Shown: piece after piece, positions 1-64,000 of the stretch
Layout of the letters: each line of letters begins with the position of its first letter
Numbering within the stretch: position 1 is the first letter of the stretch
Origin: Owenia fusiformis
Taxonomy: Eukaryota; Annelida; Polychaeta; Sabellida; Oweniidae
Direction of reading: 5' to 3'
Assembly: GCA_903813345.2 (NCBI GenBank)
Contig: CAIIXF020000010.1
Coordinates: forward strand, 12,467,181-12,531,180
DNA length: 64,000 bases
Program-made: the position numbers and the translations under genes
Notes under the pieces: model-generated
Seen by the model: only the letters and a program-made list of their open reading frames with translations
Database searches by the model: none
Told to the model about the DNA's origin: nothing

Positions 1-369
1 TATGTTCCAGACACTCTCTAGAGTAAATCTATATTGTTAAGAATAAAAATGTGTGGTAAATTAATTCACTATGAGTAGTTTAAGTGACGCCATCTATTCA
101 TTTTCAAATATGGGGGTAGGGGTATGAAATATTTTTTTAATGTAGGTAAATGGAAAATGTACGCCCATTTTTTATTCCCATCCGATACATACTATATTTA
201 GACACATGTACATTATTAATAATATCCCAAATAATCTTTAGTTTCATATAAGAGACCAATATTAGGACATCAAAGATATACTAGTATGCTATATATTTAT
301 CATGACAATAAAGTCTGTCAAGTCTTTAACAGCAGCCTTTTATGTATCTTTATTTTGACTATATTTCAG

Positions 370-464
370 ACCCTCATGCGGACCAGGTTATAGAGCAGCC
401 AAATAGTTTCCTAATACATATGCTAGGTGTGGAGAAGGAAATAGAAATGATACCACTCTTTAAG
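370..464 (+). CDS. MSS51/ZMYND-like gene, first exon in window
   Basis: Acceptor 'tatatttcag' precedes the exon and donor 'aag|gtaaat' follows it. The first two bases complete a codon from an upstream exon, then 31 codons read PHADQVIEQPNSFLIHMLG and on to EMIPLFK. It ends in phase 0. Confidence 0.6.
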
Positions 465-3400
465 GTAAATTGTCCTCTTTGAATATCATTATACTGAAAG
501 AAGTCATACAGTGGCAAAAGATGTGGCTTCGTGCTAAGTGCATCTGGGTACTAGTTAATACACAGAATATCTAGGAATGACTTGTGTACTGAACAGAGCT
601 TTTACTGAAGGATTGCGCAATATTAGATTAACTAACCTGGCCCATTTATTATAAGAATCATGTTATACACCTCACAAACTGATAATATTCAGTTTGATAT
701 TGTATAGAAATTGAGTTTGTTTTTTACATCTGAACATTCTCCAGCATATTAGTAAAAGCCATTAACCTGAATGTATACAATACATATAAAAAGAGTTTAC
801 TTTACATATTGGGAAAATACTTTCATGATGTAGAACTGATCTCCACAGGATTGTTTCTCAAGTGGGTGCAAAATTCCCAATTCATACTGAAATTGGTCAA
901 AATATGCCCATTTTTCATGATTTTTCTCATTTTCGAGTGGGTGCATATGGATTTTCAAGTGGGTGCAAATGGATTTTCAGGTGGGTGCAAGCCTGTTTTT
1001 AAAATCTCAGGTGGGTGCTCAGGGCCCAATTGCTTTAATGCTGGATCACATAATTGTGAGGATAAAGGTTTGTGTTGAAATAGAAGAGAGGTTTCGATAA
1101 AAGTTGTTTTGAAAACAAATACATAAACTTTTTCTCTAAAGGGTCTTGTAACACTTAAATTAGTTTGTATAGGGTGTTTGATAATGTCCATCTCCAAAGT
1201 CAATTTGAGATTAAACAGAACTATAATATATACAGGGTGTTCCAAAAGTAACAGGACTGGTGCTGGCATTTTGACAATTTTGCACTGAGTGTCTTCAAAT
1301 ATTCACAACTTGTGCTTTGAAGTATTGCAACTTAAATTATTAAGTTTCAGAAACAATGATGGAATGCGGTTAGAGTTATGGTTACTATAGTAACATGACA
1401 TCCCAATACCCGTGGCAACTTTTTTCCTGAAAATGTGATATCTAACATTTTTGTATTACTGAAACGAGTATCCAATTCACCTATTATAATACAAAATTTC
1501 TTGTTTATTTTTATTGGTTGTTTTGTTGTAAAGGTGTTGCTATACAACTCAGATTCAAGTATAATTTCATAATGATAATAATATGTATTCAATTTCCTGG
1601 AATATCACTATGTATAACAGTCCGAACAATTCACGGTTGAGTTTTTGAAAAGACCCAATTTGAAGTCAGTCATCTACCTTGATAGCGCGCCTGCGCGCAG
1701 GTCACCATTAAAGACCACGCAGCTATAGAGAAGCTAGGTCTTGAGGTCTAAAACCATGCATCATACTCTTCTGGTCATGCAATATCTACTTTTTTATTTA
1801 CTTATATTGAGAACGGAATGCTAATTAGTGCTGTAAGACTTTTAAAGATGAGAATGACCTTCTCCAAATTGTCCAATCGACCCTTCGTGACTTGTCCTCA
1901 AATGGGTTCACTCATGTGTTTTGGTCATGGATACAGAGTACTACTCTTGTACTGACAAAGAGGAGCCTACTTTTCAAAGTAGAGGATACATAAGAATATC
2001 ACATGATGTAAAACAAATGTAATTGCCACCAGTTGTTGCATTTCAACTTTGATATGGCATGTACAAAATGATATGGCATGTTCAAAATGCTTAATGTCTC
2101 TGTAATTATTTTGCGTGGAATGTTGCCCCGGGTATTGCAATGTCATGTTACTATAGCAACCATAACTCTACCAAAGTTTAATATATTTTGTTGAAACTTT
2201 GCAATCTTAGTAATGATACATGAAAGTACATTATGTTAAAGACGATTGGTGCATATTTGACAAAATGCCAGCACCAGTCCTGTTACTTTTGGAACACCCT
2301 GTATATATCATATAGGAACAAAGTTTAATATTTTAGACACATGTGACAATAAATACAGTTTAAAATTTACAAATGGTAGATGCATTTGAACTATATTTGG
2401 AGATTTTTTACTAATAGCCCACTTTATGTAACACCCTCTATATAGACACGTACAAGTCATGGTAAAGCACTGGGGAGGAACTGAAGATAGGTTTCTTTTA
2501 TCCTTCCAATATTAGGCAAGTATGTAGTTCCAGCTTCAAACTAGGATTAGAACTTTGAAATTAAAATACTGTAATTGCTGGGATATACACAAACTAATTC
2601 CCTAAAATAGGAAACGAGGGAAAGTACTTTCCTCATTTCTTCGAAAAATGTTCCTCCCCAGTGGGGTTTTCATCATTTTTTAAAAGTTGAAGTTGCAGTA
2701 TAAGTTTGGCTGAAAACGTATACTGAAACCTCTCTAGTATAATATCTCACACATACATGTGGTTACTTAAATAATGCATATTTAAAGCTACACTACAATC
2801 GAACATACATGTATATGTATTTTTATTTTAGTTATACTAAGCCAGTGATCTCCCCAGCATTTAAGCAAGTGGGTGCAGCACCTACTTGAGATTATGAAAA
2901 TAGGCCTGCACCCACCTGAAAATCCATTTGTACCCACTTGAAAATGAGAAAAATCATAAAAATTGGCATATTTTGACCAATTTTTGTCTGAATTGTGAAA
3001 ATTAGAATTGTAAACCCACCTGAGAAAAAATCCTAGGGAGATCATTGTAAGCTGCTTAAGAAACTCTGTAGTAGTGACTATGTCATTTTTAGTTCACCTG
3101 TTCCACACTATTCTCTATTAATCTCCAGGAGTTAGCCTACCTCATCCCAGGTGTGAGCTTTGAGATCCACATGATAGGACCAGATATTGCCGACACCGCA
3201 GATGGCAAAGCGTACGATGATGTTGATCTACATGTTATGGTGCATAAATGTGCCTATCATGAATATCCAGGACCACCACCTGACTTCATTATAGGTAAGT
3301 AGATCACTACATCATCTGATCAATTTGAAGTTGAATTTATATGAGTTTGAATTCATTGTATTTTTATCGGCTGGCCTGAAGGATCCTTTGTTCCAGTATT

Positions 3401-6400
3401 TAACAACTTCTCTCTTGATTGTGCTTCAGAGTCCCTGAAGTTATATCACAAGATTGTCCTATGAAGTTGTATCACAAGATTGTCCTATGAGGTTGTATCA
3501 CAAGATTGTCCTATGAAGTTGTATCACAAGATTGTCCTATGAGGTTGTATCACAAGATTGTCCTATGAAGTTGTATCACAAGATTGTCCTATGTAGTTGT
3601 ATCACAAGATTCTCCTATGAAGTTGTATCACAAGATTATCCTATGAAGTTGTATCACAAGATTGTCCTATGAAGTTGTATCACAAGATTTTCCTATGAAG
3701 TTGTATCACAAGATTGTCCTATGAAGTTGTATCACAAGATTGTCCTATCATATTGGAAGTACTTTTCGGCTCATTTGTCCTTTGTTATCCACATTATATT
3801 GTGGGATTACCTGTTTTTAGATGGAGATTGATGTCATCATGATCACAATGTTGTCTCCTTGAAAATGTCTAAGTGGGAATCCCAAATTGTTGAAGTGTCT
3901 GGAGAAAAAATGAATCATGAAATTATGATATAAAAATAGTTTTATTGTATTATATCTTGGCCAATGGGGGATTTCCAGGTTTGCCCGTAGACTGATGATA
4001 TGCAGTGATGTAGCCAGGATGAAAAATGTGACGAGGCAAACCTGTTAAAAAGCGATGAGGCAAATGCCTTGCCTCATCCTGGCTAGAGATATGCAAATGA
4101 AAAATGATAATGCACAACCTTTTTAGCTCACATGGTGAGCTTTTGCAATCAGGATTCCTGTTTTAAGTTATTTCTGTTCGAGATCAATACAGAAAACTCC
4201 CCTATGACTCCTGGTTCAAAAGCTCGCCTATTTTCAAAATGGCCGTCACTTTTGTCTCGCGAAATTCACTTTTGACCCATTTCCTAGCTTTACAAATAAT
4301 TTCAGGTGTCCTACACTGTAAAATTCCATGTCAATGTAAAGGGTAGATATATGTTATAATATTGTTACAAAAAATCAGCGAAAAATTATATCCATTTTTT
4401 TTTATTTTCAGCCATTTTAGTTAACATTGATTTGTCTATCTGACTTGCGAAATCCACTTTTCGTCAATAACAGTGGCACGTTTTAAAACCTCTGTCGATA
4501 GGATTCCTGTTTTAAGTTATTTCTGTTCAACATCAATACAGAAAACTCCCCTATGACTCCTGGTTCAAAAGCTCGCCTATTTTCAAAATGGCCGCCATTT
4601 TTGTCTCGCGAAATTCACTTTTGACCCATTTCCTAGCTTTACAAATAATTTCAAGTATCCTACATTGTAAAAATCCATGTCAATGTAAAGAGAAGATGTA
4701 TGAAATAATTTTGTTACGAGAAATCAGCGAAAAATTATATCCATTTTTTTATTTTCATCCATTTTAGTTAACATTGATTTGTCCATCTGTCTCGCAAAAT
4801 CCACTTTTGGACCATTTACCTTAAAACCTCTGTCGATAGGATTCCCGTTTTAAGTTAATTTTGTTCAACATCAATACAAAAAACTCTCCTATGACTCTTG
4901 GTTCAAAAGCTCACCTATTTTCAAAATGGTCGCCATTCTTGTTTCGCGAAATTCACTTTTTGCCCATTTTCTAGCTTTACAAATAATTTCAGCTGTCCTG
5001 CATTGTATAAAGCCATGTCACTGTAAAGAGTAGTTGTATGAAATAATTTTGTTACAAAAAATCAGCAAAATATTATATCTGTTTTTTTTATTTTCAGCCA
5101 TTTTATAGTTAACATTGATTTGTTCATCTGTCTCGCGAAATCCTCTTTTGGACCATTTACTTAAAACCTCTGTCGATAGGATTCCCGTTTTAAGTTAATT
5201 TTGTTCAACATCAATACAAAAAACTCTCCTATGACTCTTGGTTCAAAAGCTCACCTATTTTCAAAATGGTCGCCATTCTTGTTTCGCGAAATTCACTTTT
5301 TGGCCCATTTCCTACCTTTACAAATAATTTCAGGTGTCTTGCATTGCAAAAAGCCATGTCACTGTAAAGAGTAGTTGTATGAAATAATTTTGTTCCAAAT
5401 AATTGAAAAAAAATTATATCTGTTTTTTTTTCAGCAATTTTACTTAACATCGATTTGTCCATCTGTCTCTCCGTCAGTCCAAAATAGTGGCAAGTGGCTT
5501 GAAATAATTTTGTTACAAAAAATCAGCAAAAAATTATATCTGTTTTTTTCTGTCACCATGTGAGCCCAGTACCCACGGTACTAATTTTCAATGTATTTTT
5601 CTAGAACTATTATCATTACTCCCTGTATAAAAATACTAATGCATTTCCTTATGGCTTAAATACTTGACCATTGAGGTATTTTAGAATGAATAAGAAATCT
5701 TACCTATAGTTGGGACATGTACCCTCACCACATTCCCATTTTGAGTCATCAGGGGGTCTTGTTCCACTGCGGCACTCTCCTCGTCATAACTTATGTCTCC
5801 TTGCCCTTCAGTTTGTAAATTGTCATCTTTGCCATTTGTTCCTCTGCTCATTAAGCATTTTATTTTGTCCATGATATGTGATCTATTTTGTATGGTTACA
5901 ACTACAGCTATTGTAGTTATCATGCCACAAGCAGCTGCAACAACTGCTACAATAATCAGACTTGAATTCTTAGATGAACGTGACAGAGCAGCGGATGTAG
6001 TTATAGGAGTGTTTGTCGAAGATATAGGAGTGTTTGTCGAAAATATAGGAGTGTTTGTTGAAGATATAGGAGTGTTTGTCGAAGATATAGGAGTGTTTGT
6101 TGAAGATATTGGAGTGTTTGTCGAAGATATAGGAGTGTTTGTCGAAGATATGGTGGTGGTCGAGCTCGAAGATGTTGGTGTTCTTCTCTTATACTCCTGG
6201 TCCCGCATGAATACTAACAAGACAAATAACATAAAATGATTAATTGCCTAGGTGCTAGTAGATGGTTACCATTCATACCACTAGGTGGCTTAGTCGGGTC
6301 AGATAGCATTGTAGATATGCAAAAAGTTCCCCAAACTTGTATCAAAATACATTCAGAGAACCAATTTCCATCGAAACATCTTTGAGTATGATAATCATAT

Positions 6401-9400
6401 TACAAATGTATTTAAAAGTAACTCTAGAAGTAAAATCTGTTTAAATAAAAAGCAAAATATCTCAATTTTCATGATTTTTAACATGAATTTCAGGGTAATG
6501 GGAAGTCTATCTGACCTTGAAATCACTTTTAAAAATTACAAGTTGATCACTTGTTCTATGAACAACAATATAATATTTATAAACAGGTAGATTTCAAGCA
6601 CGACTGCACAAAGTTTTACTGAATGTTAGTTATGAAATTTCAACTGATATCAGCAGTGTAATAAATATGAATAAAATCTTGGAAAACTTACCTGGACATA
6701 TCCTATAACATTGTATTTTATAAGATTCTCTTTCTGCTATTATACTTTCGCTACAAGCCTCAATACATTTTTCACACTGACCAACCCGTGGCTCGCAATA
6801 ATGGTCTTGCATATCACAATCAAATTTTCCACATTTTGTTACCCAATATGACTTTTGTGCTGATGTTGGGACGGCTCCCACAGATATAGCACAGAAAAGT
6901 ATCAATCCAAGTATTTCTCTCATTTTCTTTGTTGTTGTTCCTCTTTTTCTTTATGTTTTGTCATAAAGTAATCATTCATTTATGCTAATTTTCAATCAAT
7001 TGGCGTGATGTTGCAGTGCTGTAGTCGCATTTAATCTGAAGTGTAGCAGTATGATGTAAGATTTTATAAAGTTTTTGGGGTAATTCCATTGTTGGATTTG
7101 TCATCAAATTTAAATTGTTTAATTTTAATCAAATATCCATCCAACATAATAAAAATTACATTTGTTGATAAACTTTCAATCTTGAGTGGATCATGACGCA
7201 TTCATCATGTCCATGTCAGTCTTTGAAATGTATGATGTGAGATTTTACTAATATATTCTATTGTTAGATTGATCATAAAAATAACATTTGTTTTCAAAAT
7301 TAAAAGGTAAGCCTTAAGTACTGAATGAGGAACTCATGTTGACATCAGTAAATTTAAATGTCTCAACAAATCTTACTGCGCAAAATGATTCTGGTAGGTA
7401 ACAAATTTTATGATTAATAAAAATCATGTATATCAAGGACGTACATATTTCTGATTCAAATTATTATTACTTCATTATCCCATCGAACGAAGTTCGGAGG
7501 GATATAGGGAACGCCTCCGTCCGTCCATCCGTCTGTCCGTCCGTACGTACGTCCGTCCGGGCAATAACTCAAATACCGTTGGCCCGATTTTGTTCATATT
7601 TTGTACACATATACCCTATGGGGGTAGAAGTTCTGCTCGAAAGCTGATTTTCAAAATGGCCACTCATTTCAAAATGGCGGCCATTTTAGTGCCAAATTTT
7701 CAGTAATTTAGGTGCAATATGTAAAACTGTAATAGCAATATGTTTTAGATGTAAAAAAATTATATAGGACATTAATAAAGCTAGAAATGTAGATATTAAA
7801 GAAGCACATGGCAGCCATCTTGAAAAATGGCGGCATTTACTCGTTATTTTACGATTTTTGCTTTAACTCGAAAAGTAGTGGAGCGATTTTGTTCATATTT
7901 GGTATGTGAATACTATAAACATTGCACACTGTCTAAAGACACTTTTATTAGAAGGTGGCCATTTTGAAAAATGGCCGCCATTTTAACCTATTTTACTATA
8001 ACTCGAAAAGTAGTGAAGCGATTTTGTTCATATTTGGTATGTGAATACTATAAGGATGGCACACTGTCTAACGACACTTTTGGTAGAAGGTGGCCATTTT
8101 GAAAAATGGCCGCCATTTTAACGTATTTTACTTTAACTCGAAAAGTAGTAGAGCGATTTTGTTCATATTTGGTATGTGAATACTAAAAGCATGACACACT
8201 ATCCTATGACACTTTTAGTAGAAGGTGGCCATTTTGAAAAAAAATTTGAAAAATGGCCGCCATTTTAATGTATTTTATAATAATTCGAAAAGTAGTGAAG
8301 CGATTTTGTTCATATTTGGTATGTGAATACTGTAAGCATGGCACACTGTCTAATGACACTTTTGGTAGAAGGCGGCCATTTTTCAAAATGGCCACCATTT
8401 TAACGTATTTTACTATAACTCGAAAAGTAGTGGAGCGATTTTGTTCATATTTGGTATGTGAATACTATAAGTATGGCAAATGGTCTAATGACACTTTTGG
8501 TAGAAGGCGGCCATTTTGAAAAATGCCTGCCATTTTTGCTATATACTTTGTTTGTAAAAATGCCATCCATGGCTGTTCGATGGGATTCGCTACGCTTTGG
8601 CGTTGCCGTTGTTCTGGTTATACTTTCAGACAAGACATTGATGATTATAGAATAAAATGTTTTTAAAATAAAAAATGTTTGTATTAAAAGTCTGTATACA
8701 AGTTTATAAAGGTTAAGTTAATGATTCATAAAACGTAAGTGATAATGTACTTCTCCTTATTATGGTGCTGTTCAATTCAGTTTTAAGCAATTTTTGAAAT
8801 ATTGATCAGTATTTTATTTGGTCGCTTGCAATATATCTTGACCTCTAAGTTGTTGTTCATGTCAAATTAATACAATTTTAGCACAAAATACTCGTAAATA
8901 TCATTTGTCACATTTCGTTCAAGTTTAAAAGACTAATGCCTGGTGAGGATAGTACCATTTAGGGATGAAAAGGAATTTCCAAATTGATCAAAAAATTCAA
9001 GATGGTCACCATATGCTTTGTCCTATGTACTGAACATTAATCAATTTTAAGAAAATATTTGGTTTTCTTAAAAGTTCAATAAGAGACCTTTGATGCTTTT
9101 TAAACCTTTTCAAAATAGAAACCGGTATTGATACCAATACTGAAAGTGTTCTCAATTACTAGAGTACAGTACATGTAATTTGCAATTAGATGCACTTCAG
9201 AATTTCATGGTAAGGTTGCTCTGGGTGCCCCAACCTTAATATATTGACAAAAAATAAATAAAATAATATAATTTAATCATAAGATTTCTCATGGTTGAAA
9301 ACTGTGTCAGCCATTAAGACCATACACAGCTAATCTCTGACAGTACCATACGGTACCATTTTGGCTGCAGTATTGTACAGTACCATGAATATGGTACCGT

Positions 9401-12400
9401 ATACTAAAACAGTACCATTCAGTATCATTTTGGCTGCGGTATTGTACAGTACCATGAATATGGTACCATAGACTAAAACAGTTCCATATGGTACCATTTT
9501 GGCTGCAGTATTATACAGTACCATGAATATGGTCCCATATATAGACTAAAACAGTACCATATAGTACCATGAGTGTTTGTCGAAGATATAGGAGTGTTTG
9601 TTGAAGATATTGGAGTGTTTGTCGAAGATATAGGAGTGTTTGTCGAAGATATGGTGGTGGTCGAGCTCGAAGATGTTGGTGTTCTTCTCTTATACTCCTG
9701 GTCCCGCATGAATACTAACAAGACAAATAACATAAAATGATTAATTGCCTAGGTGCTAGTAGATGGTTACCATTCATACCACTAGGTGGCTTAGTCGGGT
9801 CAGATAGCATTGTAGATATGCAAAAAGTTCCCCAAACTTGTATCAAAATACATTCAGAGAACCAATTTCCATCGAAACATCTTTGAGTATGATAATCATA
9901 TTACAAATGTATTTAAAAGTAACTCTAGAAGTAAAATCTGTTTAAATAAAAAGCAAAATATCTCAATTTTCATGATTTTTAACATGAATTTCAGGGTAAT
10001 GGGAAGTCTATCTGACCTTGAAATCACTTTTAAAAATTACAAGTTGATCACTTGTTCTATGAACAACAATATAATATTTATAAACAGGTAGATTTCAAGC
10101 ACGACTGCACAAAGTTTTACTGAATGTTAGTTATGAAATTTCAACTGATATCAGCAGTGTAATAAATATGAATAAAATCTTGGAAAACTTACCTGGACAT
10201 ATCCTATAACATTGTATTTTATAAGATTCTCTTTCTGCTATTATACTTTCGCTACAAGCCTCAATACATTTTTCACACTGACCAACCCGTGGCTCGCAAT
10301 AATGGTCTTGCATATCACAATCAAATTTTCCACATTTTGTTACCCAATATGACTTTTGTGCTGATGTTGGGACGGCTCCCACAGATATAGCACAGAAAAG
10401 TATCAATCCAAGTATTTCTCTCATTTTCTTTGTTGTTGTTCCTCTTTTTCTTTATGTTTTGTCATAAAGTAATCATTCATTTATGCTAATTTTCAATCAA
10501 TTGGCGTGATGTTGCAGTGCTGTAGTCGCATTTAATCTGAAGTGTAGCAGTATGATGTAAGATTTTATAAAGTTTTTGGGGTAATTCCATTGTTGGATTT
10601 GTCATCAAATTTAAATTGTTTAATTTTAATCAAATATCCATCCAACATAATAAAAATTACATTTGTTGATAAACTTTCAATCTTGAGTGGATCATGACGC
10701 ATTCATCATGTCCATGTCAGTCTTTGAAATGTATGATGTGAGATTTTACTAATATATTCTATTGTTAGATTGATCATAAAAATAACATTTGTTTTCAAAA
10801 TTAAAAGGTAAGCCTTAAGTACTGAATGAGGAACTCATGTTGACATCAGTAAATTTAAATGTCTCAACAAATCTTACTGCGCAAAATGATTCTGGTAGGT
10901 AACAAATTTTATGATTAATAAAAATCATGTATATCAAGGACGTACATATTTCTGATTCAAATTATTATTACTTCATTATCCCATCGAACGAAGTTCGGAG
11001 GGATATAGGGAACGCCTCCGTCCGTCCATCCGTCTGTCCGTCCGTACGTACGTCCGTCCGGGCAATAACTCAAATACCGTTGGCCCGATTTTGTTCATAT
11101 TTTGTACACATATACCCTATGGGGGTAGAAGTTCTGCTCGAAAGCTGATTTTCAAAATGGCCACTCATTTCAAAATGGCGGCCATTTTAGTGCCAAATTT
11201 TCAGTAATTTAGGTGCAATATGTAAAACTGTAATAGCAATATGTTTTAGATGTAAAAAAATTATATAGGACATTAATAAAGCTAGAAATGTAGATATTAA
11301 AGAAGCACATGGCAGCCATCTTGAAAAATGGCGGCATTTACTCGTTATTTTACGATTTTTGCTTTAACTCGAAAAGTAGTGGAGCGATTTTGTTCATATT
11401 TGGTATGTGAATACTATAAACATTGCACACTGTCTAAAGACACTTTTATTAGAAGGTGGCCATTTTGAAAAATGGCCGCCATTTTAACCTATTTTACTAT
11501 AACTCGAAAAGTAGTGAAGCGATTTTGTTCATATTTGGTATGTGAATACTATAAGGATGGCACACTGTCTAACGACACTTTTGGTAGAAGGTGGCCATTT
11601 TGAAAAATGGCCGCCATTTTAACGTATTTTACTTTAACTCGAAAAGTAGTAGAGCGATTTTGTTCATATTTGGTATGTGAATACTAAAAGCATGACACAC
11701 TATCCTATGACACTTTTAGTAGAAGGTGGCCATTTTGAAAAAAAATTTGAAAAATGGCCGCCATTTTAATGTATTTTATAATAATTCGAAAAGTAGTGAA
11801 GCGATTTTGTTCATATTTGGTATGTGAATACTGTAAGCATGGCACACTGTCTAATGACACTTTTGGTAGAAGGCGGCCATTTTTCAAAATGGCCACCATT
11901 TTAACGTATTTTACTATAACTCGAAAAGTAGTGGAGCGATTTTGTTCATATTTGGTATGTGAATACTATAAGTATGGCAAATGGTCTAATGACACTTTTG
12001 GTAGAAGGCGGCCATTTTGAAAAATGCCTGCCATTTTTGCTATATACTTTGTTTGTAAAAATGCCATCCATGGCTGTTCGATGGGATTCGCTACGCTTTG
12101 GCGTTGCCGTTGTTCTGGTTATACTTTCAGACAAGACATTGATGATTATAGAATAAAATGTTTTTAAAATAAAAAATGTTTGTATTAAAAGTCTGTATAC
12201 AAGTTTATAAAGGTTAAGTTAATGATTCATAAAACGTAAGTGATAATGTACTTCTCCTTATTATGGTGCTGTTCAATTCAGTTTTAAGCAATTTTTGAAA
12301 TATTGATCAGTATTTTATTTGGTCGCTTGCAATATATCTTGACCTCTAAGTTGTTGTTCATGTCAAATTAATACAATTTTAGCACAAAATACTCGTAAAT

Positions 12401-15400
12401 ATCATTTGTCACATTTCGTTCAAGTTTAAAAGACTAATGCCTGGTGAGGATAGTACCATTTAGGGATGAAAAGGAATTTCCAAATTGATCAAAAAATTCA
12501 AGATGGTCACCATATGCTTTGTCCTATGTACTGAACATTAATCAATTTTAAGAAAATATTTGGTTTTCTTAAAAGTTCAATAAGAGACCTTTGATGCTTT
12601 TTAAACCTTTTCAAAATAGAAACCGGTATTGATACCAATACTGAAAGTGTTCTCAATTACTAGAGTACAGTACATGTAATTTGCAATTAGATGCACTTCA
12701 GAATTTCATGGTAAGGTTGCTCTGGGTGCCCCAACCTTAATATATTGACAAAAAATAAATAAAATAATATAATTTAATCATAAGATTTCTCATGGTTGAA
12801 AACTGTGTCAGCCATTAAGACCATACACAGCTAATCTCTGACAGTACCATACGGTACCATTTTGGCTGCAGTATTGTACAGTACCATGAATATGGTACCG
12901 TATACTAAAACAGTACCATTCAGTATCATTTTGGCTGCGGTATTGTACAGTACCATGAATATGGTACCATAGACTAAAACAGTTCCATATGGTACCATTT
13001 TGGCTGCAGTATTATACAGTACCATGAATATGGTCCCATATATAGACTAAAACAGTACCATATAGTACCATGAATACTGTATGGGACCATCCTTAAACCG
13101 TACTTTATTCCTTATATATCGTACAGTACCATAAAGAGTGCTGATTGGGAGTGTAAATTAAGACCCACCAAATAGCTCCTCTTATGAACAGACAGAGGAT
13201 GTACTTAGACCCCATATACCACCAGTTACCAAGCTGACCTCCCAAGCTGGTCATACCCTATGCAGTGACCAAGACATCCAGCCCATGTTTCAAATTCCCT
13301 GCCAAAGTCAATTGTCAAAGTTGTATTGATGTGGGACAAAATATTTTACAGTAAAATTTAACTAAAAATGTCTGTGGTAGATGAACTTTTGAATATGAAT
13401 GCTGCCAGACAGATATATGTATGTCTCATATATGTATTTTTTATTGCAAAAAGTACTTGAGGGATTTAAACTTTGTCATACTTCAACCAGCCAAGTGGTT
13501 ACATTTTGTCAGATTAATTCCTTTTTTATCTCACCATCAAAAAATGGTGACAAATTGTAATAACTACCATTTTTGTGGTATATGGCATTAACATTTGTAA
13601 AAAAAAAGTTCGTGAATTTGGCATTGCAACTAGGTATTGACATTTTATTGTGAAAATTTTCATTTATTGTAAAAATTCCCTGGTAGTTCTGTATTTCATG
13701 TCTAATATCATTGTAAGTTTAAAAAAGTTTAAACGTTTTTAGTTGCTTAATTGTTTCAGGAAGAAGAGTTCAGTAGACAAGTGTGTGTGAAGTAAAAACT
13801 TGTATTTGATGATCCTTTGGGGGCACACATACTGAACATTACAATATCTTTTTTAATGAAAGCATCCTTTATTAGATAGACATAACTTGATAAATGCAAT
13901 AAAGCTAATCAAACAATTAAAATTACTTTTATATTGAATTGATATAAACTCCTTATGATATTATTAACTAAAAGCATGTACATGTAATACACATTGTTTA
14001 GTCTAAAAGCGACATTTGTTTATCATTAACCTGCCCCTGTAGCTCTATAGTAATACTTGTAGTTCCAAAGGTGTTGTTCCTTGTTTGAAAAGTGATCATG
14101 AACTCTTACTAGGCATTGATTCCCTATGTTACTTCATTATATGCCGCTGACCTATCAACAAGTTCGCTTATATTCCTTTGTCAAGTACAAGGCTACAACA
14201 TACAGGAATTGTCATACAAGGGAAATTCCATTTAGTAATAGTAAATTTTAATTTTGGTATAATGTACAAATATGGTGATTATACACTTAATTGAGTAACT
14301 GTAAGATATAGGGTACTTTACAAGAATTGTCATACAAGGCAAATTCCATTTTGAATGGTAAATTTTAATTAATTTTAATTTGTATAAGATACAAATAAGA
14401 TATATGAGTAACTGTAAGATATAGGGTAAATGCAAATCATACATACTAAAAGATAGTTCTGTGTCTCGTACAAGGCTACAACTTTGCAAGAATTGTCATA
14501 TAAGGCAAATTCCATTTTAATAGTCCTGAAATAAATCTTCAACTGAATTCCTAAAGTTACCTTGAAGTACATGGGAATTTTTATCAAATAAAGGGAATTT
14601 ACCTTTATGACAATTGCTTTAATAAAATTAAAACAAAAACCCAATGCATATCCTTGCATAACTTGGTGTAACTCAACATTTATGACATGTTTATGACCAT
14701 GATGGAATCACTTGAATACAGTACTGTTTATCCAACAATACAGTCCAACTATGTAACTATAATTGTATCCTTAAACTCCCTTATTCACTAAGTCTAAGAA
14801 AGAGTATCTGTGATACTTTTTCATGACTTTTTTGGCCAATAACAAAATGATCTTGTGTTCTTTAGTCTCCTAGTGTGCGACCATCATCTTGATGCTCAGT
14901 TTCATTGAAGTCATTGAGATTCGCAACATCAGAGTTAAGAGAGTTACCAGTGGGGGTGTCATGAACTCCATGTTGGTGTTGACCATCTGGAATAGAAGAA
15001 CCTGAAGAGGAAAATGGAATATTGATTTAAGTGGTATTTAAGTTGTTATTAATCTGTTTCATTAGGCAATGTTACTATGTTTTGAGATTGTAGCTATACC
15101 ATCATTTCAACCCCTTTTAAAATATGTGTTATAGATAAATTATTCAGATCAAAATCATCACATAACATACCTTGTCTTGAACCTTCAGTGCGCAGATCGC
15201 GTCCTCCATCTGTCTTCAACATTTCCATCAGTGTCTCTGTATTTCGTTCACACTCCTTTGGTCCCTTTCTCTTGCGATTCACACAGATGGGATATTTCCG
15301 TATCACCATCACAACTACAGCCACACAGAAAACTATTGGAGTAACTATGATGAAAGCAATTTTCATTGTGCTCATTTGTGTAGTGCCAGTCTGTTGGTTG

Positions 15401-18400
15401 CCATCAGTTGTGGTGTTGGTGGTTGGAACCATCATTTGTACCCTTTGTACAAATATATTAGCTTGATTATCCAGCTTTCTCGATTTCTCATTTTCTTTGT
15501 CCCGCATGTAAACTGAGCAATGTTTGTAACACTGTGCTTGATAATTTGCATGTCCTTTTATTCGAGCGTCTGAACAGTACTCAAAGCAGTGGATACACTG
15601 ATCCATCCTTTCCTCACAAAATTCAGTCCTTGTATCACATGGTATTTTTGATGTACCACATTCAAAGATCCACTTATGCTTCTCTTTAGTAGTTTGCTGA
15701 TCAATGGCCAATGCTGATACATATGCTTTAATGACAATTAGAGTACAGACAAAAAGTACAAACAATGGCTTTGGTTGTGGCCACATTTTGATCTTTTTGT
15801 ATACAAGTCCTTCGTTAATATTATTTGAACATCAAAGCTTGACAAGGATGAATTTTCCAGTCTCTTTCTCCAAGTGTTTCTAGGAAGTCTTGGTCTTGTG
15901 TCTGTCTCCTATGAATGAACACTATTTCATTCTATTTTTTCAATCGTTCATCCTTTGTTGACTTATATTGGATGTGAATGAAAATCAACCAACACATTAT
16001 TTTATGAATACTACCAAAGCATCTCTCTTTTATAAACATTGTTACATCCTATATGAATCAAATCTTGGAACTCCCTCTCTCAATACCTCTAATCGATTAA
16101 TCAACTTACTTTGCATTTGTTTATTTTGCATTGTAAATCACAATATGAAGTATGTACTTAATCAGCTTTTCATGAACTTCACTTTGTGTTTTCATTACGA
16201 ATAGAACATGTAATATATGGATCGGTGTAACTTATATGTATTCACTATGTGTGATTTAAGGTCACTTAACCACCTACAATATGGCCACTTCATCTATTCT
16301 TAATCGTTGGGAATGGGGGAGAAGTTGGAGTATGTGTATTGTTAAATAAGATTCATTTATATAAATGATAAAACTGTAGGAAGGTGTTAACCCTTTTAGA
16401 GGGTTCTTAAGTGCCTGGAATGACTATTATTGTTATTATTCACACATGATTTATGTAATGTTACGGTCATTAGTTGCAAAATGGAAATTCACAAAGAACT
16501 CATCTTCATGATTGCATGCAGTTTCAGTAACTGAGCAGATAATAATGGCAATAAATGAAAGTGATAGGGGGTGCATATAAATATAGAGGGTGCATACAGG
16601 GTGCCCGTTGTCTCCAGGACAGACAGTAGTATAATCATTTTATTTTAGAACAATTAAAATGATTGAATTGAGTTGATAAAACTATAATCAAATGAAAATA
16701 AATAAAACAGACATTTCTAGACAATAAACATTCCATTTTATTTGTAATTTCATCATAATACAGATATTTGATGATCGCAAGAAATTTAAAGTTCAATAAT
16801 GTCAAGTTATAAAAATAACGTTATAAGTGTAAATGCAACACAAACTAAACGTTGGCCAGTTAAAGTACATAATACATGTCATGAAGTTACTTTACTGTAT
16901 ATTCAAGTCTTTCAAACACATAAACTTGTTTATCAATCACGAATATAAATGTACTGCAGTTTTATATTACATCGTACAAAGGTGTTGATCATTGCATTGT
17001 CATCATGAACTCACATGAAATATAAGCTATATGTACTTGACATACATGAAAGCTTAACATCCAATGAATTATCCAACTAAGCAATTCATGCAACATTTTT
17101 AGAAATATATTTACAGCAATATGAAATATTTTCTTGATGATATTATTACGTAAGTTGGTTCCTATTTTTACTGGCACAAAAATCCCATTTTCAAATGGAA
17201 AGAGAACTGAATCATCCAAATGATTTTAAAATGGGATGTCTATGATGTAAATCAAACTGTTGAAATTAATTTGGTACTTAATAATTACAGTATGTTTAAT
17301 TTAAATATGAATTAATATAATATTTATATATGTACAATAGACTATATAGTTCTGAGAAATAGTATTTGTGTTTTTCTTGGAAACAAACCAATGACCAAAC
17401 CAAACCTAACTATGAAATATGTGGCCATGTCCATATATGTTTTATTTTGAATTTATTCAACATGATTGGTTGCCGATAACCAAATCATTATTCTCTGCTT
17501 TCAACTCTGTCTCTGCTTCAAAGTCATTTTGATTTGCTATGTCAGAGTTTCCACATTTGTGCTGACACTCCGAGAAACATCCGCATGTCTGGCTTGGAAC
17601 AGAAGAACCTGAAGATAAAAATGAGAATAATTGTGAACCTGAGTTGCTACCTGTTGATCTCACAACCAGTATCACAGTCCTCAGTGGATTTAAAAATGTA
17701 TTTCTTTCTATTCTCAAAATAAGGTGATACATTTCTAAACATTGTCAATGCATCTCATGGAACTTGTGTAGCCATGTGATGACATTTTGATATTATATTC
17801 AATATTAATTATGGAAATGAATAAATATTTCATGAATGCATGAATTTGTATGATCAGTAAGAAACCCTAAAAAGATAAATAACATAATTTACCTGCTGTT
17901 CGTATAAGCTTGTTTTTGTCTGTCATAAGGGGATCTCGTGCCCCTGTTTCTACATTGTTTTCACATTGCTTAGGTCTTTTTGTCTTGTGATGTTTCCAGA
18001 TCACAATCCCGATCCCAATAATAGCCAAACCAAGTATAGATACAATTATACTGAGAGGAATTTTCAAGTCGTTCTGTTGTTCTTTGTGTTCTACGTCACT
18101 TTCAGTTTTAGCAGTGATGGTGAGAGGATCTCCAGTAGAAGCTTTTGCTTCTAGAGATGATCCAGTTGGATTGTTCAACTTTCTCGTTCTTTTATTTTCT
18201 TTGTCTCTCATAAAAACGGGGCAGTTTTCACGACACTGTGTTTGATAATTTTCATGTCCTTTGATTCTAGCCTCGGAGCAATATTCCAAACATGGAATAC
18301 ATTTGTCCATTCTTTCCTCACAAAAGTTGTTTATTTTGTCACATGGAATTTTTGATTTTCCACAAGGAAAGATCCAGTCTTGCTTCTCTGTGGTTGTTTG

Positions 18401-21400
18401 TTGATTTGTTGACAAGGATGAAACAGGTGCTTTACTGACAATGGTAAAAATAATTGTCATAAAGAACATTGCATTTGATTTGCGCCACATTTTGCCCTGG
18501 TGTCTATGAGCTTTTGAATATAAGAAAAGGCACTACTTATCTCACACAAAATGGGTTTCCAGTTTTTTCCTCTAGTGTTTTTAATATCACCTAGCTTGTT
18601 TCACTTTAATGTAATTTCACTTCTCCATTCGTTATATTTTCTCAAGTCTTTTCATGTAATGGATTGCATGGAATGAGAATAAAAAGCATCTGAACTCTGG
18701 TTTTAATCATTTTGCAAAAAGTCTGTGATTCAAACCTGGCATTGGAAGCCCAAAACCTGAATCAATGTTGCAACATGGACTTTCAGAGGTGTGTACAGCA
18801 AAACGTATGAGTTCAAGTGCTACCTGATGATTTGTGTTACCTTTGACACCATTGTAGACTTACCAGTATAAATAAGTGCAAAGTATAAAATACATTGAAA
18901 CCTGTTTATAGTAAACATTTACAGAAAAACATTCGCTGAAGTTAGGTTTGTTTTTCAAATTGATGATCAGAAAAAGACTGTTTAAAGATGGGTTATTGCA
19001 GGTAAAAATAGTCAGAAAATTTAACGTATGGTCTCACAGACAAGCAAAGATTGTGACATAGTTAGCTGTACACAAATCAAACCATCCATCCGACCACAAT
19101 GGAGTCATAGTGTCGAATATTGTCACTGGGAAAACCTGGTCAAGACCATGCTTAACCAGAGACCATGTTTTCATACCTGTACCTGAATAAAAAGTATATA
19201 GAAAATTGAAAACAAAATTGTCCAATACTGTAGAAGTGGAAACTTCGGCGAAACAAAACTTTAGCGAGATGGTCCCTAAAACTTTATTGCCGAATTAAAC
19301 TTTCCCGGACCAGCAATCAAGAAAATGGAAAATTACTTGGGCGAGCTTATAAGCTTATTATTAGGTTATCATGAAGCATTTATTCACCAACACGATTGGT
19401 TGCATTTTTGTAAACCCCGAGTTGTAAACATGTATATCACAGTTATAAGCTCTATATCAACGTTATTAGCCCTATAATTAAACTTGCCTTTCGAGGAATG
19501 GCGTGTCACCATCAAAAGTAAGTCGTTTATGTTTGTGTGTAATCCCCAATCAATGTGCTCAAACCGTCAGTAGGTGTTAATACCCGACAAACAATCAAAT
19601 AAGTAACAAACTCGGCTAGGCCTAATTCACTATCAAACTTTATTCTATTTATTGTACTATTGTGGGTGGATGTTGACTTGCGTTTATGTTCTGTTCAGTA
19701 TCTTATGTTTTGTTTAGGAATAAATGCTAGTATAGATCTATTCTTATAAGATAATCGTGTCATTCATGTTAGTGATGAGTTGTCACGTGACAGTAGATGT
19801 CCAATCAAATTACAGGTTTTGTGATCGAAAATTCGAAAAATTATTTCTGTAATGTTTTCATCATTTAGGGCAACAAAACATGATTGCAAAACAAAATAGG
19901 TATTAATTATGATTGTAAATCGATGAGGAAACACTGAGGTATGTATTATTTATGTATTCGAAACGAAATTCAGCATCTGGATGTCGATCTGTATTCTTCA
20001 CGGTATTATCGCCCACCGATATTTTTTTCATATTTTTCTACGAATTTTTATTTTGGCGTCTCTCCTTCAACGCTAAATTTCGCCAAAGTTTCCACGTCGT
20101 TAAAGTTTCCACTTCTACAGTACATTTTGACAGGTAGAAAATGTAGGTAAATAAATTGTTAATTCTGTTTTGTGTTCACTTAACACAAGTGAATTCTATG
20201 TGTTTGTTAAGATATATAGAAATTTTACATAGGAGTCAGTGAGTGAAAATGTTTTTGAAAACTATTTAATTTTCACTAAACGAGGTGTTCATATGATAGA
20301 GGTGTAAATGTACAGATTTTACTGTTCTAATACTGAAACCAATACCATACTGCACGATTGTTATAACAAAATGATGAGTCAACTGAATTTACAATAATCA
20401 ATATACTTTAAAGAACTTTTTTGATGTTGAATGGATATTTTGTGACAATGTTTTTTTATTTTATGTTTTACTTAATTTGATATCTAAGTGGTTTACCATT
20501 ATGTACTTACTGTTTGTAACCAGTTATTGACTTGAAAATATATGTAAACCTAAAAGTAAGAGGTACCCAGCAAATTTTGGACTTTTATTGAGTTGAATGA
20601 TTAAAAGGCAGTTGTTTCTAATTTTTAAGCAAGGTCCATCGTGAAATCATGAGATCATATCGTATGTGAAGAAATTACTGTAGATTTAACTCATTGTTCA
20701 AGTGCAACCTGGATTTTTAATGCAGCCATTTTAAATTTTCAACCATGTGTTCATAATCAAATGCTCAGATTTCTAGGCAGTGTTGGAGACGGTATTTTTC
20801 AAAATCCAAGCCCATGTTTACTAATCTAATTTTTCATGAAAATGTATAGTATGTATAATATAGTCTATTATTTATATCATAATTTTACAAATGCATATAA
20901 CACACCCAGTAAAGTGGGCATATCAGTGCCTATATCAGTTGTTATGCAGAGCAAACAAGTATTCAAATTACAATAATATTTTATCTTTTGTCTAAGTAAA
21001 CTATAATATAGCAAACTTTGAATTGTCTTTAAAAAAATAAATAAGAAGAATGTGTTCTTACCATTAGTAATCTAAAAATGCAATAATGTCCAAATTTAGC
21101 AGAATTGAGAATATCTGCTTTTTAAATTTCAAGTTAAATTATTAGAAACATATTTTCTGTTCCTGTTCTTTCAGGTTTCAATGCTGGTATAGGAGCCTAC
21201 ATGCCCTGGGCTAACACCCTTGTGACTCTAAAGGTAGGTTGGATATTATGTCTAAGTCTGAGACACAACTTCAGTAAAAACAAATGCATCTTTTACAAAT
21301 GAATTTTACCGTTTTCAAATACAAAACTCTTAAAATAATTAATTTATTAATATAAGAAAAATGTAACAAGAAAAAAGAAATTTGGTAATATTAAAATTGT

Positions 21401-24400
21401 AAGTATGAATTAAATATGTTTTACAGCATATGCTTTATTTTGGCATGTTGGTTGTTTTAATGAATAACTTCTTGTTTGCAAGGGTTTTACTGAGACCGCC
21501 AGACTGAAATATATGACTACCAGTATACAGAAAAATGAATGCATTAAAACACCCACAGTTTATTGAACCCTTAAGCTAGAAGACTTTGAACAAAATATTA
21601 AAAGGAACTGCAATTCAACCAGAAACCTTTTTGCAAGGACATGAAGCCTCAACATTTTGACTTGCATGTACCTATTAGCACTGGCATGTAGCGGCCCTGA
21701 TATCGATAAATTCTACACGCAATATAACCCGATTTTAGATGCTTGGTTAAAACTTTACACGAAAAAGCCTCGATATCCGGGCATTTACTCTTACACTGAA
21801 CTGAAAATAGCATCGTCTAAACGTGTATGTCTTGGCTTCCGGGTAAGTTTATCAACATTTATACTCAATTGAAAGAGCAGTCGTGCATATATCGTGTACC
21901 AGTTTGATTGTTTTATATGTGTGTGTATTTATAATATGATAGTCTAGTAATACCGTGTCGTTAGAACAAGTGCTAGATATCGAACTGATGACCTGAAATT
22001 AGATTATTGGACTGATCGCGCATCTGATATTAGATGATTAATTTGCATTGAATCTGATATTAACTTGCAACCCAATACTACAGTAAATACCATGATTTTA
22101 CATTAGAATGATAACACGGCCTCATATTCTAATTCATTTTACGTCCATTGCAGGCCAAAAATGTTTCAATGGGGATATTGTAATGCACACGAGAATACAT
22201 TCGATTCGTATATATTGACACCCCAGTTGTCCGAAACCCAGTTGTCCGAAACCCAATTCCCCGAAACCCAGTTGTCCGAAACCCATTACTCCGAAAAATA
22301 AAGTCATAATTTACCAGAGAAAGGGGGGGGGGGCGGGCGTAGCTTACTTAAGCTTACGTCAGTTTCATGCCATGTATTTGGCCAAATTAATGGCATGGAC
22401 GCATTCTGATATTCATAGATCTCTCTCTCACCTTGAATTGCATCCATTGCATGGCGTTACCAGAATGGCAGGAACGGGAGATTTATTTTACATTGTGATT
22501 CTAAAAAAGGTTATTAAAACACAATATATATTACGGAACAGTTTATCTTATCTTCTTCAATCTCTTTTATATAGGCAAAATAAAATGAAACATTTTGAAA
22601 CAGATAAAATAAGGTATAGAACTTTAAGAATAAAACAGTATACAAATTACGTTGTCAAAATATTTCGTCGCATTTAATTTCTTAGTCTCAGTCTCTTATC
22701 AAATCGTAAAAGAATAAAACATTCTAAACTTAATCACTTGGGATTTATGTTTCGGCATTCGTTTCAGGCATTTGTTTTTTATGTTCTTCTCCTGAAATGT
22801 ATTTGTTTGACAATAATCAGAGAAAGTGCGTATACGTATAAATATGCCACGCAAACAAACGGGTGTGACTTCAATTTCTTGTCTGTCTGAGGACGTATTG
22901 GGAACGAGGTAGAATTAAAGAATTCTTATGAACAAATGTATTGGATAAGTTAATTTCTGATGGATCTGGATAAAATATATTTCAAAACTTTGTCAACACT
23001 AGATAACTTCATTTAGGCAGATATAGTATCTTGATATATTTGGCTATCATGCGTTTAAAATACGTTCCTAAAACTATGAAGACGTTGGGTGAGAAATATT
23101 GCTATTGTACGTTCGAAAAGTATTTGGTTGTATTTTGTAGTTCTCAAGTTACCCATGAACTTTCTTGGGCTAATTAACGTCTTGACTCAGCATATTTAGC
23201 CTAATTTTGCAATGATGTCAACGTGATTCAAATGTTATGCTGTCGTGATTCGCAGAGGTTGCGACAAGATTCGTTTTAAGAAATTGTATTTTTTGATAAG
23301 ATCCCCTAATTTTCGGAGAACTTGGTTTCAGACAACTGGGTTTCGGAGAATTGAGTTTCGATATGCATATCTCCCTCTGGAAAAACCCCGCATCCAAAAC
23401 CTCCCAGTACATAACCCGTATTTATCCCATGGTTACAAGGATATAGATCGAATATCACGTGAAGATATAATTGATACGTGGATGAAGATATCATATTTTA
23501 GCAAAAAATTCCCAAATCATCGAATATCACTTTTGAAACCATCGAATATCACTTTTTGAAAGGTGATATTCGATGGTTTCAAATTGATATTCGATGGTTT
23601 CAAAAGTGATATTCGATGGTTTTGATTTTTTCAATTTTTTTTATTAATTCAGCAAAACGATTGTTTATGAAGAGCTCAAAAAGTTCAATCATCTATTTAT
23701 CTCAAAAAGACCTCAAAAACTGAGCTTGAATTAGAAATATGTCTTCTAAAATCTTCCTCGCCTGGACCTGATGGGATTCTACCATCACTTATTAAGTCTG
23801 TAAGACAGTTTTTAATTGATCCGCTCTTGTATATATTTAACTTATCTTTTAAATCTGGTATTTTCCCAGACGCCCTCAAATTGGCCAAAGTAACACCTGT
23901 ATTTAAAAAAGGAGTCACTACAAATCCTTCGAACTATAGACCAATTTCAGTTTTATCGGTATTTTCTAAATTGTTAGAAAAGCTCATGCACGCCAAACTC
24001 ACTGGTTTTTTAGAACGTTTTGAAATTATTTTTACTTATCAATTTGGATTTCAGAAATTCAACTCTACCTACATGGCCATTTTATATTTCATTGAACAAA
24101 TTCGAAAATCAACTGATTTGGGGAAAACGAGCATTGGCATAACATTAGATTTTTCAAAGGCCTTTGACACTATTAATCATGACATTTTGATACAAAAACT
24201 TGAATATTATGGCATCAGAGAAATAGCTAAGTCCTGGTTTGAAAGTTATTTAAAAGACTGCAAACAATATGTCACCATTAACAATTATGAATCTAAACAA
24301 TCATCTCTAAATTGTGGTGTTCCGCAGGGCTCGGTACTTGGACCACTATTATTTATTCTTTACATAAATGATCTGCCTTTTGTTGACCCTAATCTAAAAT

Positions 24401-27400
24401 TTATTATGTTTGCTGATGACACCAATCTTCTTGATAGTGATTATGATTTAAATGAACTTATGACTAGAACTAATGCAAACTTGAATTCAATAGATGACTG
24501 GATAAAAGCAAACAAACTTTCACTTAATATTGGCAAAACCAATGCTATTCTATTTGGACCCCCAAAAAATCAAACAAATCTGAATCTCAAAATACGCAAT
24601 GAGAACATAAATTTCCGGGATAAAATTGACTTTCTTGGAATTATTATTGATAAAAACTTGAAATTTAAAGAGCACATAAAATCTATTGAAACAAAGATTT
24701 CTCGCGTCATTGGTTCTCTTTATCACATTAAACATCTACTTCAAATAGACAGTTTCAAAACAATTTACTACTCATTGATACACTCTCAATTAAATTATTG
24801 CAACATAATCTGGGGTAACACATTTAAATCATTTTATGATCGTCTACATAAACTGCAGAAACAATTCTTAAGGCTAGCTTTAAATAAGGATAGACCTTCT
24901 CACTCCGCTCTCTTATTTGAAGATCTTAACATATTAAATATTTTTGATGTCAACAGATATTGTACTGGTCAGTTCATGTACAAAATCTTTAATAAGCACC
25001 CCAGTCTTCCAAAAAATCTATTTCAAGACTTGTTTGATATCAACATTAATATTCATCATCATTACACAAGACAATTGCATTATTTTCATATCCCTAAATG
25101 CTCTAAACTTTCCCTTCGCTATCTAGGTCCTAATCTTTGGAATGCTCTACCACATGATATTAAAAAATGCTCCACTCTAAATATTTTCAAATCTTCATAT
25201 AAAAAACTACTCATCTATCGATAATGTATAATACCAATATCATACTATACTGTTGATTTTATACTGATACCTGATTTTTGTAACATTTTTACATTGTACA
25301 TCCTTAGATTAATTGTTAATACCATTTTTATATACCTACATGTAACATAATATAAGTGTTTTCTTTTATATGTAGTCTAGATGTCATTTTAATGATTTCT
25401 GTTAGACCGCAACATATACCCACTAGGGTGTCTAGCGGCTTGTTTTTATAGTGTATATTATATAAGAATTATGAAATAAATTGAATTGAATTGAATTATA
25501 TATTTATTATATATTTTTATTTTTTGGGATCCTGTTTTTACGGCGTTCGCATTAAATACAAACCACTCTGTTACGTCACGTATATGACGTTCGTTGAATT
25601 ATCGCAATCAAAATGTCAGACGAAATGGAATTTCCATTACAATTTATCTGACTATTCAATGTTCGCTGGATAATAATTCCCAATGGGATAAACGGACAAT
25701 CCTATAGTTTTTCAAAAATAACACTTATATCCACTCATGGATATCAGTATCTTCACCCATTCGCTGCGCTCACTCGCGAAGATATCAATATCCACTCATG
25801 GATATAAGTGATATTTCAGAGCCATAGGATATTCCTATATTATTCCATAATTAGCATGATATCCATAGGATAACATGTCATAATAAAAACGGTATTTTTG
25901 AAATCAGTGGTAAAATATGATATTTTTGGCAAATTTTCACTTAACCATAGCATACGGTGTTTTAGCCATGACATGCGGCGCCGTATGCCATGGTTTATGG
26001 ATTTTTGCTACTTCAGACTCAAAACGAGGCTAAGTGTCAATATCGCCGTATCGTTTGGAAAATTCGTTTTAGATCACTTAATTCCCGAAGATTCTGATGA
26101 TGACTTTAACTATGGAATATAAAGAACATCCTATGATTTACTCGTGATATGGTTTTAATCCACTCATGGATGTTGATACATGTATCTGCACTCTCTCGCT
26201 ACGCTCACTCGTGCAGATATCATATCCATTCGTGGATAAAAATCATATCACTCATAAATCATAGGATATCCTCTATTTAAGATGTGATATTCGATAGTTT
26301 AAAAGTGATATTCGATGGTTTGTAAATTGTTTGATAAAATATGATATCTTGATCCACATATCAAATATATCATCATGTGATATTCGATCTATATCCTCCT
26401 TGCAACCATGGGATAAAGCTTTACGTCCCGCTCCAAGCGGGCAGATGTAGTATATCTGCCCGCTACGTCATAATCGCCGCTTGCATATTTGTTCATAATT
26501 TGTAACGTTCGCGGAATGACTGTAAACGGCAATGGAGAAAACACAGACAATCAGGGTCTGTTTGATAGTTAAAAAAAGGGAAAGGGCATCCACTTTATCA
26601 ATAAAAAATTCGAGAAAATGAATATGGGATTATTTGAGAGAACATGAAAATCCGCCCACAGCCAAGAAAACAAAACTGGACATGAATATTCTAAAATATT
26701 TCCACGATTTAACAATGTGAACCAGATGACCAAGATTGGTATGGGATAAACATATTATCCTATAGTCAGGATATTGGGATTATCCCTTGGCCAATATATA
26801 GGGGTTATGCAATTGGAGGTTTTGGATACAGGGAATATCCCGAGGGATATACAATACATCTTCCCGAGGGACCGAAGGGACCAAGGGAAGACATATTATA
26901 TATCCCTCGGGATATTCCCTGTATCCAAAACCTCCAAGTACATAACTGTTGTATATAGTTTAGCATGATATGTACTTCTTTCTGTAACTGGAATACGATT
27001 CTAATATACAAGCAGCATATACGTATTCCCGGGGAACCATAAATATTTTGTGTAGTGTGTGGACATTTTTCTTTTCATTTCTCTAAAATCAGATTATTCT
27101 CATAAAATTCATACAAAGTTGGGCCTAAGCCTCTATTTTCGTATTCTGCATGTTAAGATATTTATAATGTAAAACCTAAGAGATAAATTCAATGTCTTCA
27201 GTTGAGAATAAGTATAAGGTAAATGTGTGAATTCTGCTTGTTGTTGCACTATTTTTTATAATAAACAAGGTTCGATACGCAACAATGAATAGACTGCAGT
27301 CATAGCTTAGTTGTAAAGAAAACAAAAGAAGTTGGGACGTGGTCATGCTTGAATACGATTTTAAATATATCGCCGTTTACATTTGTTGAAATCGGCCTGT

Positions 27401-28082
27401 ATTAATTTCAACAGGTGATCGGTGTACAAGGGCATATATTTGAGTTATTGGTTTAACGATAAATATGACCTATGAGTGGGTAACGTTTTACAAATGCATG
27501 AAACAAATACTCCAATGGCCTAATCTCAATTTTCCTGCATAAACTATTACATTGAAATGATGGTCATTTGCTCTCTAACTTCCGCACCGCATACGTAACT
27601 TCGTAACAATTCAATAAGCCAAGACAGGACCGCTATAATCGCTACATGCCAGTGTATTAGACTAATCAGCATTAAACTATCAATTATTTTTGACACAATG
27701 TCAATGTTTCCCAAAGCTTTAATTAATCAGCCATGCAGCTGCTGTAAAATATAGAATGGCTTCATACAGTAGGTTCTGATTGGCCAGAACATCATATACT
27801 GTACATGTAGAATGCCTGTCACTATATACATTTCACTATATCTTCCAGGAGCTTGGAGTGCCTGTGTATTTCACAGACTACTGTCAGTATAGCTGCGAAT
27901 GTGCCAACCCTCCAATGGAACACCTGAAGCTGGGAACAGCAACTAAGCCAATGATCAACCCATTCAGGTGCCCTGTGCGCAAATTCTGTGAAGAGCAACT
28001 CATGCCATGGTATAGCAATGGATTCATCTACACATTGGACTTTAACTATAAATCAGCTGCTGGTGGCGATGCTGATCGCTAG
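370..28082 (+). CDS. MSS51/ZMYND-like protein, C-terminal part (four spliced exons, 5' end outside window)
   Basis: Four exons at 370-464, 3129-3294, 21175-21233 and 27849-28082 have AG acceptors and GT donors and join without frame conflict (phases 1 into the window, then 0, 1, 0). The joined product reads through EKEIEMIPLFKELAYLIPG, FEIHMIGPDI, PDFIIGFNAGIGAYMPW, PVYFTDYCQYSCE and MPWYSNGFIYTLDF to a TAG stop. The order 'lipG...IhmiGPdi', 'FNAGiGaYmpW..TL', 'PvyFTdY' and a late 'NPFR' resembles the C-terminal domain of MSS51 and ZMYND15/17-type proteins, which usually follows an N-terminal MYND zinc finger. No MYND finger is in the window; it would lie upstream. Family assignment is from recalled motif layout only. 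The 17.9 kb third intron contains an antisense gene cluster. The product is probably intracellular, since no signal or membrane segment is seen in this part. Confidence 0.6.
811..1045 (+). repeat. Interspersed repeat with 'gtgggtgca' blocks, copy 1
   Basis: The stretch contains several short blocks 'caagtgggtgcaaa' and 'caggtgggtgca' around 'atttttctcatttt'. Two further copies in the opposite orientation lie at 2845-3045 and 59724-59935, so it is a dispersed family and not a gene. Small open frames across it are shadows. Confidence 0.7.
1233..2301. mobile_element. Non-autonomous DNA transposon, mariner/Tc1-like termini
   Basis: The ends are perfect or near-perfect inverted copies of about 45 bp, beginning cagggtgttccaaaagtaac on the left and ending with its complement on the right, flanked by TA on each side (TA is the target duplicated by Tc1/mariner elements). 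The 1.07-kb interior has no long open frame, so it is a deletion derivative or MITE-like relic. Confidence 0.75.
2845..3045 (-). repeat. Interspersed repeat with 'gtgggtgca' blocks, copy 2
   Basis: Inverted relative to the copy at 811-1045. It carries 'gcacccacctgaaaatcc' and 'aaaatgagaaaaatcat' in the same order as the copy at 59724-59935. Confidence 0.7.
3129..3294 (+). CDS. MSS51/ZMYND-like gene, second exon in window
   Basis: Acceptor 'atctccag|gag' and a strong donor 'atag|gtaagt' bound 55 codons plus one base. It encodes ELAYLIPGVSFEIHMIGPDI and continues to PGPPPDFII. It begins in phase 0, as the previous exon requires, and ends in phase 1. Confidence 0.72.
3437..3748. repeat. 26-bp minisatellite, 12 copies
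   Basis: Unit 'gaagttgtatcacaagattg' plus 'tcctat' repeats head to tail with only single-base differences. 312 bp divides exactly into 12 units. It lies just inside the 17.9 kb intron. Confidence 0.9.
4011..4085. repeat. Short foldback element
   Basis: Begins 'tagccaggatga' and ends with the inverted 'catcctggcta'. It resembles the 'gtagccagg...cctggcta' foldbacks at 29911-30010 and 36189-36333. Confidence 0.55.
4125..5567. mobile_element. Element with inverted ends and a tandem core of about 340-bp units
   Basis: The left end 'agctcacatggtgagc' and right end 'tcaccatgtgagccc' are inverted relatives. Between them the segment beginning 'ggattcctgttttaagtta' recurs at 4152, 4501, 4839 and 5179 (periods 349, 338, 340), with a partial fifth unit. 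Each unit carries 'caaaatggccgccat' and 'tctcgcgaaattcac'. A tandem core inside inverted termini is typical of non-autonomous elements in bivalves and other invertebrates. No coding capacity is seen. Confidence 0.7.
5704..6923 (-). CDS. TNF-receptor-like single-CRD type I membrane protein, paralogue A
   Basis: Exon 1 (6692-6923) encodes a signal peptide (about residues 1-22) and a cysteine-rich domain with C31, C36, C43, C50, C53, C57, C72 and C76, ending at a perfect CAG|GTAAGT donor in phase 1. Exon 2 (5704-6213, acceptor 'cttgttag') continues VFMRDQEYKRR, the same motif that is continuous in the two paralogues, which confirms the splice. Next come a Ser/Thr stalk of seven 7-residue SSTNTPI repeats, a transmembrane helix (about residues 162-185) and a cytoplasmic tail with DPLMT, shared with paralogue C. 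The exon ends at ATAG|GTAAGA, at the paralogues' donor position. A candidate terminal exon is 5588-5622 (81-bp intron, tail GSNDNSSRKIH); unspliced reading stops at 5681. The C-x2-C-x3-C...C-x3-C spacing suits a TNFR/BCMA-like module. Ligand unknown. Confidence 0.62.
6003..6149 (-). repeat. 21-bp coding minisatellite (stalk repeats)
   Basis: Seven units of 'ataggagtgtttgtcgaaga' plus t (21 bp), each encoding one SSTNTPI heptad on the minus strand. Because the unit is a multiple of three, copy-number change alters stalk length without a frameshift. The 3501-bp duplication breaks inside this array. Confidence 0.85.
7477..8588. mobile_element. Inverted-end element with 135-bp tandem core
   Basis: The left end 'atcccatcgaacgaagttcg' and right end 'gttcgatgggattcgctacg' form short inverted termini (ATCCCATCGAAC). 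The core has five units beginning 'cgaaaagtagtggagcgatt' at 7869, 8004, 8139, 8286 and 8421 (135 bp; one unit 147 bp), each carrying 'aaaatggccgccatttt'. A 'ccgtccgtccgt' run follows the left end. Open frames across it are by-products of the repeat. Confidence 0.72.
9330..9570. repeat. About 72-bp minisatellite, 3 or so copies
   Basis: Units contain 'acagtaccatgaatatggta' and 'ccattttggctgcagtatt'. Read on the minus strand the array supplies the foreign C-terminus of the chimeric receptor copy. It recurs at 12831-13071. Confidence 0.8.
9473..10424 (-). pseudogene. Truncated, tail-swapped copy of TNFR-like paralogue A (chimeric gene or pseudogene)
   Basis: Exon 1 (10193-10424) is identical to that of paralogue A: signal peptide, all eight CRD cysteines and the CAG|GTAAGT donor. 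Exon 2 (9473-9714) keeps the acceptor, VFMRDQEYKRR and just over three stalk repeats, then crosses the duplication junction into the 'agtaccat' minisatellite. It reads 32 new residues (starting after SSTNT with HGTIWYCF, rich in W, Y and C) before TAG at 9473-9475. The spliced product would be 157 residues. The original transmembrane helix and cytoplasmic tail are absent. It could encode a secreted decoy-like form, an aberrantly anchored form (the tail has a hydrophobic stretch) or nothing. No frameshift or early stop is present. Expression is unknown. Confidence 0.7.
9571..13071. repeat. 3501-bp tandem duplication, copy 2
   Basis: Direct copy of 6070-9570. The junction at 9570/9571 joins '...tatagtaccat' to 'gagtgtttgtcg'. 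Only the two bases GA are shared with the sequence following the second copy ('accat|gaatactg' at 13072), so the breakpoint has 2-bp microhomology. Sequence after 13071 continues the 'agtaccat' repeat naturally, so 13072 onward is the original flank. Confidence 0.93.
10978..12089. mobile_element. Inverted-end element with 135-bp core, duplicated copy
   Basis: Same element as at 7477-8588, carried along by the 3501-bp duplication, so it is not an independent insertion. Confidence 0.72.
13072..14861. other. Intronic spacer between TNFR-like copies
   Basis: No gene is recognised. It starts with the natural continuation of the 'agtaccat' minisatellite. Around 14160-14545 an imperfect repeat carries 'agaattgtcatacaaggcaa' and 'gagtaactgtaagatatagg' two or three times. 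The 3' untranslated sequence of paralogue B must lie in its right part. Confidence 0.5.
14862..15786 (-). CDS. TNF-receptor-like single-CRD type I membrane protein, paralogue B
   Basis: Exon 1 (15171-15786) and exon 2 (14862-15001) join in phase 1 at CAAG|GTATGT and 'cctcttcag' to give 251 residues. An N-terminal hydrophobic signal (about 8-27) precedes WIFECG and a CRD with C43, C50, C57, C64, C67, C71, C86 and C90 (C-x6-C-x6-C-x6-C-x2-C-x3-C-x14-C-x3-C). The stalk carries an N-T-T glycosylation sequon, and a transmembrane helix spans about 141-163, followed by basic RKRK. The last exon supplies a 46-residue acidic tail starting GSSIPDGQ and ending in TAA; it matches the terminal exon of paralogue C (GSSVP..., NSD.AN.NDF). 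Unlike paralogue A there is no intron at the 'CSVYMRDKE' position. It most likely acts as a plasma-membrane receptor or decoy; ligand and signalling adaptors cannot be read from sequence. Confidence 0.72.
15787..17456. other. Spacer between TNFR-like paralogues B and C
   Basis: AT-rich sequence with no gene recognised. It includes the presumed upstream region of paralogue B and the presumed 3' flank of paralogue C. The short open frames within it show no domain, signal or repeat. Confidence 0.45.
17441..17457 (-). terminator. Candidate polyadenylation signals of paralogue C
   Basis: Two 'tttatt' words on the + strand (AATAAA on the minus strand) at 17441-17446 and 17452-17457, the latter sharing its first base with the last base of the TGA stop. 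If used, the 3' untranslated region would be extremely short. Confidence 0.35.
17457..18490 (-). CDS. TNF-receptor-like single-CRD type I membrane protein, paralogue C
   Basis: Exon 1 (17893-18490) and exon 2 (17457-17608) join in phase 1 (GCAG|GTAAAT to 'tatcttcag') to give 249 residues. The order is signal peptide (about 5-25), DWIFPCG, CRD with C43, C50, C57, C64, C67, C71, C86 and C90, PVFMRDKENKR, stalk without stalk repeats, transmembrane helix about 143-165, and a basic then acidic cytoplasmic tail with DPLMT. The terminal exon has four or five extra cysteines (TCGCFSECQHKC), absent from paralogue B's tail. CRD spacing is identical to B, so B and C are the closer pair. An AATAAA on the minus strand overlaps the stop codon and another lies about 12 bases on. 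Without splicing, exon 1 would add GKLCYLSF and stop at 17867. Confidence 0.72.
18491..21174. other. Remainder of the 17.9 kb intron, upstream of paralogue C
   Basis: Holds the presumed promoter region of paralogue C, a terminal-inverted-repeat element at 19226-20122, and otherwise unremarkable AT-rich sequence up to the acceptor at 21174. Confidence 0.5.
19226..20122. mobile_element. MITE-like element with 20-bp inverted ends
   Basis: The left end tactgtagaagtggaaactt is matched by its exact reverse complement at 20103-20122. Just inside, 'tcggcgaaac' and 'tttcgccaaag' are also inverted relatives. The 0.9-kb interior has no convincing open frame. Confidence 0.65.
21175..21233 (+). CDS. MSS51/ZMYND-like gene, third exon in window
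   Basis: Acceptor 'ctttcag|gtttc' and donor 'aaag|gtaggt' bound 59 bases, encoding GFNAGIGAYMPWANTLVTLK once joined to the G left by the previous exon. The phase fits on both sides even though the preceding intron is 17.9 kb. Confidence 0.7.
21645..21842 (+). other. Coding-like island of unknown origin
   Basis: An open frame reads CSGPDIDKFYTQYNPILDAW, then LKLYTKKPRYPGIYSYTELK and ends at CLGFR next to a donor-like CGG|GTAAGT. It is richer in CpG than its surroundings (for example tatcgata, cacgaaaaagcctcgatatc). I found no acceptor in matching phase for the MSS51-like gene, so it may be an orphan exon, a gene fragment or transposon-derived. Function unknown. Confidence 0.3.
22222..23355. 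mobile_element. Putative element bounded by inverted arrays of a 15-bp repeat
   Basis: Five head-to-tail units of 'cccagttgtccgaaa' (22222-22296) face three units of the complement 'tttcggagaactgg' type (23311-23355) about 1.1 kb away. A poly-G run lies at 22325. No coding region is recognised between them. The class cannot be assigned. Confidence 0.5.
23671..25224 (+). pseudogene. LINE (non-LTR retrotransposon) reverse transcriptase, 5'-truncated
   Basis: An uninterrupted frame from 23671 (just after an in-frame TGA) to the stop at 25222-25224 encodes the RT domain and C-terminal region. Motifs in order are SSSPGPDGILPSLI, LAKVTPVFKKG, NYRPISVLSVFSKLLEK, ITLDFSKAFDTINHDIL, GVPQGSVLGPLLFILYINDL, and the catalytic FADDTN, followed by LGIIID and a C-terminal thumb-like part. 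The endonuclease and ORF1 are missing, as expected for 5' truncation during insertion. Motif style suits the Jockey/CR1/L2 side of the LINE tree; the exact clade needs a tree. The frame is intact, which suggests a fairly young insertion. Confidence 0.85.
25225..25497 (+). mobile_element. LINE 3' untranslated region and repeat tail
   Basis: Follows the RT stop and ends in 'aaataaattgaattgaattg aatt', a short tandem tail typical of several LINE families that end in simple repeats and not poly(A). It marks the 3' end of the insertion. Confidence 0.65.
25697..25836. repeat. Foldback element 'cactcatggatat'
   Basis: Near-palindrome. The left arm contains 'aatcctatag' and 'atatccactcatggatat', the centre 'cgctgcgctcactcgcg', and the right arm repeats these inverted, ending 'cataggatattcc'. 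A second family member is at 26125-26274. Confidence 0.6.
26125..26274. repeat. Foldback element 'cactcatggatat', second copy
   Basis: The arms 'acatcctatgattta...tccactcatgga' and 'tccattcgtgga...taaatcataggatatcc' are inverted. The centre is 'ctctcgctacgctcactcg', like the copy at 25697-25836. Confidence 0.6.
26802..26945. repeat. Strong foldback around 'ggatattccc'
   Basis: The left arm runs 'ttatgcaattggaggttttg' then 'gatacagggaatatcccgag'. The right arm contains 'ctcgggatattccctgtatc' then 'caaaacctccaagtacataa'. The arms pair over about 50 bp, and a similar half-copy occurs at 23386-23420. Confidence 0.7.
27849..28082 (+). CDS. MSS51/ZMYND-like gene, terminal exon
   Basis: Acceptor 'tcttccag|gag' starts 77 codons ending in TAG at 28080-28082. 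It encodes ELGVPVYFTDYCQYSCECAN and later INPFRCPVRKFCEEQLMPWY. The last 114-bp block of this exon, including the stop, is repeated immediately downstream. Confidence 0.72.
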   Translation, partial: ELGVPVYFTDYCQYSCECANPPMEHLKLGTATKPMINPFRCPVRKFCEEQLMPWYSNGFIYTLDFNYKSAAGGDADR

Positions 28083-28322
28083 GACTTGATGGAGATATTC
28101 TCTGAGTTGCAACTTATGCCATGGTATAGCAATGGATTCATTTACACATTGGACTTTAACTATAAATCAGGTGCTGGTGGTGATGCTGATCGCTAGGACT
28201 CGATGGAGATATTCTCTGAGTTGCAACTTATGCCATGGTATAGCAATGGATTCATTTACACATTGGACTTTAACTATAAATCAGGTGCTGGTGGTGATGC
28301 TGATCGCTAGGACTCGATGGAG
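27981..28322 (+). repeat. 114-bp tandem repeat of the terminal exon end
   Basis: The 'catgccatggtatagcaatg' block of the last exon recurs at offsets of exactly 114 bp (28002, 28116, 28230), each copy carrying the same 'gatcgctag' stop. A more diverged fragment follows near 28367. Only the first copy is translated, because its own TAG stops translation. Confidence 0.88.
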
Positions 28323-29301
28323 ATATTCTCGGAGTTTGAAGTCATGATATGCTGCATAGTAATCTTTTGCAACTCATGATCTGGGATAGCAATCTGGTCC
28401 TGGTGAGCTTGGTTCTGTTCTGGTATCTCTTGCCCAGGATCTAGGAATAGTAATACATTTACATGCAGACTCATTATTAATCTACACTATGGATTTTACC
28501 ATGTTTTAAGAGTTAAAAGTGAGTTTTACGGAATCAAGTTATTGGATTAGGAGATGGAAATGGAATTGCAATATCCATGTATTGTACTGAAGTGAATGAC
28601 ACTTTTTACATCTGTAAACAAATATATATATTGTTATATATAAATGTATATAACTGGGTAACTGCTTTATGCTTTGAGAATCTGAAACAAGATAGTGCAA
28701 CATATGTCAACAAATACATTTGGATCATATAGCTTGCATTGGAAGCTATAGTTATTGTACACAAGTCAGGTCTGAGACATCATGATACACCATGACATCT
28801 CATTTCTTCTCAGCCCTGAGATGCCATGATATAATGAGCTTGATTTGGCGATCCAGGAGAGCCCAAAATTGAGGATTTTTGAGATCTTTCATCCCAGCTC
28901 ATATTTCATTTAATTGGGGTCATTAAACTTGTGTACACATGCCTGTGCTAATATCTGCTGTTAAATACAATGCCTATTATGTAATGTATTGACATTAGGT
29001 AAATGATTACATGATAACTATCACATTTATTGACAGTTATAACTCTTCCCATCTGATGTACTCAGATCACAGAATATGCCTCATAATATCAGAGCATGTT
29101 TCAGTTGAAACAGAAAGATGCTATGAGTATCAGAATGGGTCTGAGAATATTTTTGAATATCAGTACAGTAGAACCTTTGTAAGTGGAACACCCATGGTAG
29201 GATTGAAACAAAATTCATCCTATACCCCTCTTCCTCAAAAGAGATTCTCTTATTTGATGTGATCTGTTAATTGTTGTAATTGTAGTGTTTTATACAATAC
29301 A

Positions 29302-29307
29302 AATAAA
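29302..29307 (+). terminator. Candidate polyadenylation signal of the MSS51/ZMYND-like gene
   Basis: AATAAA, 1.2 kb after the TAG stop and followed by a T-rich stretch. Other variants are possible. Confidence 0.3.
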
Positions 29308-29465
29308 CCTGTTAAGTTTGTAACTTATGAGTATTTTATCAGCTTTATGGGTCGGGACAAAATATCAGTTGGGAGTGTAAAATAACTTGACTTTAAAATT
29401 ACATTAAATCAGTGTACAAAATTCAAAATTTGAAAAACAAACTTATAATGCGAACAACCTGGTAA

Positions 29466-29800
29466 TTAGCCCACTGAATGAAGTTCCTTTGGATATAGAG
29501 AAGTCATCTGTCTGTCTCTCCGTCCATCTATTGGTTCATTTGTCATGTGCAAACTCAAATACCAAATGACAGATTTGGTTCAAAAATAGGCTTATGGATG
29601 GGTGTAGGACCTCTGCTCGAGAGGGAATTTTCAATATGCCCTCTCAATTCAAAATAACCGTCTTGTTTATAAAAATGTTATCTTTGATAACTCAAATACC
29701 AGTTGACAGATTGCTTCATTTTATATGGTGATTTTTCAAGGACATAGAACTTTGTTCAAGAAGGAATTTTTAAGATGGCTGCTCAGATGAAAATTCGCTG
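29466..29800 (+). repeat. Diverged copy of the 'gaacgaagttcggaggg' element family
   Basis: 'actgaatgaagttcctttgg' with 'atatagag', then 'gtctgtctctccgtcc', 'caaataccaaatgacagat' and 'ggacctctgctcgag' follow the same order as 7480-7650. The right end is unclear. Confidence 0.5.
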
Positions 29801-29910
29801 ATATGGTCGCTCAGTTCCTCATCTGCATTCTGACGCAAGTTGCACCAACCACTTTGTATTTATTTATTTATTATTATTTAATATGGGCAGTTTCATTTTA
29901 CCATTCTGTT

Positions 29911-30010
29911 CAGGCCCATAGTCAGGGGGGTGCGCAGGGTTCGGGCGAACCCCCCCCCCCGCCGGCCAAAAATTCTTTCAAAATCATGGCAAATCCTGGC
30001 TACGGGCCTG
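29911..30010. repeat. 100-bp foldback 'caggcccatagtcagg...cctggctacgggcctg'
   Basis: The ends are inverted copies, with a second inner inversion 'gggttcgggcgaaccccc'. A related copy lies at 36189-36333. This is a common MITE-like style in marine invertebrate genomes. Confidence 0.7.
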
Positions 30011-30197
30011 CTGTTTTTCCGCCAATCAAATGTTGAGAATTCTGACTACTAGTATATATTGAGGGGTGTTCACTGAAACCCATAGGAGCCATGGAGTACA
30101 CAGGTATTCACATGGGCCATGATCAAAAGATTTGATTAGTCCACTGTGGGAGCATGCAATTTTTCATAAAAACACTAAGAAAACTTCACAAATTACT

Positions 30198-30420
30198 TTA
30201 TATCGCACTTTGAAAAAGTGCTATATTTTCGTCGTCTTGTGCTGTTGGGCGGGCGGCACATAAACCAAATCTTGTCATCAAATTTCCAGGATAACTGCTT
30301 ACCTGTTCAACTTGAAATTTTTACAGATGCAAGAGCAGACTAGTACCAAGATCTGATTAGGTTAAGGGCATGCTGGGTAAACTACGTGGCGGCCAGTTTG
30401 CTCTTCAAAGTGCGATATTT
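30198..30420. repeat. Short inverted-end element 'atatcgcactttgaa'
   Basis: 'atatcgcactttgaa' on the left is mirrored by 'ttcaaagtgcgatat' on the right. A 'gtcgtcttgtgctgttgggc' stretch lies just inside the left end. Confidence 0.5.
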
Positions 30421-31099
30421 ATCACTGTGTGTCTTGTTAACTAATGTGTTTAACATTAACCTCTTGATTTTTTCACCTAGTAAATGACCTTGAAACCTTG
30501 CGTGACGAGATAATCTGTCACAAAATTTTTCACTAAAATTGCTTTAGTGTCATCTAATTTACACAAAAATGTTTTAAAACACGTAGAAATTCTCTTCCGA
30601 CTAATTTCACTAAACTGAGCATCACCTGCTGTATACATCTATGTTTGTATTATAATGTCAATAGTTGGCAAAAAATGAAAAATTGTCTGGTTTCAACCCA
30701 ATTTTAGAGCCTGGGATTTAAGGGTTTAAGATTTCTGATACATCTTTTACAGCTACACTTTAGATGGGATATGGGAAAGAGGTTTGAGCAAGCTGCTGAA
30801 ACTTATTCAGCATAGAGAAGTCTCAAATGTTTCTTCCTGATTTTCCAGGAAAATTCCTAATTATCCTAATTATCTAAAAGATAAGCATGTACTTTTAAAA
30901 GGACAAGTTTAAAAAGTACAGTAGATCATTTAGTTATTTCTACAACAGCATTATGTGTTTATTTACCTCTTACACATTAAGATGGTAGCACATGTACTAT
31001 GATAATGTTGTATTTTGTCACATGATCATATTGACCTCGGGGTTATTCGAGGTTTACTTTTTATTTATGCTAGTCAGGTTATTCTGATACTATAACGTA

Positions 31100-31219
31100 T
31101 AAGTTGAGTTTAGATCAGCATAAAGACATTCAGTCTCAATACACCTGGATATTAAACGTGAATATAAAGCACATGTAATATTAAATCAAATTATCGGACA
31201 CTGGTTATGATCCACTAAG
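31100..31219 (+). other. Probable non-coding first exon of the TPR gene
   Basis: A strong donor CTAAG|GTAAGT at 31219/31220 is followed 223 bp later by an acceptor 'tctatttcag' at 31442. From there the sequence runs uninterrupted to the ATG at 31603. The 5' boundary is a guess; no TATA box is evident. The leader after 31443 contains short upstream ATG frames. Confidence 0.35.
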
Positions 31220-31602
31220 GTAAGTTACATACAGATAACTAAAGAAATTGATCACAGGCCAGATCTAACTGTGATAGGATATACAGCTTAGATCCTCCGA
31301 TAAACTTTTCTAAACAACAAGTACTTTGAATGTATATTGTGTTTCAGTGTGTTTGTATATGGATATTGTGTTCACATGTAAAACATTCGTTGATCTGTAA
31401 GACACTCGATAACTTGTTGTAATGGATTATTTTCTATTTCAGGCGGAGGTTTAGTTAACAAAGTAAATAGTGTTAATTAAAATGGACACCTAGCTTAGTA
31501 TACTGAATACAAATGCTGCAGTATGTCACCCTAAGGCTGCCAACGAAATGGCAGTGAATGATTGTGCTGTTTGATAACATTGAGGTATATTAACGCATCA
31601 AG

Positions 31603-31693
31603 ATGGCATATACCTATTTAAAGCAGCGTGCAGAGCGGATGTCCAGTCTTGGATTCTCGACGACGCATCATAAACGACCATCTTCTCTTAGTG
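31603..31693 (+). CDS. TPR gene, coding exon 1
   Basis: ATG after 'catcaag', 30 codons plus one base, ending AGTG|GTAAGT. It encodes a basic, Ser/Thr-rich start ending HHKRPSSLS. It is the only exon here with a start ATG in good context. Confidence 0.62.
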
Positions 31694-34600
31694 GTAAGTA
31701 CATACAAATCTTTGCAGGGGACTCAGAGCTAGGCTCTTTCCCGGGTCTCTTTGAATGAGGTGCATCTTGAACTTAGAGATCTATCAGTACAATTTCTCCA
31801 TTCCCTGTTTTGCCTCACCCAAAAAAGAAATGTCCACTTTTTATTGCAAAAAGTAGATCATGTAGATTTAATGGTACTTAAAAGGATGCAGAATTTTGTA
31901 TGATGTTATTATTTTGATATTGACCTCATTCAATAAATGTCCTTCAGATCACCCTTTATTTTTATTTTGACATATTGTTATAGTCTCTAATTTTTTTAAG
32001 TGGCAGTTGGTGTTCAGAGTTCGTTGTCTGTAAAATGTTAATGCCTTGTTTGGAAATATAGTGATCATGTCAGATGAAAAATCTATTCATTAAGGGGGGG
32101 GGGAGTCTTTCTGGTTACAGTTAAGAAATCGAAAAGTTTACCCTTTAATAGACTCCATTCTTAAGTACACTACATATTCATATGAAACATGCCGCCTGTG
32201 GTCAAACAGAATGAGAAAGAATGTCCATATAAAAGCTATTAAAATCCATATAAACCTCAAATGTATCTAAAATCTTAATCAAATATTTGGTGGAAGGACA
32301 TCAAAACAGATGTTCATTTACTTGGATGATGACTGGTGCATCATTTTTATCAATATCAAAATAGTATCAATTTATCTGTGATACTCAGAGTATAGTATAT
32401 CTAACCCAGGGTAGCTTACCTTTTTTTAATTGGTTCACATTAAGTATTGCTCCTGAATAGACAATGTTATTAACTTTAATTATAAATTAATTGTCAAACA
32501 ATCAATGAAAATATCAATTATAGTTGATTTTAACTTGGGGCATTACATACATCAAAACATACATACGTTAGGATAGGAGCATAAACGTAATGCTAGATAT
32601 AAAGGGTTAATAAAAAAAACTGACATTTTTACAACAGTTCAACATTTATTGATTCAACTGCGAACATTGTTGTTTTCTATATACATTTGTAAAACTCTTT
32701 ACTAGGGCACTTTGACTTCGATCTCTCAAACCTGTTTTGTACAACTCCTTTTCAAACCAATATTCAAATCTCTCACAAAAAGGCAAAATAGTCTGGTCTG
32801 TTGCTTTCGTGATGAATTAAAAAAAACGTTTTATGAATAAAAGAATTAAAACATCTAGGATTGAGTTTCTTCATCTGAGTAGATTCAAAAATATTGTAAA
32901 CTTGTTAAGTTACAATTTATGTTCTCAATGGTATAGGCACATAGTGTTAAATAGAATAGCTATTTGATTTTAATTTATTTTTCAACATTTGCCAAACTAA
33001 CAAAATAGTCCCTCCCTTTTTACAGTTCAATATACTCTCGACAAAGTACCTCCCTTTTAAAGTTCAACATACCCTCAACAAAATGTTTACCCCCTCCACC
33101 ACCCACCCCCTGAACAAATTAATTTACTTCTGATTTTAACATTGACCTTGTCACTTAGATCTCTCATATGAACAGATTTTCAATGTAAAAATCAGCACTG
33201 TTATTTTCATTTTATTTGAATGTACTGTTATGAATATTAGATTGTGATACACCATATCTAGTAACAGCTGGCAACTTGTTAGAGGATACATTAAAACCTG
33301 TCTCATATGAATAACATTGGACAATTATATCTTTTAAGAACTATATTGCTAGCCAGGTTTCATTGTATTTGGACATGATACCAATTTTGAGATGTCAAGA
33401 TTTTCACATTTAAACGTGCACATAACCAGATGTTTTCATTCAAAGGCATTCACATTTGAAACATCTCACAAGGTTTTCAAGATATTTGATTAATCAGAAA
33501 TGTTTACATTTGATTGTGCGTATATTTAAAAAGTTTTCACATTATGTGTTCATGATATTTATTACATTTGATGGTGTTTACATTTTACTGTTTTCAGATT
33601 TTAAGGTTCATGATTAAAATTGTCCACATTCAGGTATTCACATATCGTAGTGTTCATATATTAAGGCATCCATATTTGGAGATATTTAGCTTGATTTATA
33701 ACAGAAAGGTTCTAATCGTCTTTATGACATATGTTCATATTAGTGGAGTGTACGTACTACACATGTTTCACTGTAACATTCGAATCAGTCATTACAGTGC
33801 AAATGTATGTACAGTTGATGCACTTTTTTGACTCATTATCAAAACTCATTATAATTATAAAGTTCTCATGGTCATTTATACAGCAATTATTAGAGTCATT
33901 GACATAGGTGCATTAGTGCAAGTTTTATGTAATATCAGATAACAAAGTCAATGTTACATTTGCATGGTTTGATGAGCCCCTGTAGCTATATAAGGAGACT
34001 GTCTAGATACATATTTTTGTTTATGTATTTTATGATGAATATGCTGAAAATGTATTTAAACACTAATGTATTGTCAGGTCCTGCCTATAGTCTCCAACTT
34101 TTTTGGATGGTGTTTGGTATTGGATAAGCAGGGGTTAGCGTTCAGTATCTGTAACAAATGGCAGGTAGTGACATTTTGCATGAATGCCTTGTAACAAGGT
34201 TGTTGATGGTCTGATTGTTTATTACATTAGTAATTGGGTACCTTTTTTGTTTTTGATGAATCTCATGCATAGATCACTAATCTTATCTCCATGTAGTTCT
34301 GGGTGGTCCCTTTAATCTCTCTTTCTACTATTGCACTTTATGCCTAGTGTAGTAGTGAATAGTTGTGAATTGTTGCAGTAGAATCCCTCAAGACAATTAT
34401 CTCTCCGCTAGTCTTGCTCCAGTTATTGCCTAGAGAGTCCTTATAAAGAATCTGACATCACAACATAACACCTATGATCCTATCCTAGCAAGCTAATTTC
34501 AACCATAGTATGCAGTTGCATAAATTTAATAGTTTAATGACCTTGTACTGATTTAATTTTGTTTTGTTGATTTAAATGTACAGATTGTAGTGTATGTTGG

Positions 34601-37600
34601 AATGTAACTTGGTTATGATGAAAAAATGCAAAGGGGAACATTAGAAAGTACAAATCCAAAATCGAACCCTTTTCAACCACATGATGATCTTGATCTGGAG
34701 TTCATTTATGTTACTGTCTCTATTCTCTGCTTTCGTATGGTACATCATTTCACATCAATCATGTATCAGAAATTGTAGGGTACTGGCTGGTTGTTGTTTA
34801 TTGAATAGGGTATATAGGCAACACAGACCTTGAGAGGGAAAGGAACTATTGATTTTCATACACTTGCAGCTCCTATAGTATACATCCATGTTAAGGGTAC
34901 AATATTTCTGATATTTGCTGAATTCATGTCACCGCATATTTCCATGGTGCGAATATTAAATCACTAAATATGTCAGCAAATGATATTGATTGAGAAATCA
35001 TGAAAATATATCAGGTGTGTTCAACTTTATCTTTATGTTATTTGGAATCTACTTCTGAAAGTTCATTTAAGGCTACTAATGTTGTTTATCAAAGATCACA
35101 GACTGACAGGTTTTCATGACATTCTTGAGCAGTTCAGTCCCCTCTGCCTCTTCAATTCACAGGAACATAGTTTCATCAGCAGCAGGCAACAGGCGATTTT
35201 CACCAGTTGTCGCCAAAATCGCCTGTTGTTTTTATTAGGGACTTTCTTTTTTTTTTGATTTCTGTTAATTTTGCCTGTTGTTTTCATTTAGTTAGCCTGT
35301 TATGTTAAATTCTAGTGAAACCACTGAACCTATTAAGCCCTTCTCCTTTCAAAAGTTCAGTCCCTTCTACCTCTTCAATTCACAGGAACATTGTGAGCCC
35401 TGCATTTGCTTTCAACAATTGCTCATTTAAGACCCCAAATATCCCCTTCCCCTCAGTTTTTCTACATGGGAGGTCTCCCTGCATTTGATCAGGTGCAACA
35501 ATTTCAGCTTTTCTTCTATTATAAAGAACTGGAATTGTTGTTTATTGGAAAGCCTCTCCCAGGCACGTCACATCCCATCAGTTCCGTATTGCAATAATTA
35601 TGCTTTATATTATAGACATCAGGTATTATATTATTTATGTATACCATTTGCTATAATACCTTATTACTCATCATAGATATTGTACATGTACAGTATAACA
35701 TGCATTGTATTCCTTTATTAGAAAGTCTATTATATTTGGAATTATAATGTGGCATTATATCAAGATGGATTAATAGGTATTAGGTTATAGATATAATTGT
35801 ATCAATTCTTTAATAAGGAATTATATGGAAGTGAATTCATTGTGGATGCCACTTGCACTTTTTTATTAGTCTGTGCCCCTCAACTCTCTATTATCTCAGT
35901 TGTGTTAGAGAGAGCAGAGGCACAGGGGCTTGTACACGACTATTTTAAGTGACTTTGTTCACATACTGTATATCTATCCACTTTATGAATATGGATTATC
36001 ACTTAGTAGTTTTAGTTATTGACTAGTCTAACATGGGGCACTGTGATCCTTTGATCACTAAGCTCCAGAGGCTTTGTGTCACACATACTTTGCAAGACTC
36101 GTTGTGGTCCACAGGCTTCTTTATCACATATTGTTGAATTTGCTTCTAAAAAGAGAGCTTCATGAACTAGCTAATGTTCTATGTCCTGCAGGCCTGTAGC
36201 CAGGGGTGGTTCGATGGGTTCGAGCAACCCTCCCCCCACTATTCTGAGCACTTTTTAAGTGATTTTGAGTATTTTTGGACCAAAACTTTTTCCAAAAGTG
36301 ATTCCCCCTTGGCAAGTCCTGATTATGGGCCTGTCCTGGGACTTATGATTGGCATAGTAAGGGATTGCTATTGTACATTTCGATTAGCAAGTCACATCTC
36401 ATCTACATATGTTCATTCTTCACTAAGTGAACAAAGATGGTCACAACTCCGGGCACTCAATGTTTTATGCGTAAAGTGGATACCCTTTCAAGATGACTTA
36501 TTTAATTAACATCATACTGAGTCCTCTTTGGCTTATTCATTGGAAATGTCTTGACAAGTTAAAATGATTGAACATAACGAATTCTAGCTATCAGACCTAG
36601 CTCTTAAGAGAAGGTAGGTGTGGATGGATGTTACAGTGTACCAGTGCATATATAACATGCCATCATGCTAGACCTTACACCACTGATTTCTTTCTGTTTA
36701 CACCAATACCAATGTTGTCTACAGAGAATGAAGAGATATATGTGGATGTTTTAGAATTCTGTGGTTTGTTGATGTGACTCACCATTGGATTTTGTTAACC
36801 ATAAAGTAAAACTTCAAGTTGCAATTTGGAGCTTTCTAGTCCTCTCTGTTATGTGTCTCTTTAATTTGAGTAGATTTTATGCTTTCTTGGGCAGTTAATT
36901 TTAAGTCTCTCACTGCCTGCCATTTGTGAGGATTTTATGTATTTAAGGTACTTTGGTGCAAATTAAATATATAGTATTAAGATGTTAATCTTTGTGTACA
37001 TGACGTTTCTCTTGAGAATATGTTAAAACTTGATTTTTAAATGCAATGGCAATACATGTATGGCAATATATTTCACAAATGTAAAGTTAATACTTCCTGC
37101 CTTTAAAAACTTTAAATGAAATGAAATAATTATAAAATTATGTGACAAGCCTGTATAATTGGCAAACTAATAATGTTGCATTATATTAGAATTGATTCTG
37201 ACATATACTCGAAAAAGAAGTTTTGATATAGAATATGTTTCTTACACATACTCCTGTATAAGGAACATGAATAGAAGAAAATCTTTAAAAAATCCTTATT
37301 TAATGCTAATTTGGGTGATAAAAGCCATTCATCATCGCATCAGTTGTAACTAACAAAAAGAGATTAAAAATGTCACGAAATTACCAATATATTAGAAAAT
37401 GTGACATGTTACGGAAGATAAGATAGAACATTACAAAACTTGGTTTGAACAAATGTTCATTTCAAGGTGTTTTTAAGAAAACATGGGTACCATTAAACCT
37501 CCTTGATGTAAAACAAGAAATTATCATTAAAACAAAAGCATAACCTCTCTGGATCTGCTGAAGATGGTCCTCAACTTGTGTAAACTCCAACTGGCCTGTT

Positions 37601-40600
37601 TCAAATATTGTTGATCACTTTAATGAATAGAAAAATACAAGCATTTAAATACATGCCATTAGTGGTTAAGCACTCTACACTCTAGTTAAATAAAAGCCTT
37701 TTAGTTTTACTCCCCAATAAATCAAGCTTCCAATTACTGTACGGAATGACAAACCAAATACCAATCAGCCAGTCTATGTTAAAACCCAAATTGGTGGAAA
37801 TTATCAGCAAATTCAACTTGGAATGGAATTATCTGCAATATTATTGACTATTTACCAGTGACTGAACTGTAATCAGATCTGGAGGTTAGATATGAATTTT
37901 TCCCAAACCTCTATTGGTGTTTTTATGGGGATTTGGGCAGCATGTCATTCAGAGATAAAATCTACCATTCAGAAACTCCATCTGGGCTCCAGGGAGGCTC
38001 CATTTCGTCTAAATGACTACTCTTTGATACTGAATTGGCTCCTGAAATGAAAGACAATCACAGCTCTTTTGTCAGCAGTCTGCCCATCAGATTTTTCTTT
38101 GTTTGTTAAATGGTAGAAATTGTCTCTACCTTGATCCTATTTTTGGACCCTTTTGTTATCATGAAATAAAACCCATTGTTAGGTCACTACCAGAAATGGT
38201 GACATCTGTGGCTGGTGTTTTGTGGTTGTTGTTCAGCCTTTGTCAGTTGGTATCTATAGCAAATGGCAGCTTGTGACATTTTGTATGTTTATGCCTTGTT
38301 TTATTTATGTGCCCATATTGAGATGGTGCTAATATTTTTAGATATCATTTTGTTGGTTTATAGGGGTTGTAACATAGATCAAGAACCTTTGTCATAACTG
38401 TTGCATGATTAAAATGTTCTGGCTTAGAATAGATGGTACTAAGTAATATTTCATCCCTAAAGGTTCTGGAAATATTTTAATGCAATTTACTGGTCAGATT
38501 TGATTAGTTATAGCTATAGCAACCATTATTCACTAATTCTCACTTCATAAATGTCAACTTTCTCATTTCCGGATACAATCAGACCTGAATACAAAGTCAT
38601 TTGCAAAAATCAGAAATAGGATTTCCAGGTTAGTAAAATTGACATGATGCATTTGATTGCAGTTAGAATAGTAGTCCATATGATATTGCAGAGTTTAGAA
38701 ATCCATCCCATTAAAAACTACTTTGTAGTTACCAGCTGTTTTCTTTTTAATATAAAACTTACAGTAATGATATACATTAGTACATGTATTATATTTCATT
38801 ATGATTTGTGATATAAAGTTCACACTGATCTCCCCATATTTTCTCAAAATGATGCCAAATCCCACATTTACCTACATGTAGTATTTGGTCAAAACAACTA
38901 TTATACTTCATTTGTTTGACACTGATATGGTGCTTACTGATTTCCAACAGGGTGAAAGGCCATTTTCACATTTCCAACAGGGCAGCACATTGTCGCTCTA
39001 ATACTGGGGGATCCCTAGCCTTGCTTCAAGATTCTGGACCCCCCTCTAATATCTACTTCATCAACAGTGGAATTGGTGTGTAATGGGGGGGGGGGGTAAC
39101 TAGGGCTTGTAGCTAGTGTATGTGATGCTTGGTTTATGTTGCATAAGCCTTTGTTTCCATGTTTTGATCATCTAGGACGAAACAATCAATAATGCATAAA
39201 ATATGAACTGAAAGTAACAATTTGTTATGTATTGAATGTTACATAAACTCAGACAGGCATAACAATTAATGCATATTTGATTAGGTATATTTCTGTTGTT
39301 TATGACGTTCATTGTCTTAATACATTTACTGTATATAAGATAGAGTAGTTTGCCCTTTAGCTCGCTCATTTGGACTTATATGGGAAAAGGTTAGATTGAG
39401 AGTCTTACCATTGCAAAGTATTCACTGGTAGTTTTCAATTGATTCAGACATTCAGGAGGCCCCCCGGGATGTCTGTAAAATAGCTTCAAAATCAAAACAA
39501 CAAAATCATTTTTCTTTTTTAATCTCTTGACATTGTGAAACAAAATACGCCATAGAGAGAGCAGCTTGTCTTACCATCATACAAACTGAAGCGACCTTTG
39601 AAAACATTAAAGTCTTAATAACATTATTGCTCTTTTAACTATTCAAATATTCAGCTATTGAAATGAAAATTTGGTCTTTTAATATTTGACTAAGGTCTCA
39701 ATAATGAATTTGGTATCTCTATGGGTCTATTGAAAGCATAAGTAAGGTAATAACACTACCATAGACCGCAATGTGTGAAGCTAATTCTGTGATTTACCTA
39801 ACGAGATAAAAATCAAGTCTGTGTATGATAGAGCTAGTCTTGCATATAAAGCCTATGGATTCCCTAAATTTCTATTTACTCGTACATCTCTTCCTTGTGT
39901 GGGATGACTGGGGGCACAATAAAGGAAGGCTTGTAGCAAGAGTATATGGAGACTTATTGAAAACGAAACATATGTTAGAATGTGCTACTGTTGTGTGTGT
40001 TTTTAAAGTAGACACTGCCATTGAATTTGAGTTTATAATCAATGTTAGTATAATGTATTTCTCAAACACATTACTGTAGTTTATATTTTTAATTATTTCA
40101 TTGACACTTGTATATTAAGCCACTATTAAAGTTATCCATCGATACATGTACATGGAAAAATGAATGCTTAGTACTACTACTCAAAATCTGAAAAAATAAA
40201 TGTTGTAGTACATAGCACAAGTACAAAGTAATGAAGTGACTATATGTAAAGTCTGATGATGTCATTTACTGATTTTTGATTTATATATTTGTTGACCACT
40301 TTCACTTGAACTTTAGGCCAGTGTTAAAGGTCTGACACATTGCATGACACTTCAAATTAAATATCTTGTGAAGTTTTCTCAAAGTTAAAATACATTTCTC
40401 TTATCCTCTGGGACTTAAAAATATAAATAATTTAAGGTTCCTTTTACATGTGTGGATTTTTGATGTTTATTGAATATGATTTTTGCTGTTTTTCTTGGTG
40501 GATTGTTTTTTTAAATTGGTAGCCAGTTTTTGCAAGAGCACTTGTAAACATAGTCAAAAACATAAGAAAATATATTTTATGAAAATATGGGCCTAAACCT

Positions 40601-43600
40601 CCCCTATTTGCAGCCTTTTCATTTGAATTTATTTCCGCCATGTTATTGAAAAATGTTTTTATATAAATTATAATTGGGAGTTAAGGGAGTGAGTTTGCAC
40701 ACTTTTAAAAAATTCAAAATATATCATTTATTCATGTGCACAGAGTATACATTGTTTGAATCTCAACTGTTACAAGTCTCAACGTCTCAAATGGTAGTCA
40801 AGGTTTTCAAATCGTGATGAAAATATAATGAGTGTTTATGGCCAATAAGAAATGCAACCCTTAAAGCATTATAGCGGGTCAAAATGCTAACAGATTTTAC
40901 GTTTAACGAATACTTATTCTAAATAAGAGACATGATATGAATAATAAAACCAACGGTTACTTTTTGAATGCTATTTTTAAAAATAATGACATATTTACTG
41001 ATGAAGTTTTTACAAATGCTTTTCTCAAATTGAAAAACATTGTAATCAATTATTTTAGGAGTTACACTGACTTTTTTCAGTTAAAAAAAAATTCCAATAT
41101 TCTTATTATGCATAGACCTCCAGTCGACTTGCAATATTGACACAATTTTCTTTCGTTTTTTGACAGATCTTTAACTATTCAGAACCTGAATGAGGTCTAG
41201 CCTCTTTAAATGTGGCTTTGTATGAAAGTTCAAGTTTATGTATATTCAAAATTCCAAGCACTTTAAAAGAAACTAATTCAGACATATTATGGTGAATGTG
41301 CTATTGTACATAATGAAATAATTCAGTTTAAAAGATTTCTACTTACTCTTCATATTTTTCCTTCATGCAATCAGGAAGATTGAGGGGTAACATTTGAAGA
41401 GCAAAATACCCAGAAATCTTTTAAAAACCACATTAACTGATAAATACTTTTGCATTGTCATCCTCCAAATGCAGGACTATTATGCAATATTCCCTCTGGT
41501 GCAGAGCAAAAAAACAACTAAATGAAATTTTAACTTTGAATGCTAAGAATTGTACTTTATTTTGTTTACTGTCAAATTGCAAATGATCAGACCCAGACAG
41601 GGCTTCTTGAGGGAGCACTATGTATTTTATGTGCACTTACATAGACACACCAAGTACACAAAACAATGTTTTATACTGCGAATTGTGGAATGCTCAATGA
41701 ATTTCCTTATGGAACAAGCAAAAGAGTCTTGTAGTCTTGTCTGACTTGGGAAACAAAAGGACGTTGCACAGTGTCAGAGGAAACCCTTTTCTATGACTGA
41801 GCTAATCCAGTGGACTTTAATTTATAGTATAGGGCACCTTTTCTATGACTGAGCTAATCCAGTGGACTTTAATTTATAGTATAGGGCACCTTTTCTATGA
41901 CTGAGCTAATCCAGTGGACTTTAATTTATAGAATAGGGCACCTTTTCTATGACTGAGCTAATCCAGTGGACTTTGATTTATAGTATAGGGCACCTTTTCT
42001 ATGACTGAGCTAATCCAGTGGACTTTGATTTACAGTATAGGGCACCTTTTCTATGACTGAGCTAATCCAGTGGACTTTGATTTACAGTATAGGGCACCTT
42101 TTCTATGACTGAGCTAATCCAGTGGACTTTAATTTATAGAATAGGGCACCTTTTCTATGACTGAGCTAATCCAGTGGACTTCAATTTATAGTATAGGGCA
42201 CCTTTTCTATGACTGAGCTAATCCAGTGGACTTCAATTTATAGTATAGGGCACTTTTTCTATGACTAAGCTAATCCAGTGGACTTTAATTTATAGTATAG
42301 GGCACCTTTTCTATGACTGAGCTAATCCAGTGGACTTCAATTTATAGTACAGGGCACCTTTTCTATGACTGAGCTAATCCAGTGGACTTCAATTTATAGT
42401 ATAGGGCACCTTTTCTATGACTGAGCTAATCCAGTGGACTTCAATTTATAGTATAGGGCACCTTTTCTATGACTAAGCTAATCCAGTGGACTTTAATTTA
42501 TAGTATAGGGCACCTTTTCTATGACTAAGCTAATCCAGTGGACTTCAATTTATAGTACAGGGCACCTTTTCGATGACTGAGCTAATCCAGTGGACTTTAA
42601 TTTATAGAATAGGGCACCTTTTCTATGACTGAGCTAATCCAGTGGACTTTGATTTATAGTATAGGGCACCTTTTCTATGACTGAGCTAATCCAGTGGACT
42701 TTAATTTATAGTATAGGGCACCTTTTCTATGACTGAGCTAATCCAGTGGACTTTAATTTATAGAATAGGGCACCTTTTCTATGACTGAGCTAATCCAGTG
42801 GACTTTGATTTATAGTATAGGGCACCTTTTCTATGACTGAGCTAATCCAGTGGACTTCAATTTATAGTATAGGGCACCTTTTCTATGACTGAGCTAATCC
42901 AGTGGACTTTAATTAATAGTATAGGGCACATTTTCTATGACTAAGTTAATCCAGTGGACTTTAATTTATAGTATAGGGCAGATATAAATGATGTTTTTGA
43001 CCTGGGCTTTGATTGAGTTTCTGCTCAGTGACAATTTATGAAACATGAGTATACAAAAAATGAAACTTAAAACCGCCTTGAACAATTAGTATCAGTTGAA
43101 ACATTCAATGGTTGTTGAAGTTTACTCGAGCATTCATTAATAAAATCATCTAAACAAAACATCTAAGTTTCAACTGTAGGATTTTGACATTTGGACAAAT
43201 TGTAAATGTCAATTGACTGGTGATATTATCAATTTAATTTATTTTGTATCTTAGGTCATTATGACCAACACCTACACATTGTGTAAAAAATAAACAAATT
43301 ATGGCCATGTGGATAACCTAGGATAACCAAGTACTCACTTTTTAAAGTTTCATAGAACATAAAGTTTAAGTTGTATGTGTTTATCAAGGAATTCTGTTCA
43401 GAGTTTTGAAGATGTAAAGTAGTGATGGTGTGATGTGGTGTGGTAAAACATGTGGCCTGGTGTAGTATGATAAAATTTAAAGTGATGAATAATATTCTCA
43501 TCTATGAAGAATCATATGGTATTTTGTGAGATGTTATGTGGTATTTTCTACAGACATTGAGTGTAATATGGTATTGTGATATGTAGAGTGGTATTATGTG

Positions 43601-46600
43601 ATAATATGTGCGATCATAAATCTAGAAAATCATTCTCAATTATCTGCAATTTTAACGTCAAACATCCAGTCCATATGATAGATCACCTTGAATTGCTTAT
43701 AAACCAATGTATGAATATTCAATTATGTACCTGTAGCTTGTAAACTTTTGTTTTAAAGTGTGATTCATTACTGCAATTATAGAGTGTAATCGCCTAGAGT
43801 GTGGGTTGCCAGCCAACAGGCGAAATTCATCTCTGTAAAAAACAAATGGTGCAAAATTTAGACTTCGTGTTAAAATGTTGACTTCATTCATCAATTTTAT
43901 ATATCAAAGGAGGCCATTCTGTCATCAAAAAAGCATAAAAGTGTACATTCATTGACAGGGTGAGCCAAAAAATGTTACCCTTACTATATATAAATGTACA
44001 ATCAGAATGGGTAACATTTTTTGGCCACCCTGTATAAGTTCCCCAATGCAATATCATAGCTACAAGGAATTGATTGTTAGGTATGTTGATATGTGAACAT
44101 GTATATACATGTAGTTTGACATGATGACACCATTATATCTATATTTGTCCATGTGATCCAACTTACATAGTATCATATCAGTATAAATGGTATTCCAGTA
44201 TGAATATCAATGCAATGTTTTATTCTGTAATTGATATGGAATTATGTTAATATAGTTCATGTATGTTGAAAAAATACACTCTCTAGTGAACACCTGTGTC
44301 TAGTGAACACCAATTCTTACAATATACTCCAACATTTTCTGTTTAAGATCACTTCTCTATTGAAACCTACATTCAGTGATCAAACTTTTGTGGTTCCGTG
44401 TTCACTCTAAACAGTACAGGTTTTACTGTATATATAAGAATAAATATATTGATTCCTATCTTTGAAAATCAGTATCAATCAAGTTTCAATAAATTTACTT
44501 ACTTTGCATTTTCTGTTTAATGCACTTTAGGCTGGAGTAATGATTGACTGTTTTTTGGCAAATAACGCTTATGAGATAGAATTCAATGTTTTTTTTTCAT
44601 CACTCTGGGCATAGTTTATTTTCATGAATGTATGTACACAGGATATTTTCAGAATTCATTCAGTTTTTTCATTGAGAGTTGAAAGAAGAGAAAGATGGAG
44701 GATGGACTTGTTATTACATCTCAATATGAAAATACACATGAAAGTATATGTATTAAATTGTTTATTGCAAATTTTCAAATATCAATAGATAACTGAACTC
44801 TAATACACTTTGAAATTGTAAGTAAAGAAAAGTGATTCAAAAGTATAGCTCAATTTATTTATGTTTTTCTAGATTCCTCAAAGTCATACAATGTGAACAA
44901 TGCAAGAAATATAATCAACAGCTACAGGAGGAAGACTTATACACCCCAGTACCAGTATAGCGCTACCACTGACGATGACAACACGCTTCACCATAGCAAC
45001 AGTGTTCCTTTTTTACACCGCAGTAGCAGCACTCCTATGTTGAACACAATGCACAGTCCCGGGGGATCAGGGACATCGATAAGCCGGGATTATCGTTCAG
45101 GGTCTCTTGTTAGTGAGAACAGCGTCATCGAAGAGATGGAGCCACATCATCGGGATAGCATTGATGAAGATAGTGTGGAGATTAGTGCAACTGAGGAGCA
45201 CCAACTTGTGGTGAGTAGACACATACATATACAAAGTTTTGAATGTTCAGTCTTTGTTCTACAGATAAAATCTGTCAAAAATATAATTTATTTCAGTTTG
45301 TCTTAACACCTACCCTTCATCCCGGTCCTCAAAACGAAACCTTCACTGAAAGAAAAATGATGTCAGAAAATATGATGGCTTTCACATATAGCTACCCATA
45401 AGGCATAAGAATCTAAGTGTTTGATGGAAGTTGAAGTTTTGATGTGGCCCGTAAACCACTAAAGTAAAAAAAATTCAGATTCTCCACAGTAAACCCCACC
45501 CCCTTTTTTATTGAACACCTCTCCAAAATGAATACATTTTTCAAGCTAACACATTCTCGATTGGTTAATAGCTTGGCAATATATATACTGTTCAAAAACA
45601 TGGCATAAAGGTTTACAACTAACTCATAATTTACTTATAAATAAAAAATATATCAGGAAGGTGGGCGTTTATTTTCATACATAAGCCAAAGTTTTAAGTA
45701 GGATGAGATTCAAGTCTTAGTACAATAATCATAAATTAGTATTCTTATATCGTTTAATCAAAATGACTTATTCATTTGAGGTGAAACTCGTTAAGGATCT
45801 TACTAGTATATTTCAAGTATTTTTACCTTGAGGGGCTCAAGTACCAGTAAATTCTAACAGTAAATATAAATAATTTTTTTCATTTTTCAACCCCCATATG
45901 GCATTAAAATCACACTGAAAGAGCTTTTGATAAAGTGATTTCATCAAAATAAGCTATAACTTGTGATATTTGAGTCAAATATGATTTCTGAACTATGACA
46001 GTTGGATTTGGTAATCTCAGAACTAACCAATATCCTAATTTCTTTGAATTATAGGAAGTTGAAATGACCACCATTTTTCATTTTTGGTAATTATGGGTTG
46101 GGGGCATCAAATGAAAACATACATCTGTATTCAGAGAGAGAAACAGACAGGAGTCTGAAGATGGAGGCAACGTCCCATTTAAACAACGTCTTCTCAGGTG
46201 ATATAGGACCTTATACACTGTGTTAGTGTGGGAGATAGAACTCACATTTGGAAATGTATGCACAGATTTGCTTGTGAAGTGTCCATATGAAGATATAAGG
46301 TCATGGGCCAATAGGTTGAGTGAGGTGAAATACCATAAAATATGACCCTTAAGTCACTCAATGGTGGACTCCAGTGAGATATTTTGTTGCTTGGTTGTTT
46401 GTTTGTCTCTTATTTGTTTGTTTGACAAAGTTTGTGTGTTTCAGACAAGTAATCTCATACTTAGTCCAGTGTCTTAGTTGTTGATTTTGGTAATGTGGAG
46501 AAGCTATAGGTGTGAATGACTTTTAAAACTAAAAATTTGTGTTCCACAATTTCAGGTAGAAGCTGATGTCAAGGAAAAGATCACTCAATAAGATTTTGAT

Positions 46601-49600
46601 AACTGAATTTATAGATACTTTCTCTGTTTCCTAGTTTGAATATTGACATATAAAGGTAGCCCTGCAATTTGATGATTAAATATGACCTGCTACAGCTCAT
46701 AAAGATTTGAAATTAGGACTGGAATTATTCCATTATCAATGGAGAGCCCTTAGATCGATTATATATATTCATGTTTATGTACAAACAATTTTTCTTCCAA
46801 ATGGGTTAAACAGTTGTTAGGTACATTTCATCGCTAGAATAGTGTTTTGAGCTATTTTTAATCAGAATGCTAAAAATTGGTGGTTATTATCGTTGCAGAA
46901 AGGACCCTTATACAAGTGTAATTGTTGTGAGGGTGTAGCCCAATTTACGATATATCATTGGGGGATGTATGTAGACCCATTTCCACTATATCATGTGGGG
47001 GTGTTATGGATATCCACTCAGTACAGGTATAACACTGTTATTTATTTACTGGAAGATGTCTCACTATCTCTCCTATTGAGAGGCATTTGACGAAATCCTT
47101 TAAACTCAAGACGTGATGTGTGCTCACGGGAGTACATCCAACCCAAGGTCTTCAACGAACATTTCAATATGGAGCGTATAAACTATTTTGTAATTTATTC
47201 TTAAAATTTCAGTTTGGTACATTCATGATGGGTCACAGCGTTCTGATGTTATGATAGTCACGAAACTTTATTGTTTATTTTCTTTTTGAATTAACTGAAA
47301 AACGACTAATTCTCTTTTCTTGTGCTTATCATCATGTCAGCATCATCATCTTTAAGTTAAATTGATACATCATCGAGATGCAGATCATGATTTCCTTTCA
47401 TTTTATTGACTCAAAGGAACTTCAAGCTGATCATTTTAATGAATAAGCGTTATTGTTGAAATATTTATTTATCACGAATTATGATTGATCTTTTTAAACT
47501 TCAGCGACATTTATTCAATAATTATTTGATTTATGAAGAGGTTTTTCACCAAAATTCTCAAATGAGATGGCTTCTTGGGAAAAGATACATCAATGTCACC
47601 AGTCAGTTTGTTGATTTTACTTTGAATTATTGTTTTAATTTTGTTTATTATCCTAGTAGCTAAGTGGCATATTATGTATTTGATCTTATCTAAATACTCA
47701 ATCCGGTAAAAAGTGAAAAAAACATACTTGTGTTTAGCACTAAATCAAAACAAACCTGACCCTCGATATTTGTACCTGCAATCCTCGTGTAAAACGATGA
47801 TTTATATGAATTATATCATTGTGTATTGACTCATGAAGTCATGTCACCATGGCCCCTAAACATTGTTGAACAATAATATCGTTATCACATGAATGATGGT
47901 TAATCCTGGCATATCATCAAGAGAGCTTAGGCTAGATGACGCAGGACTGTGTATATATGATACCACAATACAAAAAACATATAACACAATACATTTCTTA
48001 TATTTTGATAATTATTGGTCAAACTTATTGTTGGGTTTCATAAGGAGATGAAAACAGATCATTTTCTTTGTGGAATCCAGTTTGTACCCTTTCTATAAAA
48101 GTAGATCTCTCATCTACAGCTGCATCTGCTTGTTTTAGGTGTTCTTTCATCAAAATGTGATGACTCCTTTGAGCAATATGTCTTTGTCAAAAAGTGCACA
48201 TTTTATTTTTTTAGATTGTGAAATCCACTGATAAAGTTTTAATAGGAAGTGATAGCTTATGGAAAATGCTAAACAAATGTGAAGTTAGTATGAATACACA
48301 GGGTATAATATCGGAAGTATAGACTTAGACTAAATCCCTCTAAACTGTATGTCATGTTATATATTTGAGTCATTTATATGGAATAGATGATACATGTATG
48401 GTAATATTATATATACATGTAGTAATATCTTTTATTAGGTTTTTGATATATAATTCACATATGATCCTGTATAATTAACCACAGAAATGTGTAATTTGTG
48501 AAAACTCTCTCATGAAGTGCATGGGTTTCTGTTTTGAAACTAAAAGTGTTCGGCAAACAAGATCTCATCTCATGTTAGTCAATATACCGTATGAGTGGTC
48601 ATTTTGCCCAACCATTTAATTTGCCTTTTGCATAAGTTTTGCCAGGTTCGAAAATTATGGGAGGTTTCTTGTCATGAGGAAAATTAAAATGATAAAATTT
48701 GACCATTTAGCAAATTAACCACTCAGATTGAATATCACTTATGCAGTACCCAGGGAATTAAAGATCATAAATGTACAGAGTTGTTCTGTTGACTTGAAAA
48801 GTTTTTATTTCCAAAATAATGTGAGCTCAGAAACTATTGGTTACTCCAGAATAAAGCAGTGATTCGTAATCTTCATTTGCATGACTTTAATAATCAGTAT
48901 CTCCAGACTTAACTTCAATGTCGATGTCAACATGTATTTTAATTATATCATTAATAGTTTTAATTGTTAGGTGGTTTTGATGACTTAATTCAATTAAACT
49001 TCAATTTGAAGAGCCTAATAGAGATATACTAACAGCAAGGTATACATCATACAAGCATCTACTCAAGAAACACACATTTGAAATTAAACATGAACGCATA
49101 AAATTTTGAAAAACATAAAAAAGATTTATAACTTCTTATTGTGCTCGAAGTAAACACACTAGCCAAATAGGAACTTTGTTTCAACGAACATCCTGATTTA
49201 AAATAAACCGTCATAACATGAATTATTGACTCAGAAAGCGTCTTATACCGATAATTGGGCAACGGCCAGCCGATAAATGGTATATAAAAGTCAACTGATT
49301 TTAAGATCCTCATAATCTCAACCTACAATAGAAAAGACAACCACACTTGAAAAAATGTTATTCTTGAATTTTATGACAAGACTTGAGATTTGATTAAATT
49401 TTAGTGATTGCCATTTTATGATTTTATTTTGTATTTGCTAAAATCCTCAAGATGAAAATAGAGTTTAATATAAGAGGGCAGGATGTGATGGGAGATCTTC
49501 AAATGAATCTAGAAGACATGACTAAAGATAAGGTAGGTCAGGGTTAATGACATTTGAAATCTGTTAAAAAGTATAGATAACTTTCCCATTGAAAGGCATT

Positions 49601-52600
49601 GAATATGCTTTTATGCACTTTCATTGACATAATACTCATTTTAGCTAAGAAATTGAATGATAAAATTATGAAATCATTGCTGTAAAATCTTCATTTATGA
49701 AATATACCTTTTATGAAAGATATAAGATATAAACTAGTTGTATACTACAGTAAAACTTGTGTATGTGAACACTTCTAGAGTGAACATCTGGTATTATGAA
49801 CACTGTTTCAGTCTCATTTTTGGATGTCCCATAAACTCCAAACACTCATTATTATATGAAGACCTCTCAATGTGAACATTTACCATCAGCTTTAGCAGTG
49901 TTCAATTCACAAAAGCTTCCCTGTATTTGTAAATGTAAAGTTATGACAATTACTGGAAGTCACAGATGTCTCTTTTACATTCGTAAAACACAAGGGAAAA
50001 TGACTAAGTGATATATCACTGAATTATCTCCTAAAACAAAGCCTCGCATTTATTCAAGTGTCCCTTACAGGTAAAATGTCTGTAACATTCTGTGTGGGAG
50101 GGGTGATGACTATATGTAATCAGGAAGTTAAAAGATAAGAAAAAATAAGTTTGACTAATTTGAATTTCGTGATGTCACATACTTTGTGCATATATTATTT
50201 CCAATATATGGGTTAAAGACCGTTAATTTTATATTTGCAGACTAAGAAAGTAAACACTATATTGCCTACGTGTATATATGTGTGTGTAAGATAAGTATGT
50301 GGGTGAATATAATTTTATGCAGTATCATGTTCAATAATTTCTTACATTCTTTAATACATACTTTGACATTTTTACTAAAACATAAAAATTCAAAACTTTT
50401 CATATTTCCTGCATTTTTATATGATGAAATGAAAACTAGCTAGAACATTGATTAGATTTATCTCCCTAAAACAAAATTATTCTTTATTAATTTTGATTAC
50501 TTATGTTGTGACCGATCTTAAAAAGTTGCAAAAATGTTAAAGGGAGTGCTGTTAATCCAACCAAACAACATCTTAACATAGATGTACAACATGTGATAAA
50601 GTGAGTGGATGTATTTATTTTTAGATCAGGGTACTTGAATAAGGGGACATTCTTCAGATAGGAAGCATTACACGGCACAATGGGCAGCATTTGATAAAAC
50701 AATCCAAGTTAAAACTTTATAAGACAAAAAAAAAGATATTTGCTTTGAATGATAAAGCATTCAGATGACAGCAATTGAATTAATGCACAGCAACCAAGTG
50801 CTTAGATCAAAATATTGTAGACACTTTGACATAAATGCATGCTGACAATTTAACATGGCCAACTTCTAAAATTAATTTACTTATTAACCTGTGCTTGAGA
50901 ATATCTCTCTTGAGTGAACAACTCTTTAATTTCAATTTTGAGTATCCTATTCACCTTGGAATAGCCTGACTACGGTAAAGTCAGATACCGTTGTCACAAA
51001 TGGCGGACATAACCGTCGCTTCAATTAGATTTTCATGAACTGTATGTTTAATAGAGCACCTAGACTAAATTCCTTTGGAACAACAATCAATCAAAGTGTC
51101 TTAATACACATTGTACAGTTAATAATGTTCTGTCATCGAAATTTAGTCTTTAATTTAACCGATCAAAATGAGATAGGGGACAACGAACACTGTAATTACC
51201 ATATACCGTTGTTTTTCTAAATTACTCAAATTCAGATTCCGTTGTCATTGACGATATCGAAGACGCTATATTTTGGCGAATCACGACCCAATTTGATTGA
51301 AAATGGGATTTCATATGATACATTATCACAAGAACTTAATGCATGCACAGAATTAGCGACTATAAAATCCAATGAAATGAAGACCAAGTGAAGAAACAGT
51401 TGAAGCGACGGTTATGTCCGCCATTTGTGACAACGGTATCTGACTTTACCGTAGTCAGGCTATTCCGGTGTGCTATTGACTCCTTCCCCATGTTATAAAA
51501 ATTGTTGTCAATGGATTGGTTCAACTGTACATGTAGTTCACTTTAGACAGGTTTAGTAACTCACTTTAGACAAGTTCTACTGCAGTTCATTGGAGACAGC
51601 TTTTACTTCGAATAGATTCTTCTGTAGTTCATCTTAGATATGTTTAGATGGAGTTCACATTAGACAGGTTCGACTGTAGTTTATTTTAGACAAGTTTAAA
51701 TGTAGTTCACTTTAGATGAGTTCTATTTCATTTCACGTTAGACAGGTTTAAATGTACATGTACATGTAGTTCACTTCAGACAGATTTTCCTGTACTAATG
51801 CGAGATACATCACATGTAAATAGTCTGGCATAATAATTTATGCTTTCACACCTTAAAGAAAAAATTTGAAAAGAAAATGGTTGAAAGAAAGTTGAGTTTG
51901 AAAAAATAGATAACAATTTGGTTAACATTGTAGTTGTCCTTTAAAATTGAAAGTACATTGTTTAATTGGGTGAGATACATAGCTAACTAGATAGGTCATC
52001 ATCAAGTAAATAAAGATAATGAAAGAATTTGAAGATAAAAGCTTAATAAACAACAAAATTGGTTAAATTTCAAGTTTGTTAACCTTCCTTTTGAGGTTTT
52101 ATCATAAAATCAAAGCCTTCATCGAGGTGAAAATTTTGACGTTTCGGACAAAGTTCATGTTTTGAGTGGTATCGATGACTAAACTTAACGATGGTCATAT
52201 CCCGGGGATATTGAAGTTTTATGACAACAATATCTACTTTTACGTCTCTAATTTCAATTTTTAATTTTCGTTTTATGGTAAGGCTAACTGAGTATGTATT
52301 TAAAATGAAATTCAAAATACCAGAATTGATTAGTTAGATGACTCAGTTGACTTTGACAAATGGTTCTGCTACATTTCAATCAAAGTTAGAATTTTTGTGA
52401 CTTTTTGATGAACTCTTCCAATTGTGACTCAGAATTTTTACATGTAGTAAACTGTCAAAGTACATACATGTATTGTAATTAGAAAGTTAGAATAGGCTTG
52501 ATGCCAAATGAACTGGCTCTGTAAAAGTGACCCAATATATTTGTATCTTTTCCAATTGTTGGAGATAAAAGGCTTCATTATGAGACACTGGGAGATGTTT

Positions 52601-55600
52601 CACTGTATTGTTGGGCTTTACAGTATCAACATATCTTTAAAACTGAATTACAGTAAAACCTTAATAAGTGGAACACCTTTGGCCTTTGGTGTTCCACTTG
52701 GGAGGTGTTCCACTTATAGAAGTTCATTTAACATTAAATCAGTTTGTCTTGGGACTCTGAAGAGTGTTTTACTAACAGAGGTGTTCCACTTCTCAAGGTG
52801 ATCCACTTTACAGCTGTCAATGTAAAAGTATATGTACCTGTATAATATATTCCAATTTGGTTTCACCTTCCTTACTAATTTTGAGATTGTATTTCCTCAT
52901 TTACTTGATTACACTTCAGTTTCAATATCATCATTTACCCCTTCCCCAAACTATGTTTCATGATTCCACAAATAGTGCATCCTTATTTGATACAATGGAT
53001 ACAGTCCATAGATTATAAGACCATCATTGTTCTTGGTTCTCTAAAAAGTATTCAAACATGACCGTGCTCTATTCGAATTTCTCAACCAATCAGAATGCAG
53101 CATAGCCAATATAGAACGTTCTCTAATTCTCCATAGATGCACGACAATGCTCTATTCAATCTGCAATTTGCATTGTTTTGAGTGACGTCACATCTCAGCT
53201 GCACATCTGGGGCTCTGTCCGGGGATAGCATGCGTATTCTTCCTTCATGCCCGTTCCACAGACACGGCTTTTACTAATTTTTATGTTTGAATCGGAATAA
53301 ATAATGATAGGCCATTCAATATGGTGAAATTCAGCACTCGTTGGACAGAATGTTAGTACAAATGCACTCACCTTCGGTTCGTGCTTTGTACAACATTCTG
53401 TCCAACTCGTGCTGAATTTCACCATATTGAATGGCCTATCATTATTTATTCCTTAAACACATTACCCTCAGAGATATGCAGCCCTATACGATACCATATC
53501 CTGTACTGAACGAAAATATTCCTATTCAAATTGACCTCTAATGAAGGAGAACCCCTGCTATCAGGTTTACCTTAGTGTCTCCTTAGGGAGAACCCTTTCA
53601 ATCAGGTTTACCTCAGTGTCTTCTTAGGGAGAACCCTTTCAATCAGGTTTACCTCAGTGTCTCCTTAGGGAGAACCCTTTCAATCAGGTTTACCTCAGTG
53701 TTTCCTTAGGGAGAACCCTTTCAATCAGGTTTACCTTAGTGTCTCCCTAGGGAGAACCCTTTCAATCAGGTTTACCTCAATGTCTCCTTAGGGAAAACCC
53801 TTTCAATCAGGTTTACCTTAGTGTCTCCTTAGGGAGAACCCTTTCAATCATTGACCTCTTAAGTAGAATACAATTTCCTCCAACTTAACCCCACTTGGTA
53901 CCTTGCATATTGACTGCATATTAAGAGTCCTTATCGATCCCAAAGTGACACTAATTAAATGAATTAACTTGTGTCCATTTGTGTAATTAATACGTTATTG
54001 ATGTAAGCATGTAGAAAGGACAGCTTTAAGGCATATTTTGCCGAGAGTTGTATGTACAACTGTATTGTGATATTGTCATCTTTGTTGTACATCAGGTGAT
54101 GGTCATGAAAATATGATGAACTCTACACCCCCTCCAAAAGTTTGGCAATACCACTTAATCTATTGGGCCATGTGTTCAGGTCTCGTCATGTTGATGATCA
54201 TTTGTTTTATATACAACCTAATCCATAATACCCCAGAGTAAATTTAGACGAGGACTACAACTTCGACTGTGTTGATATTAAGAGAGAAAAATTGTAAAGT
54301 AAAACTTTTAAAGATGGTGTTCAAAGGGAATTCAAGTTTGCCAAACTTTTGTGGGCCAGTGTACTTGTACTTGTATTATTATCCAACATGTTGGCAATCT
54401 CAAACATGGGATGTCTTGTTCATAACACTATAGGGACATTATGTACTTGTGTAAAACAGCTATCAATGTTAAGGTATACATAATGTTTTACCAGAGGTGA
54501 ACTTAGCTCTACTTATTGTAAAGGTGATCAGGTTGTGATAAGAAAACATGGTTTTATTTATTCGCGGAAAGGTTTAACCTTTTGTCTTGTCATCCCTTGG
54601 TTTGTTGATTTGTTGGATGGATGGACGGTTGGTTGGATGGTTGGTTGGTTGGTTGGATGGTTGGTTGGTTGGTTGGTTGGATGGTTGGTTGGTTGGTTGG
54701 ATGGTTGGTTGGTTGGTTAGATGGTTGGTTTGTAGGTTTGTTGGTTGGTTGCTCTGTCGGTCAGTTGGTTTGGGTATGACCATGTGATGCAACAGTTAAG
54801 TTGTTGCATCAACTTTTATATTCCCTTATTTCCCAAAGAAGAAGGTCCTAAGCCAGAATAGCATTGCTTGAACTTTATATGTTTTGTTGTGTCTGAATGT
54901 TGCTGATTGTGACTTATGAAACTCACACATGTATTTTTGTTCATTAAAGTTGTGCAATTCAATAGGATGAATTGTTTGACTGGTCTACTGAGTGTGACAT
55001 CTTTCTTTAAGAAATTACTAACTATTACGGGTCTTATTGTTTTGATCTAAAAGCTTATTATCAGAGAAATTTTCGTTATCTAAACAATGCGATGCTCCAA
55101 AGTAAGTGGGTTTTCTTGAAAAAAGGTGTTCATGAGATATAAGTGTTCCCAAAGGTAGGTGTTTACTAAGCAATACTATATTCTAGTATATGTTAATTCA
55201 AAGATTAGGATATTCATTAAAGATTTTCACTGAATGTAACACATAAAGATTAGATTGTCACTAATAGAAGACATCTTGATTGCGACATCCATTCCATTAA
55301 TGTAATTTATAATATAGTACGTCTCTCAATATGATTGGATTCAATCCCATAATCCCATAGTGCTCCTATCATGCCACAACCATCTGCTGGTAAGTAAACA
55401 TCTAGATCACGAACAACAACAGACTAGTATGATGAATTAATATGACCCATAACTGAAGAATATTTCATATTATGCAAATATGAAAGTTGTATCATCCATA
55501 TATAAATCCACTAGATTTATTGTGATATAATAATCCGACACTTTTTAATCAACCAGGAGTAAATAAAGCATTCATATTAAAAAATTCAAGCCCCGGTAAA

Positions 55601-58600
55601 TCATAGATCCCTTGATAAATTGAGTTTGATTAAAATGTGAATATATGAGATCTCAAGATTCCTCCAATGTTTGATCAATCTAAAAATGTTGAAGTTGCAG
55701 AATCAGTTGCTATGGCAACAAAAGGAAGATGAAATTTTTGAAGTGAAACAATACCGCTATGCAAAAACACTTGTTCTCTTTGCAAGTCCGTTTTGATATT
55801 TGGCATGATTCCTCTGCTTTATAAGCTGAAACAGCTGAACTTGAAATATGATGATATTCTACGATGTCACTCTAACCTGAAGTTCCGTCTGCTCTACAAT
55901 GATGAAGAAGGCGCCAATGTTGAGAGCATGAGAAGATGACAAATCAATGTTTGTAAAATGCAATGGAATGGAAAACTGATAATCTGTTGAATATTCCTAT
56001 TCCAAAAGGTTACCACGGTTACGACAATACAGTATTAAAGTATAAATCAAGCAATAGCAAAGAAAATTGCAATTGATTACTTTTTGTGGTAGGCGACAAA
56101 TCTGGCAGCTATACACATACTGCTGTACACTATTGAATTTGTGCTATATAGAGTTAAGTCAAGGATGAGCTAATGATCAGCAATTTAGAAATCAATTCAG
56201 TAGCAAATCTGTGATTACACCAGGGTCATGTGAGTAGTTGAGAAAACGACTATTCCAAACCAGTGAAATAACCATGTAAGGGTTGATAATATTAGGAGAT
56301 ATGCAAATGACTCAGGGAACCTTGATGAAACGTTAGATTGGCAATCTAACAGAACAGACACTGGTAATGTGAAAGTTCAAGACTGACTGGAAAGAAGATG
56401 ATCTGTAGAAGAAATAGGAGAATGAGTATATGATAAAACCACGAGGTTATCCAGAAGTTCCCTCTGCAACACGTATACAAAGGTTTTAAACATCAAACAA
56501 TTTGAAGACATTTGGAGGATGTAGATTCAGTAGTTAATCATGCTCCTTAACTGAACAGACCTGTTTCTGCATATGACAAGTGCAATCTTGCGGAATAACT
56601 ACAACTAATGAATGCAGACCTATAATCAAGCGCTGGCATAGACGATGTCCTTAATGAGATTACATGTAAGTACTCCCTATGTGAGTCAAAATGAAGCATT
56701 GTAGGCCTATGCCGTTATATGTCATTTAGAGGATTTGGATCAACATTTCTCAAATAACCTTCACAATATGAGGTCATTGCTCTGGATAGCAGGATGTTTC
56801 TTTTTGTTCAGAGGAAAAATACAATTATTTGATGGGATAGAGAGACATGCCTTAATACTGAACATCTTCAGATCGATGTTATGATAGTGTAATAACATAG
56901 CAAGTAAAAACTCAGCTGCATATTTATCAATGCAATCAATGCTATAGAAAAAAGTAGAACAATATGCTAAAAATACATAAATAAGAATATCAGTTTTATT
57001 ATGGCTTACGGAGCAATATGACAGTATTAACATGTGCTAATGCAATTGAACATGTTCCACTCAGAGAAAATGATGATGCCACTGTATGACAAATGGATAT
57101 AACTCACTCCTGGATTCTTAAGTCAAAGATACAATGGCTGTCTTTGCTTGGTGTATGCCTGAATGTTACATCTAAGGAGGTAGAGCTAGAGACATCAAGC
57201 TGCATGTATAGGAAACAAAACAGTGAGGCCATTCTGGCCAATCGCAAGCGAGTATCATGGATTCAGCTATTGTCAGTGGTCACGTTTTTGGTGTTGTCTT
57301 GTCACTGAAGCTATCATACCATCTGTATTGTATTGTCACTGAAGCTATCATACCATCTGTATTGTCTTGTCACTGAAGCTATCACACCATCTGTATTGTC
57401 TTGTCACTGAAGCTATCACACCATCTGTATTATATTGTCACTGAAGCTATCACACCATCTGTATTGTATTGTCACTGAAGCTATCACACCATCTGTATTG
57501 TATTTTCACTGAAGCTATCACACCATCTGTATTATATTGTCATTGAAGCTATCACACGATCTGTATTGTATTGTCACTGAAGCTATCACACCATCTGTAT
57601 TGTCTTGTCACTGAAGCTATCACACCATCTGTATTATATTGTCACTGAAGCTATCACACCATCTGTATTATATTGTCATTGAAGCTATCACACGATCTGT
57701 ATTGTATTGTCAATGGTATTGTCATACTATTAGTATTGTTATACCATTATTATAACCACATCTAAAATATAAGTATTGTCACACCATTGGTATTGTTAAA
57801 CTACATTTGTGTTGTCATTCCATTGGTATTGTTAAATGTTTATACTCTTTGTATTGTCATACCATGAGTATTGTCACAACATTGGTATTGTTAATTTGTT
57901 ATACCCTTTGTATTGTCACACTATTTGTAGTTTTATACTATTTGTATTGTCACATTATTGGTATTGTCTCTGTTATACCATTTGTATTGTGACATCACCA
58001 GTATTATCACATCATTAAAGTATTGTTACAGTATTGAAACCGGAAACAGTGAAATCAAGTGTAATAGTCAGAGGGAGTTTAGTTATATCATGTTGAGTCA
58101 GGGTAGTGGGGCTATTAACCGCAATACATTCACATTAAGATGCATGTCACGCCCATAAGGAGTATAGGTATAATGCCATTTAGAAATTGAATAAAAGCAA
58201 ATTTTGATGTCTATTATGTGGCATCAGTGGGGAGAAAATAAGTCTCCTGATTTTATTGTGCTCCTTTAGAGTACACTACATCATGATTGAGAAGGACAAA
58301 AAAGATATTGAATATATCTTATATACTTTATATCCAGTGTTGAATAGATCAAAAAATATAGTTGAAACTAAATTATTCATGTCTGCCTTAGAAAAGAAAA
58401 TATACAATAGATGTGTCTAATTAAGTCTAAACGTGGTATTCAGATATGGTTTAAAGAGCAGGTCTAAGGGGACTGTAGCAGAATTTGTATTCAACAAGTG
58501 AGCTTGCTTCCCTTGATTGCGCCTTATATGCACCCATGCTCTAATAGGTGGCCAAGGCTACTATTTCTTGAATCCGTGTTTCATGTCATATTGGCATATC

Positions 58601-61600
58601 AGTTTGATTTTCCATCATAGGTATGAAAGTTCATTCCTTGGAAATCCAAGATGTTTAACTTCGGTTGACCTGACAAATATGTGCTATTACATTTTCCAGA
58701 CAGGCAGGCAGAACTGATTTTGATAAAATAATGTTTCCTTTTAATAATGTTTATTCTCTCGTCTTCACTTTTCGTATTTTTGAATTTAAGAAAATGTATA
58801 CAACCTTTATGTACGAGTTTTGTAACCCTCATTTTAATAATTTTTTTGATCAAGTTTGATTATAGAATTGCATAAATACTCAACAAGAAAATTCAAAGGG
58901 TAAAAGAGATGTGGTTTTATTCTGTAGTACTGTAGTTATCTAGACATATTTGATAGAATGACAAACCACATTTTCATATCAATTCAATTCTTTCAAAAGT
59001 TTATTATATAGAATGGGTTGTTCAAAATGAAAAGAAAACCTTTTTTGAATTTCAAAAAATTTCAAATTAATGTGCCTCAACCCCTTATTCAGATCCTATA
59101 ATACCCCCTTTTAAGAAATCACGATGACCTCTAACTTTTAATATCAATAGTGATACAAATCTTCATTTCTGTAAATATATCAAAGCTTTATAAGATTTTA
59201 TAGACACACTTAACCCAAACATTTCTAAACTTCTCAAAATGTGTAGAAATTGAAGTACCTCCCAGGTAAGGAATTTGTAAGCTTTGATATGGTAAGAAGA
59301 GGTTCTTATCATATGTATTTTATCCACCTGCTAGTGTAACAGGTTTCATGAATTTGATTTTCAAATGTTAAATTTTCTTTCTGCATTTTGATCACTTAAG
59401 CTGCCAAATTTGTAACACAAAGTTGCCTCACTGCCAATTGTATTTCACTCTAATGGTAGTTGAGTGATCACCGAGTGATTGACTACATGTTTAATGTTCA
59501 ACTGTTCTACGCTTGCAGGAGCCCACAGTGGAGATAGATGTCCATGAGACAGACTCTATGAGTGGTGACACAGAGAAAGGGGACCCCAGTGGGTGGGTGG
59601 AAGAAGGAATAAACATGTTGGACAGGTAGGAACAATATCTTATCTATATCTATCTTATCATTTTTTTAAGATGCTGTTTAAGTACGATCATTTTGATGTG
59701 CCCCATTCTGTGATTCAGTACAGTGATCTCCACAGCATTAAAGCTATTGGGTGCAGCACCCAACTGAGATTTTGATAATAGGCTTGCACCCACCTGAAAA
59801 TCCATTTGCACCCACTTGAAAATGAGAAAAATCATGAAAAATGGGCATATTTTGACCAAATTTGGCCTGATTTGTGAAATTGTGAATTTTGCACCCACTT
59901 GAGTTCACAAAACCTTGTGTTGTTTTTAGGGAAATTCTAGTAAAACCCCTGAATCATTTTCACATCATTTTCCCAATTCTGTTACATCACACCATCTTCT
60001 TATATCCCCATTGTAATTCAGCAAAATAATCATGTTAATAATGTCCTCATTCTATGATTCAACAGAATTGTTATCACATGCTCTCATTCTATGACTCCCA
60101 GTCTATGATTCGGCACACTCATCTTCTCAAGTCCCTATTCTGTAGCACACTCATTTTCAATTGTTCCAATTCTATGATTCTCCCGTTCTGTAATTTCGCA
60201 CAATAAATGATTCGGCACAATCACCTCCTCATGTCCCTGTTCTGTAATATAGCACAATCATTTTCAATTGCTTCCAGTCTATGATTTCCATTCTATGATT
60301 TGGTGCAATCATCTTCATGTTCCCATTTTGCAACATTACAATAATTTCCACGTGTTCCCATTCTGTCGTTTAGCACAATCATTTTCACATGTCCCCTTTC
60401 TGTAGTTTAGCACAACCATCTTTACATGTCCCCACTCAATGATTCCGAACTGTCATTTGCACATTTCCCCACTGTTCTGTTTTACAGATACAGACTGAAA
60501 GATGCTGAGGCACTCTTTCTAAAGACACTTAAGTTCATAGATGAACCCACTATGGAAGAAGAGAAACTAGTGGTCCAGGCACTAAGTGGGCTAGCAGAGG
60601 CTTACCAGAGGTAAGGTTTCAAATAAAAGACACTAGACTCTATATCTTATCAGATCTTATGGCAAAAGTGAAACACTTTTATACCAGCAGGATGTAAGAT
60701 ATTCTGCACACACTAGATATTGTAGTTTTGAACACTTTTAGATCTATTTACCAATACAAACATTTTATAGCTATATAGCTTTATATCGTTAACAGCAATT
60801 TTGCTTCAGATTAATTTCTCATGATTTCGAACAAACGAAAAAGCTATGTTATTTTCTAGGGGTGCGAGAGGTCTGAGGAAGTCATCGACCAAGCAGAATC
60901 CTCATTTAAACATATTTCCCCGATCAGCAAAGTAGACATATGTTTGGTTATATTCGCCCCAGTTTCTGCAACCAAGCTTTTTACGCAATCACTGATTCCC
61001 ATTCCCCATGCCCTGTATCCAATATTGCCAGTCTTTCAACGTTGACCTCTATTTCTTTATCTACAAATGAAAGCAATAAGCATGGATGATATCTTGCCTC
61101 TATGAATAATTCATTATTCTACATGATATCTGAGATTGGGTTGTCTTTGATTGGACTCTCGATACAATCCTTTGATATCTCTCCTTATATACCTAATTTT
61201 GCCTCTCTGTTTAAGCCCTGTTTGTTTGGCTTTATCCCTTTCATTTGTATTAATTAGTTTGTTTGTTTAGAGTAGGAGTTTATTGCATTAGATTATATTA
61301 GTAATTTAGTATCACTTTTGATGAGTTTAAATTGAGAATCACTCAATGAATAAAAAGATCTGTTGTGTTATTAGTCTAATTAGCTGAAATATTCTTCAAA
61401 TGTTGTTTCTAATTTAACCCTTGTACTAGTGAAAGGCCCCATATATTTTAGTAACATACTGTAAAACATGTTCCTTCGTATGTGAAATATGCTAAAATCA
61501 CTTATTATGATCAGGTTCTTGAAATCATTGACAAAAAAATAATTCCATCGGGGGGTGAAATACTGAGAAATTCAAAAAATGGGGAGATTTTATACTTTAA

Positions 61601-63744
61601 AAGGACATGTTTTACAGTAGTCCATTTGTAGGTGTTATAAAAAGATCTGCATACATAACAGATTGAGTTATGTTTAATCATATATGTCCCTATGCTTCAG
61701 GCTTGGTAACTCGCTACAAGACGATGAGATTAGATGGCAGTGGATGTACATCCAGGCGATGACCTTGATGCAGCGTTCCATCAGACAATGCCTAGAGTCA
61801 ATGAAACAACTCCTGGACAATGAAGACTTCATCTGGTTCGTTGAACAAAAATACAGCATCGATTCCAGATTAACAATTCTTGAGAATACATTCCAGAAAT
61901 CTCTAGAAGATAGTGTTTCGAGGATTTTTGTTGAGGATAAAAATCGAGCGATTGCCCTTATATGGCAGAGTATAAAGAATCGTGGTAAGCGAGAACAGCC
62001 TCTCATGGGGATCAAATGGATTGATGAGCTACAGAAGTATTGTTATAAACGTGTCGAACATCCAGAGAAGGCTGTCTCTATGGAGTCCATACAGAGTGAC
62101 AGGTCAAGCAAAAGTAATCGTTCCGCCCGGAACAGCACAAGTGAAACCTCGGAGAGTGTCAACATGAATGATATCCACGATTCAATGACACCCTCATATG
62201 TTGCGGTCGATGAAGGACCATTGAATGATCCATTCTTTGATATGACTGTACGGGAACGTAAGACACATTGGGAGCACTATGACGCCCCACACTCCCCAAC
62301 CTCCCCGATGTCTGTCCGCAGTGACATCTGGGACCTAACACCTGATAAATCCCACAAGGACTTTGAACAGTTCAATGAACCTGAATGGACTTTAAATGAT
62401 AAGGAACTGGGAGGAGATGAGAATGAGGACTATGGCTATGTGATAACTGTATATAAAGCCTACTCTCCATCAAATATTGAACCACCCAGTCCTGATAGAA
62501 AATCATTTCCAATGAAGGCTGCCTATGATAACCTTTCACCTATGACTGAAGCTGTTAAATTCAATAGCAATAAAGCAGTGGTTCCTTCTAAGATTCCTTT
62601 ACCAAGCACTCAGATAATAGATGGCGATGCCTTACCCCACCTGGCTCTATCTAAGGAGCGATATTACTTCACTCTCGCCCAATCTCTCTGTAGACTCGCA
62701 GATAACTTCTTCAAAGCAAAAAAATACAAAGTTGCAAATGACGTTTATGAGCGAACAGTTGGGTTATTTAAAGATTTCCCAAGAGATGAGGAAAGTTATA
62801 CTCTGATGGCCAACACACTTAAAACAGTGGGAATCATCAAGTGTAAAACAGGGGACATTATAGGAGGCATGCACATGATGCAGCAAGCAATCCAGATATT
62901 CCATCTTCTCCAAAGCGATGAATCAAAGGTGAACCTGGCGTCATCATGGTATGAACTCGGGAACACTTTCATAGAGGAGGAATGGACCCAAGATACCATT
63001 GTGGAGCATGTGATGAGGCAGCTAAATGAAGCAGTTGAAAATGAGGAGTCTGATGAGGCAAACCGTACAACATATGACAGTGATAGTGATACAGAATGTG
63101 ATGAGGACCAGTACGTTGTGGGAGCACTGGAGGCGAGGACATGCTACCAGAATGCAGTCGATACTCTCAAACAGATGCACATTGTAAACATAGAGCAGCG
63201 TGATGTACTAGCTAGATCTCTCACCCGTATGGGGAACTGTAACGCAATGGCTGGTGATTACGATTCGGCTCTGAGCAACTTCGAAGAAGCCCTCAGTCTG
63301 TTCAAGACAACTTATGGAGTCGATAACCTCAGTGAAAATGCAAACATCATGACAATGATGGGAGTTGTCTGCTTCCTGTTACGACAATACTCCAAGGCTG
63401 CCACCATGTACGAGGCAGCGATAATCATCTTGAAGAACCTCCAAGGAGTTGACGAACCAAAGTTTGACTATGCCTTCAACCTTGGTCTACAAGGGATCGC
63501 TTACTATGCAATGAGAAGCTATGACAAATGTGTGTCTTCATCCTTCCAGGCATTCGAGACATTCTCTTTGATCTACCATGATAAGTTGATGAGGCAGCCT
63601 CCCATCAAGCATTGGTTGATCTGCCAGAGTCTTTACGTCCTGGGACATTCCTATGGGAAGCTGGATCTATATGAGAAGGCTCTCTACTACCTAGGTCTGG
63701 CCAAGACAATGTTAGGCAGGATCAAGGCACCAAGCAATGTTCAG
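31603..63744 (+). CDS. TPR-repeat protein, five coding exons, continues past the window
   Basis: Exons 31603-31693, 44873-45210, 59519-59625, 60488-60610 and 61701-63744 join with matching phases (1, 0, 2, 2) into 901 codons. The N-terminus starts [18 protein letters not shown] and is basic and Ser-rich. Residues 31-180 are low-complexity and acidic toward the end. Helical repeats begin around [20 protein letters not shown], followed by [16 protein letters not shown] Ser-rich disordered linker covers about 345-535. A run of TPR-type helices covers about 540-895, for example [20 protein letters not shown] with [12 protein letters not shown], and [19 protein letters not shown]. This layout suits a kinesin-light-chain or nephrocystin-style TPR scaffold that binds partner peptides, but I do not recognise the specific family. 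CAG|GTTAGT at 63744 is a likely donor; without it the frame stops at 63780. Confidence 0.72.
36189..36333. repeat. Foldback related to 29911-30010
   Basis: Starts 'caggcctgtagccagg' and ends 'aagtcctgattatgggcctg', with 'gggttcgagcaaccctcc' inside, in the same order as the other copy. Confidence 0.6.
41786..42980. repeat. 52-bp satellite, about 23 copies
   Basis: The unit starts 'agggcaccttttctatgact' and continues 'gagctaatccagtggacttt aatttatagtat'. It repeats head to tail with a constant 52-bp period and scattered single-base variants (gag/aag, taa/tga, tagtat/tagaat). There are no unique spacers, so it is not an array of any other kind. Confidence 0.93.
43956..44032. mobile_element. 77-bp foldback MITE
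   Basis: 'cagggtgagccaaaaaatgt' plus 'taccc' at the left pairs with 'gggta acattttttggccaccctg' at the right. The 'cagggtg' ends resemble the mariner-like element at 1233-2301. Confidence 0.7.
44873..45210 (+). CDS. TPR gene, coding exon 2
   Basis: Acceptor 'tgtttttctag' and donor CTTGTG|GTGAGT. 113 codons beginning [20 protein letters not shown], rich in Ser, His and acidic residues, probably disordered. It takes the phase-1 end of exon 1 and leaves phase 0. Confidence 0.7.
49452..49532 (+). CDS. TPR gene, candidate alternative first or cassette exon
   Basis: 81 bp read [20 protein letters not shown], then EDMTKDK, and end AAG|GTAGGT in phase 0. That fits the phase-0 acceptor of the exon at 59519 and equally the phase-0 donor at 45210. 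It could therefore start a shorter isoform at its own ATG or be inserted as a 27-residue cassette ('cctcaag' as a weak acceptor). Confidence 0.4.
50958..51466. mobile_element. 509-bp MITE with about 60-bp inverted ends
   Basis: The left end ggaatagcctgactacggta and onward to 'ggcggacataaccgtcgctt' is exactly mirrored at 51405-51466. The interior is AT-rich and non-coding. Confidence 0.8.
51534..51785. repeat. Degenerate minisatellite 'gtagttcactttagacaggt'
   Basis: About eight diverged units of 26-45 bp built on 'gtagttcactttagacaggt', interrupted by 'tacatgtacatgta'. Confidence 0.6.
53294..53452. repeat. 159-bp foldback element
   Basis: 'ggaataaataatgataggcc' and 'attcaatatggtgaaattca' are mirrored by the right arm ending 'ggcctatcattatttattcc'. 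The central loop is 'actcaccttcggttcgtgct'. Confidence 0.78.
53545..53850. repeat. 41-bp minisatellite, 7-8 copies
   Basis: Unit 'agggagaaccctttcaatca' plus 'ggtttacctcagtgtctcctt', head to tail at a 41-bp period (for example 53590 and 53631). Confidence 0.9.
54613..54755. repeat. Simple repeat (ggtt/ggat)n
   Basis: Runs of 'ttggttggatggttgg'. The W/G-rich and N/Q/P-rich frames here are artefacts of the repeat. Confidence 0.9.
57299..57717. repeat. 34-bp minisatellite, about 12 copies
   Basis: Unit 'gtcactgaagctatcacacc' plus 'atctgtattgtatt', period 34 (57301, 57335, 57369). A degenerate 'attggtattgtcataccatt' zone follows to about 58040. Confidence 0.9.
59519..59625 (+). CDS. TPR gene, coding exon 3
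   Basis: Acceptor 'cgcttgcag' and donor ACAG|GTAGGA. 35 codons plus two bases, [20 protein letters not shown] then [15 protein letters not shown]. The end is the first part of a helix that continues in the next exon. Confidence 0.72.
59724..59935 (-). repeat. Interspersed repeat with 'gtgggtgca' blocks, copy 3
   Basis: Same order as the copy at 2845-3045: 'gtgatctcc.cagcattaaa', 'gcacccacctgaaaatccat', 'aaaatgagaaaaatcatgaa'. It lies inside the short intron 59626-60487. Confidence 0.7.
59940..60480. repeat. Degenerate repeats 'ttctatgattcggcacaatc'
   Basis: Many diverged units combining 'tctatgatt', 'cacaatcatctt' and 'catgtccccattctg' fill the remainder of the intron up to the acceptor at 60487. 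Confidence 0.6.
60488..60610 (+). CDS. TPR gene, coding exon 4
   Basis: Acceptor 'ctgttttacag' and donor AGAG|GTAAGG. It encodes [20 protein letters not shown] and [10 protein letters not shown], a helix-turn-helix pair of TPR type. Phase 2 on both sides. Confidence 0.75.
60611..61700 (+). other. TPR gene intron 4
   Basis: 1.1 kb of AT-rich sequence with nothing recognisable besides splice sites. Confidence 0.5.
61701..63744 (+). CDS. TPR gene, coding exon 5 (large)
   Basis: Acceptor 'tatgcttcag' and donor TTCAG|GTTAGT bound 2044 bp in one open frame: helical [14 protein letters not shown] and onward, Ser-rich linker, then the main TPR block. Codon use is clearly coding, with long antisense shadow frames. 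A further exon should lie beyond 64000. Confidence 0.85.
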
Positions 63745-64000
63745 GTTAGTAACAAAATTAAGAAAACAATGGCATTTTAAAAAACAAAAATGACATTTGA
63801 ACCATACAGTCTTGAGAAAGTCCATAGATCTTGTAACTATTTCTTCTGTGATATTATACTAACTATTGCCTTCAAAACCACTGTGTGTTGAATGGTCTAT
63901 AATCAAATTTGTTCTCTATTGACATGTGGTTCCCGGAGAGGGTTAAAAACTGTTTCATGTAGACAGATTCCTTACAGAGGCGTTTCATCTGACACATTTT
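63745..64000 (+). other. Start of the next TPR-gene intron
   Basis: Follows the CAG|GTTAGT donor. No coding exon is seen before the window edge. Confidence 0.5.

What the first reader, a model, noticed from the sequence alone, without database searches (positions are those of the whole stretch)
5704..18490. A family of antisense TNFR-like receptors nested inside one intron of an MSS51-like gene
All four copies (two full, one diverged, one truncated) lie on the minus strand between the host's second and third visible exons. They share signal peptide, eight-cysteine CRD, stalk, TM and an extra phase-1 terminal exon (seen in B and C). An expanding receptor family inside a host intron could be co-regulated with, or interfere with, the host transcript. 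The C-x2-C-x3-C...C-x3-C core fits a single TNFR/BCMA-like module; this is by motif layout, not by search.
Basis: partly seen in the sequence, partly recalled or inferred. Interest (0 to 1): 0.8.

Follow-up and report, generated by a model that had tools for sequence, protein, structure and literature searches.

The report
Grindelwald-like TNF receptors nested antisense
Four antisense gene copies inside one intron of a host gene appear to encode small cell-surface receptors whose cysteine-rich domain most resembles Grindelwald, a fruit-fly TNF receptor; the nesting is of a common kind, but such receptors in this animal look new.

Summary
Four minus-strand copies lie in one 17,880-base intron (3295-21174) of a plus-strand MSS51_C-domain gene. 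C (15786-14862) and D (18490-17457) are complete two-exon genes. A (6923-5704) is intact up to a phase-1 donor; its last exon was not found. B is a truncated, letter-identical tandem copy of A without the membrane span. Six relatives lie on five other contigs. All nine distinct domains keep eight cysteines and an aromatic residue before the third. Their profile hits one of 177,635 PDB sequences, Drosophila Grindelwald (E 0.056: weak but unique). The AlphaFold model of C finds Grindelwald first and second, then BCMA, TACI and Fn14, none significant by E-value; the model of A was poor and found nothing. C against D gives dN/dS about 0.33. Best reading: a Grindelwald-type single-CRD TNF-receptor family, some of whose members sit in a host intron without a demonstrated link to the host. 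"Expanding inside the intron" is partly right: A/B is recent or an artefact, C/D is old, and one origin of the nested types is neither shown nor excluded. Co-regulation is untested; no RNA data were available.

The parts
3126..3294 (+). host exon upstream of the big intron (part matching MSS51_C profile 42-111); donor at 3295
3295..21174 (+). host intron, 17,880 bases, holding all four antisense copies
   Evidence: splice signals and adjoining MSS51_C profile positions on either side
21175..21233 (+). next host exon (MSS51_C profile 109-130, weak by itself)
27831..27983 (+). further host exon stretch (MSS51_C profile 126-182, under the Pfam cut-off)
   Evidence: G000:C10:12495011-12495163
6692..6923 (-). 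copy A exon 1: leader and eight-cysteine CRD
5704..6213 (-). copy A exon 2: motif VFMRDQE after the CRD, Thr/Ser stalk made of a 21-base minisatellite, membrane span, tail; ends at a phase-1 donor, last exon not found
6070..9570 (.). unit of a 3,501-base tandem duplication; second copy 9571-13071; no mismatch
10193..10424 (-). copy B exon 1, identical to A
9571..9714 (-). copy B exon 2, cut in the stalk by the duplication breakpoint; no membrane span
15171..15786 (-). copy C exon 1: leader, CRD, stalk, membrane span and part of the tail in one exon
14862..15001 (-). copy C terminal exon (phase 1), stop codon included
17893..18490 (-). copy D exon 1: leader, CRD, stalk, membrane span and part of the tail in one exon
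17457..17608 (-). copy D terminal exon (phase 1), stop codon included

Best explanation
The antisense genes encode small type I membrane receptors with one X2-C2 cysteine-rich domain of the Grindelwald type, a stalk, one membrane span and a short tail without a death domain. They belong to a family of ten loci (nine distinct sequences) on six contigs. Most likely each binds a trimeric TNF-family ligand through the beta-hairpin of the CRD and signals through the tail after clustering. They sit in the MSS51_C-domain host because genes came to lie, and later duplicated, in a long intron, and they are transcribed independently of it. Shown: gene anatomy, nesting, the eight cysteines, C-D divergence typical of selected coding sequence, TNF-domain and TRAF/meprin-MATH matches in the genome. 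Supported but not proven: Grindelwald-type fold and homology. Inferred: ligand binding, signalling, independent transcription.
For: Eight cysteines in 9 of 9 distinct members, intervals 4-7,6,6,2,3,11-14,3; Grindelwald from its second cysteine gives 6,6,2,3,11,3; Phe or Tyr precedes Cys3 in 9 of 9, where Grindelwald has Phe46 (role of Phe46 from passages of PMC8024323). The family profile hits one PDB sequence of 177,635, Grindelwald (E 0.073 and 0.056). Foldseek with the model of C (pLDDT 79.8): Grindelwald ranks 1 and 2, and 10 of 13 rows are single-CRD TNFRs. C-D dN/dS about 0.33 (pairwise mean, no test of significance). Membrane span in A, C and D. 15 TNF-domain matches and 16 TRAF/meprin-MATH matches. 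Six members lie on contigs where no MSS51_C match was found.
Against: Every E-value to Grindelwald is weak (0.056; Foldseek 0.39 and 1.9; the other TNFR rows have Foldseek probability 0.08 or less). With the cysteines held in place, 37 of 2,000 shuffles of the Grindelwald stretch score as well, so much of the score is cysteine spacing, and the fold search is not fully independent of it. A Grindelwald query against this genome finds one other place (E 8.2) and not the family. C alone against PDB finds no TNFR. No Pfam TNFR model matches. The model of A was poor (pLDDT 56.9) and found nothing. Three of the five models of C had pLDDT 43-51. No canonical TRAF2 or TRAF6 motif in five tails (motifs recalled; A's tail is incomplete and the C1 and C3 tails were read to the first stop of the exon).
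Confidence: 0.7

Rival explanations
1. The nested genes regulate the host: minus-strand transcription through the intron interferes with, or is co-regulated with, the MSS51_C-domain gene.
For: All four copies are antisense in the same intron. Interference between nested genes is in print: PMC3192792 and PMC8467205, the latter citing interference that drives rapid expression divergence of Drosophila nested genes (abstract starts in a search listing).
Against: Six of ten family members lie on other contigs, where the MSS51_C search found nothing; its only match outside the window has three stops inside (that search also missed the host's own short exon, so it is not sensitive). Antisense nesting in large introns is common: about 6% of Drosophila genes are nested, frequently in opposite orientation, and 2mit and its host do not seem functionally related (PMC3786989, passages).
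Confidence: 0.1
2. The domain is an unrelated small cysteine-rich module with convergent spacing, and the proteins are not TNF receptors.
For: Weak E-values, the cysteine-held shuffles (37 of 2,000), no Pfam TNFR match, failed reverse search, no TRAF motif.
Against: A sequence profile over 177,635 sequences and a fold search over 350,542 chains both put Grindelwald first, and the fold search continues with BCMA, TACI and Fn14. The Phe46 position is aromatic in 9 of 9.
Confidence: 0.2
3. Copy B is not a gene: the 3,501-base tandem copy is an assembly artefact or a dead fragment.
For: No mismatch in 3,503 bases; both breakpoints lie in or at the end of minisatellites; the second exon is cut and runs into a repeat.
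Against: A very recent true duplication would look the same; if transcribed, B would give a CRD and stalk without a membrane span, that is, a secreted decoy. No second haplotype copy was seen with 5650-7000 as query: of 40 rows scored (77 candidates) only the two window places match over more than 170 bases.
Confidence: 0.5

Closest known systems
Drosophila Grindelwald (PDB 6zsy, 6zsz, 6zt0)
   Same: one CRD; the same spacing in five of the six intervals compared (C-x6-C-x6-C-x2-C-x3-C ... C-x3-C), in all six for the C2 member; an aromatic residue before Cys3; membrane span; first hit by profile and by fold
   Different: the last loop is 14 residues in seven of nine, 13 in one and 11 in one (Grindelwald 11); of the Eiger contacts named in PMC8024323, Thr51 is Met, Glu52 is Asp and Arg53 is Gln or Lys in C and D (by eye); ten loci; no canonical TRAF motif found in five tails
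BCMA, TACI and Fn14 (human single-CRD TNFRs)
   Same: single-CRD type I receptors; next in the fold search
   Different: weaker fold matches; [quoted passage not shown]
Nested antisense intronic genes, e.g. 2mit in timeless2 of Drosophila (PMC3786989)
   Same: protein-coding gene in an intron of the opposite strand (passages)
   Different: here three distinct members of one receptor family, plus a copy, share the intron

Membership tests
Grindelwald-type TNFR (X2-C2 single CRD) | eight cysteines with X2-C2 spacing | tested here: met
   9 of 9 distinct members; intervals equal Grindelwald's except the last loop, which is equal in one (modules as described in PMC8024323 passages); the interval Cys1-Cys2 was not compared
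Grindelwald-type TNFR (X2-C2 single CRD) | aromatic residue packing between the modules (Phe46) | tested here: met
   Phe in 5, Tyr in 4 of 9
Grindelwald-type TNFR (X2-C2 single CRD) | fold: beta-hairpin module then two helices | tested here: inconclusive
   model of C shows strands then helices and finds Grindelwald first at E 0.39, target TM 0.63; model of A poor, no hit; disulfides not read from the model
Grindelwald-type TNFR (X2-C2 single CRD) | significant sequence similarity to Grindelwald | tested here: inconclusive
   only hit of 177,635 but E 0.056; reverse single-sequence search fails
Grindelwald-type TNFR (X2-C2 single CRD) | signal peptide, one membrane span, cytoplasmic tail | tested here: met
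   hydropathy: membrane span in A, C and D; N-terminal hydrophobic stretch over the threshold in A and C, below it in D; no signal-peptide program was run; the C2 member's CRD exon shows no leader by eye
Grindelwald-type TNFR (X2-C2 single CRD) | TRAF2-binding and Veli-binding tail | tested here: inconclusive
   no canonical TRAF2 or TRAF6 motif in five tails (motifs recalled; A's tail incomplete, C1 and C3 tails not checked for splicing); binding itself not tested
Grindelwald-type TNFR (X2-C2 single CRD) | binds a TNF-family ligand | not testable with these tools
   TNF-domain matches are present in the genome
Canonical TNFR (Pfam TNFR_c6, PF00020) | match to the profile | tested here: not met
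   no match in the spliced A, C and D proteins, the scanned exon frames, or the nine CRDs; the genome search finds PF00020 seven times, all elsewhere
[quoted passage not shown]
   absent from all nine CRDs; motif from PMC8024323

The most novel reading that the evidence does not exclude
Grindelwald-type receptors are not an insect oddity: they form an old animal TNF-receptor lineage that the Pfam TNFR profile does not see here, and that in this animal has grown to ten loci beside a large set of TNF ligands (15 domain matches); copy B is a newly born soluble decoy made by a duplication breakpoint that removed the membrane span.
Probability: 0.28. Interest if true: 0.68.

Novelty: new member of a known kind. 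Interest (0 to 1): 0.47.

Why it matters
Grindelwald was described as the first TNFR fold that joins an X2 and a C2 module (PMC8024323, passages), and many predicted homologues are said to remain uncharacterised by sequence-based tools (PMC9646898, passages; the same passage reports one mosquito homologue among two hits of a PF00020 search). A dispersed family with the same layout in a genome with many TNF-domain matches would make the age of this receptor type testable, and would add receptors that a PF00020 search misses in this genome. The nesting itself is ordinary in kind.

Tried and rejected
BCMA as nearest relative: set aside for Grindelwald by profile and fold ranks. Canonical TNFR by Pfam: no match. 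NCBIfam: only matches under the cut-offs. Single-sequence PDB search with C: two chance-like rows, no TNFR. Last exon of A: three candidate acceptors with pyrimidine tracts, none resembling the C and D terminal exons. One expansion in the intron: tree unresolved, 0 of 6 inner branches starred, long branches; nested types one group in 17% of 200 bootstrap trees; one origin not ruled out. Second haplotype copy of the A/B region: none seen; the other 38 rows are short matches to a dispersed repeat in A's intron. Grindelwald query against the genome: failed. Whether the six members elsewhere are nested in other genes: not tested. Species: 498 Mb and large contigs numbered up to C12 recall Owenia fusiformis (505.8 Mb, 12 chromosomes; PMC9977687 passages); not tested, and nothing rests on it. 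Grindelwald outside arthropods in print: searches (lists of 6 of 6, 15 of 313, 15 of 1,064, 15 of 78 and 12 of 2,631). Two papers hold Grindelwald, mollusc and TNFR together; their passages do not describe molluscan Grindelwald. This does not prove absence in print.
Full report
What is there. The window lies at G000:C10:12467181-12531180 in a 498 Mb animal genome of 525 contigs. A plus-strand gene with an MSS51_C domain matches profile 42-111 at 3126-3296 (27 bits, exactly the Pfam cut-off) and 109-130 at 21168-21233 (E 0.14), and 126-182 at 27831-27983 (under the cut-off). Each match is weak or at the cut-off; together they tile the profile in order. The first two exons flank a 17,880-base intron, and their junction is phase 1 and reads DFIIG|FNAG. 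I did not look for other domains of the host.

Inside that intron, on the minus strand, are four copies of one kind of gene. C (15786-15171, 15001-14862; 251 residues) and D (18490-17893, 17608-17457; 249 residues) are complete: leader, CRD, stalk and membrane span in a first exon, then a phase-1 terminal exon. A (6923-6692, 6213-5704; 247 residues so far) has an extra intron directly after the CRD and stays open at a phase-1 donor; I did not find its last exon. B has A's first exon and a cut second exon; it would make 157 residues with no membrane span.

A and B. Bases 6070-9572 equal 9571-13073 without a mismatch. The breakpoints lie in a 21-base minisatellite that codes for A's stalk and at the end of a 69-base minisatellite. 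This is either a very recent duplication or an assembly artefact. A search with 5650-7000 lists 40 rows (77 candidates): the two window places at length, and 38 matches of at most 170 bases to a dispersed repeat in A's intron.

Family. A search with C finds ten places: C and D, A and B, one each on contigs C1, C3, C8 and C2, and two on C9 (E 1.7e-168 to 0.036). Searches with A's CRD, with the C9 plus-strand member and with the C2 member find 9, 6 and 8 places, none new. The two C9 members are divergent and about 2.4 kb apart. Among nine distinct CRDs all eight cysteines are invariant. A phase-1 GT follows the codon after Cys8 in 7 of 9; C and D read straight through at exactly that point, so C and D probably lost this intron together. 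Matching acceptors were seen for A, C1, C3, C8 and the C9 minus-strand member; for the C2 and C9 plus-strand members no second exon was sought, and the C1 donor (GGTTGG) is weak.

Is it coding? C against D over 237 codons: dN 0.46, dS 1.39. In all 36 pairs of CRD exons pN/pS is below 1 (0.34-0.86), though many synonymous distances are saturated.

What it is. No Pfam TNFR model matches the scanned exon frames, the nine CRDs or the spliced A, C and D proteins. A profile of seven, then nine, CRDs hits one PDB sequence of 177,635: Drosophila Grindelwald, E 0.073 and 0.056. I had asked for papers on Grindelwald in the same batch, before its answer was seen; the E-value is still weak. When the Grindelwald stretch is shuffled with its cysteines fixed, 37 of 2,000 score as well; fully shuffled, 0 of 2,000. 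So the cysteine layout carries most of the signal and the other residues add a little. The reverse search, one Grindelwald stretch against the genome, does not find the family. AlphaFold on C with D and A as alignment gives pLDDT 79.8 (two of five models near 80, three at 43-51). Foldseek over 350,542 chains lists 13 rows, none at E 0.001 or better: ranks 1 and 2 are Grindelwald (E 0.39 and 1.9; target TM 0.63 and 0.56; probability 0.69 and 0.20), and BCMA, TACI and Fn14 fill eight more at probability 0.08 or less. With A first the model is poor (pLDDT 56.9) and finds nothing. The structure paper (PMC8024323, passages) describes an X2 hairpin, a C2 helix pair with C57-x3-C61 and C73-x3-C77, and Phe46 between them, whose loss abolishes ligand binding. 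Here the intervals after the first are 6,6,2,3,11-14,3 and the residue before Cys3 is Phe (5) or Tyr (4).

How it would work. By analogy with Grindelwald and Eiger the hairpin would sit between two subunits of a trimeric TNF ligand. The genome has 15 TNF-domain matches, all over the cut-off, one covering only part of the domain; those on small contigs may be allelic copies, so the gene count may be lower. It has 16 TRAF/meprin-MATH matches, some partial and one with a stop; the profile's name covers TRAFs and meprins alike. So partners probably exist. Five tails show no canonical TRAF2 or TRAF6 motif, and the spliced proteins show no death domain, so the route of signalling is open. A [DERN]-[PQ]-L-[LMI] motif recurs in three of five tails (A, D, C1) and might be a sorting signal; this is a guess made after seeing the tails.

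The nesting. Nested genes are widespread, about 6% of Drosophila genes, frequently antisense (PMC3786989, passages), though interference between nested partners is also reported (abstract starts). Here six of ten members are on other contigs, and the one MSS51_C match outside the window is broken by stops; that search missed the host's own short exon, so it cannot exclude diverged relatives. The tree does not join A with C and D but does not exclude it. I therefore read the arrangement as old placement of genes in a long intron plus one recent tandem event, not as a host-linked expansion. No RNA was available to test transcription.

Novelty. In the capped lists I saw no title or abstract start on Grindelwald-type receptors outside arthropods; the two papers that hold Grindelwald, mollusc and TNFR were checked by passages. 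TNFR expansion in an annelid is in print (PMC6862839, passages; the passages do not say which type). I file this as a new member of a known kind, provisionally, because fold and homology tests are inconclusive.

Noticed in passing
window 6002-6151: The stalk of copy A is coded by a 21-base minisatellite (about seven copies of a Ser/Thr-rich seven-residue unit); copy B keeps about four.
   Followed up: partly
window 15505-15525 and 18208-18228: C and D lack, with an exact junction, the phase-1 intron whose donor seven of nine distinct family members have right after Cys8.
   Followed up: partly
window about 6230-6405: Intron 1 of copy A carries a short dispersed repeat (matches of 56-170 bases) seen at 38 other places on many contigs.
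   Followed up: no
window 4151-5469: About four tandem copies of a 338-base unit between copy A and the host exon.
   Followed up: no
window 23671-25224: 517-codon open frame that looks like a non-LTR reverse transcriptase, in the next host intron (named by eye).
   Followed up: no
window 61678-63780: 700-codon plus-strand open frame that looks TPR-like (named by eye).
   Followed up: no
G000:C2:20209682-20209765: A canonical TNFR_c6 match lies about 24 kb from a group of four TNF-domain matches at C2:20.14-20.19 Mb; ligand and receptor may be neighbours.
   Followed up: no
L004:1990-2538: The C3 family member's frame ends in S-T-Y-V, the form of a class I PDZ ligand (motif recalled; splicing not checked); Grindelwald is said to have a Veli-binding domain (PMC8024323).
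   Followed up: no
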